Assembly: GCA_014380365.1 (NCBI GenBank)
Contig: JACMJZ010000024.1
Span: 186,001 to 250,000 of the forward strand
Direction: 5' to 3'
Source: Pyrinomonadaceae bacterium
GTDB lineage: Bacteria > Acidobacteriota > Blastocatellia > Pyrinomonadales > Pyrinomonadaceae
Length of the DNA stretch: 64,000 nucleotides
Part shown: positions 1 to 64,000 of the stretch, piece by piece
Layout: every line of letters starts with the position of its first letter
How positions within the stretch are numbered: position 1 is the stretch's first letter
Notes under the pieces: model-generated
Seen by the model: the letters and a program-made list of their open reading frames with translations, nothing else
What the model was told of the DNA's origin: nothing
Database searches by the model: none
Position numbers and translations under genes: made by a program

Positions 1-1422
1 CAGATAAAGATGCTCTCCCGAGGCGCCGTCAGAGAGAAGGTAGGCGGCAAGCTTCTCGCCGGCCTCGCGCCAGCGTTCGGGAAAATCCGAGTGCTTCAGG
101 TAGTCCTGAGGACGCGCTGGATTGCCGCTTCGCGAGATGGGCGCATACGTGTCCGCAAGACTGCGCCAGAGGCTCGCCCACTCGTCGCGCTTGACGCCGA
201 GAGGCGCGCAAGGACTAATTTGGCCGTCACCCTTGATCTGGAAAAGATGAGTACCGTGCTGATCGGCGAACAGATAGCAAAACCGTGCCTTGCGCCCGCT
301 AGCTTTTTGGAATCGCTCGAGCACTTCCACAAGGGCGCTCCCTGCCGGTGATATTTTGTGCTTCGCGATCAAGAAACGAGAAAGTTCGGAGTTGTTGGCC
401 CAGTCCAGCGAACTAACCAATTCGACACGGAGTTTTTGTTTTAGCTCTAGGTCGTCGCTTTCGTGAAGCAAACCCAGCTTAGCCGAAGCGAGTCCGCGAA
501 TTACGGAGCCAACCTGATCGCCGAATAGAATCCGATCTCCGGCCTCGCCCAAACCGTCGGATACGGACGACGCTGTCGCATAGGCCTCCTCGAAAGCGTC
601 GCGCGCTTCCTCAAAACGCCCTGCCTCGAGATAAGCCTGCCCCAACGACGAAAGCGCCTGGCCACGTTTCAGAGAACCTTCAAACGTTGCCTTCACGGCC
701 TCTTCGAGGAAGTTCACGGTGGCTTCCTCGTTTCCTGCGAGTTTTTCCAGCAGCCCACTCATCTTTAGCGCATGACCGCGCAGGTCCCCTAGTTCAACTG
801 GGTATTGATCGATCAGTTGCAAAGCTTCATCGAGGTCGCTTTGGGCCGTCGCACCTTCGTCCTTCACACTGTCAAGATGGAACAGGATGGGAACGCGATC
901 AACCGCCGAAGCGACAAACACAAACCTTCCCAGCGCCTCGCCAAGAAACTCGCGGCTCTTGTTGTGTGCCTCCTTCGCCTGTTGCAATACCTGCCGAAAC
1001 TGAGCGGCGGGCGTCATGATTCCGTCAATGCTCAGGCCCTGCGCGGCGTTGTAACCAATAGCCAGGGTCATCCACCAGCCCGCGTACAAAATGAGCAGTG
1101 GGTCGCTGGACTGGTCGGCAAATTCCTGATAACTCAGCAGGTGGTCTACTGCCTCCTGAACTCGCCCAAGTTCCAGCCCAATACTACCCAACGACCGGTG
1201 AAGCTCTGCGCGCTGCCGTGGCGGACTGCGGTCGAATGCGAGCGCTTCGAGACCGATCTGATAAGCCTGAACTGGTTTATGCTCCGCGAGTTGGCTCATC
1301 TGTTTGAGGGCCATCAGCACTTTCCCAAAGTGTTCTACTTCCTGCTGGTCAACAGGTGTGCCGGCGGGCTTATAGTCCTCAAATCTCTTCCGGGCCTGCT
1401 TGATTTCTTCGCTTTGATCCAT
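1..1422 (-). CDS. TPR-CHAT protein, N-terminal part (cut by left window edge)
   Basis: A minus-strand reading frame starts at ATG 1422 and stays open for 474 codons to base 1, so the gene continues outside the window. AAGGA lies 8 bases before the ATG. The first ~380 residues are alpha-helical and TPR-like; the clearest repeat is around residues 252-284 (GQAYLEAGRFEEARDAFEEA). From about residue 385 the character changes to a beta-rich segment (FCYLFADQHGTHLF) that ends at the edge in GEHLYL. This looks like the start of a CHAT (caspase-like) peptidase domain. The His/Cys catalytic dyad would lie beyond the edge, so protease activity cannot be judged. No signal peptide is seen, so it is probably cytoplasmic. 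The CHAT assignment is inference from the architecture. Confidence 0.8.
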   Translation of the reverse strand, partial: MDQSEEIKQARKRFEDYKPAGTPVDQQEVEHFGKVLMALKQMSQLAEHKPVQAYQIGLEALAFDRSPPRQRAELHRSLGSIGLELGRVQEAVDHLLSYQEFADQSSDPLLILYAGWWMTLAIGYNAAQGLSIDGIMTPAAQFRQVLQQAKEAHNKSREFLGEALGRFVFVASAVDRVPILFHLDSVKDEGATAQSDLDEALQLIDQYPVELGDLRGHALKMSGLLEKLAGNEEATVNFLEEAVKATFEGSLKRGQALSSLGQAYLEAGRFEEARDAFEEAYATASSVSDGLGEAGDRILFGDQVGSVIRGLASAKLGLLHESDDLELKQKLRVELVSSLDWANNSELSRFLIAKHKISPAGSALVEVLERFQKASGRKARFCYLFADQHGTHLFQIKGDGQISPCAPLGVKRDEWASLWRSLADTYAPISRSGNPARPQDYLKHSDFPERWREAGEKLAAYLLSDGASGEHLYL

Positions 1423-1694
1423 TGGCCTGTTCCTTCCCCGATCCTCTCGAGTGAAGTGCAACATATGAGCCGGCGAGGCAAATTTCAGGACTGCCCAAAG
1501 ACTGGCTACGTACGCGGCATTACACTATCAAGGCCGGTACAGATTGGCCAAGTTTTTGATGGGGGTATGAGCGTTGAGGATTCAGTAGCGGCTTGAATAA
1601 GCTGACTCTGACACTGGAATTAGCTACGTACTGTTCCGCGGATCTGCGGTGCAAGTTAGGAGTAATGAGTACTGAGTGATGATGGAGAACTGCG

Positions 1695-3239
1695 CTAGTT
1701 GGCGGCGATGTTGTAGGCGGCCATTTGCGTCGCGTTGCGCACCAGCAACTTGCCGCCGGCAATCGCGGGATAGTTCCAGGTCTTGCCTTCGAGAGCGGCG
1801 AAACGCGCGACTTCGGAATACTGATCCGGTGAGGCTTTCACGAGGGCCAGTTCACCTGAGTCACTCGAGACGATCAGGTGCCCGCTGGCGAGGATCACCT
1901 GGCCGTAGCCATAGCGGCCGCCCTTCCACTTGCGCGCTCCGGTATTCACATCCAGGCAAGTCAGGATTCCTTCATCCAGTCCGTAGACATGTCCCTCATG
2001 AAGCACAGAGCTATTGAACTTGTTCTTCATGTTGATATTTTCCCAGATCGCTTTCGCTGAGAAACTCTTCCCGCTGCCGCTGACTTCAACCAGCGCCGCG
2101 CCTTTGCCGTAACCGGCAGAGATGAAAAAACGATTATTGCCGACCGGGATGGGTTGCGAGACGTTGATGCCCATGTCCGTATCCCAGGTGTGACTCCAAA
2201 GCAGTGAGCCGTCTTCGGGGGCGAGACCCATCGCGCGCGTCGCGCTGACGACGATTACCTGCCGGCGCCCGGCGAGCGTAACCAGCATTGGTGAAACGTA
2301 GGCGGCCGTGTCGCTTTGTGATTTCCAAACGGGCGCGCCGTTCATCTTGTTGTAGGCCACGACAGATTTGTTGCCGGATCCGCCGGGAATCACGATCACT
2401 TTGTCGTCCACAATTAGCGGCGAAGCGGCCATCGCCCACGATATGTTTGACGCGCCGTTGTCGCTCAGGATGTTCTTGCCCCACATAACGCCGCCGGTCT
2501 TTGCGTCCAGACAGCGCAGTTCGCCGGTCGCGCCCAGCGCATAGATGCGGCCATCGTCCCAGGTGGGCGTGGCGCGTGGGCCGTCGCCGGTTGTATCAGC
2601 AAACGAGGCGTTCCAACCTTGTTTCCAAAGCTCGCGCCCGTTTGTTACATCGTAGGCAGCGACCACCTCCTGCACGCGCCTCTGCTCGATCGTGTAGGCG
2701 CGGCCGTCCGCAATAACGAACGACGCCCAGCCCAGACCGATGGGTTGTTTCCAAACTGGAGTTAAGCCGCCCGCCGGCCACTGGGTCAACACCGGCATCT
2801 CGTCGTAACGGCCGTCGCGGTTAGGACCGCGGAAGTTTGTCCAGTAGTTCCTGGTCGCGTGAGCTGAAGCTGTTTCGGCTGTTGGGGCGGCTGGGTTCGT
2901 AGCGTTTGGCGATCCCGTTTGCTGCGCCGCGGCGGGATTGCCTGGCTGATTAGGATTGGCTTGGCCTGAAGTTGCCGCGAGGCTCTGTTGGCGTGCGCGA
3001 TCCTGCTCGAGGGCGGCGTAGTGGGCTTCGTTGCCGCTAGCTTTTCGCCAAGCCCGAAAAGCGAAGGCATATCCGACAGCGAGAACCACGATGCATGCTG
3101 AAGCGGCAATCTTTGTCTTCGCGGCCGTGTCCCGGCGCATCCAGAGCAAAGCGAGCCCCACGGGCGGCAGGAGCACCGAAGTCGCAATTAAACCCGTCAA
3201 CGAGCGATACCATGGGGTTGATTCTTCGGATGCAAACAT
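1695..3239 (-). CDS. Membrane-anchored PQQ-like beta-propeller protein
   Basis: The protein has 514 residues. Two hydrophobic helices lie near residues 13-34 and 45-62, followed by a low-complexity Ala/Pro/Asn/Gln/Thr linker to about residue 130. A quinoprotein-type beta-propeller then opens with YWTNFRGPNRDG. Blades show the usual pattern of a G.LRCLDAKTG-like strand followed by W. The family (BamB-like, PQQ-binding-like repeats) includes scaffold and dehydrogenase members. I see no evidence that this one binds PQQ or has catalytic residues. The start is set by AGGAG 7 bases before the ATG. It is the last of three tandem minus-strand propeller genes but is separated from its neighbour by a palindromic repeat. 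Its function is unknown; it is probably a periplasmic propeller held in the inner membrane. Confidence 0.85.
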   Translation of the reverse strand: MFASEESTPWYRSLTGLIATSVLLPPVGLALLWMRRDTAAKTKIAASACIVVLAVGYAFAFRAWRKASGNEAHYAALEQDRARQQSLAATSGQANPNQPGNPAAAQQTGSPNATNPAAPTAETASAHATRNYWTNFRGPNRDGRYDEMPVLTQWPAGGLTPVWKQPIGLGWASFVIADGRAYTIEQRRVQEVVAAYDVTNGRELWKQGWNASFADTTGDGPRATPTWDDGRIYALGATGELRCLDAKTGGVMWGKNILSDNGASNISWAMAASPLIVDDKVIVIPGGSGNKSVVAYNKMNGAPVWKSQSDTAAYVSPMLVTLAGRRQVIVVSATRAMGLAPEDGSLLWSHTWDTDMGINVSQPIPVGNNRFFISAGYGKGAALVEVSGSGKSFSAKAIWENINMKNKFNSSVLHEGHVYGLDEGILTCLDVNTGARKWKGGRYGYGQVILASGHLIVSSDSGELALVKASPDQYSEVARFAALEGKTWNYPAIAGGKLLVRNATQMAAYNIAAN

Positions 3240-3292
3240 ATCAAGTCTCCTAAGGCTCTTTGTCGACTTACTGAGCCGTTGCGAAGTGAAGC

Positions 3293-3370
3293 AGTAGCCC
3301 GCGCGTAAGCAAGGGCGTGGTTTCTCTATTAGAACAGAGCAATTGCGCCCTCCCTAACGGTCGGGCTACT
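3293..3370. repeat. Inverted repeat, AGCCCG/GGGAGGGC family, copy 1
   Basis: The arms 3293-3316 and 3347-3370 are imperfect reverse complements (AGTAGCCCG...AGGGC with GCCCTCCC...CGGGCTACT). They lie between two minus-strand propeller genes. The same arms recur at 6324-6400 and 24036-24104. The element could act as a transcription terminator or a REP-like element. Confidence 0.85.
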
Positions 3371-3471
3371 GCCCCGTCCAGCTTCGCTTAACGATGAAAC
3401 GCTCGTCGACCCTCAGTTGCTAACAGTTAGACGACGCTTGGCCTCAAGTTGTTCCCTGCTCTTCGCCGGCG

Positions 3472-4815
3472 CTAGTTGCCAATGGCGTAGAGATGCTTGT
3501 CCCCGCGAATATAGATCTTGCCATCGGCTATCGCGGGAGAAGCCGATACACCCTCGCCAAGCGAATTGGTGCGCAGCACTTCGTGTTTCGGCCCGGCCTT
3601 GATTATGTAAGTGTCGCCCTCTTCGCTGGTCAACAAAATCTTGTCTTCAAAGGCCACGGGCGAAGCCTGGAACAGGACCGCCTTCGGAACGCGCGCGCCC
3701 TCGTACACCAATTTGCCGGTCTTTGCCTCGAGCGCCGTCAACAGCCCGCGATCGGTGGTCAGGTAGACGTAGTCGCCGAGGAGAATCGGCGAAGGAACGT
3801 AAGCCGTACCTTTGTTGTAAGACCAGACGAGGTTTGGCGTGCCGGTCACATCACCGCTGCCGCCCGCGCGGATGGCGAGCGCGATCTTGGCCGGATAGCC
3901 GGACGTCACCACGACGAGATCATTCAAGACCACCGGCGTGGGCACCGCATTGCTCTCGAGACCTTTGTGACGCCAGAGTTCTTTCCCGGTTAAGGGATCG
4001 TAGGCGATGATCGCTTCGGCCGCACCCGCAACCAACTCCGTGCCTTTGGCCGTTTGCACGAGCACCGGCGTGCTCCAGGTAATATCCACCTTGCGCGCCA
4101 CGCGCCATGCTTCTCTGCCGGTCCGCTTATCAAACGCCGCGATAAACGAATTCCCGCCGCTGTCGTCACACAGCATGATCACCAGATTCCGGTAGAGGAT
4201 TGGCGACACTCCATAGCCGACACTGGCCGTGCCGAGTTTGCCGAGGTTCTGCTTCCAAATCTGTTTACCATTGTAGTCGTAAGCGTAGAGTCCCTCGGAA
4301 CCGAAGAAGGCGAATACATACTTGCCGTCGGTGGCCGGCGTCGAAGAAGCGAAGCTGGCTTTTTTATGACGACTGTCATGTACGGACCCTTCGTAAGCCG
4401 TGCGCTCCCAGAGAATTCTGCCGGTCTTCCGATCAAGGCAGACTACTTTGAACGTGTGCATCAGATCCGCGCCGACCGCGTCAGGGTGGACGAAGTCGCT
4501 GCCATCCGCCATTTTGTGACTGACACCCGGCTTCCGGCCGGCGATAGCTGCGCCATCAAGCGCTGTGGTCAGGAAGATCTTCTTGCCCCAGACAATCGGC
4601 GACGAATGCCCACGCCCGGCAATCGGCGTTTTCCATTTCACGTTCTTTGTGTTGCTCCATTCGACTGGGAGCCCTTTCTCTACTGACACGCCCCCATTAT
4701 CACCACGCCATTGCGGCCAGTTTGACGAGACCTTGGCGGAGACGGAATTAACAAACGTGACGGTCAAAAGAAAACTGATTACCAGGGCAGTGCTGATGCG
4801 TTTGGAGAGTTTCAT
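3472..4815 (-). CDS. Secreted PQQ-like beta-propeller protein
   Basis: I place the start at ATG 4815 (447 residues), nine codons inside the longest frame. AAGGGA lies just upstream of this ATG, and it gives a clean signal peptide (MKLSKRIST, then a hydrophobic core and VSAKVSS). The mature protein opens with NWPQWRGDNGG, the W..[FW]RG signature shared by all six propellers in this window. It continues with blades such as GKIYIRGDKHLYAIG at the C-terminus. It probably acts in the periplasm as an eight-bladed BamB/quinoprotein-like propeller. No cofactor residues can be assigned. It is a close paralogue of the neighbouring gene at 4910-6280 and shows what the interrupted residue there should be (FQASPVAF). 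Confidence 0.87.
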   Translation of the reverse strand: MKLSKRISTALVISFLLTVTFVNSVSAKVSSNWPQWRGDNGGVSVEKGLPVEWSNTKNVKWKTPIAGRGHSSPIVWGKKIFLTTALDGAAIAGRKPGVSHKMADGSDFVHPDAVGADLMHTFKVVCLDRKTGRILWERTAYEGSVHDSRHKKASFASSTPATDGKYVFAFFGSEGLYAYDYNGKQIWKQNLGKLGTASVGYGVSPILYRNLVIMLCDDSGGNSFIAAFDKRTGREAWRVARKVDITWSTPVLVQTAKGTELVAGAAEAIIAYDPLTGKELWRHKGLESNAVPTPVVLNDLVVVTSGYPAKIALAIRAGGSGDVTGTPNLVWSYNKGTAYVPSPILLGDYVYLTTDRGLLTALEAKTGKLVYEGARVPKAVLFQASPVAFEDKILLTSEEGDTYIIKAGPKHEVLRTNSLGEGVSASPAIADGKIYIRGDKHLYAIGN

Positions 4816-4833
4816 GCTGGGTCCCTTTAATTC

Positions 4834-4906
4834 GTAACGCAAACTGTTAGTTTGCGATGTTTGGTTGACACTTATGAGCCGTCCGCAAACTAAAAGTTTG
4901 CGTTAC
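4834..4906. repeat. Paired 23-bp palindromes (GTAACGCAAACT type)
   Basis: Two 23-base units at 4834-4856 and 4884-4906 are each internally palindromic (CGCAAACT...AGTTTGCG). They are inverted relative to each other, so a larger hairpin can also form. The pair fills the gap between two minus-strand propeller genes. A related pair lies at 9749-9798. Confidence 0.85.
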
Positions 4907-4909
4907 AGT

Positions 4910-5122
4910 TCACTTCTTCGCGGTCTTTGCCGGCGTCTCGCCGAAGGCAAAGAGATGGTTAACTCCGCGGACGATGAATAGCCCACCACTCATCGCCGGC
5001 GTGGCCATCATCACTTCACCAACGGGATTTGTGGCCAGGAGTTCATACTTAGGACCGGCCTTGACGACGAAGACATCGCCATCCTCGCTTGAGAGATATA
5101 TCTTTCCGTCGGAAGCAATCGG
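4910..5122 (-). pseudogene. Detached C-terminal 70 codons of the interrupted propeller gene
   Basis: Directly after the TGA at 5123-5125 the same frame stays open for 70 more sense codons to a second TGA at 4910-4912. It encodes a complete last propeller blade (IASDGKIYLSSEDGDVF, then KAGPKYELL, ending in HLFAFGETP). This matches the end of the neighbouring paralogue blade for blade. The intact gene would therefore have been 4910-6280 with 456 residues. No start codon with a ribosome site is evident for this piece alone. Confidence 0.8.
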
Positions 5123-6280
5123 TCATGCGGTGAACGCACCGCCCTTGCCGCCCAGCCGTTCCTGGTAAATGCGCTCGCCGGTTTTTGCGTTATAGGCGGT
5201 CAACACACCCTGGTTAGAACACGTGTAGAGATAGTCGCCATAGACAACCGGCGTCGGCATGTATGGGCCGCCGCGCTTCTTGCTCCAGGCGATGAACTCG
5301 TTTGACTCTTTGCCGTCCTTGAGCGAGATGTCGCCACTGGCGCCGGGCTTGATCGCATAGATGGGCTGGATGGGGGCGTATCCGCTGGTGACGAAGATGA
5401 GATCATGGGCCACGAAAGGAGTGGGCGTGGTTATCTCGGAGTTTGGCGAAAGCCGCCATAGCTCTTTTCCGGTGAGCGGATCGTAACCGCGTATTGCTTT
5501 TGAGCCATTGGCGATGAGCTCGGCGCGAGTCTTTCCTTCGTAGACAGTTGGAGTACCCCAGGAAGAAATTTCGTCGCGCCCGGTTTTCCAAACTTGCTTG
5601 CCGGTCTTGATGTCGTAGGCGGCGATGTACGAATTCTTTTGAATATCCGCCTGAACGATGACGAGGTTTCTATAAATAATGGGCGAGCTGCCATACTCCC
5701 ACTGATAGTCTGCATCATAGAACCAACCTGAATCCAGGACGCCAAGATCCTGCTTCCAGAGAAGCTTGCCTTTGAAGTCGTAGCAATAGAGACCTTCAGA
5801 ACCGAAGAGCGCGACGAGATACTTTCCATCAGTGACAGGAGTTGAGTCGGCATGCGTCGACTTTGGATGACGCTTGACCTTCGGCATTCCTTCCGACGCG
5901 ACGCGCTCCCAGAGAATCTTGCCTGTCTTACTGTCGAGAGCGTAAACCTTCCAGGTATGTTTGGGATCATCCTTCACCGGGGCAACGTCGCCGTACAGAC
6001 CGAAGCGCGTCTCGTCTTTCGCACCGCTGGTGACAGCAGTGGTGATGAAAACTTTGTTACCCCAGGTTACCGGACTCGAATGACCAAGTCCGGGAATCGC
6101 CGTCTTCCATCTTAGATTCGTCGCTTTGGCAGCGTCCCAGGTAGCCGGAGCCGGGCCGCTCTCGCTAACGCCGGTTGCGCCGGGTCCACGAAACTGCGGC
6201 CAGTTCGTCTGAGCAAAAGCTGTACTGCTGCTCACGACAATCAAGAATAAGCCAACGAATAGCGCTGAAATGCGACTCAT
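5123..6280 (-). CDS. Secreted PQQ-like beta-propeller protein, prematurely stopped by TGA
   Basis: It starts at ATG 6280 with GGAG 8 bases upstream and a signal peptide ending near AFAQTNW. The mature part opens with NWPQFRGPGATG and shows seven recognisable propeller blades. Translation ends after FTA at a TGA (5125-5123), where the paralogue at 3472-4815 has FQASP, so the stop replaces an expected Ser codon. Without the last blade the propeller could not close by the usual velcro strand. The 385-residue product may therefore be non-functional unless the stop is read through or is a sequencing error. Everything upstream looks intact, which implies a recent change. Confidence 0.8.
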   Translation of the reverse strand: MSRISALFVGLFLIVVSSSTAFAQTNWPQFRGPGATGVSESGPAPATWDAAKATNLRWKTAIPGLGHSSPVTWGNKVFITTAVTSGAKDETRFGLYGDVAPVKDDPKHTWKVYALDSKTGKILWERVASEGMPKVKRHPKSTHADSTPVTDGKYLVALFGSEGLYCYDFKGKLLWKQDLGVLDSGWFYDADYQWEYGSSPIIYRNLVIVQADIQKNSYIAAYDIKTGKQVWKTGRDEISSWGTPTVYEGKTRAELIANGSKAIRGYDPLTGKELWRLSPNSEITTPTPFVAHDLIFVTSGYAPIQPIYAIKPGASGDISLKDGKESNEFIAWSKKRGGPYMPTPVVYGDYLYTCSNQGVLTAYNAKTGERIYQERLGGKGGAFTA

Positions 6281-6323
6281 GTTGTTATCTCCAACTCTCC
6301 CATTTATATCGCGGCTTCTCGGG

Positions 6324-6400
6324 GCACTAGCCCGACCGTCAGGGAGGGCTCAGCCTGGCCACGCGTCATGTTGAGCCCTCCCTGACGGTCGGGCTAGTGC
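6324..6400. repeat. Inverted repeat, AGCCCG/GGGAGGGC family, copy 2
   Basis: The 29-base arms 6324-6352 and 6372-6400 are perfectly complementary, with a 19-base loop. The element lies between the start of the interrupted propeller gene and the stop of the S9 peptidase, both on the minus strand. It is the best-conserved copy of the family in the window. Confidence 0.9.
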
Positions 6401-6439
6401 TCCGCTATCTCCGCAAGTTACCGCAGAGATCGATAGGCC

Positions 6440-8527
6440 TCAGTTGTTGCCTTCTTTTTTCTCGTCCTTCTTCGCATCCTTCTCATCCTTTTTAGGCAGC
6501 GGCAGGTTCGCCAGGTCGGGAAGCGCGTCGCCCCAGAGGTAATGATTAAACCAAACCAGGTTGTGGCTCATCACCGCCCGCATCGCGCGCGGCTTGTTAA
6601 TGCCGTGACCGAAACCTTTGTAAACCACCATCTCAGTCTTGACGCCGCGATCCTCGAGTCCTTGCCGCAGTTCGTAAGCATTGGCGATGGGTACACGACG
6701 GTCGTTTTCGCCGTGCTGGATTAGCGTGGGCGTGCGCGCCTTCATGATGTAAGACATCGGCGAAGTCTTCTGATAGATCTCAGGATCGGCCGCCGGGTCT
6801 TTGCCAAGGTATTGGATGGTGAACGGGGTGATGTCGGTGTTGTAGTAGTAAGTGGCCCAGTTTGAAATGCCGGCGCCGACGGAGATGGCCTTGAAGCGGT
6901 CGGACGCGGCCGTCAGGAACGCCGAGATGTAACCGCCCTGGCTCCAGCCCATGCAGGCCACGCGCGCAGGGTCGACCCAACCCTTCTTGATTAAATGCTC
7001 TACGCCGCTGAGCACGTCCCAGGCATCGCCCACGCCGAGGTTGCGCATATTGAGCTGGCGAAACTTTTCGCCGTAGCCCGCGCTGCCGCGGTAGTTCACT
7101 TTAAGAATCAGGGCGCCGCGCGCCGCCCAAATGTCGGATGGGTAGTAGCGCGTATCAGGCGACAGCAACGCCGGCCGGTCGATGCCCGTCGGCCCACCGT
7201 GAATGATGCACAGCAGCGGATACTTCTTCGTGGGATCGAAGTCTGCCGGCTTAATCAGCACGCCTTCAATCGTCGTTCCATCCTGGCTCTTCCATGAAAT
7301 GACTTCCCGCGTGCCCAGGACAAACTGCTTTGCCTGCTCCGTCATATTCGTGAGCGTGCGCGGCGCGAAGTTTGCGACTTCGGAGACGGCGATTTCCGGA
7401 AGCGCCGTTGGAGAACTGAGACTGAAAGCCAGACGGCGGCCGTCGCGCGTCATCGTAAAGCCCCCCGCCATTAAGTCACCGGGACCAGAGACGCGAGTGA
7501 TCTTCGAAGTTGCCGGATCGACGCGGAACAGATGCGATGCGGTCTTCTCCAGCCCGGTGAAGTAAACGCCGTCTGCGTTCCAGTCAACAAAGCCGGGCTG
7601 CTCATCAAAACTGTCGGAGATCGAGCGCGGCGTGCCGCCCTCCGCCGGGACGATGGCCAGGCGCGAGTTGGTATGAAAGTAGATGGTCTGGCCCATCGCC
7701 GACGAGAAGAGGAGTTGCTTGCCATCGGGCGACCAGCGTGGATCGCTGTCCGGACCACGCTGCGAGACGATCTTCTTAACTGAATCGTCGGCTAAGGTCA
7801 GGACGTAGATGTCGGAAGTCACGCCCTGGATCAAATCCGGATTGACCGTCGCGCTGAATGCGATGCGCGTCCCGTCCGGCGACCAGCTACCGGAGCCGAT
7901 GCTGAATTCTTTGTTTTTCGTGCGCTGCTTGCCAATACCAGGAGCGGCCATGGCTTCGGCGACATCCAGCGTCCAGAGGTGCAGGTGCGTGTACTCGCGA
8001 CGCACCACTTCAAAATCGCCGAGTTGTTCTTTCCGATCCTTCATCGCCTGCGGCACCGGCTCGGAGGCGAGATAGGCGATCTGTTTGCCGTCTTCAGACC
8101 ACGCGAAACCGCCCACCGCAGTTTCCGATTTGGTTAACTGAACGGCCTCACCGCCATTTGGCTGAATCGCAAAAAGCTGGTTCTTGTCCCCAATGCGGTC
8201 GCTGGTAAATGCCAGCCACGCACTGTCTGGCGACCAGCGCACATTGCCCGCCGACTTCTCGCCGCGCGTGAGCTGGAAAGTGCGGCCAGTTGCTGTCTCC
8301 GCGACCCAAACCTGCGTGACGTAAGCGTCTGCCTTGAAGTTTGTCTCGGAGACTGTGTAGGCGACCCACTTGCCATCCGGCGAGATGCGCGGGCCACCCG
8401 CCGACTTGATCGTCAACAAGTCATCAACCGTCGGCGCGCGCCGCACGGTCTGGGCCTGCACAAATAGTACTGCGGACAAACTAATCCCGATGACTGCGCA
8501 AAGTGTCCTAAGGAATCTGAACTGCAT
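6440..8527 (-). CDS. Exported S9 prolyl-oligopeptidase family peptidase
   Basis: I take ATG 8527 as the start (695 residues). GGAGGAG lies upstream, and it begins a signal peptide (MQFRFLRTLCAVIG...VQAQTV). Residues ~30-400 form a WD40/TolB-like propeller (repeated SPDGKWVAY, SPDGTRIAF). Residues ~430-670 form an alpha/beta hydrolase with the triad Ser529 (GWSQGG), Asp609 (HGENDRRVP) and His641 (GFGHG). The architecture is that of dipeptidyl or acylaminoacyl peptidases, which release dipeptides or blocked residues from short peptides. The C-terminus is a charged Lys/Asp/Glu tail. The signal peptide suggests a periplasmic role in peptide scavenging. Specificity cannot be told from sequence. 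Confidence 0.92.
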   Translation of the reverse strand: MQFRFLRTLCAVIGISLSAVLFVQAQTVRRAPTVDDLLTIKSAGGPRISPDGKWVAYTVSETNFKADAYVTQVWVAETATGRTFQLTRGEKSAGNVRWSPDSAWLAFTSDRIGDKNQLFAIQPNGGEAVQLTKSETAVGGFAWSEDGKQIAYLASEPVPQAMKDRKEQLGDFEVVRREYTHLHLWTLDVAEAMAAPGIGKQRTKNKEFSIGSGSWSPDGTRIAFSATVNPDLIQGVTSDIYVLTLADDSVKKIVSQRGPDSDPRWSPDGKQLLFSSAMGQTIYFHTNSRLAIVPAEGGTPRSISDSFDEQPGFVDWNADGVYFTGLEKTASHLFRVDPATSKITRVSGPGDLMAGGFTMTRDGRRLAFSLSSPTALPEIAVSEVANFAPRTLTNMTEQAKQFVLGTREVISWKSQDGTTIEGVLIKPADFDPTKKYPLLCIIHGGPTGIDRPALLSPDTRYYPSDIWAARGALILKVNYRGSAGYGEKFRQLNMRNLGVGDAWDVLSGVEHLIKKGWVDPARVACMGWSQGGYISAFLTAASDRFKAISVGAGISNWATYYYNTDITPFTIQYLGKDPAADPEIYQKTSPMSYIMKARTPTLIQHGENDRRVPIANAYELRQGLEDRGVKTEMVVYKGFGHGINKPRAMRAVMSHNLVWFNHYLWGDALPDLANLPLPKKDEKDAKKDEKKEGNN

Positions 8528-8587
8528 TCGGGGAAAGCTCCTCCGTGGAAAATTGATCATGATTCAGAATCAGGAGGCGAAGATCGT

Positions 8588-8754
8588 GCGGGGGTAAACC
8601 ACCCTTCCCAACCTGAGAGACATTCAAACTTGATTGACTTGCGCTGATTGAAAGCTTCTCAACACGCCGTTTCGAGAATACAGGAGCACCCAACCCCAGT
8701 GGTATCACTCAACTGCGAAACCCTCTAAGGTTGGGAAGGGTGGTTTACCCCCGC
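8588..8754. repeat. Inverted repeat, GCGGGGGTAAACC family, copy 1
   Basis: The 27-base arms 8588-8614 and 8728-8754 are perfect reverse complements around a 113-base centre. The element fills most of the gap upstream of the S9 peptidase. Related copies lie at 13588-13722 and, as a half element, at 48016-48042. All keep CTGAGAG right after the left arm. Confidence 0.9.
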
Positions 8755-8798
8755 TCTTCATCAGGCGACGTGGGGTTCCCTACAGAACACACCTTCCG

Positions 8799-9608
8799 TC
8801 ACTCCAGCTTCTTGAAAATCTGGGTAGTCGCGCCCTGCTTCAAGGTAAACCCACTAACCTTGCCTGCCTCAACATTCATCGTGATGACGAGACCATCAAA
8901 TGCCGTCGGCCTGAAAGTAATCTTGTCCAACGCCATCAGAACCAGCGGCGCCTGTGTCGCCACTGCGGCAAAAAGCTTTCCGTCTTTGAACGTGACCGAA
9001 ATCTCGAGCGGCTGTTCGCTCCTGTATTTGCCTACGTAGGATTGGAGCGTTGCAGTGTCAACTTCCGGCGGCGGCACTGCCCCGGCCTTCTTCAGCAGCT
9101 CCGCGATCGCAGCCTTCTCTTTGTCGCCTTGCGTTGCGACGAGGGCCGCGGAGAGCGCCTCAGCCTTTGCGGTGCCGCGCGCGAGCGCTACTTCAACAAG
9201 AGCGGTATTCCCCGCTCGGACGCCAGTCATCAAAACGTCATCCACGCCGGTCGCATCTTTTTCGAGCAAGACGCGCACTACCTCGACATGTTTTCCATCC
9301 AGCGCCCAGGTCATCGCCGTGGCCCCGTAGAAGGAATCTTTAACACTCGCGTCGGCGCCGCGTGCGAGTAACACTTTGACGACCTCGACATTCCCGCGTT
9401 CGGCAGCTTTGAAAAGCGCAGTCGCGCCGTAGCGAAACTTAGCGTTCACGTCAGCGCCCTTATCGAGCAGCGCCGTCACCGCCGCCGCGTCGCCGGCGCG
9501 CGCAGCCTCCCATAGTTTGTCGTTAAGCTGTTGTTTGCTGTCCTGAGCCGGCGCCGCTACCGGTAAGACCAGTAGCACAAACAGGAAAAGAGTCATTCTT
9601 AACTTCAT
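8799..9608 (-). CDS. Secreted ankyrin-repeat protein
   Basis: The protein has 269 residues. GGAGGGG lies 6 bases before ATG 9608. A signal peptide ends near APAQDS. Residues ~27-165 hold four to five ankyrin repeats (LWEAARAGDAAAVTALLDKG, then ATALFKAAERGNVEVVKVLL and later copies). The C-terminal ~80 residues (YVGKYRSEQPLEISV...FKKLE) form a separate small beta-rich domain. It resembles the domain often found at the C-terminus of beta-lactamase-like or peptidase-associated proteins (YxGxY..). Ankyrin repeats mediate protein binding, so a periplasmic interaction role is likely, with partner unknown. It is divergent from the propeller operon that begins at 9839. Confidence 0.85.
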   Translation of the reverse strand: MKLRMTLFLFVLLVLPVAAPAQDSKQQLNDKLWEAARAGDAAAVTALLDKGADVNAKFRYGATALFKAAERGNVEVVKVLLARGADASVKDSFYGATAMTWALDGKHVEVVRVLLEKDATGVDDVLMTGVRAGNTALVEVALARGTAKAEALSAALVATQGDKEKAAIAELLKKAGAVPPPEVDTATLQSYVGKYRSEQPLEISVTFKDGKLFAAVATQAPLVLMALDKITFRPTAFDGLVITMNVEAGKVSGFTLKQGATTQIFKKLE

Positions 9609-9748
9609 GAAACCCCTCCGCGCTTTTGGGAGTACAACACCAAGGTGTTAAATTCATCGAGTAAAGATTCGACGCTGGAAAAGCGAAGTTACTGCAACGC
9701 GAGAATACGTATTCTACATCTTTAAGGTTGCACCGTGCAGTCTCTTTT

Positions 9749-9798
9749 GTAACGCAAACTGTTAGTTTGCGGCGCCGCAACCTAACAGGTTGCTTTAC
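9749..9798. repeat. Paired palindromes, GTAACGCAAACT type, second locus
   Basis: Unit 9749-9771 matches the first unit at 4834. It is followed by a diverged inverted unit (GCAACCTAACAGGTTGC, 9776-9792). The pair sits in the 230-base divergent gap between the ankyrin gene and the propeller operon. Confidence 0.8.
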
Positions 9799-9838
9799 AA
9801 GCGCGCGTTAAGCCAAACGAGCATGATGGAAATCCAAA

Positions 9839-12040
9839 ATGACTAAACTTCCCTCCATTTTTTTGAAATTATTTCTGCTGCTCGCGCTGAGTGCGTCCGC
9901 AATGCCGTCAACTCTGGCCAGCGATTGGGCTGAATGGCGCGGACCGGCGCGCGATGGTGTCTCTCTGGAAAAAGGACTGCCGACGAAGTGGTCTCCCGCG
10001 GGCGACAACCTGGCGTGGAAGGTTCCATACGGCGGGCGCTCCGCGCCGATCGTTATGGGCAATCGCGTCTATCTGCAGAACACGGCAGGCAAGGGCGAGT
10101 TGGAGCAGGAACGCATCATGTGCTTCGACGCCGATAACGGAAAACTACTTTGGGAACACCGCTTCAACGTTTACTTAAGCGACGTGCCGGCGCATCGAGT
10201 CGGATGGGCGTCACCGGTTGGTGATCCGTCGAGCGGTAATGTCTATGTCTTCGGTAGTGGGGGAACGCTGTTAGCGATAACCCGGGAAGGAAAAGTTTTA
10301 TGGGAGCGTTCACTCGGCGAAGACTTCGGATTACTGACCACGCACGGCGGTCGCACCGTGTCTCCGATAATCGATGGCGACCTGGTGATCGTTAGCGGCG
10401 TGACGTTTCAATGGGGCCAACATGGCCGCGGCGCACATCGCTTCATGGCCTTTGACAAAAAGACGGGCGAAACAGTTTACCTCAGCGCTCCCGGTGGCCG
10501 TCCGTACGACACAACTTACGCCCCACCCATCATCGCCAACATCAATGGCACGCGCCTGCTCATCCAGGGCGCGAGCGATGGCGTAACCCATGCAATTAAG
10601 CCGCAGACAGGTGAACCTGTCTGGAAATACGAAATCAGCAAGCGCGGTTTGAATACTGGTGTAGTGGTCCACGGTACGACCGCAATCCTGACGCACAGCG
10701 AAGAGAACCTCGATTCCAGCGAAATGGGCATGATGGTCGCAGTGGATGCCGGCTCGAAAGGCGAGATCAAAAAAGAGCAAACCAAGTGGAGCGTTTACGG
10801 CTGGCAGGGCGGCTTCTCTTCTCCGGTGATTGACGGCAATCGTCTTTACCACGTGGATAATGGAGCAAACATCGCAGCTTTCGACGTCGCCACCGGTAAA
10901 CAGATGTGGCTGCAGAACCTCGGGACAATTCAGAAGGCATCACCGGTGCTCGCAGACGGCAAGCTTTATCTAGGTACAGAGAATGGAAAGTTTTTCATTC
11001 TCGAGCCGTCGGCCACGGGCGCAAAAATTGTTGACGAGGACCAACTGGGTACCAGCGCGCTGCCCGAAACCATCATTGCTTCCGTGGCTGTATCGAACGG
11101 TCGAGTCTTCCTGGTCAGCGACACAAGTCTTTATGCAATAGGAAAAAAGTCGAACCCGGCGACACCGCAACCGCCGCCCATGATCCCGCCTCCAGATCCA
11201 AATCGCGCGGCGTCGCACGTTCAAGTCGTCCCTACCGAACTAATTCTAAAACCCGGCAGCAAGGTCAACTTTCGGGTTCGCCTCTTTGACGCGCAAGGCA
11301 ACTTCATTCGCGAAGATCCATCGGCTACCTGGTCACTGGATCAACTGAAGGGCACAATCGCGAACGGCCAGTTCACCGCCGCGTCAGAGGCAATCGCACA
11401 AGCCGGGCTGGTCAAAGCGACTGTTGGCGGCATCACCGGAGCTGCAGGCGTGCGCGTCTTCCCGCCGTTGCCATGGAGCGAAAACTTCGAGGCCTTAGCG
11501 GTGAATACGATTGCGCCTACCTGGGTAAACGCAACGCTGAAGTTTACCGTTCGCGAAGTGGATGGAAACAAAGTGTTCGTCAAGACCACGGAGGGTTCGT
11601 CGCTCCTGAGTCGTGCACGCGCCTATTTTGGTCCTTCTGATCTTTTGAACTACACGGTGGAAGGCGACGTTTTCGCGACTGTAAAGCGCCGTCAGCAGGG
11701 CGACGCCGGGCTTATTGCCCAGCGTTACGTGTTGGCGCTCTATGGCAACAGCCAGAAGCTCCACCTCGAGCCCTGGCAGCCGGAAACCGCACGCACAGTC
11801 ACAATACCCTTTGCCTGGAAACCTGATACCTGGTATCGACTGAAGCTGCAGGTTGAAAATCTGCCCGATGGAACGGTGCGGGCGCGCGGCAAAGTTTGGC
11901 TGGCGACCGAAACAGAACCAGCCGACTGGATGATCGAACGCATCGATCCCATTCCCAATCGTCAGGGAGCGCCGGGAATCTTCGGCAACGGTCTAGCGGA
12001 AATCTATTTTGATAATTTAAAGGTGTATTCAAACAAATGA
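9839..12040 (+). CDS. Secreted PQQ-like propeller with Ig-like and lectin-like C-terminal domains
   Basis: The protein has 733 residues with a signal peptide (ILKLFLLLALSASA type) ending near STLAS. The mature start DWAEWRGPARDG carries the propeller signature. The propeller spans about residues 30-440 and is followed by a Pro-rich hinge (QPPPMIPPPDP). Next comes a bacterial Ig-like module (~460-545) and a concanavalin-like beta-sandwich (~550-733: PWSENFEAL...EIYFDNLKVYSN). Such C-terminal modules usually bind carbohydrate or the cell surface. Its stop overlaps the next propeller start by four bases (ATGA), so the two are translationally coupled. No catalytic residues are assignable. Confidence 0.88.
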   Translation: MTKLPSIFLKLFLLLALSASAMPSTLASDWAEWRGPARDGVSLEKGLPTKWSPAGDNLAWKVPYGGRSAPIVMGNRVYLQNTAGKGELEQERIMCFDADNGKLLWEHRFNVYLSDVPAHRVGWASPVGDPSSGNVYVFGSGGTLLAITREGKVLWERSLGEDFGLLTTHGGRTVSPIIDGDLVIVSGVTFQWGQHGRGAHRFMAFDKKTGETVYLSAPGGRPYDTTYAPPIIANINGTRLLIQGASDGVTHAIKPQTGEPVWKYEISKRGLNTGVVVHGTTAILTHSEENLDSSEMGMMVAVDAGSKGEIKKEQTKWSVYGWQGGFSSPVIDGNRLYHVDNGANIAAFDVATGKQMWLQNLGTIQKASPVLADGKLYLGTENGKFFILEPSATGAKIVDEDQLGTSALPETIIASVAVSNGRVFLVSDTSLYAIGKKSNPATPQPPPMIPPPDPNRAASHVQVVPTELILKPGSKVNFRVRLFDAQGNFIREDPSATWSLDQLKGTIANGQFTAASEAIAQAGLVKATVGGITGAAGVRVFPPLPWSENFEALAVNTIAPTWVNATLKFTVREVDGNKVFVKTTEGSSLLSRARAYFGPSDLLNYTVEGDVFATVKRRQQGDAGLIAQRYVLALYGNSQKLHLEPWQPETARTVTIPFAWKPDTWYRLKLQVENLPDGTVRARGKVWLATETEPADWMIERIDPIPNRQGAPGIFGNGLAEIYFDNLKVYSNK

Positions 12041-13548
12041 AAAAAACAGAAGTCAGAAGTCAGAAGTCAGAAGTCAGAAGTCGTCACTCGGCGTTTCAGG
12101 CTCGGAAAACGGTTGCCAAAGGATTACTCGTGTCTCTCCTTCTGGCTTCTGGATTCTGTCTTCTGTCTTTCCCCGCAGCCGCTTCCGATCCCGGCAAAGG
12201 CGACTGGCCGATGTGGGGCGGTACGCCGGATCGCAACATGATCTCAAACATGAAGGGCCTGCCTATCGCCTGGGACGTAAAGACGAAGAAGAACGTGAAG
12301 TGGGTCGCGCAACTAGGTTCGCAAACGTACGGAAACGTCGTCGTCTCCGGTGGCATGGTCTTTGTCGGCACGAACAACGAAGGACTACGCGATTCAAAGG
12401 TTACTGGCGATAAAGGCGTGGTCATGGCTTTTCGCGAGTCAGACGGCGAGTTTATGTGGCAGATGGTGCATGACAAGTTGGCGGCAGGTCGCGTCAACGA
12501 TTGGCCGTATCAAGGTGTTGCCTCTTCCCCGCTCGTCGAGGGCGATCGGCTGTACTACGTTTCCAACCGCGCTGAATTAGTCTGCCTCGACACGCAGGGT
12601 TTTCGCGACAAGGAAAACGACGGGCCGGTGACCGATGAAAAGTTGACTGGGGATTTCCATGGCGACGTGGTCTGGCGCTACGACATGATCGAAGAGGTAG
12701 GCTCGCTCCCGCACAATTTAGCCAACTCGTCGCCGGTTTCCCATGGTGATTTGATTTTCATCAGCACGTCAAACGGCCAGGACGAAAGCCACGTTAACGT
12801 CCCTTCGCCGAAAGCGCCCGCGATCATCGCAGTCAATAAGAAAACTGGAAAGCTCGTTTGGGAAGACAACTCCGTCCAGGAGCGCATTCTGCACGGTCAA
12901 TGGTCCCCGCCGACAGTGGGGACGATCGGCGGCGTAGTGCAGGTAATTCACGGACAAGGCGACGGTTGGGTTCGCGGTTACGAAGCGTTGACGGGCAAGA
13001 AGCTGTGGGAGTTTGACTTGAACCCCAAGGATTCAGTTTGGCCAAAAACTCGGAATGAAGTGATTAGCACTCCCGTCGTTTACGAAGAAAAGGTCTACAT
13101 CGCCAACGGGCAGGATCCGGAACACGGCGAAGGCGTCGGCCACATGTACTGCATCGACGCAACCAAACGCGGCGACATTACCAAGACCGGCATGCTGTGG
13201 CACTACGACAAGATTCGTCGCTCCATTTCTACGCCGGCGATCAAAGACGGCATCGTTTATCAACCGGACTTCAGTGGCTTTTTGCATGCTCTTGATGCGA
13301 AGACCGGCAAGGTTCATTGGGTCCATGACCTGTTCGCCGCTGTTTGGGGGTCGCCCCTGCTTGTTGATGGCAAGCTTTACCTTGGCGATGAAGATGGCGA
13401 CGTCGTGATCATGCAGGAAGGCAAAACGAAGAAGGTCATCGCCGAAATCAACATGGGCAGCTCCGTTTATTCGACAGCCGTCCCGGCAAACGGCGCGATC
13501 TACATCTCCAATCGCAACCAACTCTACGCGCTGGCGGAGAAGAAGTAA
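12037..13548 (+). CDS. Secreted PQQ-like propeller with heptamer tract after the start codon
   Basis: The start codon overlaps the previous stop (ATGA). Codons 5-16 are built from five copies of the 7-base unit AGAAGTC, giving the peptide EVRSQKSEVRSR ahead of a hydrophobic signal segment (GLLVSLLLASGFCLL). The mature part opens with GDWPMWGGTPDRNM and runs through a full propeller to NRNQLYALAEKK. Because the unit is 7 bases long, gain or loss of one copy would shift the frame. A GTG at 12130 could serve as an alternative start past the tract. It is probably a periplasmic partner of the preceding propeller; function unknown. Confidence 0.85.
   Translation: MKKTEVRSQKSEVRSRHSAFQARKTVAKGLLVSLLLASGFCLLSFPAAASDPGKGDWPMWGGTPDRNMISNMKGLPIAWDVKTKKNVKWVAQLGSQTYGNVVVSGGMVFVGTNNEGLRDSKVTGDKGVVMAFRESDGEFMWQMVHDKLAAGRVNDWPYQGVASSPLVEGDRLYYVSNRAELVCLDTQGFRDKENDGPVTDEKLTGDFHGDVVWRYDMIEEVGSLPHNLANSSPVSHGDLIFISTSNGQDESHVNVPSPKAPAIIAVNKKTGKLVWEDNSVQERILHGQWSPPTVGTIGGVVQVIHGQGDGWVRGYEALTGKKLWEFDLNPKDSVWPKTRNEVISTPVVYEEKVYIANGQDPEHGEGVGHMYCIDATKRGDITKTGMLWHYDKIRRSISTPAIKDGIVYQPDFSGFLHALDAKTGKVHWVHDLFAAVWGSPLLVDGKLYLGDEDGDVVIMQEGKTKKVIAEINMGSSVYSTAVPANGAIYISNRNQLYALAEKK
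12048..12082 (+). repeat. Five tandem AGAAGTC heptamers inside a coding start
   Basis: There are five consecutive 7-base units at 12048-12054, 12055-12061, 12062-12068, 12069-12075 and 12076-12082. A complementary CTTCTG-rich stretch at 12139-12167 codes for the signal-peptide core, so the two parts form an inverted pair. Confidence 0.85.
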
Positions 13549-13587
13549 TGCAGGGTTGTTGGGCGAAGCCCGAGTGTAAGGCAGTTA

Positions 13588-13722
13588 AGAGCGGGGGCAA
13601 GCCCGCCTTCCCGACCTGAGAGGCTGCGGGTGAGGTTTGGCAATCTCAGCTCGCTTTATGCAAGGGTTAGGAACTCAACACTAATCAACTCGCAGTCGGG
13701 AAGGCGGGCTTGCCCCCGCTCT
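13588..13722. repeat. Inverted repeat, GCGGGGGTAAACC family, copy 2
   Basis: The arms 13588-13617 and 13695-13722 (AGAGCGGGGGCAAGCCC... and its complement, then CTTTTT on the plus strand) follow the second propeller gene. With the T-run the right arm could end transcription of the two-gene operon. Confidence 0.85.
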
Positions 13723-13754
13723 TTTTACTTCGGCCCTACTCGAGTTTGTCTGAA

Positions 13755-14903
13755 ATGAAAAGCTTCGACTTCCAAGCTCGTACGCGCGTGATCTTCGGCG
13801 CCGGCGCGATTGAACGCCTCGGCGAGTTGGCGCGTGAACTCGGGTTTCACCGCACCTTGCTGGTGGCGGATCGCGGGCTCGTCGCCTCCGGTCATGTCGA
13901 TGAAGCCCTCACGCCATTGCGCAACGCCGGAGTTGGAGTTTCCACGTTTCACGATTTTGACGTTAATCCCGACACCGCGATGGTTGCCGCCGGGTGCGCC
14001 GTCGCAGCTCCCCAAAGAATTGACTCGATCATTGGTCTCGGTGGCGGGAGTTCTCTCGACTGCGCCAAAGGAATTAATTTTCTCCTCACCAATGGCGGCC
14101 AGATGCGCGACTACCAGGGACACGGCAAAGCGATGCAACCGCTGCTGCCGATGATCGGAGTTCCCACGACTGCAGGAACCGGAAGCGAAGCCCAAACCTA
14201 CGCGCTGATTTCCGACGCGGAGTCGCAGCTGAAGATGGCCTGCGGCAATCCCGATGCTGCGTTTCGAATTGCCCTATTAGATCCGGCTCTGACGGTCTCA
14301 CAACCGCAGGCGATCACGGCAACCTCGGGTTTTGACGCCATCGCTCATGCAGTTGAGACGTACGTAAGTCTTAATCGAAGCCCGCTGTCCGAAGTCTTCT
14401 CTCGGGAAGCGTGGGTGTTGCTGGAGTCCAACTATGAAGCTGTGCTGGCCCAGCCGCACAATATCGAGGCCCGTGGGGCCATGCAGCTCGGAGCTTACTT
14501 CGCCGGCGTGGCAATAGAGAATTCCATGCTCGGCGCCACGCACGCCTGCGCGAATCCCCTGACCGCACGCTATGGCACGGCACACGGTGCGGCGATTGCG
14601 ATGCTGCTTCCCTGGGTTGTGCGTTGGAATCGACCAGTCGTGGCTGCGCGATATTCAGAACTTCTGCAACTATCGAGCGTGCGTGTAAACTGCGGCGATT
14701 TGAGGAATACTGAACAACTTGCGCAGAGATTGGAACGACTTGCGGCAACCGGCGGATTGCGTACTGGCCTGAGCAGTGCCGGTGTGCCTGCAACCGATTT
14801 GCCGATGCTTGCAGTGGAGGCCGGGGCGCAATGGACAGGCAGCTTTAATCCGCGCCCGTTTGATTCGAAGGGTGCTCTGGAGGTCTACACGTGGGCTTCT
14901 TAG
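13755..14903 (+). CDS. Iron-type (group III) alcohol dehydrogenase family protein
   Basis: The protein has 382 residues from ATG 13755. A longer frame from 13710 begins inside the palindromic repeat and is rejected. Residues 1-160 form the nucleotide-binding half, with GGGSSLDCAKGINF and GTGSEAQTYALIS. The C-terminal half has the metal-site pattern of the family (DAIAHAVETYVS, then ATHACANPL and TAHGAAIAMLLPWV). Family members oxidise alcohols or reduce aldehydes with NAD(P) and Fe or Zn. The substrate is not predictable. It is cytoplasmic, unlike its exported propeller neighbours, so a direct partnership is doubtful. No strong ribosome site is visible. Confidence 0.87.
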   Translation: MKSFDFQARTRVIFGAGAIERLGELARELGFHRTLLVADRGLVASGHVDEALTPLRNAGVGVSTFHDFDVNPDTAMVAAGCAVAAPQRIDSIIGLGGGSSLDCAKGINFLLTNGGQMRDYQGHGKAMQPLLPMIGVPTTAGTGSEAQTYALISDAESQLKMACGNPDAAFRIALLDPALTVSQPQAITATSGFDAIAHAVETYVSLNRSPLSEVFSREAWVLLESNYEAVLAQPHNIEARGAMQLGAYFAGVAIENSMLGATHACANPLTARYGTAHGAAIAMLLPWVVRWNRPVVAARYSELLQLSSVRVNCGDLRNTEQLAQRLERLAATGGLRTGLSSAGVPATDLPMLAVEAGAQWTGSFNPRPFDSKGALEVYTWAS

Positions 14904-16243
14904 GCAGACATCAGAACGTAAGAGGCGGGAGGCAACATGGATATGGCTTTGCGGCTTCGCCGCGGCACAGTGCGGTGAGGCTTTGCCTCACCGTGATGCT
15001 TCCAGGGTTCATGGGAGGCTATGCCTCCCGTTGGAGAGACGAGGCACAGCCTCTCGGAAGTAAAGGTCTTGCAACGGAAAGGCGGAGCCTTTCCGCACTG
15101 TGCGGCGGCAAAGCCGCAGTCGGAGTCTCTCTTCGCTGGTCTCTTCTTCTACTCTTGCCTTTTGCCTTTTTACTTTTGCCTTCTGCGCTGCAAGCGCAGG
15201 ATGCGCCCGCCGATAACTGGTCGCAGTTTCGCGGCAACTCGAGTTTGACGGGCGTCTCCCACTCAAATGTGCCACAGAACATCCGCCACCTCTGGACTTA
15301 TGAAGCGGGAGATTCGATTGAGTCCTCGGCCGCTATTGTGGGCGGGACAATTTTCGTTGGTTCCCAGAAAGGCGAACTCACGGCTCTCAATCTTGAGAAC
15401 GGCGCGGTCTATTGGAAGTACAAGATTGACTCTCCGATTGGCGAATCCTCTCCCGCTTACAGTCGAGGTGTCGTCTATATTGGCGACCTCGGCGGCTGGC
15501 TGCACGCCGTCAACGCGACCGACGGGAAAAAGATCTGGGCGTTTAAAGCCGGCAATGAAATCAAGTCGTCGCCGGTCGTTGTCGGCGACCGGGTGCTTAT
15601 CGGTTCTTACGATCAGCATCTCTACTGCGTTTCAACACGCAACGGTTCTCAGCTTTGGAAACTGAAAACCAACGGGGCGGTTCATTCCACTCCGAGCGTC
15701 TCGGGCGACCTGGCCTTTATTGCCGGATGTGATGAGCTCTTTCGCGCCGTCAGCATTTCTACGGGCAAACAAGTGTTCAGCGTTTCTTCTGACGCTTACA
15801 CGGGAGCGTCGCCAGCGATTAGAGGGACATCCGCCTTTTACGGAACCTTCGACAACGAGATTTTGATGGTTGACGTGAGCGCGCGTCGGGTCGGTTGGCG
15901 GTTTCAACATCCGGAGCGAAAGTTTCCTTTTTACTCATCCGCCGCGGTGACTGCTGATCGGGTTGTGGTTGGCGGACGCGACAAGCTGATCCATGGCTTG
16001 AGCCACGCCGGAAAGAGCGTTTGGACTTTTGCCACGCGCGCCCGCGTGGAGTCGTCTCCGGCGATTGCCGGTTCGCGTGTTTTCGTTGGCTCGAACGATG
16101 GACGGTTTTACGTGCTGAATCTTAGTACCGGCGCCAAGCTTTGGGAGTTTGACGCCGGCGCACCTCTTTCGTCCTCACCAGCGATTGCGCGCGGACGGAT
16201 TGTGATCGGCGGGCAAGATGGCCGGCTCCACTGTTTCGGCTGA
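14891..16243 (+). CDS. PQQ-like beta-propeller protein with repeat-derived N-terminal extension
   Basis: The open frame begins at GTG 14891, with GGAGG 7 bases upstream, overlapping the dehydrogenase stop by 13 bases. Residues ~20-76 are encoded by a 169-base palindromic element. Only then comes a signal peptide (RWSLLLLLPFAFLLLPSALQAQ, residues ~81-102). The mature part opens with NWSQFRGNSSLTG and contains about seven short blades (G.LYVLNL.TG..LW pattern). This is a smaller propeller than its paralogues. An ATG at 14937 with an excellent ribosome site (GGGAGGCAAC) is out of frame because of the element and stops after 13 codons. True N-terminus uncertain; ATG 14996 and 15011 inside the element are alternatives. 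Confidence 0.75.
   Translation: MGFLGRHQNVRGGRQHGYGFAASPRHSAVRLCLTVMLPGFMGGYASRWRDEAQPLGSKGLATERRSLSALCGGKAAVGVSLRWSLLLLLPFAFLLLPSALQAQDAPADNWSQFRGNSSLTGVSHSNVPQNIRHLWTYEAGDSIESSAAIVGGTIFVGSQKGELTALNLENGAVYWKYKIDSPIGESSPAYSRGVVYIGDLGGWLHAVNATDGKKIWAFKAGNEIKSSPVVVGDRVLIGSYDQHLYCVSTRNGSQLWKLKTNGAVHSTPSVSGDLAFIAGCDELFRAVSISTGKQVFSVSSDAYTGASPAIRGTSAFYGTFDNEILMVDVSARRVGWRFQHPERKFPFYSSAAVTADRVVVGGRDKLIHGLSHAGKSVWTFATRARVESSPAIAGSRVFVGSNDGRFYVLNLSTGAKLWEFDAGAPLSSSPAIARGRIVIGGQDGRLHCFG
14950..15118. repeat. 169-bp composite palindromic element, copy 1 (translated)
   Basis: The terminal arms TGCGGCTT...CAGTGCGG (14950-14975) and its complement (15093-15118) enclose smaller hairpins (GTGAGGC/GCCTCAC, GGGAGGC/GCCTCCC, GAAAGGC/GCCTTTC). 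The length equals that of copy 2 at 51180-51348. It lies at the 5-prime end of a propeller gene and is read in frame. Confidence 0.85.
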
Positions 16244-16326
16244 TTAGCCCGACTTGAAGGACTGAAGACATTCATGAAGTTTCTCTTCCTCGACGCGTGG
16301 GCTGGCCTCAATACGCTGAAATTCTC

Positions 16327-16353
16327 TTGACCTTCCCCCAGGAACTGTAATAT
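16327..16353 (+). promoter_or_regulatory. Weak candidate promoter
   Basis: TTGACC at 16327 and TAATAT at 16348, spaced by 15 bases, precede the gene at 16430. The short spacer makes this only a suggestion. Confidence 0.25.
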
Positions 16354-16429
16354 GTTTCGGCATCACTAAGGCTGACCTCAGCTCCCGGATTCTCGTAGTT
16401 CTCCTTCCAACCTCAGTAGGTATTCGAGA

Positions 16430-16960
16430 ATGTCACGAAATCAGAAAACTCGGCGTAATCTAGCGGTTCTTACAGCGATAATAACAATCAGCTGTGTCAT
16501 TGCGACAGTACGCATAGCCAAAAACGTGACCCTCGCAGATGGTATCGAGAACCTGCCCTTCAATGAAGTAACCAGCAAGAGCATCGACACCCAATTTGAA
16601 CTTTCCCAGACGCTTTTTCAGATAGCATTGCTTATGACAGGCGCCTTGTGGGGCCTGGTGATTGCCAAGAAGGACGAGATCAAGCTCGTCTTTTCGGAGC
16701 TCTCGGAAGTCGTGATGTTTCTCAGCTCCAGTGTGGTGCTTTTATTATCTGTTGGCTCCTATGGCTTCTATCTATGGAAGGTGTCGCACTATTTTGCAGA
16801 CGCTTCCGTTGCTGCCACGAAGGGAGGCCTGGGGCCTTATGTGCCGGACATTTTCGATCAAGACATCTCTTATCTTTTCCTTTGCCAGATTGTTAGTCTT
16901 GTCGCTGGAATTTTTAACGGTGTGCTGACCTTGGTCAGTGCTCACAACTTAAGGGAGTGA
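16430..16960 (+). CDS. Small four-helix membrane protein, unknown
   Basis: The protein has 176 residues. Hydrophobic segments lie near residues 12-29, 63-80, 91-114 and 149-170. The loop between the first two is moderately polar (LADGIENLPFNEVTSK) and the middle loop is charged (IAKKDEIKLVFSE). I do not recognise a family. The next gene begins within a few bases, so the two are probably co-transcribed and may work together at the inner membrane. Confidence 0.7.
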   Translation: MSRNQKTRRNLAVLTAIITISCVIATVRIAKNVTLADGIENLPFNEVTSKSIDTQFELSQTLFQIALLMTGALWGLVIAKKDEIKLVFSELSEVVMFLSSSVVLLLSVGSYGFYLWKVSHYFADASVAATKGGLGPYVPDIFDQDISYLFLCQIVSLVAGIFNGVLTLVSAHNLRE

Positions 16961-16965
16961 TTGCA

Positions 16966-17862
16966 ATGAGAACTATTCATTGGTTTCGTCTCATGTGCCT
17001 GGTGGCCGTGTGGTCTGTCATCACGCTTAGCGTTAACGCTCAGCGCGAGCCGTCAAACAAGCAAGTCGAAGCTACAATTCAGATCACGGGTCTGGAACCT
17101 ATCGACTTAGCGCGCGTCGCCGCCGTATCTGCTGAAATCCGCAAACAACGCCCTCAGATCCCTGAGCCAGTTCTGCATCAGGACGCCCGCCTGATCGGAA
17201 GTGCCCTACCGGCAATAACCCGGGAGTTCTGGAAGTCTGGTTTGAGCGAAGACGATGCATTTTGGGCAGCGCTTAGGGGTTGGAAGAGTGCGCGCCTTGA
17301 ATCACCTCTAAGACTAGAACCGGCCAAGCCGATGGATGAGTCTTCGTTCATACGCCACGTCACTAACGATGTAGGGGCGATATTATTCAGATGGCGCATC
17401 CGACAGGAGAAACCTGAGATCAGTAGTCAGGTTCTTAATCGAGACATCGTACTGATCAGCCGGTCCCAACCTGAAATATCGGCTGCATTTGAGAAACGTG
17501 GGTTGGATGCTTCCGACGCGCGTCAGGCGTCGCTGTTCGCCTGGAGCGAGGTGCGACTTAAGTCGGCTTTAGGGCCGAATCAGGCGATGAGCCGTTCATC
17601 GTTTGTAGCGTTCGTAGAAAACTCGACCGGAATAGTAATGTTCGACTCGGAGCCTGATCAGGCTGATGTCTTCATGGGATCTAACAAGATTGGCACGACG
17701 AGCAAAGAGAAAGCGAGAAGACTCGGAAGGACCTTTGAGGACGGGAAAAAGGTTATCGTAACTTTCACCAAGCCGGAGTTCGTGCCAGAAACGCGAGAGT
17801 GCTTTGCCAAAGGCCGCGATACGGTCGAATGTAAAGTCGAGCTAAAACGGCACCAGCAATAA
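16966..17862 (+). CDS. Exported protein with duplicated helical module and PEGA-like domain
   Basis: I choose ATG 16966 (298 residues) because GGGAG lies 8 bases upstream; a GTG at 16957 is the alternative. A signal peptide ends near LSVNAQ. Two ~80-residue copies of a helical module follow. One is around residues 55-135 (RPQIPEPVLHQDARLI... SSFIRHVTNDVGAILF) and the other around 145-225 (KPEISSQVLNRDIVLI... SSFVAFVENSTGIVMF). The C-terminal ~70 residues resemble a PEGA domain (FDSEPDQADVFMGSNKIG... VIVTFTKPEFVPET), a beta-sandwich found in envelope proteins. The function is unknown. The gene is paired with the small membrane protein just upstream. Confidence 0.78.
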   Translation: MRTIHWFRLMCLVAVWSVITLSVNAQREPSNKQVEATIQITGLEPIDLARVAAVSAEIRKQRPQIPEPVLHQDARLIGSALPAITREFWKSGLSEDDAFWAALRGWKSARLESPLRLEPAKPMDESSFIRHVTNDVGAILFRWRIRQEKPEISSQVLNRDIVLISRSQPEISAAFEKRGLDASDARQASLFAWSEVRLKSALGPNQAMSRSSFVAFVENSTGIVMFDSEPDQADVFMGSNKIGTTSKEKARRLGRTFEDGKKVIVTFTKPEFVPETRECFAKGRDTVECKVELKRHQQ

Positions 17863-17991
17863 GGAACAAACTTCCTCACTATCGTCCACCGATAATCCAC
17901 GCAACTCTGATCGGTGATTGACTTGCCGTGCGTTTCGGCTTAGAAACATTTCGTTCAACTTCCAATTCAATCAAGACGAGGCATGTAAATC

Positions 17992-19749
17992 ATGACGAAG
18001 CGCATTCTCTCTTCCGTCCTTTTCGCCGCCGTGATTGCACTGGCAATCGCCTGTACGCAGGCTCCGCCGGCAAACCAGACTGCAAAAACCAACGAACCGG
18101 CTCCCGGCGCTGCGATACCGCCGGAGCTAAAGCCGGGTCTTGATTCCATCAACGCCGCCGACATCATGCAGCATACAAAGGTACTGTCAGCGGATGAGTA
18201 TGAGGGGCGTGGACCGGGCACCAAGGGCGAAGAGCTGTCGGTAAAATACCTGACTGAACAATACCAGCGTCTCGGCCTCAAGCCAGGGAACCCCGACGGC
18301 ACATACGTGCAGAAGGTTCCGCTCGCCGGTATGACCGCAACCACGACTGCCTCGTTCGCAGTTGGCGGAAAGACGATCGATCTGAAGTTTCCGCAAGACT
18401 ACGTGAGCGTCTCGCGCCGCTTCACCCCGGAGTCCAAAGTGGAGAACTCGGATTTGGTTTTCGTAGGCTATGGTGTGGTTGCGCCGGAGTTCGGTTGGGA
18501 CGATTACAAGGGCGTTGACGTAAAGGGCAAGACCATCGTCATGCTGATTAACGATCCAGCGGTACCCGACGCGAGCGATCCCGCCAAGCTCGACGACAAA
18601 GTGTTCAAGGGCAAGGCCATGACCTATTACGGTCGCTGGACTTACAAATATGAAATCGCGTCAGCCAAAGGCGCGGCTGCGGCGATCATCATTCACGAGA
18701 CTGCTCCGGCGGGTTATCCGTTTGAAGTTGTTTCGGGAAGCTGGGGTCGAGAAAACTTCGACATTCAAAGGCCGGACAAAAACATGGGTCGCGTGGCGGT
18801 CGAGTCCTGGATTACCACGGACCGCGCCAAGGAGCTTTTCACGGCGAGCGGCCAGGACTTCGACGCGTTGAAGAAAGCGGCCGTAAAGAAAGACTTCAAG
18901 CCCGTGCTGTTGAATGCCAAGGTGAACCTCGGAGTCAAGAATGACCTGCGTGAGATCAATTCAGCCAACGTCGTAGCGAAGCTCGAAGGGTCAGATCCGG
19001 TTCTGAAGAACGAGTATGTGATTTACACCGCGCATTGGGACCATCTCGGTCGAGATCCAAAGCTCCCGGGCGATCAGATTTTCAATGGCGCGCTTGACAA
19101 CGCTTCCGGTACGGCAGCACTGCTGGAAATCGCCGAAGCCTTCACCAAGTTGGCGACGCCACCTAAGCGCTCGATCCTGTTTCTCTCCGTCACCGCGGAG
19201 GAGAAGGGATTGCTGGGCGCGAAGTACTACGCCGAGAATCCGCTCTATCCTTTGAATAAGACGCTGGCGAATATCAACATGGACGGCGTCAATCAGTGGG
19301 GCCGCACCAAAGACGTCACCATGGTCGGCGACGACAACAGCACGCTAATCGACCTGCTACGTGAGACGGCCAGCGCACAGAGTCGTGCGGTTAATCCCGA
19401 CCCCGAACCCGAAAAGGGCTTTTACTACCGTTCTGATCATTTCGAGTTTGCCAAGCAGGGCGTGCCCGCGCTTTACGCCGATACCGGCACCGAGTTTGTA
19501 GGCAAAGACGCGGCTTACAGCAAACAAAAGCGCGATGAATATACAAACAAGGACTATCACAAAGTCTCAGATGAGATTAAGCCGGACTGGGACCTGGCCG
19601 GCGCAGTGGACGACGCACAACTGCTCACGACGATTGGTTATCGAGTGGCGCAGGGCGATAAGTATCCTGAGTGGAAAGCCGGCAGCGAGTTTAAAGCTAA
19701 ACGCGACGAGACGATGAAGGGTGGGCCGCCAAATCCAACCGTACCGTAG
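17992..19749 (+). CDS. M28 family zinc metallopeptidase, probable lipoprotein
   Basis: The protein has 585 residues. GAGG lies 10 bases before the ATG. The N-terminus is a signal sequence ending in LAIAC, a plausible lipobox. A PA-domain insert occupies about residues 140-310. The M28 catalytic domain shows all expected zinc ligands and the base: His348 and Asp350 (AHWDHLG), Asp369 (GALDNASG), Glu403-Glu404 (TAEEKG), Asp431 (NMDG) and His483 (YRSDHF). Members are aminopeptidases or carboxypeptidases with two zinc ions. Localisation to the periplasmic face of a membrane fits a role in peptide nutrition. It ends at a palindrome shared with the convergent symporter gene. Confidence 0.92.
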
Positions 19750-19757
19750 TGGAACCT

Positions 19758-19857
19758 ATCCGCAGATTGCGCCGATTACGCAGATTAGATCTCTGAAAAG
19801 CAGTACGTTGATGTTTTGTCCGACTTCTAATCGGCGGAATCTGCGTAATCTGCGGAC
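19758..19857. repeat. Inverted repeat between convergent genes (CCGCAGATTACGC type)
   Basis: The arms ~19758-19787 and ~19828-19857 (ATCCGCAGATT...CGCAGATTA and its complement) fill the gap between the M28 peptidase and the symporter. It could serve as a bidirectional terminator, although a clear T-run is absent. Confidence 0.75.
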
Positions 19858-19871
19858 TGTTCCTTACTTCT

Positions 19872-21512
19872 TCAGGCAGTCGTCACGAAATACTTTGCAA
19901 TCGTCGCGTCCTTCGGCTTTCGCGTTAGCAGCGAGACGACGATCATCAACAAAGCTGAAATAATCACCATCGGCACAACGGGCATGAACCCGAAAACTGC
20001 TGTCCCGCCAGGCGTGCGCGAAAGTCCTTCTATTCCACCCACAACCCACACAACGATGTTCGGGTTCTGGCCCGGAGATGGTGCCGGCGCCGGAACGCTG
20101 TGCTGAAAGATAGCCACGGCAACCACTGCGGCGGCAGTCCAAACTGTCGTGGCCAGTGCGCCCCACTTCGTACTTCCCTTCCAGAAAAGCGCCGCGACAA
20201 GCAGTGGCGACAACGCCGCGTAACCTGAAAACGCATACTGGATCGCCAGTTCAAAGATTGTTTCCGGTGCACGCAAAGCGACGGCATAAGCGAACATCGT
20301 TATCAGCACAATAAAGATGCGGCCCGTCTGAATCTGTATTCCTTCACCAAACCGCCGCTTGCCTCCATAGAAGGCGAACACGTCTTCAGTAAACATTGTC
20401 GAGAGCGCGAGTATCTGCGAATCGCTTGCCATCACCGCCGCCATGATGCCAGCGCCAAGCAAGCCCGCCAGCCAGAAGGGCGCGTATCGCTTGAGTAGGA
20501 TCATGATGACGTCATCCCCAGCCGCTTTCTCACGCAAATCGTCGCGCGCTTCCGGCGTCATCGTTTTGCCTTGCGTTGCCAACACTCGTCGCGCTTCCTG
20601 CTTCGCTCGTATCTCTGGAACATCCGTGACGCGGTTAGCCATCACGCCAAGAAAAACACAGGGCAGCCAGATAGCCATAATGCAAAGCGGGTAGAAGATC
20701 ACAGTCTTCTTAAACTGGTTCATCTTCCGCGCCGTCAAACAGAAGATCAGGATGTGCGGAAAGGCGATGGCCGAAAGCGGGATGAAGGTGTAACTAAAAA
20801 AGTAGAGCGGTGATATTCGTTCGCGGGTCATCAGCGGCGCGAGTGCAGGCGCCGCCAGCATGGATTGCGCGGCGTTGCGGAAGCCACCCATCCCAACTCC
20901 GATAACAATCAGGGCCACAGCTCCGAAGAGCAGAAACAAAACAGTCTGAAAAGTATTGACCCAGGCGGTGCCGCGCATGCCGCCGAAAAAGACGTAACTC
21001 ATCACGACCATGGCGACGATCGCTCCGCCAAACCAAAAGGGCACAAACCCGCCGCTGATCGTCTGCAGCGTGGTGCCGCCGCCCATGATGCCGATGATGA
21101 TGTACGGAACCAGCAGTACCGCCTGCACCACAAAAATCACCGTCCCGATGTGGCCACACTCCCAGCGATCTCGAAACATCTGCACCGGCGTCATAAACCC
21201 GTGCTTCTTCCCCAGGGCCCAGACGCGCGTGCCGATGAAAAATATCGATAGCGGAATTACGAGTCCTGAGGAAGACGCCATCAAGCCAAAGGTAACGATG
21301 CCGTTTGAAAATGCGTGACCTGAAGAACCCAGGATGGCGAAGGCCGTCATGTTTGTGCCGAAAAGCGAGAAGAGAAAGACAAACGGACCGAGCGAGCGGC
21401 TGGCCAGAAAATAGTCTTCAGCCTTTTCTTTTCCCTTGGCACGACGAAAGGCAAAGATACCGATGTAGAGTACGACCGCGAGATAGATGAAAACGACGAT
21501 TGCGGGAATCAC
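19872..21512 (-). CDS. Sodium:solute symporter family transporter
   Basis: The protein has 546 residues with about thirteen hydrophobic helices, in the sodium/solute symporter (SSS) fold. The family-typical region is near residues 60-200 ([12 protein letters not shown], then [14 protein letters not shown]). The start is GTG 21512, with AGGAGG 10 bases upstream. Its first bases overlap the stop of the DUF3311 gene (GTGA), so translation is coupled. Members import amino acids, sugars, pantothenate or carboxylates with sodium. The substrate cannot be assigned here. A non-membrane segment around residues 300-345 is rich in charged residues. Confidence 0.9.
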
Positions 21513-21754
21513 TTGGAGGCTTCCTCCTCAGTTTCGTTGAGTGCGACTTCACGTTCCAGATGCGCGGGCCAGGCAAACTTCACGAGCATCCACATCAGCA
21601 GAGAGGCTGCGACCGAGAAGCAGCCCTGATAGAACAGTCCGATCGGAACGAAACCAAAGACGAGCGGATGCGCCGTGCGCCAGTTCCAAAAGTCCTGGTG
21701 CAAAACATAGAGCGTGATGACAGCAACGATAAGCAGAAGTCTTTTCATAGTCAT
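21509..21754 (-). CDS. DUF3311 small membrane protein, symporter partner
   Basis: From ATG 21754 the protein has about 81 residues; ATG 21748 is equally possible and a longer frame reaches 21817. Two helices lie at residues ~4-22 and ~33-57 ([30 protein letters not shown]). A charged tail follows ([17 protein letters not shown]). This pattern matches DUF3311, small proteins encoded next to SSS transporters in many bacteria and thought to be accessory subunits. The four-base overlap with the symporter supports this role. No good ribosome site is visible. Confidence 0.75.
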
Positions 21755-22184
21755 TTGATGGCTGGGCAAACCGTGTGGGCGAATCTCAGCACCTACGAGC
21801 CCCCCCGTGTAATACATCCTGACTTTAGTCTTTCTGAGCCCCTGACAACTGTGGGAGACCTGCGTTTCGAATCGTCAGCGAGTGGAGTGTCGAGAATACT
21901 ATCGCAGGTAGGGAAAAAGGTTAAGCAAAATCACTCGGCTGATTTTACTTCAACCCGCGTCTTACTCTGGTCCGAGAGATTTCCTTGACAGCAATCCAGT
22001 GGTTTGCTAAGAACCATGATGAATATCTCATACATAGTTTCGACTCAGTTTTCACAAATTACTCCGACTCTCGCGAAATGAGACTGTAGTCAAAACAAAT
22101 CGTCGTTGCCGCTCAACGTTTTCGGAAACCGCTTCCCCTCGTTTACCGGCAGCGCTCACTAACCCACAAATCGGAGGTATCTAA
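21755..22184. other. Divergent intergenic region, 430 bases
   Basis: This region separates the leftward DUF3311/symporter genes from the rightward S74-type gene. It is more AT-rich toward its right end. I see no credible small gene in it. It holds one sigma-70-like candidate (21985-22013) and the ribosome site CGGAGG just before 22185. A C-run at 21802-21808 is notable but unexplained. Confidence 0.6.
21985..22013 (+). promoter_or_regulatory. Candidate sigma-70 promoter for the S74 gene
   Basis: A perfect TTGACA at 21985-21990 is followed after 17 bases by TAAGAA (22008-22013), a weak -10. The 5-prime untranslated region would be about 165 bases. Confidence 0.35.
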
Positions 22185-24005
22185 ATGAGCAACCGAAAGT
22201 CTTTCGCGATCGTTTTGTTTACGGCGCTAATTGTGGCCGGTTTTCACTCTAACGCACTCGCCCAAACGGCGAGTCAGGAAGCCAAAGACACTAGTATTGC
22301 CAACATTAGTTCAGCTGGCGCTAGTGTTCGATGGGATCTGAAAACCTCATCCTCGGGTGCAACCCTGACCGTGGCTGCGCCTGATGGCAGAGTGTTTCGC
22401 AAAGAGTTAAAGGCGGGTGCTACGCCCGAATTCACGATTATTGACCAGGAGGGCAACAGACTGCCTGACGGACAGTACACTTATGAAATCCGCCTAAGCT
22501 CCTTAGTATCGAAGCAAGCAAGAGCGGCGCGCGGCAAGGACGACGACCCTGAGTCAATAAGGTCAGCACGCAAACGAGCAGTTTTGCCAGACCACTCGTT
22601 CGTTCAGTCCGGGAGCTTCTCAATTCTGAACGGGGCGATTTTCGTCGCCGGTCCTGTCGAAGAAGCAGGGGCGCGACCGACAAGCAAAATTACGGAGCAG
22701 CCGCGGATGACAGAGACCACACGCACGGCATTAACAAAACTCCGGCAGCACCATCGAGCCGCGATGCTCATGCCCGATGATGTGATCCCCGACGATCTGA
22801 TAGTTCAGGGCAGCTCCTGCGTCGGACTCGATTGCGTCAACGGCGAAGTCTTTGGCTTTGACACGATCAGATTGAAAGAGAACAACGATCGGATCCAGTT
22901 TGACGACACAAGCACAACCGCCGGCTTTCCCACCAATAACTGGCAGATTAGGGCGAACAGCTCAGCCAGTGGTGGCGCCAGCTTTTTGGCGTTTGTAGAC
23001 CAAGGCGCCAGCGGCAATTCGGAGACGGGAACGATTGTTTTTGAAGTCGATGCGGGCGCACCGGCCAACTCGCTTAAGGTGAGTAGCACGGGCAGAGTCG
23101 GTCTCAGGACAGCCACACCGGTGTTGGATCTGCACATTACAACCAGTGACACCCCCGCCCATCGGCTCGAACAAACCAACGCGGGCGGTTTCACAGCACA
23201 AACCTGGGACGTGGCTGGCAATGAGGCCAACTTCTTTGTCCGCGATGTAACCGGTGGTTCGCGGCTGCCGTTTCGCATCCGGCCCGGTGCGCCAACCAGC
23301 AGCATTGATATCAACGCCCTGGGAAACGTGGGCATCGGGACGGCCAGTCCTGATACACGATTGAGCGTACTCGGTTCAGGAGCAACGTTTCCTACGACGT
23401 ATAACATCGGCGAAGTCGCAACGTTTGTGGCGCCAGCGGACAGTTTCACCAGCATCAGCCTCGTGAAGGGAGGAATCGCAAATCCCCAGGGACTTCACTT
23501 CGGCGTTAATCAAGCCTCTCTTTTCTCTGAGATTCAGGCATCGCGCGACGGTATTGCAACAAACACGCTGGCGCTAAACCGACAAGGCGGCAATGTCGGT
23601 ATCGGAACGTCTGCACCGACCGAACTTCTGTCGGTCAACGGGAGTGCCGGTAAGCCGGGTGGCGGATCATGGTCCGTCTTTTCGGACGAGCGCCTAAAGA
23701 CCATCAAGGGCCGATTCAGTAGCGGACTCAAAGCGCTCATGCAAATGCAGCCGCTTCGCTATGAATACAGGCGTGACAATGCTCTGGGGATTAACTCGGT
23801 AGGTGAACATGTAGGCTTCGGAGCCCAGACAGTGCAGAAGGTCATTCCTGAAGCCGTGACCCGGAACGAGAATGGCTACTTGCAAGTTAACAACGACCCA
23901 ATCCTCTGGACCATGCTCAACGCCATCAAAGAGCAGCAGAAGGAGATTGAACAGCTGAAAGGACAAGTTCGCCAGTTGCGGGCGGCCTCGCGCAGGCGAA
24001 GGTAA
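22185..24005 (+). CDS. Exported protein with S74 self-cleaving chaperone domain
   Basis: The protein has 606 residues. CGGAGG lies upstream of ATG. A signal peptide ends near NALAQTAS. Residues ~30-110 resemble a FlgD-like or filament-related beta domain. Residues ~200-490 are a glycine-rich beta repeat region with recurrent VGIGT.SP motifs, typical of trimeric tail-fibre or adhesin stalks. The C-terminus is a peptidase S74 intramolecular chaperone with the catalytic dyad Ser500/Lys505 (SDERLK). After it come GFGAQTVQKVIPEAV and a terminal coiled coil (EQQKEIEQLKGQVRQLR). Such domains trimerise the stalk and then cut themselves off at the Ser. There are no phage genes nearby, so a surface adhesin-like fibre is more likely than a prophage remnant. 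Confidence 0.88.
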   Translation: MSNRKSFAIVLFTALIVAGFHSNALAQTASQEAKDTSIANISSAGASVRWDLKTSSSGATLTVAAPDGRVFRKELKAGATPEFTIIDQEGNRLPDGQYTYEIRLSSLVSKQARAARGKDDDPESIRSARKRAVLPDHSFVQSGSFSILNGAIFVAGPVEEAGARPTSKITEQPRMTETTRTALTKLRQHHRAAMLMPDDVIPDDLIVQGSSCVGLDCVNGEVFGFDTIRLKENNDRIQFDDTSTTAGFPTNNWQIRANSSASGGASFLAFVDQGASGNSETGTIVFEVDAGAPANSLKVSSTGRVGLRTATPVLDLHITTSDTPAHRLEQTNAGGFTAQTWDVAGNEANFFVRDVTGGSRLPFRIRPGAPTSSIDINALGNVGIGTASPDTRLSVLGSGATFPTTYNIGEVATFVAPADSFTSISLVKGGIANPQGLHFGVNQASLFSEIQASRDGIATNTLALNRQGGNVGIGTSAPTELLSVNGSAGKPGGGSWSVFSDERLKTIKGRFSSGLKALMQMQPLRYEYRRDNALGINSVGEHVGFGAQTVQKVIPEAVTRNENGYLQVNNDPILWTMLNAIKEQQKEIEQLKGQVRQLRAASRRRR

Positions 24006-24035
24006 GCTACTGACGAGAGTGAGAAAATCCTGGCG

Positions 24036-24104
24036 GAAGCCCGCGCGTCAGCAAGGGCTCAGATCGCGTCTGCGTAAGAGAGCCCTCCCTAACGGTCGGG
24101 CTTC
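24036..24104. repeat. Inverted repeat, AGCCCG/GGGAGGGC family, copy 3
   Basis: The arms 24036-24060 and 24080-24104 lie between the S74 gene and the convergent DCC gene, suiting a terminator role for both. The sequence closely follows copy 1 at 3293-3370. Confidence 0.85.
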
Positions 24105-24112
24105 TGCTTGGA

Positions 24113-24541
24113 TCATAAGTCTAAAAACTTCGTTCGGTGTTGGGGTTCCGGCAACATGCAGGTTTCGTGTTTGCCGAACACTCGATAACGATTGCGCGCC
24201 ACCACTCTGTACATCCCATCCCTCAACACCTTTGGCAGGATGCGGCCCACTCCCGCCAACGTCCAAATACCGCCGAAAATACTGGCTACGTGGAGAATTG
24301 CGTCAGAACGCATCAACACACGCTCGCCCGGTTGGCCGTGATCAAGCACCACATAAAAGGTATCGAGATCGTGCGCGTCTGCACCGTGGCGTTTGAGCAG
24401 AGTCGCGGCAAACTCGCTTTGCAGCGAGGCAAAGCGAAACCGGTCGTGAGAGTCCCGCCGCAGAATAAACTGGACGAGGCCATTGCAGAGTCCGCAAACG
24501 CCGTCGTAGAGAATAATCGGATTGGTTTCGGCGGTGGGCAA
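24113..24541 (-). CDS. DCC family thiol-disulfide oxidoreductase-like protein (DUF393)
   Basis: The protein has 142 residues from a TTG codon at 24541, eight bases after the upstream stop. The signature YDGVCGLCNG lies near residues 12-21 and gives the family its D..C..C name. The remaining pattern (FRFASLQSEFAATLL, then SDAILHVASIFGG) fits DUF393. Members are small thioredoxin-fold-like proteins; most are not characterised. It is cytoplasmic and probably translationally linked to the lipoprotein gene before it. Confidence 0.87.
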   Translation of the reverse strand: MPTAETNPIILYDGVCGLCNGLVQFILRRDSHDRFRFASLQSEFAATLLKRHGADAHDLDTFYVVLDHGQPGERVLMRSDAILHVASIFGGIWTLAGVGRILPKVLRDGMYRVVARNRYRVFGKHETCMLPEPQHRTKFLDL

Positions 24542-24548
24542 AGGATAA

Positions 24549-25154
24549 TTACCTGAATTCGAACGATCGAAGGTAGCCGGTATAAGCCTGATCCCAATGG
24601 CCGACGGTCTTTTCAGGTCCGGTTAGTTTAACGAAATAAGAGCCTTTAGGTGTGTCAATGACGGCCGCGCGCAAACGATATAGCGATAGTTTATTTGCCG
24701 GAGCGCTGTCCGGCGACATTCCTCCGGAGTAATTTCCTGTCACGTCGACCGTATTAACCTGCAGTCCGTTAACCGTGAGTGAGCCTGTCTTCGCTCTTTC
24801 TTTGGAGGACTGTCCGTCTGGCTGCGTTATCTGGTTAATCCACCGATCGATATTGGCCTGGGCCGGTCCGCCCTGGCCCTGTCCAAAATAATAGAGGACG
24901 AGGAGAGCGTCTTCGGTGTCGCCGTCAGCTCGTGGCAATTTGTACTGCGCAGATCGCATGTCGGAAGTCGGAGTTTCGGCTTTCCAGTCTGCAGGAACCT
25001 TATAACGCAATTCGCCGGTGGCATTTTGCAGCGGAAGCGATGGAGTCGAGCGGGCTTGCGGAATAGGATTTGGCGAACCAACGGCTCCGGAGTTCTTTGA
25101 ACAGCCGCAGCAAATGGCGGCGAGGAGACTCAACGAAAGAATTATCTTATGCAT
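24549..25154 (-). CDS. Lipoprotein of unknown function
   Basis: I place the start at ATG 25154 (201 residues), giving MHKIILSLSLLAAICCGCSKN, a lipoprotein signal with Cys at positions 16, 17 and 19. The longer frame adds 11 residues that would spoil it. After a Pro/Ser linker comes one globular domain (~45-200). It starts LRYKVPADWKAETPTSDMR and ends in GYLRSFEFR. This resembles proteins that carry a PsbP/MOG1-like fold, but I am not certain. It is followed closely by the DCC gene. Confidence 0.75.
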   Translation of the reverse strand: MHKIILSLSLLAAICCGCSKNSGAVGSPNPIPQARSTPSLPLQNATGELRYKVPADWKAETPTSDMRSAQYKLPRADGDTEDALLVLYYFGQGQGGPAQANIDRWINQITQPDGQSSKERAKTGSLTVNGLQVNTVDVTGNYSGGMSPDSAPANKLSLYRLRAAVIDTPKGSYFVKLTGPEKTVGHWDQAYTGYLRSFEFR

Positions 25155-25239
25155 GGCGCTGAATTTAATCGCAAGACTTAGGTCCACCGCAAGGTGCCAT
25201 CGGTTGAGATACTAGTCAAATTGGAGGCTAGATTCTCTT

Positions 25240-25330
25240 TGCGTAACTTCGCGTCTTGCTTCGCGACCTTTGCGGTAGTGCTTGGACGTTTACCCCAAAG
25301 GCCGCAAAGAGTTCGCAAAGCGCCGCAAAG
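25240..25330. repeat. Degenerate inverted repeat (CTTTGCG/CGCAAAG type)
   Basis: CTTTGCG-TAACTTCGCG... on the left and ...CGCAAAGAGTTCGCAAAG on the right form imperfect arms just downstream of the M15-like gene stop. It may aid transcription termination. Confidence 0.6.
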
Positions 25331-25341
25331 CATTGACCAGC

Positions 25342-26181
25342 TTAGTATCGATGCGATGGCTTGCCAATGTGAATGTGCGGTCCCGTCGCGGTGCCAGGTA
25401 TCGCCTGGCGAAACGCCAGAAATGGAATTCCATTACTGCGCAGAAATGCCAGCACCGCCTGCCCTTCGGCTCCATCCGGATGAAGTGACACGTCCATTGA
25501 GTTGTTATGATCAAGCCGCCAGCGAACATGAATCGACCCCTGGCCGAAAACTGAGATTGGGAGCGGTTTCTTAAAAGCTTGCAGGAAAAACCGCTGCACT
25601 TTCCAGGCGTCAGACAAAACCCACGCGCCGCCGCCGTTGTAACGAATCATCGCCGCTGTACTCACCAGACCACCCTTTGGAATTGGTTTGCTCGTCCGCA
25701 GTTTCGCTTCGGCCTCCGCTTCGAGCAGCGTGTCGGCAATCTGCGTGTCGGCTGCGGAGTTGTTGCGGTCAACCTCGGCCACCTTATCCTTTGCCACCGC
25801 GACTGCACGTTCGCCAGCTTCCAGGTCCTTCTTCGATATCAATCCAGCGGCGAAAAGATCTTTTGATTTGGTTAACTCAGCTTCAGCCCTGGTCACGTCT
25901 CTTTCATAGCTAGCGCGCAATTTACTCAGGCTGGCTTTGTATTCCTTAGTCGCTTTGATGAACTCCTCCTGGAGCCGCGCCAGCTCCTTAGTCGACTTCG
26001 CCAGTTCACTTGTGACGTCTATCTTCGGTTTTGGCTTGACCGGTCGCTGCTTCTTTTGAGCGGTCACCGCCTGGGGACCACAGAACAGAATAAATGCCAG
26101 CATGGTCGCCAACACGACACGCGTGTCGTTTAGCGCGAGTATCTCGCGCCGAAGGACCAGAAAGTTTACCCAAAGATTCAT
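25342..26181 (-). CDS. Exported coiled-coil protein with M15-like peptidase C-terminus
   Basis: The protein has 279 residues. ATG 26181 is two bases after the stop of the YihY gene. A hydrophobic segment at ~22-40 ends in AVTAQKKQ. Residues ~55-165 are a long coiled coil (ELAKSTKELARLQEEF...). The C-terminal ~110 residues end in LDHNNSMDVSLHPDG...FRQAIPGTATGPHIHIG. The His/Asp cluster and final HIH match the zinc-site layout of D-Ala-D-Ala carboxypeptidase-type (M15-like) folds. The spacing between the first His and Asp is shorter than in the classic motif. The likely role is periplasmic cell-wall processing, guided by the coiled coil. This is inference. Confidence 0.75.
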   Translation of the reverse strand: MNLWVNFLVLRREILALNDTRVVLATMLAFILFCGPQAVTAQKKQRPVKPKPKIDVTSELAKSTKELARLQEEFIKATKEYKASLSKLRASYERDVTRAEAELTKSKDLFAAGLISKKDLEAGERAVAVAKDKVAEVDRNNSAADTQIADTLLEAEAEAKLRTSKPIPKGGLVSTAAMIRYNGGGAWVLSDAWKVQRFFLQAFKKPLPISVFGQGSIHVRWRLDHNNSMDVSLHPDGAEGQAVLAFLRSNGIPFLAFRQAIPGTATGPHIHIGKPSHRY

Positions 26182-26183
26182 AG

Positions 26184-27011
26184 TTACTTCGCGCCCTGCT
26201 CCAGTTCCGAATTGATCTCTCCGCCGATAAGAATTGCCAGGCCCGTAAAATAGAACCAGAGCATGAGCACGATCAAAGCGCCCAGCGAACCGTAGGTCAC
26301 GCTATAGGAATTAAAGAAGTGCAGATAAAGCCTAAAGCCCATTGAGACCAACAACCAGAGCACGATGGCGGTTACCGTGCCGGCGGTCCACCACTTTCGC
26401 ATCCTTTTTGCATTATCCGGAGCGAAGTAATAGATAAGATTGAAGGTCAACATCAGAAAGAAGAGTGCGATGGGCCATTGCAAAAGCTTCCAAGCGAGCG
26501 TGAAGCCGTTGCTAAAATCGAACCGCGCGGCAACACGGTCGCCAATGTAGCCGCCGTACATCACCAGCGCCAGCGCCATTACGATCATTATTGAAACTGC
26601 GATCGTGAGGGCGATCGAGATCACCCGGACTTTCCACCACGAACGCGTTTCCCTGACGCCATAAGCGGCATTGAGGGTGGCGCTAATCGCGCCCATGCCG
26701 TTTGAAGCGGCCCAGAGTGCGGCCAGGATTCCCAGCGAGAGTTTGCCGCCGCTCTTTGCGTCACTGATCTCATCGAGCGTGGTGTGCACGAGAGTAATCG
26801 CCGAACCCGGCATGACGCTGGAAAGGTAAGAAAGAAGTTTGAGGCGCAGCTCCGACCCCGCTTCAGCGAAATAGCCAAGCAGGGTCATGAGCACCAGCAG
26901 CAGAGGGAAAAGGGCGAGTAAGAAATAGTAGGAGAGTTGGGCCGCGCCGCCAAAGATGTCGTGGTCGTTGACTCGGGTCCAAAGCCGACCCGGGAAACCT
27001 TTCCAATTCAA
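26184..27011 (-). CDS. YihY/BrkB family inner-membrane protein
   Basis: The protein has 275 residues. It starts at TTG 27011, with AGGAGG 10 bases upstream. Six hydrophobic helices are visible. Family-typical stretches are GGAAQLSYYFLLALFPLLL near residue 25 and GAISATLNAAYG near 115. Near the end are VTYGSLGALIVLMLWFY and ILIGGEINSELE. The family was once called RNase BN by mistake; its actual role is unknown and some members are linked to transport. It is the first gene of a tight pair with the M15-like coiled-coil gene. Confidence 0.9.
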   Translation of the reverse strand: MNWKGFPGRLWTRVNDHDIFGGAAQLSYYFLLALFPLLLVLMTLLGYFAEAGSELRLKLLSYLSSVMPGSAITLVHTTLDEISDAKSGGKLSLGILAALWAASNGMGAISATLNAAYGVRETRSWWKVRVISIALTIAVSIMIVMALALVMYGGYIGDRVAARFDFSNGFTLAWKLLQWPIALFFLMLTFNLIYYFAPDNAKRMRKWWTAGTVTAIVLWLLVSMGFRLYLHFFNSYSVTYGSLGALIVLMLWFYFTGLAILIGGEINSELEQGAK

Positions 27012-27039
27012 AGCGCACGACCCTCCTTGAATAGGTTAT

Positions 27040-27122
27040 GTCAGAACCGCCTGCGGTAGTGGGCGGGCCCGCTTCTGCTTTGTTCGTCCGAAGGCCCGCC
27101 AGCTACCGCAGACAGTTCTGAC
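27040..27122. repeat. Inverted repeat between yihY-like gene and lepB
   Basis: The arms 27040-27069 and 27093-27122 (GTCAGAACCGCCTGCGGTAG... and its near complement) lie four bases after the lepB stop. It could end lepB transcription. Confidence 0.85.
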
Positions 27123-27125
27123 AAG

Positions 27126-28022
27126 TTACTTCACCATCGTGCCGGTGCGGCTCCAGCGAGTGTTCGTGAAAAAGTCGATCAGGAAATTACCTTGCGGCGC
27201 GCTTTCGTCGTATGACCAGTAGACAAACATTGCCCGGCCAATGACCAGCTCGCGCGGCACAAAACCCCAGTAGCGACTGTCTTCACTGTTGTTGCGATTG
27301 TCGCCCATTACGAAATAATGGCCGGCCGGAATCTTGATCTCGCGTCCATCACCTTCCTTCTCAAAGATCGGATAGTCTTCTTCGACGAAGTCAGGATTGT
27401 AGTAGACATCGTACGATTCACCCGGCTTTCGCGGAGGCGCGTTGATTATTTTGAGCGGCGCCTTATCGTTATTGTCGAGAGCCTCAAGTTGGTGTTCAGG
27501 CAGCGGCCTATCGTTGATTACGACGTTTCTGCCTTCCATGCGCAGCCGATCGCCGGGCAAGCCGATAACCCGCTTGACGTAGTTTGTGGTGATTGGCTTG
27601 TTGTCGGGACGGTCATCACGTCGCGGATCGTATTTATTTCCGGGATACTTAAAAACGATGATGTCCCCGCGCCTGATCTCGCGCTGGGGAAGAAACGGCA
27701 ACGATTCACCAGGAGCAAACACGAACTTATTGACGAGTAGATGATCCCCGATGGTGATCGTATTCTGCATTGACCCTGTCGGAACTTTCACCGCCTGCAC
27801 GACGAACGTCATGCCAAACAGCGCCATGATCACGGTAACCACGGCTGACTCGAAGTATTCGCGCCAGACTGATTTCGGTGGGCCCTTGGGCTTGGCTTCC
27901 GGTTCCGGCGCGCTCCCGTGTCCGTTGCGATTGAACATGCGTGAAAACGAGGACGGCTTCCGTTCCGTTATAGTTTCCGAAGTGACAGGAGAAGTTGGAC
28001 CGCTGGAAGGATTGTTCGTCAT
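27126..28022 (-). CDS. lepB: Signal peptidase I
   Basis: The protein has 298 residues. A Pro-rich cytoplasmic N-terminus of ~55 residues precedes a single membrane helix (57-77). The catalytic Ser84 sits in PTGSMQNTI and the general base Lys150 in TNYVKRVIGLPGD. The later family boxes (RRGDIIVFKYP, FVMGDNRNNSEDSRYWGFV) are present. It removes signal peptides from exported proteins at the outer face of the inner membrane. The many exported proteins here depend on it. It lies 35 bases downstream of rnc, the same lepB-rnc association known from other bacteria, with reversed order. Confidence 0.95.
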   Translation of the reverse strand: MTNNPSSGPTSPVTSETITERKPSSFSRMFNRNGHGSAPEPEAKPKGPPKSVWREYFESAVVTVIMALFGMTFVVQAVKVPTGSMQNTITIGDHLLVNKFVFAPGESLPFLPQREIRRGDIIVFKYPGNKYDPRRDDRPDNKPITTNYVKRVIGLPGDRLRMEGRNVVINDRPLPEHQLEALDNNDKAPLKIINAPPRKPGESYDVYYNPDFVEEDYPIFEKEGDGREIKIPAGHYFVMGDNRNNSEDSRYWGFVPRELVIGRAMFVYWSYDESAPQGNFLIDFFTNTRWSRTGTMVK

Positions 28023-28057
28023 CTCTAAATCATCCTAGATACCTTAGTTGCTCGCGG

Positions 28058-28840
28058 TCAAGTAGGCTCGTCCTCGATCTTCATAAGCGCCAGCGCTACT
28101 TTCGCGGCGGCAGCTTCCGCGGTTTTGATTGAGCGACCCTGGGCACGCACGCTGCCGCTATCCCACGCGACTTCCACATCGAACGTGCGCCGGTGCGGAG
28201 GGCCAAGCGCCTCAACCACGGAGTAACGCGGAGCGGCACGTCGCGCTGCCTGAAGTTTCTCCTGCAGCATCGTTTTATAGTCGGACTCTGCAGCTGCCTC
28301 CGGAGTAACTGTACGCAACTCTTCACAGAGCGCATGCCGCACGAAATCGGTGGCGGCAGGCAAACCGCCGTCAACAAATATGGCGCCGGTCAACGCTTCC
28401 AAAACGTCAGCCAGCAGTGCATCTTTTCGACGGCCGCCACTCTTCTCTTCACCGCGTCCGAACCGCAAAAAATCGCCGAGATGCAATCTGATGGACGCGG
28501 CCGCAAGGGTCGGCGCGCTGACCAGCCGGTGTTTCATGCGAGATAGCTCGCCTTCAGTGACGGATAGGTAAGCCGTACAGAGGTAGTCAGCCACGACCAG
28601 GCCCAAGACGGAGTCTCCCAAAAATTCCAGGTTCTCGTTATGAAGCTCGCGCGCGTGATCTTCCGTTCCCTGCGGGACTTGTTCATGAGCCCATGAACGG
28701 TGGGTTAGCGCACGCTCAAGCAAGGCGCGGTTTTGAAAGCTGTAGCAAAGAATAGACTCCAGGAGGTCGAGGTCAGGCGATTTGATCTCCGGTTTCTTCA
28801 AGGTGGGTCCAATTATAACTAAAGCCGGAAGCAGTGGCAC
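28058..28840 (-). CDS. rnc: Ribonuclease III
   Basis: The protein has up to 260 residues from GTG 28840. A TTG at 28804 (LKKPEIKS) is a plausible shorter start, since no clear ribosome site marks either. The nuclease domain holds the signature HNENLEFLGDSVLGL with the metal-binding Glu/Asp residues. A second acidic box is DVLEALTGAIFVDGG. The C-terminal ~70 residues form a double-stranded RNA-binding domain (DYKTMLQEKLQA...AEAAAAKVALALM). It cuts double-stranded RNA in rRNA and mRNA maturation. It forms an operon with lepB downstream. Confidence 0.94.
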   Translation of the reverse strand: MPLLPALVIIGPTLKKPEIKSPDLDLLESILCYSFQNRALLERALTHRSWAHEQVPQGTEDHARELHNENLEFLGDSVLGLVVADYLCTAYLSVTEGELSRMKHRLVSAPTLAAASIRLHLGDFLRFGRGEEKSGGRRKDALLADVLEALTGAIFVDGGLPAATDFVRHALCEELRTVTPEAAAESDYKTMLQEKLQAARRAAPRYSVVEALGPPHRRTFDVEVAWDSGSVRAQGRSIKTAEAAAAKVALALMKIEDEPT

Positions 28841-28887
28841 TGGCCAAGCTTCCGGCTCTGTTGAAAGAAAGGAACTGGGCGAAAGAG

Positions 28888-30141
28888 TTAGTTACGCCGT
28901 GTTCTCGGCTTCGGGTGATTGTTCTTCGGCGGTTTCGGTTTAACCGCGGTGGTTGGGGTCGTGGTCGTCGGCTTCGGAGCCGTCGTCACCGCGGGCGTTG
29001 TCGGCGTCGAGGTAGCGGGCTTGACCGTAGCGGCCGCCCCGTTGCCCGAACCAGTCGCAGCTCCTGAGACTGGCGTAGTAGTCGTTGCCGGCGCCGTAGT
29101 CGGCAGAGTTGTTATCGGCGTCGGCTCAGGCGGCAAGGGTTTGGACATCACCGCGGCGATCAATGCCGGCAGTCCCGCATCCGAATCCTTGTTACGGAAC
29201 TTATACAAGCCAGTCAGGGTATCCATCCACACCTTCTTACGGGCAAGGCTGGCGGCGTCAGTACCCGAAAGGGCTACGGCGCGCGCATACGCGTCAATGA
29301 TACGGTCTATCACCTGATTGAGGTTCTCGAGCGCCAACTTGCTTTCCGGCGTCTCGTCCTTGTCCTTATACAGCCTGTTGTACTCGTCCGACAGTCTCTT
29401 AAAAGGCCCGTCGGTATACGCATCACCGATATTGCCGTAGGTGATTGCGTCCTTCTTCAACTTTCCTTCAAGCTGACCCGCCTTTAAAAAATATCGCAAC
29501 GCTTCCGCAGGCGCCTTTGGGAGTGTAAGCACTCCGATTGTGTTGTTGAGATAAGCAAGAGCCTCGTCTTTGCCAGTGTAGGGATCCCAAATCTCGGGTG
29601 CGCGACCCGATTCGAGTAGTTGAATGGCTTTCTTAGCATAGGTGAGCGCGTCGGCGTTGAAGGTATCCGCCTTTGTCGAAGCCGGGTAACCTGCATACGC
29701 CAGATCGATGAGCACTCTAAGATTCTCGGGCTCGTCTGCTAAGACCTGTTTTCCCAGCTCAAATGCCTTGGGATAATCCTTCTGTTCATAAACCAGCGCC
29801 TTAACCTTGTCGCCTCGACGCGCTTTGTCCATGGGGGCAACGAATTTGTCGCGGAGGTACGAGGCGATCGATTCTTCGCCGGCTGCGGTGGGACACGCCA
29901 AATACTTCTGGGCCAGCACGTAGGCTTTATCCTGTTCCGTTTTGAAGATTGCGCGAAATTCCGTATACCAGGCCAGTTTAGCCTCAGTGCTACATCCCGG
30001 AGGTGCGGCAGGAGCCGCAGCCGCCGCAGGAGCAGGAGACGGCGTCGCCGTTTGCGCATTCAATTCACCGACACTTGCGAAGCTTGCCGCTAAGACCGCA
30101 GCACCAGCGTAACTTGCTAACACGCTAATAATCTTTTTCAT
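28888..30141 (-). CDS. Secreted helical (TPR-like) protein with Thr/Pro-rich tail
   Basis: The protein has 417 residues with GAGG 4 bases before ATG. A signal peptide ends near ELNAQTATP, followed by an Ala/Pro linker to about residue 48. Residues 50-330 are alpha-helical and include TPR-like pieces (YPKAFELGKQVLADEPENLRV; APAEALRYFLKAGQLEGKL). The last ~85 residues are low complexity (TTPT, KPKPP repeats), suggesting a flexible anchor or wall-binding tail. I do not recognise a specific family. It is probably a periplasmic protein-interaction factor. Confidence 0.82.
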   Translation of the reverse strand: MKKIISVLASYAGAAVLAASFASVGELNAQTATPSPAPAAAAAPAAPPGCSTEAKLAWYTEFRAIFKTEQDKAYVLAQKYLACPTAAGEESIASYLRDKFVAPMDKARRGDKVKALVYEQKDYPKAFELGKQVLADEPENLRVLIDLAYAGYPASTKADTFNADALTYAKKAIQLLESGRAPEIWDPYTGKDEALAYLNNTIGVLTLPKAPAEALRYFLKAGQLEGKLKKDAITYGNIGDAYTDGPFKRLSDEYNRLYKDKDETPESKLALENLNQVIDRIIDAYARAVALSGTDAASLARKKVWMDTLTGLYKFRNKDSDAGLPALIAAVMSKPLPPEPTPITTLPTTAPATTTTPVSGAATGSGNGAAATVKPATSTPTTPAVTTAPKPTTTTPTTAVKPKPPKNNHPKPRTRRN

Positions 30142-30487
30142 TAGTCCTCGAAGCCTCCCAGTTCTCTCTTCCGTCTTCTGAGCTATCCTTGCGGGCCGAC
30201 CGGCGGCTTAACAGCGTGGGCGATAGCGCCCCACTACGATGCCTGTTTACAAAACTCGGTTGCCGATTTGCAGTGGCTCAAGGAGGGAACCACACAGTTT
30301 AGTCCGAGCAAAAATTGAGTTGAAAAGAACGCCCGCAATATTCCTGCAACTCTCGACAGCTGTCAAGGCGTTGGATGCTGATCGGGAAAAGAAAGAAAAG
30401 ACGCCAAAAAGCAACCGCGCCGGATCTCGTAACAGTTTACGAGCGTCCGGCGCGGGTTGGTTTTGAGGGGATTGCAACTCCCTTGCA
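30142..30487. other. Intergenic region, 346 bases
   Basis: This region lies between the start of the TPR-like gene and the end of the transpeptidase gene, both on the minus strand. It contains the terminator hairpin at 30405-30460 and presumably the promoter of the TPR-like gene near its left end. A 75-codon plus-strand frame inside it lacks a ribosome site and looks accidental. Confidence 0.6.
30405..30460 (-). terminator. Intrinsic terminator of the transpeptidase gene
   Basis: A near-perfect stem (CAACCGCGCCGGA...TCCGGCGCGGGTTG, 30412-30459) is followed on the minus strand by GCTTTTTGG. This is a GC-rich hairpin plus T-run about 30 bases after the stop at 30488. Confidence 0.75.
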
Positions 30488-32215
30488 TTAGGGGTTATTC
30501 GGTTGCGATCTCCGCTGTCTGTCATCAGGTTGTGTCGCGGGCTTAACAGAAGTTTTCGCCGGTGACGACGTAGCCTGTTTGCCAACTTTCTGGGCCGGAG
30601 CGGGACGGTTGGTAATTGGCATCAGCACTCGTTTCACAGTGTTCCGCGGGGCGGACGGTTGGTTCGCTGGAACTGGTGCGGAGAGGGTTTCATCCTCAGC
30701 CAGGGAGGTCGCCTCAGCGGCCTCGATCTGAGCAGCTTCTATCTGAGCAGCTTCGGCGGCTGTCTCTTTCTCTTCTTCGTTTAGGGCAGCCGCTTTGGAG
30801 TCGCCCGCCGGCGCGACCGTGGCCACTGGTAAATGGATAGGAGTACCAAAACGGCGATTCAGATCACGATAGATCCGACCAGCTACCGCAGCCGGGAAAT
30901 GACTGCGAGCGTCAGGGCCGCGCGTGATAACAACTACCGCAAGGCGAGGATTGGCAAGCGGTGCATAGGACGTGAACAAACCAACCCAGGCACCCTGGCC
31001 AATACATGTGCCAGTCTTGCCCGCAACGGTCTGCAGTGGATCGTAAGCCTTCTTGCCCGAACCGTAGTTCACGGCCCCAACCATTCCCGGCACCATCCGA
31101 CGCCAGTTCTCAGGACTGACGTCCAATTGCCGGCGAAGCTTGGTCTTCGACTGAGCTTTCTCTTTCGCTGTTCGCGCCACGTAGGGCACCAGCAACTTTC
31201 CGCCGTTGGCCATCGCTGAAACCATGGTTCCCAATTGCAAGGCGGTTACCTCGAAATCGTCGCCGTGCGACGACATCCGGTTGAGTGCGAATCCCGTTTT
31301 TTCCGCAGGCAGTTTGCCGGCATATTCGTTTGGTGAATTGACCCCGGTTTTCTCGCCTAACCCCATTTCCCTGGCGTAGCTCATCATTTTGTTGAAGCCG
31401 ACCTGGCCTCCGATGTGCTGAAAGTAAGTGTTGTTTGAATAAGCCAGGGCGTCGGTAAGGTCCAGGCGGTACTTGTCGGAGATGTTCGTGGTTTCGTAGG
31501 GACTAATCACTTTCTCGCCCAGGCCGGCCACGCCCGTCACTAGTTTGATGGTCGAACATGGCTTAAACCCGCGGCGCAGGGCCCACTCCTGGTTTACGAC
31601 TGAGTAGATCTTGCCACTCATGGGATCCATAACAACTACTGTCCCAGCATGGTACCCAAGCGCGCTGACTGCGGCGCGACGCACCTCAAGGTCTTCACCT
31701 TGAAGATCATCTCTACCAATGAAGGTTTGCACCTCATCGCGCATCGCCTTTTCGATGGCACGTTGCCGAGCGATTGCTGCGCGACGAGCGGCTTCGGCCC
31801 GACGCCTGGCTGCCAGGAGTTCGCGACGGCGTTGCGCGCCATTTCGTCGCAACTCGGCCCGCAGTTCGCGCTTGGTCAGCGGCCGGCCCAGTCTGCGTGC
31901 CTTCGCTTTGAGCGCAGCCGCCTGTTCCCGCGCGTTCTCATTCCGTTGTCGCCTCAATTCTTTGCGCGAGAGTTTGGCTGGCACGCGAGATTTTGCGCCT
32001 CGGCGCGAGTCTCTCGCCGAGAGCCGATTGTTGTGGCGGGTGGCCCGGCGGTCCCTGGCCGAGACTTTCTTGGATTTCTCTGCTCGCGCCACAGCCCGTT
32101 TAGATTTGGCTGGCTGCCGTTTTTTTCCAACGGCGGTAATTTGAAGAGTAAGAACAAGGAGAATGGATAGAATGAAAGCGATACGGAGATTGCGGGGGCG
32201 ATTCGTCAAAGTCAT
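30488..32215 (-). CDS. Penicillin-binding-like transpeptidase with basic N-terminal region
   Basis: ATG 32215 is taken as the start (575 residues), putting the membrane helix at residues ~11-29. Residues 30-160 are extremely rich in Arg, Lys and Ala (for example ELLAARRRAEAARRAAIARQ) and likely helical. The transpeptidase domain has Ser221 in STIK, Ser260 in SNN and Lys400 in KTG, the three penicillin-binding motifs. The tail is Pro/Thr-rich. It should cross-link or trim peptidoglycan peptides in the periplasm. There is no glycosyltransferase or PBP dimerisation domain, so it is a single-domain enzyme on an unusual basic stalk. Its catalytic domain resembles that of the fusion protein at 49054. 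Confidence 0.88.
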   Translation of the reverse strand: MTLTNRPRNLRIAFILSILLVLTLQITAVGKKRQPAKSKRAVARAEKSKKVSARDRRATRHNNRLSARDSRRGAKSRVPAKLSRKELRRQRNENAREQAAALKAKARRLGRPLTKRELRAELRRNGAQRRRELLAARRRAEAARRAAIARQRAIEKAMRDEVQTFIGRDDLQGEDLEVRRAAVSALGYHAGTVVVMDPMSGKIYSVVNQEWALRRGFKPCSTIKLVTGVAGLGEKVISPYETTNISDKYRLDLTDALAYSNNTYFQHIGGQVGFNKMMSYAREMGLGEKTGVNSPNEYAGKLPAEKTGFALNRMSSHGDDFEVTALQLGTMVSAMANGGKLLVPYVARTAKEKAQSKTKLRRQLDVSPENWRRMVPGMVGAVNYGSGKKAYDPLQTVAGKTGTCIGQGAWVGLFTSYAPLANPRLAVVVITRGPDARSHFPAAVAGRIYRDLNRRFGTPIHLPVATVAPAGDSKAAALNEEEKETAAEAAQIEAAQIEAAEATSLAEDETLSAPVPANQPSAPRNTVKRVLMPITNRPAPAQKVGKQATSSPAKTSVKPATQPDDRQRRSQPNNP

Positions 32216-32620
32216 CAGGGTCTTATTACCTTTCCTGGGATTTATTTGACTCACTTCCGTGAGTCGTCGCCGAAAACTCAAGCCGCTAAGTTAAGAAACG
32301 CTGAAAGTGGTTCTTTTCGAAGTCAAAAGCTAACCTTTCAAGCGTTTGAGAGTCGTTTAAAGGCTCTCATATTCCTGCTTGTCGTATGGACCTGGGGTCC
32401 TTCTAATGGTTGAGGTGGGAGCGTACCTACTATCTGACGGCCCGAAGGGGCATTGGGAGATTGATTCGCGACCGGGGCGAATATAACATTCGAGACAGGC
32501 AGCGGCAACACAAAAGTAATCTTTTGTACATAACTCGTGACATTGAGGCTCCATTTTGAAGGGCTCCCCAGGAATGAACAAAGTGTGAAAACTTCGGACA
32601 ATCGCTCAATTACAAGCTAA
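32216..32620. other. Divergent intergenic region, 405 bases
   Basis: This region lies between the leftward transpeptidase and the rightward histidine kinase. It holds a short hairpin (GACTCACTTCCGTGAGTC, 32248-32265) close to the transpeptidase start that could be an operator or leader structure. I see no credible small gene. No strong sigma-70 or sigma-54 promoter is evident by eye. Confidence 0.55.
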
Positions 32621-34153
32621 ATGCCCAGATTTTTGAACAGTTTTCGTGTGCGCCTGTTGCTGCTATTGGCGGTCCTGTTGGGACTGACCCTGTTTGTGCA
32701 GTACTACCTGAACCTCCGCTCGGTGAGACGCAACGCCCACATGATAGTGGCGCAGGAGCAGGCGATAATGGCCGGCGTAGCCCTTGGTGTTAACAGCATT
32801 TCCAGTGGTGAATATCTCGATGACATGGATAGAGAGGCGAAGCAGCCTTTGCTCAACGAACAGGCCGGACGCGTCAAGAATGTTCTGGTAGTTGATCGCG
32901 AAGGAAACATTCAGGACAGCCTGCACAGAGAGTTTGCCCCAACAAGGAATCCGGATGGTTCAAAACGCTTCGTCCGGGTGAGAGACATTAATCTGCCGCC
33001 AGGAAAGAACGCTGTAGAACTGGCGGAAGACCTCGGCTTTCCTGAGGGGATGAGCGTCGCGAAGGAGTTAAGAGCCGGCGACCCGGGCGCATTCTATTTC
33101 CCAGTGGAGACTACGAACGGCAGGTGGTTCATCGTCGTGGTTCTCAGCTCGGCAAATACTCTTACCAGTCTTCTCGAGCGCCAGGCTTCCAAGTCTGCCC
33201 TATACACACTCTTGCTGCTGGGGGCGACAACACTTGTCACTATCGTGTTCGTTTGGCGGTTTACGCGACCAATCAAAGACCTTTCGGTCGCAGCACGCCG
33301 CGTTGCTACCGGCAACTTCGACGTTAGAGTTCCGGCCGAGCGCCACGATGAAATCGGATCGCTGGCCGTCGCGTTCAATGACATGACGGCCAGGTTGGGG
33401 CGGGCGCGTGAACTTGAGTCGCAGCTGCACCAGGTAGAAAAAGCGGCCGTGGTGGGCCGGTTGGCGGCGGCGATTGCTCACGAAATCCGCAACCCGCTAA
33501 ACTACATCAATCTCACCCTGGACCATCTGCGTTCGTCTTTCGCGCCGGAAGACGCTGCGAAACGCGAAACTTTCGAGCGGCTGGCCGATCAGCTCAAGTC
33601 GGAAGTAGGACGGATCAATCGTCATATCACGGATTTTTTGAAATACTCGCGGCCATCCGCCCTCGAACTCAGGCCACTTAACCTTCGTCTCGAACTGGAA
33701 GATGCCATGCACGTAATCGAGTGTCAGGCTGCCGAGAATGGCATCCAGACGCGGCTGGAGGAGGACGATGGGATGCCTCGGGTCTTCGCGGACAAAGATT
33801 CTTTGCGTTCTGCGTTTACGAACCTGCTGCTTAATAGCCTGGAGGCGATGGAGAGTAGAGAGGACGGGAAAAGCGGAAGCATCGGAATCACGCTCGCGTC
33901 GGAGTCCGCGAACAGAGTGCGCATTGAAGTTTCAGACACGGGGAGAGGAATTCCTCTCGAAGACATCGCGAAAGTTTTTGAGCCCTACTATTCCACGAAA
34001 GAGACTGGCACCGGGCTCGGACTTGCCATTGTCAAGAAAGCAATCGATGATCATGGCGGTTCAATCAGCGTGAGTTCTAAAGAAGGCGAGGGCACGACCT
34101 TTACGATTCTCTTGCCCGTGGAACCCGAAGGAAGCGAAAGGACAACCGAGTAG
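32621..34153 (+). CDS. Sensor histidine kinase
   Basis: The protein has 510 residues. Membrane helices lie at ~9-26 and ~192-211, flanking a periplasmic sensor of about 165 residues. A HAMP segment (~210-262: TRPIKDLSVAARRVATGNF) leads to the phosphoacceptor His287 in IAHEIRNPLNYI. The ATPase domain follows (LLNSLEAME = N box; VSDTGRGIP = G1; GTGLGLAIVKKAI = G2). The layout is like ZraS/NtrB-type kinases that pair with sigma-54 activators, and such a regulator is encoded 80 bases downstream. The signal sensed is not evident. Confidence 0.93.
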   Translation: MPRFLNSFRVRLLLLLAVLLGLTLFVQYYLNLRSVRRNAHMIVAQEQAIMAGVALGVNSISSGEYLDDMDREAKQPLLNEQAGRVKNVLVVDREGNIQDSLHREFAPTRNPDGSKRFVRVRDINLPPGKNAVELAEDLGFPEGMSVAKELRAGDPGAFYFPVETTNGRWFIVVVLSSANTLTSLLERQASKSALYTLLLLGATTLVTIVFVWRFTRPIKDLSVAARRVATGNFDVRVPAERHDEIGSLAVAFNDMTARLGRARELESQLHQVEKAAVVGRLAAAIAHEIRNPLNYINLTLDHLRSSFAPEDAAKRETFERLADQLKSEVGRINRHITDFLKYSRPSALELRPLNLRLELEDAMHVIECQAAENGIQTRLEEDDGMPRVFADKDSLRSAFTNLLLNSLEAMESREDGKSGSIGITLASESANRVRIEVSDTGRGIPLEDIAKVFEPYYSTKETGTGLGLAIVKKAIDDHGGSISVSSKEGEGTTFTILLPVEPEGSERTTE

Positions 34154-34235
34154 ACGAAGCCCTGCGGCGCTGACAAAACTTCGCACAACGTTTTTTGTTA
34201 ACCGCTCATCTTCACTGCTCATGCTTAAAAACACT

Positions 34236-35588
34236 ATGGCTAGAAAAAGCATATTGGTAGTAGACGACGAAAAGTCGCAGCGCGAGATTCTGGAGATGAT
34301 TCTTTCTGGCGAAGGCTACGACGTGACCACTGCTTCGTCAGGCGAAGCGGCAATCAAGTTTGCGAAGGATCGTCGCTTCGATCTGGCGTTGACCGATTTG
34401 AAGATGACCGGCATGGACGGAATTGAGCTGCTGCAGCATCTTCTCGGTCTGGACTCGTCGATCATCGTGATTCTGCTGACCGCCCACGGGTCTATCGAAT
34501 CAGCCAAGGAGGCACTGCGCCGCGGCGCCTTCGAGTATTTGGAAAAGCCCTATGACAAAACCGCGCTGCTGGAAACGATTAATCGCGCGCTGCAGAGGCT
34601 TGATGCGCTGGATACTGAGATTGTCTCCGCGTCGCCCAAGATGGAGGCGGTCAAGCGGATGATCCTCAAGGTCGCGCGTTCCAATTCCACGGTGCTTATC
34701 CGCGGCGAGTCGGGCACCGGAAAAGAACTGATCGCGCGCGCCACTCATAATCAATCGCCGCGCGCGCAGGACATGTTCCAGGCGGTCAACTGCGCCGCGA
34801 TCAACGAAAACCTGCTGGAGTCGGAGCTGTTTGGTCATGAGAAGGGTTCGTTTACCGGCGCCCATGCTGAGAAAAAGGGACTCTTCGAGATCGCCGATCG
34901 CGGCACGCTCTTCCTCGACGAGATTGCCGAGCTTGATGTGGCGATGCAGGCAAAACTGCTGCGTGCGTTGCAGGAAAGAAAGGTGAGGCGCGTCGGCGGC
35001 ACGCATGAGATCAGCGTCGACGTCCGCGTTATCGCCGCCACCAACCGTGATCTTCGCGCGATGGTCGCAGATGGCCGGTTCCGTGATGACCTTTACTACC
35101 GAATCAATGTTCTGTCCGTCGACGTTCCGCCCTTGCGTGAACGCCGCGAGGACATTCCCGTCTTAATCGATTACTTTCTGAAGAAGCACACGCGCAATAC
35201 CTCGCGACTCGTTCGTGGACTCACGGCGGAAACGCGCAAGCTGATGCTGGGTTACAGTTGGCCCGGTAATGTACGCCAACTCGAGTCGGCAATCGAGCGG
35301 GCAATTCTTCTTTGCGAAGGCGACGAGATAACGATCGACGATCTGCCGCTGGAAGTGCGGCAGGAGTCTCGTCCTGTTTCGGAAGGCGCATTTAAGCTGC
35401 CGCCCGAAGGGATTAGTTTCGAAAACGTCGAACGCGATCTAATTATGCAGGCGATGGAACAGACTGACTACAACATCACCAAGTCTGCCAAGTTACTCGG
35501 TCTGACATTTCGCACTTTGCAGTATCGCCTGGAAAAGTTTGGTATTAAGAAACCAGGTGCCGGCGAGGAAGCCGAGGCGGAGGGCTAG
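34236..35588 (+). CDS. NtrC-family sigma-54-dependent response regulator
   Basis: I take ATG 34236 (MARKSILVVDDE, 450 residues); ATG 34221 adds five residues. The receiver domain has its phosphoacceptor Asp54 in LTDLKM. The AAA+ domain shows Walker A (GESGTGKE), the sigma-54 contact loop GSFTGA (usually GAFTGA) and Walker B (GTLFLDEIAEL). A Fis-type helix-turn-helix ends the protein (ITKSAKLLGLTFRTLQYRLEKF). On phosphorylation by the upstream kinase it should remodel sigma-54 RNA polymerase at enhancer-bound promoters. No GG-N10-GC promoter was recognised in the window by eye. Confidence 0.94.
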   Translation: MARKSILVVDDEKSQREILEMILSGEGYDVTTASSGEAAIKFAKDRRFDLALTDLKMTGMDGIELLQHLLGLDSSIIVILLTAHGSIESAKEALRRGAFEYLEKPYDKTALLETINRALQRLDALDTEIVSASPKMEAVKRMILKVARSNSTVLIRGESGTGKELIARATHNQSPRAQDMFQAVNCAAINENLLESELFGHEKGSFTGAHAEKKGLFEIADRGTLFLDEIAELDVAMQAKLLRALQERKVRRVGGTHEISVDVRVIAATNRDLRAMVADGRFRDDLYYRINVLSVDVPPLRERREDIPVLIDYFLKKHTRNTSRLVRGLTAETRKLMLGYSWPGNVRQLESAIERAILLCEGDEITIDDLPLEVRQESRPVSEGAFKLPPEGISFENVERDLIMQAMEQTDYNITKSAKLLGLTFRTLQYRLEKFGIKKPGAGEEAEAEG

Positions 35589-35693
35589 ATTGCCCCGATT
35601 CGTCGCCGCCCACAATTTGTCTCATTGCCTCGCAAGGACGGGTCGCGACTATCGTTCTATCGCCAAATTGATCCTGCACGATGGAGGCTGATG

Positions 35694-36662
35694 ATGAGAT
35701 CTCCCAAGTTCCTCTTTTTGATACTTTCGCTCGTCCTGTTGGCCGGATGCGATTCATCCCAAGAAGGACGATCAACCTCAATCGAACCATCTGAACCGGC
35801 TGGCGCAGGGAGCTCGGCCAAAAAAGAAACCAGCCTTGAAGGGTTTATTTCAGAAGACCAGAGGGCCGAGGCCAGGCCGCAGAGTCCAGTCATGCAACAG
35901 GTCTCGCTCAATCAGGCTGACCAATCTCAGTCAGTCGCTGAGGCAGTGGATCGAAAGATCATTCGGGATGGGAATCTCAGGCTTGAAGTCACGGCTCCGG
36001 CCGATGCTCAACGGAAGGTCACTTCGATCGCAGAATCAGCTGGCGGTTTCGTGGTTACCTCCGAAGCAAAACGGCATGAAAACGCGGATACATCGAGGCA
36101 AGCGCTGGAGGTGACTCTGGTTGTGCGCGTGCCGGCGCTCCAGTTCGGTCCTGTCATGGATCAGATTCGCGCCATTGGGACGCATGTTGTTCAGGAGAAG
36201 ATAACCGGGCAGGACGTCACCGAAGAATTCATCGATCTTGAAGCTCGCATTAAGACACAGAAGGCCCTTGAGGGACAGTTTCTTGAGATCATGAAGCGAG
36301 CCAGTAAGGTAGAGGACGCGCTGGAGGTGCAGCGGCAAATCGCCGAGGTGCGCACAGAGATTGAGAAGCTGGAAGGGCGAAAGCGTTTCCTGGGAAACCG
36401 GGCGAGCCTTTCTACAATAACCGTCACACTTCATGAACCAAACGCGATTGTGGTTAGCTCGTCGAGCTTTGGCCGCAGTGTTAAGGAAGCTGTTCGAGAA
36501 GCTGTCGACGTTGCCGGGGCAATAGTGCTCTTTCTGATCCGTTTCGTTATCGTAATGGTACCAATCTTCGTGTTGGTAATTCTTCCCTTCGGGCTTATTG
36601 CTCGCTTCTTCTGGCGGCGCGCTAACCGCAAGCGGCTCAAACCTGAAACTGTTACGGAGTAG
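35694..36662 (+). CDS. DUF4349 lipoprotein
   Basis: The start ATG 35694 (322 residues) has GGAGG 6 bases upstream and yields a lipoprotein signal with lipobox LLAGC. After a polar linker (~20-85) the DUF4349 region runs from IIRDGNLRLEV. It includes a long coiled coil (~195-245: KALEGQFLEIMKRASKVEDALEVQ). A membrane helix lies near residues 280-307 and the short tail is basic. Family members are envelope proteins of unknown role. The downstream genes follow closely, suggesting an envelope operon: 35694, 36676, 37224, 37423. Confidence 0.85.
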   Translation: MRSPKFLFLILSLVLLAGCDSSQEGRSTSIEPSEPAGAGSSAKKETSLEGFISEDQRAEARPQSPVMQQVSLNQADQSQSVAEAVDRKIIRDGNLRLEVTAPADAQRKVTSIAESAGGFVVTSEAKRHENADTSRQALEVTLVVRVPALQFGPVMDQIRAIGTHVVQEKITGQDVTEEFIDLEARIKTQKALEGQFLEIMKRASKVEDALEVQRQIAEVRTEIEKLEGRKRFLGNRASLSTITVTLHEPNAIVVSSSSFGRSVKEAVREAVDVAGAIVLFLIRFVIVMVPIFVLVILPFGLIARFFWRRANRKRLKPETVTE

Positions 36663-36675
36663 GAAAGATAACTAC

Positions 36676-37212
36676 ATGCCACGCTCTGGCCTCGTTCTAA
36701 CTTTCATGATCCTCTTGATGTTCACCGCGTGTTCGAAGTCTGCGAACCCACTCAGCATTGAAACTACGGTTCAGCCTGCAGCGGAAAACGCGAGCAAGAG
36801 AATCGCATCAACGGATGTTGTGACGGCAGTGCCTGAGGCGGTCGAGATTGCGACTGGCGCTTCAAGTGAGGTGACGGTCCGGCTCACAATTCAAAGCGGA
36901 TATCACGTTAACGCAAACCCGCCGACGTTTTCATATTTGATACCGACCGAGTTAACGATCACTCCAGCGAATGGAGTTTCGGTTGGCGCGATCACCTATC
37001 CTCCCCCGATCAATGTGAAGCTTTCCTTCTCGGAGAAACCGCTTGCGGTTTATGAGGGAGAGACTAAGATCAGAGCGACGCTGAAAGCAGACAAATCTGC
37101 AAAGCCAGGTGAATACTCTCTCGCGACCAAATTGCGCATCCAAGCCTGCGACGATCAGGTTTGCTATCCCCCGGGGACGCGCGATCTGACAATTCCAGTT
37201 AGAATCAAGTAG
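36676..37212 (+). CDS. Lipoprotein with DsbD N-terminal-like domain
   Basis: Start ATG 36676 (178 residues) gives a signal with lipobox MFTAC. The domain from ~50 onward matches the immunoglobulin-like N-terminal domain of the thiol reductase DsbD. It runs from YHVNANPPTF through LKADKSAKPGEYS and ends in QACDDQVCYPP with two cysteines, the pair that relays electrons in DsbD. It lacks the membrane core and thioredoxin domain, so it stands alone. It may pass electrons between another reductase and periplasmic targets. This is inference from the family. Confidence 0.83.
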   Translation: MPRSGLVLTFMILLMFTACSKSANPLSIETTVQPAAENASKRIASTDVVTAVPEAVEIATGASSEVTVRLTIQSGYHVNANPPTFSYLIPTELTITPANGVSVGAITYPPPINVKLSFSEKPLAVYEGETKIRATLKADKSAKPGEYSLATKLRIQACDDQVCYPPGTRDLTIPVRIK

Positions 37213-37223
37213 GCAAGACGAAA

Positions 37224-37433
37224 TTGGCGCTGTTGTGGATCATCGTGGCGGGTGTTTGCATTGTGGCCGCCGCAATTTTCCTATTGCGTGGCGAATTCGA
37301 TGCTGCTTTCGTCGCGGCGGTAGTTGGCCTGGGTTCGTGGTTTCTCAATTACCGCACTCAGGTGAGCCAGAGTTTGGCGGCGCAAGATCTTCAAGACGAT
37401 CAGGAGGGTGGGGACGATTCAAATGAAAACTAA
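37224..37433 (+). CDS. Small membrane protein, unknown
   Basis: The protein has 69 residues from TTG 37224, 12 bases after the upstream stop. It has two hydrophobic stretches (LWIIVAGVCIVAAAIFLL; AAFVAAVVGLGSWFL) and an acidic Gln/Asp tail. It overlaps the next gene start slightly. No family is recognised. Position and membrane character support a real gene, but the start codon is uncertain. Confidence 0.6.
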   Translation: MALLWIIVAGVCIVAAAIFLLRGEFDAAFVAAVVGLGSWFLNYRTQVSQSLAAQDLQDDQEGGDDSNEN

Positions 37434-37962
37434 TACTCGGAAAGCATGCATGCCGGCGATCGCTCTGCTGGCGTTGGCAACGATTTGGTTCGTTCCCGGA
37501 CTTGCGCGCGCGTCAGACGAATCCGAAGTGCGTGGCACAGTGCAACACGTTTTCCAGCAGCTCAAATCCAGAGATTACGGCGCAACCTACGATTCCCTCC
37601 CCGCCGCCACGCGCAAGCGAATGTCGCGTGCGAGTTTTTCAAACGCTCTCAGTCGTGCGCAGGACCGTTATGTGCTCGACCGCATTAGCATTGGCAGTGT
37701 CAGAGTTTCCGGCAACATTGCAGTCGCCGATACTGAGCTCTTCGGACGCGTGACAAAGCCATTTCCGGCAGAAGGCAAGATCGTTGTGCAGCAGTATCTG
37801 GTGCGCGAGGATGGTAAGTGGCGCGTGGCTACCGGCGACACTGCGACGATTCAGCGATTCCTGAAAGCTAACCCGGCCTTTGCCCGCAAGTTTCCCATCC
37901 GCCAACCGCGCATTTACGTGAAACAGAATAACCAGTGGATCGAATTCAAAATGCCGCGGTGA
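37423..37962 (+). CDS. Secreted NTF2-like protein of unknown function
   Basis: The start is taken at ATG 37423 (179 residues), preceded by GGGGA; GTG 37408 is possible. The signal peptide ends near GLARASDE. The mature part (VRGTVQHVFQQLKSRDYGATYDSLP...KWRVATGDTATIQRFL) has the helix-then-sheet layout of NTF2/SnoaL-like or DUF4864-type domains. It is the last gene of the plus-strand envelope cluster and ends one base from the convergent HTH gene. Confidence 0.75.
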   Translation: MKTNTRKACMPAIALLALATIWFVPGLARASDESEVRGTVQHVFQQLKSRDYGATYDSLPAATRKRMSRASFSNALSRAQDRYVLDRISIGSVRVSGNIAVADTELFGRVTKPFPAEGKIVVQQYLVREDGKWRVATGDTATIQRFLKANPAFARKFPIRQPRIYVKQNNQWIEFKMPR

Positions 37963-37963
37963 C

Positions 37964-38215
37964 CTAGCTGAGCATCAGATCCTCAAACGACAGTTGAGCA
38001 TCGTCAACCTGCTCGGTGTATTCGCCGTGGCGAATGCGCGAACGCGGCACGTCGAGCGTCTCGCGCACAGCGTCGAGATGGAAACGAATGATGTGCGGGG
38101 TGACGCGAACGGAAGGAATGCGCCGCTGGCGAGCAAGTCGTCGCACCGTTGATTCGCTTACTTGCAAGACCTTGGCAAGCTGGCGAGCAGTAAGAAATTC
38201 TTCACGCTCTTCCAT
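37964..38215 (-). CDS. Small excisionase-family helix-turn-helix protein
   Basis: The protein has 83 residues. Its MerR/excisionase-type DNA-binding fold is seen in FLTARQLAKVLQVSESTVRRLARQ, followed by RIPSVRVTPHIIRF. The acidic C-terminal tail ends DDAQLSFEDLMLS. Such proteins bind DNA as small regulators or recombination factors. There is no integrase nearby, so a regulator is more likely. No ribosome site is clear, and the stop lies one base from that of the convergent gene. Confidence 0.82.
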   Translation of the reverse strand: MEEREEFLTARQLAKVLQVSESTVRRLARQRRIPSVRVTPHIIRFHLDAVRETLDVPRSRIRHGEYTEQVDDAQLSFEDLMLS

Positions 38216-38261
38216 CGTTTTGAGTTTGTAATCCTATAGTAATTACCAGCCTTCAACCAAA

Positions 38262-38296
38262 CATAAAACAGGCTGCGCTCCAGTAGCGCAGCCTGT
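38262..38296 (-). terminator. Intrinsic terminator after the CarboxypepD_reg-like gene
   Basis: A perfect 12-base stem (ACAGGCTGCGCT / AGCGCAGCCTGT) with a 5-base loop is followed on the minus strand by TTTTATGTTT. It ends the transcript of the gene at 38337-38960. Confidence 0.8.
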
Positions 38297-38336
38297 GACA
38301 AGCTTGGAATCTAATAAAAGCGAGCGTTAAAAAAGT

Positions 38337-38960
38337 CTATTTGGTGGCAGGCATGACGGAGAGAGCGATGCGATAAACGGCGGCCCCATCCACATCCACA
38401 TCTTTGCTGACCGGCTCGCCTCCACCGGGCTTGGCAGTAATGCGATATTTACCGGCTTCGGGCGCGAGGCGAAACACGAAGGAGCCTGTCTCATTTGTAA
38501 CGCGGCCGTCAATCTTTTTCGCAGTGCCGTCAGCTTCTACTCTAGCCAACTCAATTTTGACGTTTGGCATACTGCGGCCATCCTCATTGAAAACGCTGCC
38601 GCGAATAAACGCGATGGAGCCTTCATCGATCGTGAGGATTAGACGGTCGCCCAGAGAACGCGGCTTCCCTGCCTTCACTTCGACGTTCTCGATCGTGCCC
38701 ACACTGAGTCCGGCCTTCCTCAGCGTTATGCCATACCGCCCGGGTCTTAATCCCTTTAATTCAAACTCTCCACTCCTGGCGGTAAGGCCACGTGCGACTT
38801 CGAGCTCGCCTTGTCGAACTACCACCGAGACACCAGCGGGGGTGCCAGTCTCAACCCGCACCTTCCCCTTAACTCCGCCGGTCGTTTTGTCCTGCGCAAA
38901 TGCGTTGCCTGCGAGCAGGATCGCGGCGAGGAAGACGAGCATCAATCTGTTGTGAGTCAT
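38337..38960 (-). CDS. Secreted carboxypeptidase-regulatory-like domain protein
   Basis: The protein has 207 residues. GGAGAAG lies upstream of ATG. The signal peptide ends at NAFAQDK. Two CarboxypepD_reg-like beta-sandwiches follow. The first is ~28-110 (VKGKVRVETGTPAGVSVVVRQ... FELKGLRPGRYGITL). The second is ~118-203 (FIRGSVFNEDGRSMPNVKIELA... FVFRLAPEAGKYRITA). Such domains are structural or adhesive modules common in Acidobacteriota envelope proteins. It has its own terminator. Confidence 0.83.
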   Translation of the reverse strand: MTHNRLMLVFLAAILLAGNAFAQDKTTGGVKGKVRVETGTPAGVSVVVRQGELEVARGLTARSGEFELKGLRPGRYGITLRKAGLSVGTIENVEVKAGKPRSLGDRLILTIDEGSIAFIRGSVFNEDGRSMPNVKIELARVEADGTAKKIDGRVTNETGSFVFRLAPEAGKYRITAKPGGGEPVSKDVDVDGAAVYRIALSVMPATK

Positions 38961-39126
38961 TGTTTCTTCTCCGAGAAGTGGTTTTGCTGTTGCTGCGGAA
39001 GTACTAGTCTATGGTGCTGTTAATTCTAGAGCGCTGAGATGATAACTCACGCCGACAATCGTCCCAACTGTTCGGGTATTGGGTTGATGCCTGAAAACTG
39101 TCCGACTGTTGCCCCGGACCTGACAG

Positions 39127-39299
39127 GCTGGGAGCGCAGGCATCTTGCCTGCAGTCGTGGAATGCCACTCTGTCCAAGTTCAAATACAACACCGACTCGA
39201 CTGAACCCGTGGCCTGAGGCAGGCAGGATGCCTGCGCTCCCAGCGCCGACTCGACTGAACCCGTGGCCTGAGGCAGGCAGGATGCCTGCGCTCCCAGCT
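39127..39299. repeat. 54-bp tandem duplication with inverted partner
   Basis: Two adjacent 54-base units (39192-39245 and 39246-39299) each contain GGCAGGATGCCTGCGCTCCC. A single inverted arm (GCTGGGAGCGCAGGCAT) lies at 39127-39143. The array looks like a palindromic element whose right arm was duplicated. Confidence 0.85.
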
Positions 39300-39316
39300 C
39301 GCGCTCCCAGCACAAC

Positions 39317-39345
39317 TTGGTGATGACAAACCCGCCTCGTATAAT
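39317..39345 (+). promoter_or_regulatory. Candidate promoter for the VWA gene
   Basis: A perfect TATAAT (39340-39345) is preceded after 17 bases by TTGGTG (39317-39322), a weak -35. It lies about 50 bases before the start codon. Confidence 0.45.
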
Positions 39346-39393
39346 TCCGGCAGCTCGAAAGGTTCTCTCTTCCACGCTCGATGCGACGTGTTT

Positions 39394-40452
39394 ATGTCTC
39401 GCCATTCAATCAAACTCATCAGCTGCTTATCACTCGCACTTCTCCTGTGTGCGACGAGTCTCCAACATTCAGCGCAGGAGCCGGACCGGAGCGCGCAGCG
39501 TCCGCGAGAAGTATTCCCACGAAGTGGTGAAGAGCCGGATGAGGTCTTAAAGATCGACACCGATCTCGTTTCCCTTGATGTCCTCGCGCACAATGCCGAG
39601 GGCCGGCCCATAAGAAATCTTCGCAAGGAGGATTTCAAAATCTACCTGGATGGCGTTGAACAGCCCCTGGCGTTTTTTCAGGTGGAGCGCAGGAGCGGCG
39701 AGCGGCGTCCCCTGGCAATCGTATTTGCCCTCGACATTTCCGGCAGCATGAGCGCTGTGGAGATGGCCCGTCTAAGAAGTGCGCTCAACGCGTTCGCCGC
39801 GAGGCTGGCGGGTCATCGCGCTCTTTACGCGGTCATGGCTTTCGGCATGAACGTCAAGACCGTGCAAAAGTTTACTTCCGAAACGGATAACCTGGATCGA
39901 GCATTTGAAAGAATCGCGCGCGAACCAGCCGGACTTTCAACGCACACCTACGACGCGGTTGACGATGCCATTCGCCTGCTTGTGCGCGAAGCGCCCCGCA
40001 CCCTCGACCGCCGGTTATTGAAACGTGCAGTCGTGGTGGTGACCGACGGATTTCCGGTTGGCGACACGGTATCGGCGCCCACGGTCATTGAGCGGGCAAA
40101 TGCCGCTGACGCAAGTGTCTACGTGGTCACTCTTCCTTCTTACTCGCGTGTGATGGCGGCGTCAACCAGAACTCCGCTGCCGACTCCGTTGGACGTAAGC
40201 GGGTTGGCTGAGTTGACTGGTGGCAGAAGCGTCTACGCTGAGGAAACCAACTACGATGCGCTCTTTCGCGCGCTGGCTGAGGAGGTGACTGCTGCCTATG
40301 TGCTCGCTTTCTATCCGCCGGAGCAGAAGCGCCGCGACGGCCAGTTTCACACTATTAAAGTGGAGGGTCCGAACGGATTAACATTGAGGCAAAGCAGACC
40401 GGGGTTTCAGGCGGAAGGACGGAGTCAGAAGGCAGTAAGCAAAAAGCAGTAG
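39394..40452 (+). CDS. VWFA-related (acidobacterial type) secreted protein
   Basis: From ATG 39394 the protein has 352 residues; GTG 39388 is an alternative. A signal peptide ends near QHSAQEP. Residues ~50-100 form a beta domain typical of the family (VSLDVLAHNAEGRPIRNL..EDF). The von Willebrand A domain follows with its metal site Asp114-x-Ser116-x-Ser118 (DISGSMS) and VVVTDGFP. This arrangement is abundant in Acidobacteriota and supports the taxonomic placement. The last ~10 codons (SQKAVSKKQ) are encoded by a dispersed repeat. Confidence 0.88.
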   Translation: MSRHSIKLISCLSLALLLCATSLQHSAQEPDRSAQRPREVFPRSGEEPDEVLKIDTDLVSLDVLAHNAEGRPIRNLRKEDFKIYLDGVEQPLAFFQVERRSGERRPLAIVFALDISGSMSAVEMARLRSALNAFAARLAGHRALYAVMAFGMNVKTVQKFTSETDNLDRAFERIAREPAGLSTHTYDAVDDAIRLLVREAPRTLDRRLLKRAVVVVTDGFPVGDTVSAPTVIERANAADASVYVVTLPSYSRVMAASTRTPLPTPLDVSGLAELTGGRSVYAEETNYDALFRALAEEVTAAYVLAFYPPEQKRRDGQFHTIKVEGPNGLTLRQSRPGFQAEGRSQKAVSKKQ

Positions 40453-40509
40453 GCTGAAAGCTAATCTTCACACGAAAGTGCTTTCTGCCTACTGCTTAGT
40501 GCCTTCTGT
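40425..40509. repeat. Inverted CAGAAGGCAGTA-type repeat between convergent genes
   Basis: The left arm 40425-40460 and right arm 40481-40509 are built of short CAGAAG/GCAGTA modules. The left arm codes for the VWA protein C-terminus. It may terminate both convergent transcripts. Confidence 0.75.
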
Positions 40510-40512
40510 TCT

Positions 40513-40696
<184 letters not shown>

Positions 40697-41116
40697 TGCG
40701 CTACCTCCAGCAAAGATTGTTCAGGCGATGAGGCACCCCACTTCCAACGGTTACCTTGCCTGTATGATTGACCGCCACAATCTAACCGTGCCAGTGAGTT
40801 TTTGCAATACTCTTTTTGTCGGTTGTTTACGGCGGATAAGAGACGACCACGCGGTCGAGAAATATGCGAGCGTTCAGGTGTTTAGAGTCCAAGCTTTAGC
40901 TTGCTGCTTCAGCAACTCGGAGCAGGACAGGCATCCAGCGTGTCAGGATTTGGCGGGGGAACGGACAAAAATGTCTGTCCCCATCTGTTTTGCCTAACTG
41001 TGGATTCCCACAGTCTCGCAATCCGTACCCGGCGATCAACGTGGACGTGTTAACATGGCCGCCGACTGGTCAGCGCCGCCTCGTAGAGTTATGGAACGGA
41101 CCCGATAATCCCCCTT
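40697..41116. other. Intergenic region with palindromes, 420 bases
   Basis: This divergent region lies between the LysW-like gene and the DUF1175 gene. It contains a GTGTTTAGAGTCCAAGCTT-type repeat (40883-40912) with a complementary AAGC segment, and a hairpin GGGGAACGGACA...TGTCTGTCCCC (40955-40982). No gene is supported. Confidence 0.6.
40955..40982. repeat. Short palindrome (GGGACAGACA type)
   Basis: GGGGAACGGACA and TGTCTGTCCCC pair around a short A-rich loop. Next to it lies the GTGTTTAGAG-type repeat also seen at 46932 and 52055. Confidence 0.7.
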
Positions 41117-41974
41117 ATGTTCGCGCTTCTAAGACGGTCCCAAATCAGCTTCGCGCTTCTCCTTTCGCTGCTCCTGCTCGGCTCGTATTTTCTCCTGGTA
41201 AGAAACGTCGCAAGAAACGTCGCCAGCAAACACTCCGGCGATAACCCTTCGCCTCCGGAATCCGCAAAAAAGACAACCGCCGTACATTCCGTTTCGCTCG
41301 ACTCCGACCACGACGGCATTCCCGACGCCGCGGAACTGCAAAGCTTCACGGACCGCGAGAATTTTCGCCGGTGGTTCACGGTTATCGCGGAGGGTCAGTT
41401 TTATCGCTTAAGCGAGCAATGGAATGCGGAGCAGCGAGACTGCTCGGGACTCGTGCGTTTTGCCTGGCGCGAAGCGCTGCGCCGGCATGATCGCGTTTGG
41501 TTTCAGAAGATGGGCGCCGCGTATACACCTATCGCGCCTGACGTTGCGCGTTACAGTCTCGAGAAAGGTCCACTGGGCGAAAAACTTTTCCGTTCAGATT
41601 TCGGCTCCTATAAAGATGGCGACTCCGCTGACGGCACCTTCTCGGAGTTTGCCGACGCTCGCACTCTCAAGAGCTTCAACACACGATTTATCAGCCGCCA
41701 CCGCCAACAAGCGCTACCTGGAGATCTGCTTTTCTTCAACCAGCCATGGGTCCAGAAGTTTCCCTATCACGTGATGATCTTTCTGGGCGCCTCGCAACAG
41801 GGCGACGAACCGAGCGGTTCGGTCGTCTACCACACCGGGTCGTCGCCAACTGACGTCGGAACGGTGAAGAAGGTGGCGCTTTCGGTTCTCGATCATCACC
41901 CAAACAAACGTTGGCGGCCCGTGGAAAGCAACACCAATTTCCTCGGCTTCTATCGTTTAAAGATTCTTGACTAA
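41117..41974 (+). CDS. DUF1175 (YfaT-like) protein with NlpC/P60-like Cys/His motifs
   Basis: The protein has 285 residues with one N-terminal membrane helix (~10-30). A calcium-loop-like segment SDHDGIPDAAEL lies near residue 65. The core carries DCSGLVRFAW with Cys109, LPGDLLFF, and YHVMIFLG with His218. These are the spaced motifs of NlpC/P60-type cysteine peptidases that cut peptidoglycan peptides. The overall length and the adjacent A2M gene match DUF1175 (YfaT) of the E. coli yfa locus. I infer a periplasmic cell-wall hydrolase or amidase tethered to the inner membrane. The A2M gene follows after 34 bases. Confidence 0.85.
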   Translation: MFALLRRSQISFALLLSLLLLGSYFLLVRNVARNVASKHSGDNPSPPESAKKTTAVHSVSLDSDHDGIPDAAELQSFTDRENFRRWFTVIAEGQFYRLSEQWNAEQRDCSGLVRFAWREALRRHDRVWFQKMGAAYTPIAPDVARYSLEKGPLGEKLFRSDFGSYKDGDSADGTFSEFADARTLKSFNTRFISRHRQQALPGDLLFFNQPWVQKFPYHVMIFLGASQQGDEPSGSVVYHTGSSPTDVGTVKKVALSVLDHHPNKRWRPVESNTNFLGFYRLKILD

Positions 41975-42008
41975 CTCTTTCTCCGCCTGGCCCAAGGAGG
42001 CTCTGTCC

Positions 42009-45000
42009 GTGTCTGAAACGAAATCTCGCTCTTATCGAGCCATTACCGCTTCCGTAATTTATCTCGTAGCAATCGCCGCAGCGCTCACAATTGCCACAAT
42101 GCGTTCGCGCGCGAAGGGAGGTCCTGCTCCCGAGCTTGAGATGGAAACTACTGAAAGGGCGCCGGCAACCAAACCTTTCTTCTCGCTTTCCACGCATCGC
42201 ACTTACGGATCAAACGATACCGCTCGTCTTTGGGTCGACTATCAGGCGGTTGACCACCTGGACTTCCGCGTCTACCAAGTAAAAGACCCGCGCAAGTTTT
42301 TCACAGAACTGAAAGACCCTCATCAACTTGGCGAACGGGAAGAGGAAGACGTAGCGAAGTCTCTACCACACCGCAGATCCTTTTTGGAGCGGGTGCGAGC
42401 TTTTAAGCGTTGGGCTTACACGGGAGTGAAGAGCTTCGTGCGTGGCCAACTTAAACGCGACTCGCGCTCGGCTTTCAACAAGAAGTTTCGCGCTGAAGCC
42501 GACATCGTGCGCACGCCGCTCAATGTTTCAGATTACGCGCGCGTGCCGTTACTAAATCCCGATCAGCTTGTGAGCAGTTGGCGAGAGCCGTTGCCTCCGC
42601 TTGAAAACGAATACGACCAACGCATGATTCCGCTGGGCAAACGAAGCCCTGGCGTTTACCTGGTGGAAGCGGTGCAAAACGATCTGCGCGCTTACACGGT
42701 GGTTGTGGTTACCGACTTGACCATGATCGACAAGACAACACGTGATGGAGAGTTGCTGGTTTACACGGTAGACCGCAAGACCGGTGAGCCACGTCCGGGC
42801 GCGCAGGTGGAAGTCGTCCGAGAGAAAAAGGTTGTCGCCAGCGGAACCACGGACCAACAGGGCATCCTCAGGACGAAGATCGAAAAAGCAAAACCGACTC
42901 AACCCAGCGAAGAGGAAGAAGTTGAAAATCCGGAGGACGCGGATCCGGAGTTTGCTCAATCCAAGTCGCTGCTAATCCTGGCCAGGGAGAGCAGCAACTT
43001 CGCGATATCCGATCTCGGCTCGTTGTATTTCGGCGGTTATGAAGATGAAGAAAGGGGACCGGAAATCAAGGGCTACATCTACACGGACCGTCCCGTTTAC
43101 CGGCCCGCGCACCAGATCAGTTTCAAGGGAATAGTTCGCGTCGTTGACGCCGCCGGGGGCTATAAACCCGTCACCAGCAACACAGTCAACGTGACGATTC
43201 AGGATCCTAACAGCGCCATCATCCTTACAAAAGAACTTCCGGTGTCACCGCGCGGCACGTTCAGCGGTGAAGTCGAAACGACGGAAGAGTCTCCGCTCGG
43301 CAGTTACAGCATTGCGGCAGAAGTCGATGGCGGAACGTCACGAGGCAGTTTCGAAGTGGCGGAGTACAAGAAGCCTGAATACAAAGTGAGCGTCGCCGCG
43401 CCTGGCAAATTCATCCAGGCCGGCCAGAAGATCAATTTCGGTATCGACGCGAAATATTTCTTTGGTTCGCCCGTGGCTAACGCCGAGGTTAAGTACTACA
43501 TCTACCGTTCACGCTATTACGCGTGGCGGGGTTACGGCGAAAGCGATGAGAGCGAAGGCGAGTCAGACGGCGAAGATGAGTATTCGCAGTACTACGGCGG
43601 CGGCGACGACATGGTGCAGGAGAGCGAAGGCAAGCTCGACGCACGCGGCCACATGAACGTCGAATTCCAGGTGCCGCAAGCTGACGAGAACGACACCTCG
43701 GATTACAGCTACCGGCTGGAAGCGCAGGTCACTGATGCCGCTCGTCGCACGATCGACGGCAGCGCCAGTTTCGTGGCAACCCGCGGCACGATCATCGCCG
43801 ATGCAAATCCTGACCGGTATGTTTACAAGAAAGGCGACGTGGCCAAGATTCGCGTCGCGACCAGCGACTATGAAGGCAAGCCTGTTTCGGCGAATGTTCA
43901 GCTCAAGTTCGTGGTGCGCACCTGGACCAGGAAGGAAAAGAAAGCCGACGACGAATATTCATACCCTGAGTATGAAATGCATGAACGCGAAATAGCCTCA
44001 GCCGCCGTCGCTACCGATTCACAAGGCCAGGCCAGCTACGACTACACCGCGACTGAAGCTGGCAACATTTCAATAAAGACAGTGATTAGCGAGGGTGGGA
44101 AACAAGTGGCCTCGATCGGAGGTTACCTCTGGGTTACCGATCAGCAACATGCATGGACTGATTCTTCCTATTTCAGCGAAGACCACACCTCCATCAAACT
44201 TGTGCCCGACAAAAAATCGTACCAGCCGGGCGAGACTGCGCACGTGCTGGCAATTCTGCCGACTGACAAGGCGCACCTGCTGGTGAGCACCGAGTTGTCT
44301 ACCGTGATTTCGGTCCAGCACGTTAGCTCGCCGGGCAAAACAATAGTGCTCGACATTCCCATCCAGGCGAGTTTTGCGCCGAACGTATTTCTCAACGTGT
44401 CATACGTGCGTGGCGGCGACATGTATTCGAGCGACCAGCGGCTCGTGGTGCCGGCGCGCGACAAGATGCTGAACCTGGAAATTATTTCGAACAAGAAGGA
44501 GTACAAGCCGCGCGAAAGTGCGTCGTACACCATTCTGGCGCGTAACGATCAGGGCGCTCCTGTGTCCGGCGCTGAAGTAAGCCTTGGTGTCGTGGACGAA
44601 GCAATCTACAGCGTGGCGCCTGACTACTCCGGCAACATCAAGAGCGAGTTTTATGGCATGCGCTACAACAGCGTCGAGACCCATCTCTCGATTAACTACA
44701 GCTTTACAGGTTATGCGGGCGATAAGCCCATCGAGCTCGCGAAGAACAAATCCGCCTATCAGCTAGCCGACTTCAAGAATGAAGGCGCCATGGTTCAGCC
44801 TACGATCAGGAAAAACTTTAAGGACACAGCCTTCTGGCAACCCGACGTGGTCACCGGCGCCGATGGCCGGGCGACTGTTAAAGTTGATCTGCCTGATAAC
44901 TTAACTACCTGGCGCGCCACCGCGCGCGGAGTCACTTCCGACACGAAAGTCGGCGCCACGAAATATAAAGTTGTCGCGCGCAAAGATGTGATCATGCGGC

Positions 45001-46922
45001 TGGAGACGCCGCGGTTCATTACGCAGGGCGACACGGTCACGCTATCCGGCATCGTCCACAACTATCTGGGCGAGGACAAATCCACACAAATTTCGCTCGA
45101 TGTCGACGGCGCACAGTTGCTCAATTCGGGCAAACAAACTGTTACCGTCACGAAGCAAGGCGAGCATCGCATTGATTGGCAGGTCTCAGCGCAGAACGTC
45201 GGCGAGATCAAGCTGCTGGCTAAAGCGCTGACAAATACTGAATCAGACGCCGTCGAGCTTCCAATCACAGTTGTGCCGCGCGGGCTTCACCAGGTGAAGA
45301 ACGAGACGGCGAGTTTCTCCGATGAAAATGCGGAGAAGACATTCTCCCTCGCGCTTCCTCAAAACGCCGACCCGCGCGCGCGGAGTTTGCGAATTGAAGT
45401 TGCGCCTTCGATCGCCGGGGCGCTCTTCGGCGCGTTGGATTACCTGACCACCTATCCCTACGGCTGCACCGAACAAACGATGTCGAGCTTCCTCCCCAAC
45501 GTAATCGTCGCCCGCGCTTTGAAAGACGTGAAGACGGCGTCTCTACGCGACTCAAACGATCTGGGTAAGAAAGTGAACAAGGGGTTGAAGCGGCTCTACG
45601 CATACCAGCACGACGACGGTGGTTGGGGTTGGTGGAAAGACGATCAGAGCGATCCCTTCATGACCGCCTACGTCGTTGACGGGCTCGCCCTCGCAAAGCA
45701 GAACGGCTATGAGATCGAAGATAACCGTCTCACCAGCGGACGCGAGAAGCTGAAACAGATGCTCGACGCAGGAACGACGGAAGCCGGGACCGCGATCGAC
45801 TCGGAGACTCGCGCCTTCATGATCTACGCGCTCGAGGTGAGCGGCGGCAGCGACGGCCGGCACCTTGAGAAGGTCTTCGGCGAGCGTAGCAACCTGCAAC
45901 CGTACGGTCGCGCACTTCTGGCGTTAACGCTGAAACAGCGGAAAGACGACAAACGCGCGCGCGAAGTTGCCGCTGAGATAGAACGAACAGCAACCACGGA
46001 CAGCGTTTCCGCCCACTGGGAATCCAACCGCAAAGCGATGCTCGACTTTTCCGAGTCAAACGACACCGAGGCCACTGCGCTATCGCTTCGGGCGCTAACC
46101 AGTATTAATCCCAAGAGCACGCTTCTGCCGCAGACGGCGCGCTGGCTCGTCTCAAACCGCCGCAACAGTCACTTCTGGAGTTCGACCAAGGACACAGCTT
46201 TCGCCATCCTTGGCTTGATCGACTATCTGAAAGTCAGCAAGGAGCTTTCCCCGGATTACGACGTGGAGGTTTATCTAAACGGCGAGAACGTGCTGACCCA
46301 ACACGTCTCGTCTGCTGCGACCTCGCAAACCTTCTCGATCTCGCGGAAGGCTGGCGACGTTGCAGGGAATAACGAGATTCGCGTGATTAAACGCGGCAAG
46401 GGAATGATTTATTTCTCGAGTTCGCTTGATTACTACACCGGCGAAGAGACCGTTGCCGCGCGAGGATCGGCCGAGCTTAACCTGACGCGCGAATACTTCC
46501 GTCTCAAAGTGGTTGACAATGGTGGCACGCTCAAGTGGAACGCCGAGCCGCTCCGTGGAGAAATACGTTCCGGCGACGTGTTGGTGGTGCGACTAAAACT
46601 GAACGGCGCCAAGGCCCGACACTTGATGATTGAAGATCCCATCCCGGCCGGCGCTGAACAGGTTGAGAGCGTTGGAAGTCTTAATCTCGATCACACCTCC
46701 GGCCACGACTGGTCCGACTGGTACAGCTCAAGGGAGTTTCGTGATAACCGGACCGTCTTCTTCCTTGACTACTTTGACGGCGATGCCACGCTGCAATACG
46801 CGATGCGCGTTCAGGTGCCCGGAGACTTTCGCGTGGCGCCGGCGCGAGCTGAATTGATGTACCGGCCGGCGACGCAGTCAAACACTACCTCGGGGAAGAT
46901 GGCGTTCCTGGAAAGAAAATGA
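42009..46922 (+). CDS. Bacterial alpha-2-macroglobulin with thioester
   Basis: GTG 42009 is the likely start (1637 residues), with AAGGAGG 8 bases upstream; a TTG at 41967 opens the frame earlier. One membrane helix (~14-34) anchors it. MG-type beta domains span ~50-800, with YTDRPVYRPAHQISFKG marking the conserved MG entry. An acidic loop (~500-535: ESDESEGESDGEDEYSQYY) may be exposed. The thioester is intact: Cys1153 and Gln1156 in YGCTEQ, followed by the helical thioester domain. A2Ms trap proteases after bait cleavage by covalent thioester attack, protecting the envelope. It is like E. coli YfaS in pairing with DUF1175 rather than PbpC. Confidence 0.93.
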   Translation: MSETKSRSYRAITASVIYLVAIAAALTIATMRSRAKGGPAPELEMETTERAPATKPFFSLSTHRTYGSNDTARLWVDYQAVDHLDFRVYQVKDPRKFFTELKDPHQLGEREEEDVAKSLPHRRSFLERVRAFKRWAYTGVKSFVRGQLKRDSRSAFNKKFRAEADIVRTPLNVSDYARVPLLNPDQLVSSWREPLPPLENEYDQRMIPLGKRSPGVYLVEAVQNDLRAYTVVVVTDLTMIDKTTRDGELLVYTVDRKTGEPRPGAQVEVVREKKVVASGTTDQQGILRTKIEKAKPTQPSEEEEVENPEDADPEFAQSKSLLILARESSNFAISDLGSLYFGGYEDEERGPEIKGYIYTDRPVYRPAHQISFKGIVRVVDAAGGYKPVTSNTVNVTIQDPNSAIILTKELPVSPRGTFSGEVETTEESPLGSYSIAAEVDGGTSRGSFEVAEYKKPEYKVSVAAPGKFIQAGQKINFGIDAKYFFGSPVANAEVKYYIYRSRYYAWRGYGESDESEGESDGEDEYSQYYGGGDDMVQESEGKLDARGHMNVEFQVPQADENDTSDYSYRLEAQVTDAARRTIDGSASFVATRGTIIADANPDRYVYKKGDVAKIRVATSDYEGKPVSANVQLKFVVRTWTRKEKKADDEYSYPEYEMHEREIASAAVATDSQGQASYDYTATEAGNISIKTVISEGGKQVASIGGYLWVTDQQHAWTDSSYFSEDHTSIKLVPDKKSYQPGETAHVLAILPTDKAHLLVSTELSTVISVQHVSSPGKTIVLDIPIQASFAPNVFLNVSYVRGGDMYSSDQRLVVPARDKMLNLEIISNKKEYKPRESASYTILARNDQGAPVSGAEVSLGVVDEAIYSVAPDYSGNIKSEFYGMRYNSVETHLSINYSFTGYAGDKPIELAKNKSAYQLADFKNEGAMVQPTIRKNFKDTAFWQPDVVTGADGRATVKVDLPDNLTTWRATARGVTSDTKVGATKYKVVARKDVIMRLETPRFITQGDTVTLSGIVHNYLGEDKSTQISLDVDGAQLLNSGKQTVTVTKQGEHRIDWQVSAQNVGEIKLLAKALTNTESDAVELPITVVPRGLHQVKNETASFSDENAEKTFSLALPQNADPRARSLRIEVAPSIAGALFGALDYLTTYPYGCTEQTMSSFLPNVIVARALKDVKTASLRDSNDLGKKVNKGLKRLYAYQHDDGGWGWWKDDQSDPFMTAYVVDGLALAKQNGYEIEDNRLTSGREKLKQMLDAGTTEAGTAIDSETRAFMIYALEVSGGSDGRHLEKVFGERSNLQPYGRALLALTLKQRKDDKRAREVAAEIERTATTDSVSAHWESNRKAMLDFSESNDTEATALSLRALTSINPKSTLLPQTARWLVSNRRNSHFWSSTKDTAFAILGLIDYLKVSKELSPDYDVEVYLNGENVLTQHVSSAATSQTFSISRKAGDVAGNNEIRVIKRGKGMIYFSSSLDYYTGEETVAARGSAELNLTREYFRLKVVDNGGTLKWNAEPLRGEIRSGDVLVVRLKLNGAKARHLMIEDPIPAGAEQVESVGSLNLDHTSGHDWSDWYSSREFRDNRTVFFLDYFDGDATLQYAMRVQVPGDFRVAPARAELMYRPATQSNTTSGKMAFLERK

Positions 46923-46942
46923 ACCGGGACTCCAAGGTGTTT

Positions 46943-46966
46943 AGAGGCGGGCATCGCCCGCCGCCT
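46943..46966. repeat. Short hairpin between A2M and TIM-barrel genes
   Basis: GAGGCGGGCATCGCCCGCCGCCTC forms a strong stem, preceded by GTGTTTAGAG as in other repeats here. It lies in the 68-base intergenic spacer. Confidence 0.75.
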
Positions 46967-46990
46967 CAACCAGCTAGCGAGGGAATCAAC

Positions 46991-48025
46991 ATGAATAATC
47001 CAAAAATCGTTTGCACCTTGTTCATATTTCTCTGCTGCGCCAGCGTTAGCGCCAGGCCGGTGCATCATTACGTCTTCTTCAGCCAGGACCGGCAGAAAAT
47101 CAAAGAGGCGTCATTTCTCGAGACGAAGGCATTGGAAGGTGCGCAGGTGACGTATCCGTGGCGGCTACTGGAGCGCGGCAAGGATGAATACGATTTCAGC
47201 GCCATCCGCGAAGATCTCGCATTTCTAAACTCGAAGGGGAAGAAGTTATTTATCCAGCTCCAGGACGTTACCTTCAGCGAGCAGTGGAAAGGTGTACCGG
47301 GCTACCTGCTGCGCGATCCGATTTATAACGGCGGCGCCGACAAGCAATACAAGGTCAAGAACGGCGACGAAGAACACGCGGTCGTCGACGGTTGGGCGGC
47401 AAGGCGCTGGGATCCCGCGGTGCAGGAGAGGTTTCACAAGTTGCTCTTTGCTTTAGGGAAAGAGTTCGACGGTCGCATTGAGGGTATCAACTTCGCCGAG
47501 AGCTCCGTCGGCTTCGGTGCAAGCGGACGACTGTTTCCCAAAGGCTTCACTTTTGAAATCTATCGCGACGCGATTATTACCAACCTGAAGGCATTGAAAC
47601 GCGCTTTCCCAAAGTCGATCGCCTTGCAGTACGCCAACTTCATGCCCGGCGAGTGGCGGCCTATTAACGATAGAGGCTATCTGCGAGCGGTCTACCAGGC
47701 CGCGAAAGAATCGAAGGTTGGCGTGGGCGGCCCTGACCTGCGGCCCTATCGACCCGGCCAACTGCAAAACTCCTATCCTTTGATCAGGGAAGCGGCGGGA
47801 ATCGTACCTATCGGGATTGCAGTCCAGGATGGCAACTACGAGGACGTGAATCCCACAACCGGAAAGCGCGTAACGATTGCCGAACTCATCAAATTCGCGA
47901 AGGAGTACCTGAAGGTTGACTATATCTTCTGGTGCACTCAGGAGCCGTACTACTCTGAGGATTTGATACCGTTTATGAGGCGCGTCAGCGGTAACGGCTC
48001 AATTCGTAAACGGGAGCGGGGGTAA
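46991..48025 (+). CDS. Secreted TIM-barrel (glycoside-hydrolase-like) protein
   Basis: ATG 46991 (344 residues) has GAGGG 7 bases upstream and starts a signal peptide ending near VSARPV. The fold reads as a (beta/alpha)8 barrel of the GH42/GH5 kind (QVTYPWRLLERGKDEYDF; KKLFIQLQDVTF; ALQYANFMPGEW). Candidate catalytic acids are Glu170 (NFAESS) and Glu318 (WCTQEPYY). The exact family is not identified. In this locus a sugar-cleaving enzyme acting on cell-wall or surface glycan is plausible. The last codons (RKRERG) and the stop lie inside a palindromic repeat half. Confidence 0.75.
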   Translation: MNNPKIVCTLFIFLCCASVSARPVHHYVFFSQDRQKIKEASFLETKALEGAQVTYPWRLLERGKDEYDFSAIREDLAFLNSKGKKLFIQLQDVTFSEQWKGVPGYLLRDPIYNGGADKQYKVKNGDEEHAVVDGWAARRWDPAVQERFHKLLFALGKEFDGRIEGINFAESSVGFGASGRLFPKGFTFEIYRDAIITNLKALKRAFPKSIALQYANFMPGEWRPINDRGYLRAVYQAAKESKVGVGGPDLRPYRPGQLQNSYPLIREAAGIVPIGIAVQDGNYEDVNPTTGKRVTIAELIKFAKEYLKVDYIFWCTQEPYYSEDLIPFMRRVSGNGSIRKRERG

Positions 48026-48042
48026 ACCACCCTTCCCAACCT
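48016..48042. repeat. Solitary half of the GCGGGGGTAAACC repeat
   Basis: The 27 bases match the left arm at 8588-8614 and continue with CTGAGAGACTTTC, but no right arm follows. The TAA in the arm is the stop codon of the TIM-barrel gene. Confidence 0.8.
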
Positions 48043-48157
48043 GAGAGACTTTCAGAGTTGAGTGATTCCCCTGGATGTTGAGGGCTTAATATTCTTGAAA
48101 TGCTCGCGGCTCTGTAAAAGCGTTCGCTTCAACGATTCCTGGTGAGGTTAAAATTAA

Positions 48158-49057
48158 ATGCTGACTGAAACATTCCATTCAATCGCCACTGCCGCGCGCA
48201 AGCTCTTAAAGAACTGGCAGTCGATGGTGGTACTCGCCATCGTCTACGCCGTGTTGCTGGCAGCTCTCTATTTCTTCATGGCTATCAGAGAGGCGAGCAT
48301 CGCGCAGGTGGTGCTGACTTTCGGGCTTGCGATTGCTGCGTTTGTCCTCTTCTTCCTTCTCCAGGCGATAATCGCCGGAGGAATCGCCGGAGGAATCGCC
48401 GGAGTGAGCGGCAGTGAGCCTGGCGCGAAAACCGGATTTGGCATTGGGAGTTTGGTGAAGCGTTCTGTTGCCAACCTATGGAAATTGGTTGTGATCAGTT
48501 TGCCGCTGATTGTCCTGGCCATTCTGATCGCATACTTGTTGGGGAAAGCTCAAAATTACTTCTGGGTCGAACCAAACGCCGCCAACGACATGCTCGAACC
48601 CATGGCCGGCTCAAGATCACGCAACCCGGCGCGCGCGCCAATCAACTGGAGAGTGGCGATATTCTCCAGCCTTCGCTACCTGTCTTTCGGACTTCTGTTG
48701 CCCCTGGCGACAATTCATCTCTGGCTGGCCACGGTTCGCGATGGCTTGTGGCCGGCGACCAGGAGAATAGGCACGCACCTGTCGCGGGCTTTCGCTCCAC
48801 AGTCAGTGCTTATTTACATACTGGGCTTTCTGGTGTTTGGGCTGTTGCCATATTTCCTGCTTTTCAAAGCGACACCCACCAGCAGGGCGTGGCTTGAGAT
48901 TTCCCTTCTGGTTGTGCGGCTTGCCGTGGTTTTCGCTTTGACTCTATTCGGGTGGGTGATCACCGTGTGGGCGCTGTCACATTCTTCGACGCCTCCTACG
49001 CATCCGAGTCCCTCGGCCAAGGCGGCTGCGGTTGAGCCGGCAAGAGAGGCTGCATGA
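48158..49057 (+). CDS. Polytopic membrane protein, unknown
   Basis: The protein has 299 residues with about six helices (~24-43, 52-80, 110-133, 173-196, 216-236, 246-272). A glycine-rich stretch (AGGIAGGIAGVSG) lies after helix 2. GAGG lies 10 bases before ATG. The stop overlaps the next start (ATGA), so it is coupled to the transpeptidase-SpoIID fusion and probably acts with it in the membrane. No family is recognised. Confidence 0.72.
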   Translation: MLTETFHSIATAARKLLKNWQSMVVLAIVYAVLLAALYFFMAIREASIAQVVLTFGLAIAAFVLFFLLQAIIAGGIAGGIAGVSGSEPGAKTGFGIGSLVKRSVANLWKLVVISLPLIVLAILIAYLLGKAQNYFWVEPNAANDMLEPMAGSRSRNPARAPINWRVAIFSSLRYLSFGLLLPLATIHLWLATVRDGLWPATRRIGTHLSRAFAPQSVLIYILGFLVFGLLPYFLLFKATPTSRAWLEISLLVVRLAVVFALTLFGWVITVWALSHSSTPPTHPSPSAKAAAVEPAREAA

Positions 49058-52044
49058 TGTCTGCACGTAGCTCAACGCGCTTAGCTGGGCCGCTATCGCC
49101 CAACGGTCTCGGAGATGTCCTTGCGAACGGACGCCGAGGATCAACTGCCACGCGCCGGCTATTTCTGAGCGCAGCCGTGATCTGCATCTTTGGATTGCCG
49201 CTGGCTTTGACCTTGTCACCGTCAGCCGGCTCCAGTCCATCCGCTCTATTTGCTTCCATGTCCGGCTGGTTCAAAGAAAACAGCGAGGACCGTGCTGACG
49301 AGCGTTTGCAGGTGGCGGCCACCAGCGCGCTCGGCGGTCGCAGCGGCACTGTGATCATCATGGATCCACAGACAGGGCGGATTCGCGCGGTCGTCAATTC
49401 CAAGGTCGCTTTCGAAGAATCCTTTCGGCCGGGTTCGACTATCAAACCGTTAACCGCGCTCGCCGCGTTGAGGTCAGGCATCATCGCCGAAGGATCGGAG
49501 TCGCTCTGCCGCGAGAAGTTTGCGCATGAAGAGTTTCATACCACGTGTTCGCATCCGCGCGATTTGCCGCCATTGAATCCTACCGAGGCGATTGCCTATT
49601 CCTGCAACTACTACTTCGGAAAGGTTGGCGAGCGCGTAACTGAGTCGAGCTTTAATTCCACACTTGGCGATTTTGGCTTCGGCAAGAAGAGTGGCATCAA
49701 CCGAAGCACGGAGTCTGCGGGTAAACTTCTGCGCAGCGCCTGGCGCCCGCAGAGCGCGATGGGCGAGGGCGACTATCTTCAAACTACGCCGATTCAACTC
49801 ATCAACGCCTATTCCACACTTATCAACGGCGGGCGTCTCTTTTCACCTCGAAGCGCCAACGCGAAAGGTTTCGTCCCAAATCTACAAACTGACCTTGCCA
49901 TCAGCGCTGAGCATCGCGCGTTGATTCTCAAAGGAATGCGCGGGGCGATTCGCTACGGTACCGCCGAATCAGCCGGCCTCTACTCGCTGCCAATCTATAC
50001 GTTTGGAAAGACAGGCACGGCCACTGAGATTAATGGATTTCGTATGCAGGGCTGGTTTGTTGGGTTTGCGTCAGAGTTGACTGCCGGTGCGAGTGGCCAA
50101 ACGGAAGGCTCCGAACTCGCGCCAGATAAAGCGAAGCTCGCGGTGCTTGTTTTCCTGTCGCGAGGCCATGGCGCGGAAGCAGCTGGAGTGGCGAGGCCGA
50201 TCTTCGCTGCGTATGCCGATGCAGAGACTCAGAGAAAGGGAGACATGGAGACGCGGGGCACCGGTCATCCGGTGACGCGCGAGCTTACCGATTCGCCGCG
50301 TCTCCGAGTCCCCGCGTCGCCGCGGCGCGACCCAAGCGCATCTTTCGTACGCGTTCAGCTGCGTGCGGAAAATGTCACGCGCGCTATGCCTCTCGAAGAT
50401 TACGTGCGGGGGGTGGTTGCGGCTGAGGGAAGCACCGAAACGGAAGTTGAAGCTCTGAAGGCCCTGGCGATCGCCAGTCGCACGTACGCGCTCAAGAACA
50501 TTCACCGCCATGCGCGCGATGGTTACGACTTCTGCACGTCCACGCATTGCCAGCGCTATCGCGCCGCGGATTTGGGTTCGACTGATGACGTTTCCTCAGA
50601 TGTTATCGAAGCCGTCGAAAAGACACGAGGCGAAGTGTTGCTTGGCAGTGACGCACAAGTCGCTGATTCTTATTTCAGCGCCTCATGCGGCGGTGCGACA
50701 GCGAATCTTGCGGCGCTCTGGGGCGGAACGGCGCCACCACACTTGCGAGGCGTGCGCGACGAGGATTGCGCCAGCGAGCCTCATGCAAATTGGACCGACA
50801 CGATCCCGCAGGCTCAATTGCTGAAGGCGCTCAACAGCGACGCCCGCACGAGCGTTGGCAACCGGCTCGAGGGCGTCCGTGTCTTGCGGAGTGATGCGAG
50901 CGGACGCGCGGAGTCAATCGTCCTCGAAGGCGATAGGCGGCTCACGGTAAAAGGTTGGGACTTTAAGATCATCGTGGGGCGTGCGCTCGGTTGGAACCTA
51001 TTGAAGAGTTCACGTTTCACGGTGGAACGCGTCGGATCGAATTTCGTTTTTCGAGGTAGCGGGTTTGGCCACGGACTCGGTCTTTGCCAGGAGGGCGCGC
51101 ACGTAATGGCCCAGCGCGGCGCAAGTTACCGCCAAATCCTCGCCAGGTATTTTCCCGGCACTGACGTGGGCGGTATGGTTGCGGCTATGCCGCCGCACAG
51201 TGCGGAAAGGCTCGGCCTTTCCGTCCCAGGGTCAAGTTTCCTTTTGCGAGGCTACGCCTCGCCAGAGAGGCAAAGCCTCTTAGAAGATAGGAAAGGTCAA
51301 CCCCCGGAAAGGCGAAGCATTTCCGCACTGTGCGGCGGCAGAGCCGCAGAATCCGCCGCCGAGCCCCGAGCGTCTGCCGATTTACTTTGGAATGATGCCG
51401 GTGGTTTCGAGTTCACAAAAGCACGAAGAGTAACTGGAAATTCCAGGCTCCTTCGCGTAGCCCCTCGTCGCACTCTGTCCAGCGAACACTTTCGGGTCAA
51501 CTATCCCGCCACCATCAACCAACGCGAAGTCGAAGTACTGTTGTCCTTTCTTCAGTCAAGCCGCAGATCGCTGATCGCGCGCGTTACTGCTGCCGGAGTT
51601 ACCCCTCAGTTCCCTGCGCTGGAGATTTTCATTAACGAAACGACGGGTGACTTTGTGGGACGCACGCGACAACCTCCCTGGGCCGCAGCGGCAACTCAAA
51701 ATAATCGGATTGAGCTTCAGCCACTCGCAACGCTAAAGCGCCGGCGAATACTCGAAACAACCTTGCGCCACGAACTTGTACACACGGTCGTAGACGTTTT
51801 GGGCCGGGGACGAACTCCGCGATGGCTTGCTGAGGGTCTGGCGTTACACTATGCGGATGAAGGCCGGCTTATAGCCCGCTATGAACCACGGAAGCGCATG
51901 GCGGTTGAAGAAATAGAGGCGCAACTAGCGGGAGCCACGTCGTCCGGCGAGATGAAGACGGCGTATGCCGCAGCGTACCGCGAAGTGAAAAGGCTTATTA
52001 GCGGCGAAGGCGAAACTAATGTCTGGCGACGAGTGGCTCGCTAA
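49054..52044 (+). CDS. Transpeptidase-SpoIID-metallopeptidase fusion protein
   Basis: The protein has 996 residues. One membrane helix lies at ~33-52. The penicillin-binding transpeptidase domain (~85-380) has Ser128 in STIK, Ser183 in SCN and Lys319 in KTG. A SpoIID/LytB domain follows (~430-708: MPLEDYVRGVVAAE, YFSASCGG, GFGHGLGLCQEGA). In sporulation proteins this domain cuts denuded peptidoglycan strands. Residues ~711-766 are encoded by a 169-base repeat. The C-terminus is a gluzincin-like peptidase with HELVH (906-910) and Glu927 in WLAEG. All three catalytic motif sets appear intact. The start overlaps the membrane gene. This is a cell-wall cutting and joining enzyme with an attached protease. 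Confidence 0.88.
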   Translation: MMSARSSTRLAGPLSPNGLGDVLANGRRGSTATRRLFLSAAVICIFGLPLALTLSPSAGSSPSALFASMSGWFKENSEDRADERLQVAATSALGGRSGTVIIMDPQTGRIRAVVNSKVAFEESFRPGSTIKPLTALAALRSGIIAEGSESLCREKFAHEEFHTTCSHPRDLPPLNPTEAIAYSCNYYFGKVGERVTESSFNSTLGDFGFGKKSGINRSTESAGKLLRSAWRPQSAMGEGDYLQTTPIQLINAYSTLINGGRLFSPRSANAKGFVPNLQTDLAISAEHRALILKGMRGAIRYGTAESAGLYSLPIYTFGKTGTATEINGFRMQGWFVGFASELTAGASGQTEGSELAPDKAKLAVLVFLSRGHGAEAAGVARPIFAAYADAETQRKGDMETRGTGHPVTRELTDSPRLRVPASPRRDPSASFVRVQLRAENVTRAMPLEDYVRGVVAAEGSTETEVEALKALAIASRTYALKNIHRHARDGYDFCTSTHCQRYRAADLGSTDDVSSDVIEAVEKTRGEVLLGSDAQVADSYFSASCGGATANLAALWGGTAPPHLRGVRDEDCASEPHANWTDTIPQAQLLKALNSDARTSVGNRLEGVRVLRSDASGRAESIVLEGDRRLTVKGWDFKIIVGRALGWNLLKSSRFTVERVGSNFVFRGSGFGHGLGLCQEGAHVMAQRGASYRQILARYFPGTDVGGMVAAMPPHSAERLGLSVPGSSFLLRGYASPERQSLLEDRKGQPPERRSISALCGGRAAESAAEPRASADLLWNDAGGFEFTKARRVTGNSRLLRVAPRRTLSSEHFRVNYPATINQREVEVLLSFLQSSRRSLIARVTAAGVTPQFPALEIFINETTGDFVGRTRQPPWAAAATQNNRIELQPLATLKRRRILETTLRHELVHTVVDVLGRGRTPRWLAEGLALHYADEGRLIARYEPRKRMAVEEIEAQLAGATSSGEMKTAYAAAYREVKRLISGEGETNVWRRVAR
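51180..51348. repeat. 169-bp composite palindromic element, copy 2 (translated)
   Basis: The arms TGCGGCTATGCCGCC...CAGTGCGG (51180-51205) and complement (51323-51348) enclose inner hairpins (GAGGC/GCCTC, GGAAAGG/CCTTTCC). The length is identical to copy 1 at 14950-15118. It is read in frame as the linker between the SpoIID and metallopeptidase domains. Confidence 0.87.
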
Positions 52045-52060
52045 AGAAGAAGTGTTCAGA

Positions 52061-52108
52061 GTACAACCTTCAGGTTGCAAATACCGAGCTGCAAGCTAAA
52101 GCTTATAC
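52061..52108. repeat. Paired short palindromes (ACAACCTTCAGGTTG type)
   Basis: GTACAACCTTCAGGTTGC is followed by GCTGCAAGCTAAAGCTTATAC. It shares the GTGTT.AGAGT lead with the repeats at 40881 and 46936. It lies in the 87-base gap before the DUF3352-like gene. Confidence 0.7.
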
Positions 52109-52131
52109 TCAAAACCAGCACAGGTGCTCAC

Positions 52132-54570
52132 ATGCCGAAACTCCAAAGCAGCAAAAATTTGATCAGCCTCGCCCTGGCGCTTGCGCTCCTTGCCTCGCCG
52201 GCTATCGCTATTGCTCAACAAAAGCGCCCGGCGCCGCGGAAGCCGGCGGCCCAGGCACCTGCACCCACACCCAGACCTGTACCTGCACCTGCGAGGACGC
52301 CAACATTTGACACCCTCCTCGCCGCCGACAGCTACCGAGTTTATGCAGAGGTCAGGGGCGTTGGGCAACTGATTCGCTCACCTGCCGTGACCGATTTGCT
52401 GGAGCCCATGGTGAAACTCGGGAGCCCGTCGAAAGAGTTTGAGGGAATGCTGAAGTGGCTCAACGCGCAGGCGGATGCGCTTGCGAGCTCGCGAATGCTG
52501 GTAGCCAGCTGGGCAACGAAACCCAATCTTCCAGTCTTTTTGCTGGCGATTGAATTTGACTCTCCCGAGGAAGCACAAAAGTTTGATCCGAAGTTGCGGC
52601 GCTTTATCCCCACCTTGCTGCCCACCCCTACACCCACTCCCGCATCAACACCGGCGTTGCCGGGGGAGAGTTCTGATGGCCCTGCCGTGGTTGGCCCGCC
52701 CGCAACTACGCCGGCGCCAAACAGTGGGCCAGCCGTACCGCCCTACGTAATAAAGCAGTCAGGCTCTTTGATACTTATCAGTGATAAGCCATTTGCGTTT
52801 AAAGATGTGGCGCCTCGTGGCAGTAAGTTGCTTTCAGAGGACCAGAATTTCGCCACCGCGCGTAATCGTTTTGCTTCCGAGTCGATCTTTGTGTACATCG
52901 ACACTAAGTCGATCCAAAAAGAACAGGAAGAACAACTTAAGAAATACGAAGAGGAATATAAACAGAGAGAACTCGAAGCAGCCAGTCGGCCCACGCCTGA
53001 AGAGACGCCGGTCGATGCGGATTTGGAGCTAACGACGCTTGTGGCGCCAGTGCCGGTACCGGAGGGCACTCCTCAAGGGGAATTAGAAACTAGTCAGCCT
53101 ACTCCCGTCCCCGTGCAGTCGACCGCAACCTTGTCCGGGTCTGACGGCTCAGCCTCGTCTGGCATGTCCGAGGCGATGATGTTCCCGTTCTACAGCCTTT
53201 TGTTTGGCGGCGAGTCGATGTGGCCCGAAGCGGTGGGGGTCGCCGTGGTCTTCGAGGGCGATGCTTATGTCCTACGCACCTTGGTTATCAACGGCCCGGA
53301 CAATAAGGCCAACGCGATACCGTTTGTCCCGCAATTCATTTCCGGCCCCGCGCTCATTCCCGAGTCTCCCAACATTTTCCCCGCCGACAGTGATCTCTTT
53401 GTCGCCTTCTCGGTCGACTATCCGCAAGTTTATGAAGGTATGATGAAGTCGTTGGCGCACGCAGACGAGATGGCGAAAAAGTTCGGCGGACGGGTTGCTT
53501 CACTGGCTCCCCGTGAACCCCCCTTCGCCGCTTATGAGAAGAAGCTGGGCCTAAAGATCAAGGACGACTTGTTACCGCTTCTGGGAAACGAGGTAGCGCT
53601 GGCGCTTCTCCAACTTCCCAAGCCGTCGGCTGCTGTCGCTGAAAGCAGTCCGGGGCCTGGAGGCCCCGAGGACAGTGGGAAAAAAGCTCCGCCACCCGCC
53701 CCGCCGGATCCAAGTCCGGTGATCGCCATTGCCATAAAGGACCGCGATGCCGTACGGCGCCTTATACCCAAGATCATCGAGTCGTTTGGATTCAAAGGCG
53801 CTGGTCTCCTGGCCCAAACCGAAAAACGTGATGACACGGAGATCACTTCATACGCCGGCGCTTTCTCTTATGCGTTTGTCGGCAACTTCCTGGTGTTCTC
53901 AACTGATCCCGCCGCCACGCGACGGACGGTCGATTCATTCCTGGATCATCAGACACTTTCGTCGGATAGTCATTTCAAGAACACGATACGCTGGCAACCG
54001 CGACAGCTCCTGGGCCAGCTTTATGTCGCCCCCGACCTCGTCGAGCGCTATTACCCCATGGCCATCGCCGGCGCTCAGGGTCAGGATGAGTTGAGAGACT
54101 TCTTGTATCGTCTCAGTCCGGTGCTCGATCCTGTTAGCTATGCCCTCACCAATGATGGTCTGGGACCGCTGCATGAGCTGCACGTTCCCCGAAACATGGT
54201 CATGATGATGGTGGCCGGAATGTCGAAAGACACGAGCGAATCGCCGCTAATTACAAACGAATCAACAGCGAAGGGAGTGCTGAGAACGGTGGTTAACGCT
54301 CAAGAGACATTCAAGTCGACCCGGGACGATGGCCGTTATGGGACTCTTGAAGAATTGACTGCGGAAGGATTGTTCGACAAGACCTGGCTGCAATCACATG
54401 GATATAAACTTGAGTTGACTGTCTCAGGAAATAAATTTGAGGCAACCGCCGTCCCGGTCGAGTATGGCAAGACGGGTTTGCTCTCTTACTTTATCGACGA
54501 TAGCGGCATCTTGCGCGGCGGCGACCATGGCGGCGGCAATGCGACGATTGCCGACAACCCGATCCGGTAG
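52132..54570 (+). CDS. Secreted DUF3352-like protein with pilin-like C-terminal module
   Basis: ATG 52132 (812 residues) has AGGTG upstream and a signal peptide ending near AIAQQKR. Pro/Thr-rich linkers separate beta-alpha modules. The pattern in ~85-700 (SYRVYAEVRGVGQLI; GNEVALALLQLP; YAFVGNFLVFSTDP) is that of DUF3352-type proteins. The final ~95 residues (STAKGVLRTVVNAQETFKST...YFIDDSGILRGG) resemble the globular part of type-II pseudopilins without the N-terminal helix. It is the last gene of the A2M-linked group. The E. coli yfa locus also has a large exported protein of unknown fold, so it may be the counterpart of DUF2138. That link is unverified. Confidence 0.75.
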   Translation: MPKLQSSKNLISLALALALLASPAIAIAQQKRPAPRKPAAQAPAPTPRPVPAPARTPTFDTLLAADSYRVYAEVRGVGQLIRSPAVTDLLEPMVKLGSPSKEFEGMLKWLNAQADALASSRMLVASWATKPNLPVFLLAIEFDSPEEAQKFDPKLRRFIPTLLPTPTPTPASTPALPGESSDGPAVVGPPATTPAPNSGPAVPPYVIKQSGSLILISDKPFAFKDVAPRGSKLLSEDQNFATARNRFASESIFVYIDTKSIQKEQEEQLKKYEEEYKQRELEAASRPTPEETPVDADLELTTLVAPVPVPEGTPQGELETSQPTPVPVQSTATLSGSDGSASSGMSEAMMFPFYSLLFGGESMWPEAVGVAVVFEGDAYVLRTLVINGPDNKANAIPFVPQFISGPALIPESPNIFPADSDLFVAFSVDYPQVYEGMMKSLAHADEMAKKFGGRVASLAPREPPFAAYEKKLGLKIKDDLLPLLGNEVALALLQLPKPSAAVAESSPGPGGPEDSGKKAPPPAPPDPSPVIAIAIKDRDAVRRLIPKIIESFGFKGAGLLAQTEKRDDTEITSYAGAFSYAFVGNFLVFSTDPAATRRTVDSFLDHQTLSSDSHFKNTIRWQPRQLLGQLYVAPDLVERYYPMAIAGAQGQDELRDFLYRLSPVLDPVSYALTNDGLGPLHELHVPRNMVMMMVAGMSKDTSESPLITNESTAKGVLRTVVNAQETFKSTRDDGRYGTLEELTAEGLFDKTWLQSHGYKLELTVSGNKFEATAVPVEYGKTGLLSYFIDDSGILRGGDHGGGNATIADNPIR

Positions 54571-54576
54571 ATTAAC

Positions 54577-54661
54577 AGGAGCAGACGGCAGGAGCAGGAG
54601 GCACGTTTCCCCTCAAACCCAGCCCAACTCTTCGACCTGCTTCCTGCCTGCCGACTGCTCC
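54577..54661. repeat. Inverted CAGGAGCAG-type repeat between convergent genes
   Basis: The arms AGGAGCAGACGGCAGGAGC and GCCTGCCGACTGCTCCT-like (right end near 54661) fill the gap between the DUF3352-like gene and the S9 peptidase. A related half lies at 59874-59900. Confidence 0.75.
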
Positions 54662-54664
54662 TGA

Positions 54665-56611
54665 TTACAGATTCTCTATCTCCACCGGCTCCACCGGTTC
54701 CGCCAGTTCAAACCCAAATACTTGCGAGTAGAAATAGAGTTCGGCATCAAGCGCTCGCTTGATGTTCTGCGCCTGACGAAATCCGTGCTGCTCACCTTCG
54801 AAGGCAATGTAGGCCACCGGAATGCGCTTCGCTCTTAACGCTCCCACCATCGCCTCGGCCTGATTCGGCGGCACTACCTGATCATCAAGACCCTGGAAGA
54901 AGATTACCGGACACGCAAGTTGCTCGGCGAAGTTGATCGGGGAGCGTTCGTAGTAGACCCCTTTCATTTCCGGATACCGTCCCATCAACCCATCGAGGTA
55001 TCGCGATTCGAATTTGTGCGTTTCCCTGGCCAGCGCTTCGACGTCGCTGACACCGTAGTGACTGGCGCCTGCTTTAAATGTCCGGCGAAAGGTGAGCGCA
55101 CAAAGCGTGGTGTATCCGCCTGCGCTCCCGCCAGTAATCATCAGGCGCTTACCGTCAACCTGCGATTCCCTAACCAGAAAGAGCGCGCCATTGACGCAGT
55201 CGTCCACATCTACGATTCCCCATTTTCCCTTCAGTCGCTCCCGGTAAACGCGCCCGAACCCGCTGCTGCCTCCATAGTTGACGTCTAACACTGCTATTCC
55301 GCGGCTCGTCCAATACTGAATGTTCAGACTCAAAGCCGTTGCTGCCGCCGACGTGGGTCCGCCGTGGCTTTCAACCAGGAGCGGCGGCAGTTCGCCTTCG
55401 GGCGCGCGGAAGTCTGGATTTTTCGGCGGATAGAAAAATGCATGAGCGGTTAGTCCGTCTTCCGTGGGAAACTCCACGGCGCGCGGAACCGAAACGTAGT
55501 CCGCATCAATCTGAAGATTGTTTGAGCGGCGAAGTGTCGTGAAGCTTCTGGTTTCGAAGTCAAACTTTACAATTGCGGCGGCTTGGGTTGACGACCCCGC
55601 ACGCATCACGGCCTGTCCGGGCGAAGCTCGCAGAAACCTGATGTCAGTGTATGGACAATCAATTGGCTCAAGCTTTTTCGTTTGCGTGTCGATAAGCGCA
55701 AGCTTGGACATACCCTTTTCAATGTAGGTGCAGACGATTGTGTCAGCGGATTCGAAAGCATAACTCGACATGCCAAATCCCCATTGCGGCATGCCAAACT
55801 CAGCTTCCATCTCGCAGACTGCCTCAACTACTCCTCCTTCCGTTACCCGGTACAGATTCCACCAACCGCTGCGATCGGAGACAAAATGAAGCACGCCCTC
55901 CGGTGACCACTCTGGCTGAAATATCGATTCGTCTAATCCGCCGGCAATGCGTTGCGTGGTTTTGAACAATTGATCCTGGCCAAATTCGCCGATCCACAAC
56001 TCCGTTCCATCCCAGGGCATGTTTGGGTGATTCCAGGTAAGCCATGCCAGCCGCGACCCATCCGGAGTCAGCCTCGGTGACGAATAAAAGTCGTTGCCAG
56101 AAACCAGCACCTGGCCGCAGTCGTCATTTCCATTCAGATCGAGTCTTACCAGGGTGTTAACCGCGTCCTGTCCAACAACGGTGTGGTCTTCGCGAACACA
56201 AATCAACCACTTACCGCTTGGATCGATTCGAGCGTCGGCGTAACGCATCCCAGCCGAAGGCGTAATCGCTTCGGGCGTTTCCGCATCTTCGATACCGCTT
56301 TGGCGATAGAGTCGTTGGTCGGAAAAGTTCGAAAAGCAGACGAGTCCGTCATGGATCGTGTAGTCGCCACCACCATACTCGTGAACCCGGGTTCGAACAT
56401 TAAGCTGCGCCGGAGTAAGATCCGTCGTAGCTCCAGAATTGTCGCGTTTCACCAGCACATTTCGGCCTCCCTCATTGGGCCGCATCTCAATCCAATATAT
56501 TCCCTCGCCCTGAATCAGGGGCTGGGACAATCCGACGGACCCACCGACAATCAGATCAGAAGTGATTGGCGACTTCCAGGTTCCATAGGGTGCGGACAGG
56601 GCATCGGGCAT
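54665..56611 (-). CDS. Cytoplasmic S9 prolyl-oligopeptidase family peptidase
   Basis: ATG 56611 has GGAGA 9 bases upstream and gives 648 residues without a signal peptide; the longer frame is rejected. Residues ~30-380 form a seven-bladed propeller ([35 protein letters not shown]). Residues ~400-640 form the alpha/beta hydrolase with Ser496 (GGSAGG), Asp577 (GLDDQVVPP) and His609 (EGEQHGF). The family releases N-terminal dipeptides or acyl-residues from peptides. Unlike the paralogue at 6440 it stays in the cytoplasm, pointing to intracellular peptide turnover. Confidence 0.92.
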
Positions 56612-57070
56612 TTTGGAATCTCTCCGAATTGTAGGAATTTTCTGGTTGCAGTCAGAATAGCATCCCCCGCGCTGAACATCGCATGGGCGCTTGCGAAAAT
56701 TTGCGGATGCTTTTGTTACGCTCCCGTGAACTCTTTGCAAGGATTTTGCAACCAACCGCTCGGCTAGTGAGCCTAGTATGGCCCATCGTTAATTCTCCTT
56801 GGGAGAACGTGAAATAAGGCAAGGGCGTCGGTCTTGGGGGAGGTCGGCGCCCGACGTCTGTCTGGGGTTAAATCTCTTTAAGAACACTCTCACTCAACCT
56901 TTTCAACTCTTCGTTTCAGACATTTTGACTAGAGTCAGCGCACGGCAAGTTCCCGGTTCTCGGCCGGAAGGCATCTCCTTGTCTCGAAGACTGCCGGACT
57001 TTCATTGACTCCCACTCTCAAACGCGATAACAATTCGCACGCTCCCCCAACACGGAAGAGGTGAATCAGC
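56612..57070. other. Divergent intergenic region, 459 bases
   Basis: This region lies between the leftward S9 peptidase and rightward gamma-glutamyltransferase genes. It contains a small palindrome (TTCTCCTTGGGAGAA, ~56791-56805) and a promoter-like pair at 57005-57033. A 69-codon frame at 56799 lacks a ribosome site and family features. Confidence 0.55.
57005..57033 (+). promoter_or_regulatory. Candidate promoter for gamma-glutamyltransferase
   Basis: TTGACT (57005-57010) and TAACAA (57028-57033), spaced by 17 bases, lie about 40 bases before the TTG start. Confidence 0.35.
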
Positions 57071-58969
57071 TTGCGCCGAACATTAGTCCTCCTAATCGTT
57101 GCTGCATTACTGCTGGCCTCGGCGCCGTTTTCTATCTCGCTCGCACAGACCTTTCGCCCCGTAGTCCGTGGCAAGCGCGGCGTGGTTGCGGGTGGTCATC
57201 CGTTATCAGTTGAAGCCGGCCTGCGAATTCTGCAAAAGGGCGGTAACGCGGTAGACGCGGGCGTGGCCACAATACTTGCCGCTTCGGTGATCGAGTTTTC
57301 GCATTTCTCTTTCGGCGGCGAAGTACCGATTCTCATTAAACTGACGGGCAAAGATGTTGCCGTGGTTGAGGGCATGGGTCAGGCCCCAATGAAGGCCACA
57401 CGTGAGTTTTTCGTCAATCGCGTTTCACGAACGAACGGCCAATCTGGTAGCGGCGACAAGGCGACAATGGCCGGCGGAAAGCCAGGAACAATTCCCTCCA
57501 CCGGACCGCTCTCCGCCACCGTGCCTGCCGTGCTCGACGCCTGCATCACCGCGCTGGATAAGTTTGGAACAAAATCACTTGGCGAAGTGACGCAACCGGC
57601 AATCGAGCTGGCCGATGGCTTTCCTATAGACGAGCTGCGCGTGCAGTACATTAAGACTCGCGCACCAGTTTTTTCCGCATGGCCGGAAGCGAAACGGCTT
57701 TTTCTCCCCAATGGCGAGGTCCCCAAAGTGGGCGACATCTTCGTGCAGGCTGATCTTGCCCGTACGCTGCGAGAGATCGTCGCCGTCGAAGACCGAGCAG
57801 CAGCCTCGCGAACTGCGAAACAAGGATCGAGTGCCGGTAAACAGACGTCGCAGAACAGTCGCCAGGCGGGTCTGGTTGCCGCTCGCGATTATTTCTATCG
57901 AGGCCCAATCGGCAAACGTATCGGCGACTACATGCAAACTCACGGCGGCTTGCTCGCCGCGGAAGATATCGCCCGCTTTCACGCGCGCGTGGGCACACCG
58001 GTCAAAGCTGACTACCGCGGCTACGAAATTTACAAAGCGGGTTTTTGGACCCAGGGCCCGGCGATGGTCCAGACGCTGAACCTCCTGGACGGCTACGACC
58101 TGAAAGCGATGGGCCACAACTCCGCTGATTACATTCACACCCTCACGGAGTCGATCAAGCTCGCGCTCGCCGATCGCGATCGTTATTACGGCGATCCTGA
58201 TTTCGTGAAGATTCCGATGGGCGAGCTCTTGTCGAAAAACTACGCCGCGTTGCGCCGGGCGTTGATCGAGAAGCAACGGGCGTCGCTAACGCAGCAACCA
58301 GGTGACCCGCTGAACATGAAGGCCGTGCTTGCCAGTGCTGGTCAGCGTCTCAGCCGTGCGTCGAGCGTCCCGGAAGTTGAACGCGCCAACGATACAACCT
58401 GCGTCAACGTCATCGACAAAGATGGAAACTTGTTCAGCGCGACTCCGAGCGGCGCCTGGCTGCCCGCGGTCGTCGCTGGCGACACGGGAGTGTTGATGGG
58501 CCAGCGTCTTCAATCCGCGCTCACCGATGCAAACAGTCCCAACGTCGTCGCTCCCGGCAAGCGTCCACGAATCACACTGACACCGACGCTCGTGCTGCGG
58601 GGCGGCGAACCGTTCATGGTGCTCAGCACACCGGGAGGTGACAATCAGGATCAGGCGCTTTTGCAGGTCCTACTAAATATCATCGAGTTTGCCATGAACC
58701 CGCAGGAGGCGGTCGAGGCCGCGCGCTTTGATACGCAACACTACGTCAGCTCCTTTGACGATCACGAATTTCTGGCTGGCTCGTTGAATCTCGAAGCGCG
58801 CATCGCAGATCAAGTCGTTGCTGATTTGAAATCTCGCGGTCATAAGGTCACGGTGCAATCCGCATATGGAACAACCTCCGCGCCTACGGTAGTTGTTTAC
58901 GACACGCGGAATGGCGTGTCTTCGGCGGGCGCTGATCCGCGGCGAGGGCGTTACGCGGTGGCGTGGTAG
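57071..58969 (+). CDS. ggt: Gamma-glutamyltransferase
   Basis: The protein has 632 residues from TTG 57071 with GAGG 9 bases upstream. A signal peptide ends near SISLAQTF. The N-terminal large-subunit region has GGHPLSVEAGLRILQKGGNAVDAGVA. The catalytic Thr442 sits in DTTCVNVIDKDGN, the site where the precursor cuts itself into two subunits. Thr then attacks gamma-glutamyl substrates such as glutathione. Later boxes (LSTPGGDNQDQALLQV) match the small subunit. It is periplasmic and useful for glutathione scavenging. A Ser/Gln-rich insert (~240-268) is unusual but not disruptive. Confidence 0.92.
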   Translation: MRRTLVLLIVAALLLASAPFSISLAQTFRPVVRGKRGVVAGGHPLSVEAGLRILQKGGNAVDAGVATILAASVIEFSHFSFGGEVPILIKLTGKDVAVVEGMGQAPMKATREFFVNRVSRTNGQSGSGDKATMAGGKPGTIPSTGPLSATVPAVLDACITALDKFGTKSLGEVTQPAIELADGFPIDELRVQYIKTRAPVFSAWPEAKRLFLPNGEVPKVGDIFVQADLARTLREIVAVEDRAAASRTAKQGSSAGKQTSQNSRQAGLVAARDYFYRGPIGKRIGDYMQTHGGLLAAEDIARFHARVGTPVKADYRGYEIYKAGFWTQGPAMVQTLNLLDGYDLKAMGHNSADYIHTLTESIKLALADRDRYYGDPDFVKIPMGELLSKNYAALRRALIEKQRASLTQQPGDPLNMKAVLASAGQRLSRASSVPEVERANDTTCVNVIDKDGNLFSATPSGAWLPAVVAGDTGVLMGQRLQSALTDANSPNVVAPGKRPRITLTPTLVLRGGEPFMVLSTPGGDNQDQALLQVLLNIIEFAMNPQEAVEAARFDTQHYVSSFDDHEFLAGSLNLEARIADQVVADLKSRGHKVTVQSAYGTTSAPTVVVYDTRNGVSSAGADPRRGRYAVAW

Positions 58970-59036
58970 GATAGGCATTCCTGCCTGTCATGTATGACCC
59001 ACGAATACTTTCCCGTCTAAGAATTCATACACAAGG

Positions 59037-59864
59037 ATGACACTGACGCTTATCGATCGCACTATTCCACAGTTCGCTGTTTTCTCGCTGCTGTTGGTTT
59101 TCGGCATCGGTGCGTGTGGCCGCGAAGCACCCAGCGGTCGCGATGCCGGCCCTACGAGCTACGAGCGGGGCGCTCAAATCGTCGCGGAATACGTCAAACG
59201 CGACGCGGCGCTTTACCGCAAGAACCGCGTCCGCATGACTATCGCTTCGGCGTCCGACCCGGTGCAGGTTTACGAGCTCGAGATATGGCGCAAGCAGACT
59301 GCGACCGAGACGCACACCCTTACGCACATCGTCCAGCCTGCTCACGAAAGCGACCTTGCCGCGTTAAGTGTCGAACGAAAAGGAGAGCCCGCGATCAACG
59401 TCACCTACGTCTCGTCGATGGATCAGTTTCGTGAAACGGGCACGAACAAGATGTTCTTCGGAGGCTTGACCGCGCAGGAACTGCTCGGAGAATGGGACAA
59501 GTATGATTACAAGTTGGTGGATGAGAAAAATCTGGAGGGCGTCAAAGTTTATGAAGTTGAAGGGACACTCAGGCCTCCAGCCGACTCAATAATCGCGCGA
59601 ACGCGAACGTTCTTTCGTGCTGACACAAACCTCCCGGCTGAGATGCACCTCTTCAATTCGGAGGGCAAGGAACTGCGCACTTTCAAAGTACGTGAGTATC
59701 GCAACGTTGCCGGACGCGAGGCCGTCTGGCGAACTGAAATTGAGAATCACATACGCCCGACGAAGATCACCATTGAAACCCTGAGCCTCGATTGGCCCGA
59801 AAAGGCAGACGACGCAACGTTCACGCGGGATCGCTTGAAACAGTTGGCGCTGCGGAAGAAGTAA
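59037..59864 (+). CDS. LolA-like outer-membrane lipoprotein-sorting domain lipoprotein
   Basis: The protein has 275 residues with a signal ending in the lipobox GIGAC. The domain (~45-270) has the half-barrel pattern of LolA/MucB-like proteins (VYELEIWRKQ; FRETGTNKMFFGGL; RADTNLPAEMHLFNSEGKEL). Such proteins bind lipids or acyl chains. It precedes the ABC transporter genes by about 105 bases and probably works with them in lipid or lipoprotein handling. AAGG touches the ATG directly, so the start is uncertain. Confidence 0.8.
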   Translation: MTLTLIDRTIPQFAVFSLLLVFGIGACGREAPSGRDAGPTSYERGAQIVAEYVKRDAALYRKNRVRMTIASASDPVQVYELEIWRKQTATETHTLTHIVQPAHESDLAALSVERKGEPAINVTYVSSMDQFRETGTNKMFFGGLTAQELLGEWDKYDYKLVDEKNLEGVKVYEVEGTLRPPADSIIARTRTFFRADTNLPAEMHLFNSEGKELRTFKVREYRNVAGREAVWRTEIENHIRPTKITIETLSLDWPEKADDATFTRDRLKQLALRKK

Positions 59865-59969
59865 GAATCAGAAGGCAGTCGGCAGGAGCAGTCGGCAGAA
59901 CAAGAACCAGGACAAGAACAAAGGCCCAAAGACGAAAGACCGAAGACTGAAGACTGAAGACCAAAAACA

Positions 59970-60698
59970 ATGACTGAACCCGACAACGTGGTGCAATTAC
60001 AAAGGGTCTCCAAGGCGTACGCCGACGGCCAAATATTCTACGCGCTCAACCAAATTGATGTGGCGGTTACGCGTGGAGAGCGCGTCGCGATCATGGGGCC
60101 CTCGGGGTCAGGCAAGTCAACGATGCTGAATCTGATCTGCGGGCTCGACGTTCCAACTTCGGGCAGTGTGTGGGTGGACGGAACCGAGTTGTCACAGCTA
60201 AGCGACGACCAACGCACGCGACTTCGTCGGGAAAAGATCGGCATGATCTTTCAGTCGTTCAACTTGCTCCCCACACTCTCCGCCCTGGAGAACGTATCGC
60301 TACCCTTGCGTCTACGAGACCGGTCGCGACGCGAGGCAGAAAAGCGGGCGCTCGAATTGCTCGAACGCGTAGGTCTACACAGACAAGCGACCCACCGCCC
60401 CGATGAGATGTCAGGCGGCGAATGCCAGCGCGTGGCCATCGCGCGAGCGTTGATTTTCGACCCGCCTCTACTTCTGGCAGACGAGCCCACAGGTAACCTC
60501 GACTCGGCCAGCGGAAAAGGGATTCTACAACTGCTCGACGAACTACACCGCGAATTGAACTCCACCATCCTGCTGGTGACGCACGATGAATACACTGCTG
60601 CAACCTGCGAACGCATGTTAATTCTCCGCGACGGCCGAGTGGCGGAAGACCGCCTCCGTGCAACCGGCGGCAACGACCCATCGCCGGAGGATGCGTGA
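59970..60698 (+). CDS. ABC transporter ATP-binding protein, LolD/YbbA-like
   Basis: The protein has 242 residues. Walker A is GPSGSGKST (~43-51), the signature MSGGECQRVAIARAL (~146-160), Walker B LLLADEPTGNLDS and the switch His VTHD. The subfamily is that of MacB/LolD/YbbA ATPases, which drive extrusion or mechanotransmission rather than import. Its stop overlaps the permease start (TGATG). Confidence 0.94.
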   Translation: MTEPDNVVQLQRVSKAYADGQIFYALNQIDVAVTRGERVAIMGPSGSGKSTMLNLICGLDVPTSGSVWVDGTELSQLSDDQRTRLRREKIGMIFQSFNLLPTLSALENVSLPLRLRDRSRREAEKRALELLERVGLHRQATHRPDEMSGGECQRVAIARALIFDPPLLLADEPTGNLDSASGKGILQLLDELHRELNSTILLVTHDEYTAATCERMLILRDGRVAEDRLRATGGNDPSPEDA

Positions 60699-63259
60699 TG
60701 CTGGGAGCCCTAACCCTCGTCACAATCCGGCAATGGCGCTTGCACAAACTTCGGCTGGTGCTGACCTTGTCCGGCATCGCGCTCGGTGTTGCCGTTTTCT
60801 TCGCCGTGCGCACGGCCAACACTACCCTGGTGAGTTCGCTGGCGACGACAGTTGAGAAGCTGGCGGGCCAGGCCACTCTCCAGGTCTCCGCGGGTGAAGC
60901 CAGCTTTCCCCAGGAGGTGCTCCGCTCGGTACGCAACACGCCCGGCGTAAAGCTGGCGGAGCCGGTTGTCGAAAGGGTCGTGCAGACCGCTTTACCGGAC
61001 GCCGGCAATATTCTGGTCCTGGGGGTGGACACGGCCAGTGACTTGAAGCTTTACGAAGGCGAACTTGACGAGGCCGGTCTTGAAATCAGCAACCCTCTGG
61101 CTTTTAGTGAACGGCCCGATTCCATTGCCATCTCGCGCCCTTTTTCGGAACGCTACGGACTCAAGGAAGGCGATCGTGTTCCAATCCATACTCAACGAGG
61201 ACGGCAGGATTTCACGGTGCGCGGTTTCTTTAAGACTACAGGCGCCAGCGTGGTGTTCGGCGGCAACCTTGTCTTGATGGACATTTATGCCGCGCAGGCA
61301 GCGTTCGATCGCGTTGACCGGCTCGACCGCATAGACATCATGACTGATCCAGCCAGGAGCGTTGACGCGGTCGAGCAGGACCTGCGCTCGCGACTCCCCG
61401 CGGGTCTGGAGGTTGCGCGGCCGGACCGTCGCGGGCAAGACCTTGAGAAAGCCGTCTCGGCGTTGCGGCTGGGCCTTTTCATGATGAGTCTGCTGACTTT
61501 GACGGTCGGCGTTTTTATTATTTTCAACTCGCTGAGCGTGAGCGTGAATCAACGCTGGAAAGAGATCGGCGTTCTACGCGCCATTGGCGTGGAAGCTTCT
61601 CGGGTCCAGCAGATGTTCCTGTTCGAAGCTGCGTTGATGGGATTGGTCGGCTCGGCAGTAGGAGTGGGCGTTGGTTATGCCCTGGCCGGCGGCGCGACGA
61701 GAATCATGGGGTCGGTGCTGGATTCGATGTACGGTCTGGTTTCTACGCCAGAACGACCTGCCTTTCATTGGGACTACGCGATAACCGCTTTCGTCATCGG
61801 GGTCTCCGCTTCCCTGCTTGCCGGATGGCTGCCTGCACGGGCGGCTTCGCGTCTCGACCCCGTGATGGCCTTACACAATATTGAGGTGCAGCGACGGGAA
61901 GCGGTACTCGGGTGGTCGCGCTTTCTCCTCGGCCTGTTGTTGATTCTCGTGGGACTGGCATGCACATTCTTCTCCCCGCGCGGCGTGGGCCTGATGGTTC
62001 ACTTCACTTACTCCATCATGGTGCAGTTCGGCCTGGTTCTGCTGTTGCCGAAACTCGTGGTTTGGGGCTCACGCTTCCTGCGTCCAGCCATGGGCCGACT
62101 TTTCGGTGCCGAGGGCCTCATCGCGGTGGACGCGGCGGTGCGCATGCCGCGACGCACCTCGGCGACGGTAGGAGCATTGATGCTCGGACTATCGTTTGTA
62201 TTCTCCGTCGGCGCTTTTATTCACAGTCACAAAGCCGCGCTCAACCGGATGCTTGACCGATGCGTCAACGCAGACTTGATGATCGCCACCTCTGACCAAC
62301 TGCGTTCGCGCACTTATCACTTCAGCGCGGAGCAGGAACAGCGCGTTACCTCGCTGCCCGGCGTGAAACACAGTGACGGCTTACGCCTGACGGGAGTAGC
62401 TCAAGGAGCTGACGATCTGATCGTCATCGCCCGCAACATGGATGTATGGTTCAGCAATTCGCCCGGGCTGCTCGATGAAGGCGACGAGCGGAAGGCACAC
62501 CAGCTCGCGATGCGCGGTGAAGGTTTTGTGATCTCGCAAAATCAGTCGGTGCGCAGCGGGGTTGGCCTGGGCGATCAGCTGCGCCTGGAGACTCCGGCAG
62601 GGCCGCTCGTCCGGCCCGTGGTTGGTATCCTCGAATTTTACTATGTGGAAAAAGGTACGGTCTTCATGGACCGTGAACTCTACAAGAAGTTTTGGGGAGA
62701 TAACTCGGTGGACCTGATCCTGCTCAACCTGGAGACTGGCGTTGATCGCTCCGCGTTCAAGGCGGAGATAAACCGGGCCATGGCAGGCGAGCAGCGGGCT
62801 TTCATCTACACGAGCGAGGAATACAAGCAGTGGACCGCGCGGCTCACCGATCAGTTCTTCACGCTGACCTACCTGGAGATGCTAATCGCCAGCTTTGTGG
62901 CCGCGATGGGTCTGATCAACATGCTGGTTATCTCGGTTTCAGAGCGGCAGCGCGAATTGGGTATTTTGCGTGCCCTGGGCGGCTTGCGCAGCCAGGTGCG
63001 GAAAATCGTTTTGCTTGAGGCGGCCTCAATCTCGCTCGTCGGCTTCGCCACCGGCGTGTTGGCTGGTCTCTTCAATGCTTACTTTTTGATTCACACCACG
63101 GCGAGGATCATCGCCGGTTTCAACGTGCGTTTCCAATTTCCCTTAACGGTGGTGCTGGTGACATTACCAGTCGTGCTCCTGGTGGCGCTCGCTGCCGCAT
63201 GGTGGACGGCCCAGCGAGCGCTGCGACTGCCGGTGGTTGAGGCCATCGGGTACGAGTGA
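60698..63259 (+). CDS. ABC transporter permease with two FtsX domains, YbbP-like
   Basis: ATG 60698 is chosen (853 residues), 7 bases after GGAGG; GTG 60695 is an alternative. A helix near 20-40 is followed by a large periplasmic domain and a first FtsX core (~265-385, SVNQRWKEIGVLRAIG). A central helical pair comes next, then a second periplasmic domain and second FtsX core (~720-850, SERQRELGILRALGG). This ten-helix single-chain layout is that of YbbP-type permeases. With the LolA-like lipoprotein upstream, a role in moving lipids, lipoproteins or toxic amphiphiles out of the inner membrane is likely. Confidence 0.92.
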   Translation: MLGALTLVTIRQWRLHKLRLVLTLSGIALGVAVFFAVRTANTTLVSSLATTVEKLAGQATLQVSAGEASFPQEVLRSVRNTPGVKLAEPVVERVVQTALPDAGNILVLGVDTASDLKLYEGELDEAGLEISNPLAFSERPDSIAISRPFSERYGLKEGDRVPIHTQRGRQDFTVRGFFKTTGASVVFGGNLVLMDIYAAQAAFDRVDRLDRIDIMTDPARSVDAVEQDLRSRLPAGLEVARPDRRGQDLEKAVSALRLGLFMMSLLTLTVGVFIIFNSLSVSVNQRWKEIGVLRAIGVEASRVQQMFLFEAALMGLVGSAVGVGVGYALAGGATRIMGSVLDSMYGLVSTPERPAFHWDYAITAFVIGVSASLLAGWLPARAASRLDPVMALHNIEVQRREAVLGWSRFLLGLLLILVGLACTFFSPRGVGLMVHFTYSIMVQFGLVLLLPKLVVWGSRFLRPAMGRLFGAEGLIAVDAAVRMPRRTSATVGALMLGLSFVFSVGAFIHSHKAALNRMLDRCVNADLMIATSDQLRSRTYHFSAEQEQRVTSLPGVKHSDGLRLTGVAQGADDLIVIARNMDVWFSNSPGLLDEGDERKAHQLAMRGEGFVISQNQSVRSGVGLGDQLRLETPAGPLVRPVVGILEFYYVEKGTVFMDRELYKKFWGDNSVDLILLNLETGVDRSAFKAEINRAMAGEQRAFIYTSEEYKQWTARLTDQFFTLTYLEMLIASFVAAMGLINMLVISVSERQRELGILRALGGLRSQVRKIVLLEAASISLVGFATGVLAGLFNAYFLIHTTARIIAGFNVRFQFPLTVVLVTLPVVLLVALAAAWWTAQRALRLPVVEAIGYE

Positions 63260-63263
63260 CCTG

Positions 63264-64000
63264 CTAGCGCTTTTCAGAGATCATAAGTCCGTAGCGGAAA
63301 GCGCCAGACTTGAATCCATTCTTCATGGCTTTAAACGATCTTAGAAACGCGACCAACTCCTTGCTGTGTTGGTAGGCGAGTCGCCAGAGTGCTCTATCGC
63401 TGGCAGCTTCGATGCAGACATCCCAGGTGTGCGCCACGTTCGTGCTGATGTCCTCGTAATAACGCATTCGCAGATTATTGCGGTCCAGATGTTCTTTATA
63501 TTCCGACAAGCTGGGAAGTTGTACCAGCATTCCTTCTTCAATAGGGTGGATATACTTCTTCTCGTCGCCGGGACTCAGGGCGTCATCTCGCAGCCAGGCA
63601 GCCTCGCAGATGATTCCCCCCTTCACTAACAATTTCGACGCACGTTTGAAGAACTCCGCACGCTTGCTGAGGTGGGATATTACCTCGACGGCCCAAATCA
63701 CGTCGAAGCTGCCAGTCACTGTTAAATCGTTAGCGTCGTTAAGCAGGAATGTCGGTTGTTGTTTGAGCTGCCGGGCCGCGTCCTTTGCCATCTGCACCTG
63801 AACCGGGCTTATTGTTATGCCCGTTACTTTGCAGTCCATGTTCTGGGCCAGCCAAATCGACGTACCGCCAATGCCACATCCCACGTCAAGAACGCGCGAT
63901 CCCATTGGGAAATTCGCGCGCTGAACGAGTAGCTTTATCAGTTGTTCGGCGGCGTCGGCTTTTGATTCTTTTCCGGTCTCGTAGAAACCATGGTGCAGAT
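63264..64000 (-). CDS. SAM-dependent methyltransferase, cut by right window edge
   Basis: The frame is open from the right edge down to the stop at 63264, giving 244 visible residues. The ATG at 63905 is internal, because upstream residues (LHHGFYETGKESKADAA) are clearly part of the domain. Motif I is VLDVGCGIGGTS, followed by TGITISPVQVQMAK and FDVIWAVEVISHL. HHGFYE-type N-termini are typical of tocopherol/sterol-like C-methyltransferases. It transfers a methyl group from SAM to a small, probably lipophilic, substrate. It is convergent with the permease gene, five bases apart. Confidence 0.88.
   Translation of the reverse strand, partial: LHHGFYETGKESKADAAEQLIKLLVQRANFPMGSRVLDVGCGIGGTSIWLAQNMDCKVTGITISPVQVQMAKDAARQLKQQPTFLLNDANDLTVTGSFDVIWAVEVISHLSKRAEFFKRASKLLVKGGIICEAAWLRDDALSPGDEKKYIHPIEEGMLVQLPSLSEYKEHLDRNNLRMRYYEDISTNVAHTWDVCIEAASDRALWRLAYQHSKELVAFLRSFKAMKNGFKSGAFRYGLMISEKR

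What the first reader, a model, noticed from the sequence alone, without database searches (positions are those of the whole stretch)
41117..54570. Alpha-2-macroglobulin locus built around cell-wall enzymes
Seen: six same-strand genes in ~13.5 kb with short gaps or overlaps. They encode a DUF1175 protein with DCSGLV/LPGD/HVMIFLG motifs, a thioester A2M (CTEQ), a TIM-barrel protein, a membrane protein, a transpeptidase-SpoIID-metallopeptidase fusion and a DUF3352-like protein. Established: E. coli yfaS (A2M) sits with yfaT (DUF1175) and other uncharacterised secreted proteins; other A2Ms pair with PbpC. Inference: this is a yfa-type envelope-defence system in which wall repair and cutting enzymes act with the protease trap.
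Basis: partly seen in the sequence, partly recalled or inferred. Interest (0 to 1): 0.82.

Follow-up and report, generated by a model that had tools for sequence, protein, structure and literature searches.

The report
Thioester macroglobulin operon with cell-wall enzymes
A soil bacterium and its relatives carry a conserved gene set pairing a complement-like trap protein with cell-wall building, cutting and protein-cutting enzymes; it is an intact-looking cousin of the poorly understood E. coli yfa / Pseudomonas mag envelope-protection operon and suggests which part might process the trap.

Summary
In detail: six same-strand ORFs at 41117-54570. Genome comparison shows a four-gene core, not six: DUF1175, thioester A2M, a 6-7-TM protein, and a transpeptidase-SpoIID-HExxH protein. 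The core recurs in the class loci with enough contig; A2M sits beside DUF1175 in 18/18 phylum-wide loci read. The TIM-barrel gene is an unlinked passenger and the DUF3352-like gene is found mainly in the genus. E. coli YfaQ / Pseudomonas MagE is a divergent homologue of the fusion (profile-profile 95.7%, E 1e-8); its N-domain folds like a transpeptidase but has lost SxN and KTG, while SxxK and HExxH stay invariant. Deinococcota have a three-gene version: DUF1175, thioester A2M, stand-alone HExxH gene. The A2M here and in 43/43 loci of this phylum and Deinococcota keeps the thioester that defines 'Type I', and 7 of 80 Pseudomonas mag loci keep it too, so the Type I/II split does not follow operon type. 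My mechanism: an inner-membrane, peptidoglycan-anchored protection complex; the HExxH domain is a candidate A2M-processing protease (published: deleting magE seems to block MagD processing). Counter-evidence: SpoIID-HExxH proteins also occur without A2M. No function was tested. New variant of a known kind.

The parts
41117..41974 (+). DUF1175 protein (YfaT/MagC family), NlpC/P60-like, N-terminal hydrophobic segment, EF-hand/TSP3-like DSDHDGIPD at residues 62-70; DC109SG, H218, YHTG conserved
   Evidence: Pfam 3e-66 and NlpC/P60 2e-6; MagC 7bk8 2e-25; family alignment with invariant D-C, H, YHTG; positions
41967..46922 (+). alpha-2-macroglobulin with bait region, TED and thioester YPYGCTEQ (CTEQ at about 45465-45476)
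   Evidence: Pfam; best PDB matches mosquito TEP1, CD109, human A2M, Salmonella A2M, E. coli YfhM; thioester in 43/43 DUF1175-linked A2Ms of this phylum and Deinococcota
48158..49057 (+). 6-7-segment membrane protein, core member
   Evidence: homologues follow A2M in the relatives by BLAST; positional homologues of 6-7 segments in other families, hhalign 95% for two of three groups, 26% for the third
49054..52044 (+). transpeptidase - SpoIID - HExxH metallopeptidase fusion (996 aa)
   Evidence: PF00905 1e-39, PF08486 4e-23, TIGR02669 7e-53; catalytic residues 24/24 (TP, SpoIID Glu) and 23/23 (HExxH+E) in the family
49345..50073 (+). transpeptidase domain, SxxK (PGSTIK 126-131), SCN (183-185), KTG (319-321) intact
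50341..51171 (+). SpoIID lytic-transglycosylase domain, Glu458, FCTSTHCQ and GHGLGLCQ motifs intact
51469..52041 (+). gluzincin-like domain HELVH(906-910)...WLAEG(924-928); matches the Deinococcota stand-alone gene
52075..54570 (+). DUF3352-like secreted protein; lineage-restricted accessory, membership in the system doubtful
   Evidence: Pfam 1e-11; six same-genus loci and one other genus
46919..48025 (+). TIM-barrel-like secreted protein, probably an inserted passenger
   Evidence: homologues in 6 other relatives, none at this locus, some in genomes without DUF1175

Best explanation
This is a catalytically intact-looking variant of the yfa/mag envelope-protection system. SHOWN by sequence: a conserved four-gene core with a thioester A2M, an NlpC/P60-like DUF1175 protein, a polytopic membrane protein and a transpeptidase-SpoIID-HExxH protein with its active-site motifs intact; across three phylum-level groups the recurring set is DUF1175 + A2M + an HExxH domain. 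INFERRED: the A2M is held at the inner membrane and cell wall, DUF1175 serving as peptidoglycan anchor as published for MagC, the membrane protein taking the scaffold role that MagB has in Pseudomonas. The HExxH domain cleaves or matures the A2M so that its thioester can act, and SpoIID plus transpeptidase open and re-crosslink peptidoglycan at the site, giving protection against envelope attack, as mag does against peptidoglycan-targeting T6SS effectors. Likelihoods, my own estimates: yfa/mag-related envelope protection about 0.75; wall remodelling at the complex about 0.5; HExxH as A2M-processing protease about 0.3.
For: Core conservation. In 59 relatives, a strong HExxH-domain match (E<1e-40) in 23 of 24 DUF1175-positive genomes and in only 2 of 35 negatives, both of which carry A2M and/or membrane-gene remains at contig ends. 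Deinococcota: DUF1175 > thioester A2M > ~200-aa HExxH gene (hhalign 99.7%, E 2.7e-25). YfaQ/MagE homology: SpoIID Pfam 7e-6, hhalign 95.7%, E 1e-8 over TP and SpoIID; MagE model N-domain has penicilloyl-serine-transferase fold, Z 13.9. HEYLH conserved throughout the YfaQ/MagE set. Literature: magE deletion seems to prevent MagD processing, MagB scaffold (PMC5764988); mag protects against VgrG3 and Tae1 (PMC12663445); delta-yfaQ cells wider, YfaQ predicted TP-like + SpoIID-like (PMC12282094); DUF1175 described as inactive and PG-binding (PMC10318531).
Against: Nine DUF1175-negative genomes from other classes encode SpoIID-HExxH proteins with no TP, A2M or DUF1175 nearby, so HExxH may serve SpoIID or peptidoglycan rather than the A2M. 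HExxH homology between this fusion and MagE is weak by profile alone (17-26%) and rests on colinearity and the conserved motif. The MagD processing defect in delta-magE was read by its authors as a signal-peptide or chaperone effect, with higher-mass forms. MagB/YfaA and MagF/YfaP have no counterpart here. The fusion gene lies on the opposite strand to A2M in several families, and unlinked or ~30 kb away in two genomes. No expression or activity data.
Confidence: 0.55

Rival explanations
1. Peptidoglycan-remodelling unit: SpoIID, HExxH and DUF1175 together cut and trim peptidoglycan, TP re-crosslinks, and the A2M simply inhibits stray proteases; HExxH never touches the A2M.
For: SpoIID-HExxH proteins occur without A2M in nine genomes; MagD protects against peptidoglycan-targeting effectors and not the other effector classes tested; delta-yfaQ has a cell-width phenotype.
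Against: In Deinococcota the HExxH gene is in the A2M operon with no SpoIID or TP annotated in the 17-29 kb read; magE deletion alters MagD processing.
Confidence: 0.3
2. A protease-trap operon in which DUF1175, TP, SpoIID and HExxH are non-catalytic adaptor or scaffold domains.
For: DUF1175 is described as an inactive PG-binding family; MagE has lost SxN and KTG.
Against: In this lineage TP, SpoIID and HExxH catalytic residues are invariant in all aligned homologues, which scaffolds would not need.
Confidence: 0.1
3. Neighbouring genes of unrelated function.
For: TIM and DUF3352-like genes are not conserved.
Against: Four-gene core conserved across many families, near-perfect co-occurrence among relatives, re-use in other phyla.
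Confidence: 0.03

Closest known systems
Pseudomonas aeruginosa mag operon (magABCDEF)
   Same: DUF1175 (MagC) beside A2M (MagD) and a TP/SpoIID/HExxH-type protein (MagE)
   Different: MagD mostly YPYGGVEQ without Cys; MagE lacks SxN/KTG and the SpoIID Cys motif; has MagA, MagB, MagF, which were not found here; here a 6-7-TM protein instead
E. coli yfaA-T-S-Q-P
   Same: yfaT, yfaS, yfaQ correspond to the first, second and fifth genes here
   Different: yfaA (DUF2138) and yfaP (DUF2135) have no counterpart; yfaS is annotated a pseudogene in K-12 MG1655
Type I A2M with PbpC (E. coli yfhM-pbpC)
   Same: thioester A2M paired with a peptidoglycan transpeptidase
   Different: partner is TP-SpoIID-HExxH, not the glycosyltransferase-TP PbpC; DUF1175 present
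SpoIID
   Same: domain architecture and motifs (best PDB match 4rwr, 3e-26)
   Different: fused to TP and a metallopeptidase
Deinococcota DUF1175-A2M-HExxH genes (Meiothermus, Deinococcus plasmids)
   Same: DUF1175, thioester A2M and HExxH domain
   Different: no TP, SpoIID or 6-7-TM gene seen in the regions read; HExxH is a separate gene

Membership tests
yfa/mag (Type II A2M) operon | DUF1175 gene directly beside A2M | tested here: met
yfa/mag (Type II A2M) operon | YfaQ/MagE-type protein | tested here: met
   hhalign 95.7%, E 1e-8
yfa/mag (Type II A2M) operon | A2M lacks the CXEQ thioester (published definition of Type II) | tested here: not met
   CTEQ at residue 1167
yfa/mag (Type II A2M) operon | DUF2138 (YfaA/MagB) and DUF2135 (YfaP/MagF) genes | tested here: not met
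   no Pfam hit among the nine proteins scanned; DUF3352 versus DUF2138 1.9%
Type I A2M with PbpC | thioester | tested here: met
Type I A2M with PbpC | adjacent PbpC (glycosyltransferase-TP) | tested here: not met
   no glycosyltransferase domain in P0005; PbpC model NF051885 scores 12.5 against cut-off 900
NlpC/P60 superfamily (DUF1175) | conserved Cys and His | tested here: met
NlpC/P60 superfamily (DUF1175) | peptidoglycan hydrolysis | not testable with these tools
   DUF1175 is called inactive and PG-binding in PMC10318531
SpoIID/LytB | TIGR02669 above cut-off, catalytic Glu | tested here: met
   180.3 bits against 83.3; Glu 24/24
Penicillin-binding transpeptidase | SxxK, SxN, KTG | tested here: met
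   24/24
Gluzincin metallopeptidase | HExxH plus downstream Glu ligand | tested here: met
   23/23
Gluzincin metallopeptidase | fold | tested here: inconclusive
   single-sequence model pLDDT 43

The most novel reading that the evidence does not exclude
A bacterial complement-like module: a dedicated HExxH 'convertase' activates a thioester protein at the cell wall, with DUF1175 as wall-binding sensor. Its minimal form (DUF1175 + thioester A2M + HExxH) spans at least three phylum-level groups and has been elaborated with wall-cutting and wall-sealing enzymes; the published 'Type II' Mag/Yfa systems are degenerate descendants that lost thioester and transpeptidase chemistry.
Probability: 0.2. 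Interest if true: 0.85.

Novelty: new variant of a known kind. Interest (0 to 1): 0.62.

Why it matters
The mag/yfa operon is conserved, protects Pseudomonas from rivals' wall-cutting toxins, and its mechanism is unknown. An intact relative points to the chemistry the degenerate versions may have descended from, gives MagE/YfaQ a third, metallopeptidase domain not mentioned in the accounts I could read, links that to the unexplained MagD processing defect, and shows that thioester presence does not separate two operon types.

Tried and rejected
DUF3352-like = YfaA (hhalign 1.9%). TIM as a component (unlinked elsewhere). Placing MagD relative to thioester A2Ms by tree: deep branches long and unresolved, so 'Type II derived from thioester ancestors' rests on operon homology and on 7 of 80 Pseudomonas loci with CVEQ, not on the A2M tree. 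Weak HExxH hits in f7 and f4 genomes: ~900-aa proteins matching only the HExxH region. AlphaFold model of the P0005 C-terminal domain alone: poor. The fold searches of the MagE model were filled by its N-domain, so its SpoIID and HExxH parts were not tested structurally. No solved structure matches the HExxH domain by profile. Literature searches found no paper joining SpoIID to bacterial A2M, but the library holds open-licence papers only.

Full report
OBSERVATION. DUF1175/A2M overlap by 8 bp, A2M/TIM by 4, membrane gene/fusion by 4; TIM-membrane gap 132 bp, fusion-DUF3352 gap 30 bp. The A2M has the thioester YPYGCTEQ. P0005 holds a transpeptidase domain (residues 98-340), a SpoIID domain (about 430-706) and a C-terminal domain with HELVH...WLAEG.

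CONSERVATION. DUF1175 occurs in 24 of 59 relatives. Reading the DNA around it, A2M is adjacent in 23/23 loci; the membrane gene and the fusion follow in that order in the loci with enough contig, over several families of the class. TIM never does. Homologues of TIM sit elsewhere, some in genomes lacking DUF1175. DUF3352-like appears in six same-genus loci and one other genus, and one same-genus locus (L034) lacks it. With a profile of the HExxH domain, 23 of 24 DUF1175-positive relatives match strongly; the exception (G056) ends at the contig edge. Two negatives match, and both turn out to be truncated copies of the same operon with A2M and/or membrane-gene remains.

WIDER PHYLUM. DUF1175 is in 38 of 297 genomes drawn from the phylum. 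In 18 loci read, A2M is adjacent in 18; the fusion, or its parts, lies in the same 20 kb in 15. In f15 genomes the fusion is split into neighbouring TP and SpoIID-HExxH genes; in f28 it is permuted to HExxH-SpoIID and TP was not found; in other families it lies convergent to A2M; in one genome it is on another contig and in one about 30 kb away. A membrane protein with 6-7 hydrophobic segments directly follows A2M, usually overlapping by 4 bp, in most families but not in f28. Nine DUF1175-negative genomes have SpoIID-HExxH proteins without TP or A2M nearby: the main counter-evidence to a purely A2M-directed role for HExxH.

OTHER PHYLA. Plasmids of Meiothermus and Deinococcus carry DUF1175, a thioester A2M and a ~200-aa gene annotated 'hypothetical protein'. 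That gene matches the C-terminal domain of P0005 (4e-11 for Meiothermus; hhalign 99.7%, 2.7e-25) and keeps HExxH. In Pseudomonas (80 loci) and Enterobacteriaceae the corresponding protein is MagE/YfaQ. E. coli YfaQ has a SpoIID Pfam hit (7e-6); the profile of the fusion aligns to the YfaQ/MagE family over TP and SpoIID with 95.7% probability, E 1e-8. SxxK and HEYLH are conserved throughout that set, but SxN has become SCG and KTG has become KTW. The AlphaFold model of P. aeruginosa PA7 MagE (pLDDT 79) has a penicilloyl-serine-transferase N-domain (Z 13.9). A 2025 paper had already predicted TP-like and SpoIID-like parts in YfaQ and reported wider cells in the deletion; the HExxH domain is not mentioned in the passages I read, and its supplement was not available.

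THIOESTER. 43/43 DUF1175-linked A2Ms from this phylum and Deinococcota keep CxEQ (33 CTEQ, 9 CVEQ, 1 CSEQ). In Pseudomonas mag operons most have YPYGGVEQ, yet seven keep CVEQ, including P. citronellolis and P. panipatensis, which group with P. aeruginosa. So 'Type II lacks the thioester' is not a stable property of mag-type operons. The A2M tree does not resolve how MagD relates to the others.

MECHANISM. Published: MagD forms an inner-membrane complex with MagA, MagB and MagF; magB deletion destabilises it; magE deletion seems to prevent MagD processing, which the authors explain as a chaperone or signal-peptide effect. DUF1175 is described as inactive and peptidoglycan-binding. The mag operon protects against VgrG3 and Tae1. 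My synthesis: the same kind of complex, here with TP, SpoIID and HExxH catalytic residues intact (24/24, 24/24, 23/23). The HExxH domain is the component shared by every DUF1175-A2M system examined with enough sequence, which makes it a candidate A2M-processing protease. This step is inference; the SpoIID-HExxH proteins without A2M are the best argument against it.

MEMBERSHIP AND NOVELTY. It meets some and fails other defining features of both published classes (Type II mag/yfa; Type I with PbpC), so I file it under neither: it is a new variant related to yfa/mag. All functions here are predictions.

Noticed in passing
window 41300-41335 (P0001 residues 62-73): EF-hand/TSP3-like DxDxDGxPDxxE motif beside the DUF1175 domain, in the window and all relatives of its class checked, one other-class locus (L076) and 3/3 Deinococcota, but not the remaining other-class loci or gammaproteobacteria.
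   Followed up: partly
L095, L097, L098, L099, L104, L110, L153: Seven Pseudomonas mag-operon A2Ms keep a CVEQ thioester although mag A2Ms are described as thioester-free.
   Followed up: partly
L193-L199, L202, L203: SpoIID-HExxH proteins of about 500-680 aa without TP, A2M or DUF1175 in nine genomes of other classes.
   Followed up: partly
L083-L088: Permuted HExxH-SpoIID architecture next to DUF1175-A2M.
   Followed up: partly
L180 3989-9985 and L181 4321-10362: Two further ~2000-aa thioester A2Ms in the window's own genome.
   Followed up: no
window 38337-40452: A VWA-domain gene and a divergent neighbour upstream have homologues near the locus in seven relatives, mainly of the same genus.
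   Followed up: no
window 30488-32281: An ORF on the - strand resembles the transpeptidase part of P0005 (31-35% identity); probably a separate penicillin-binding protein.
   Followed up: no
L028 and L187: The HExxH part of the fusion lies in a separate neighbouring ORF in two relatives; real split or assembly error not resolved.
   Followed up: no
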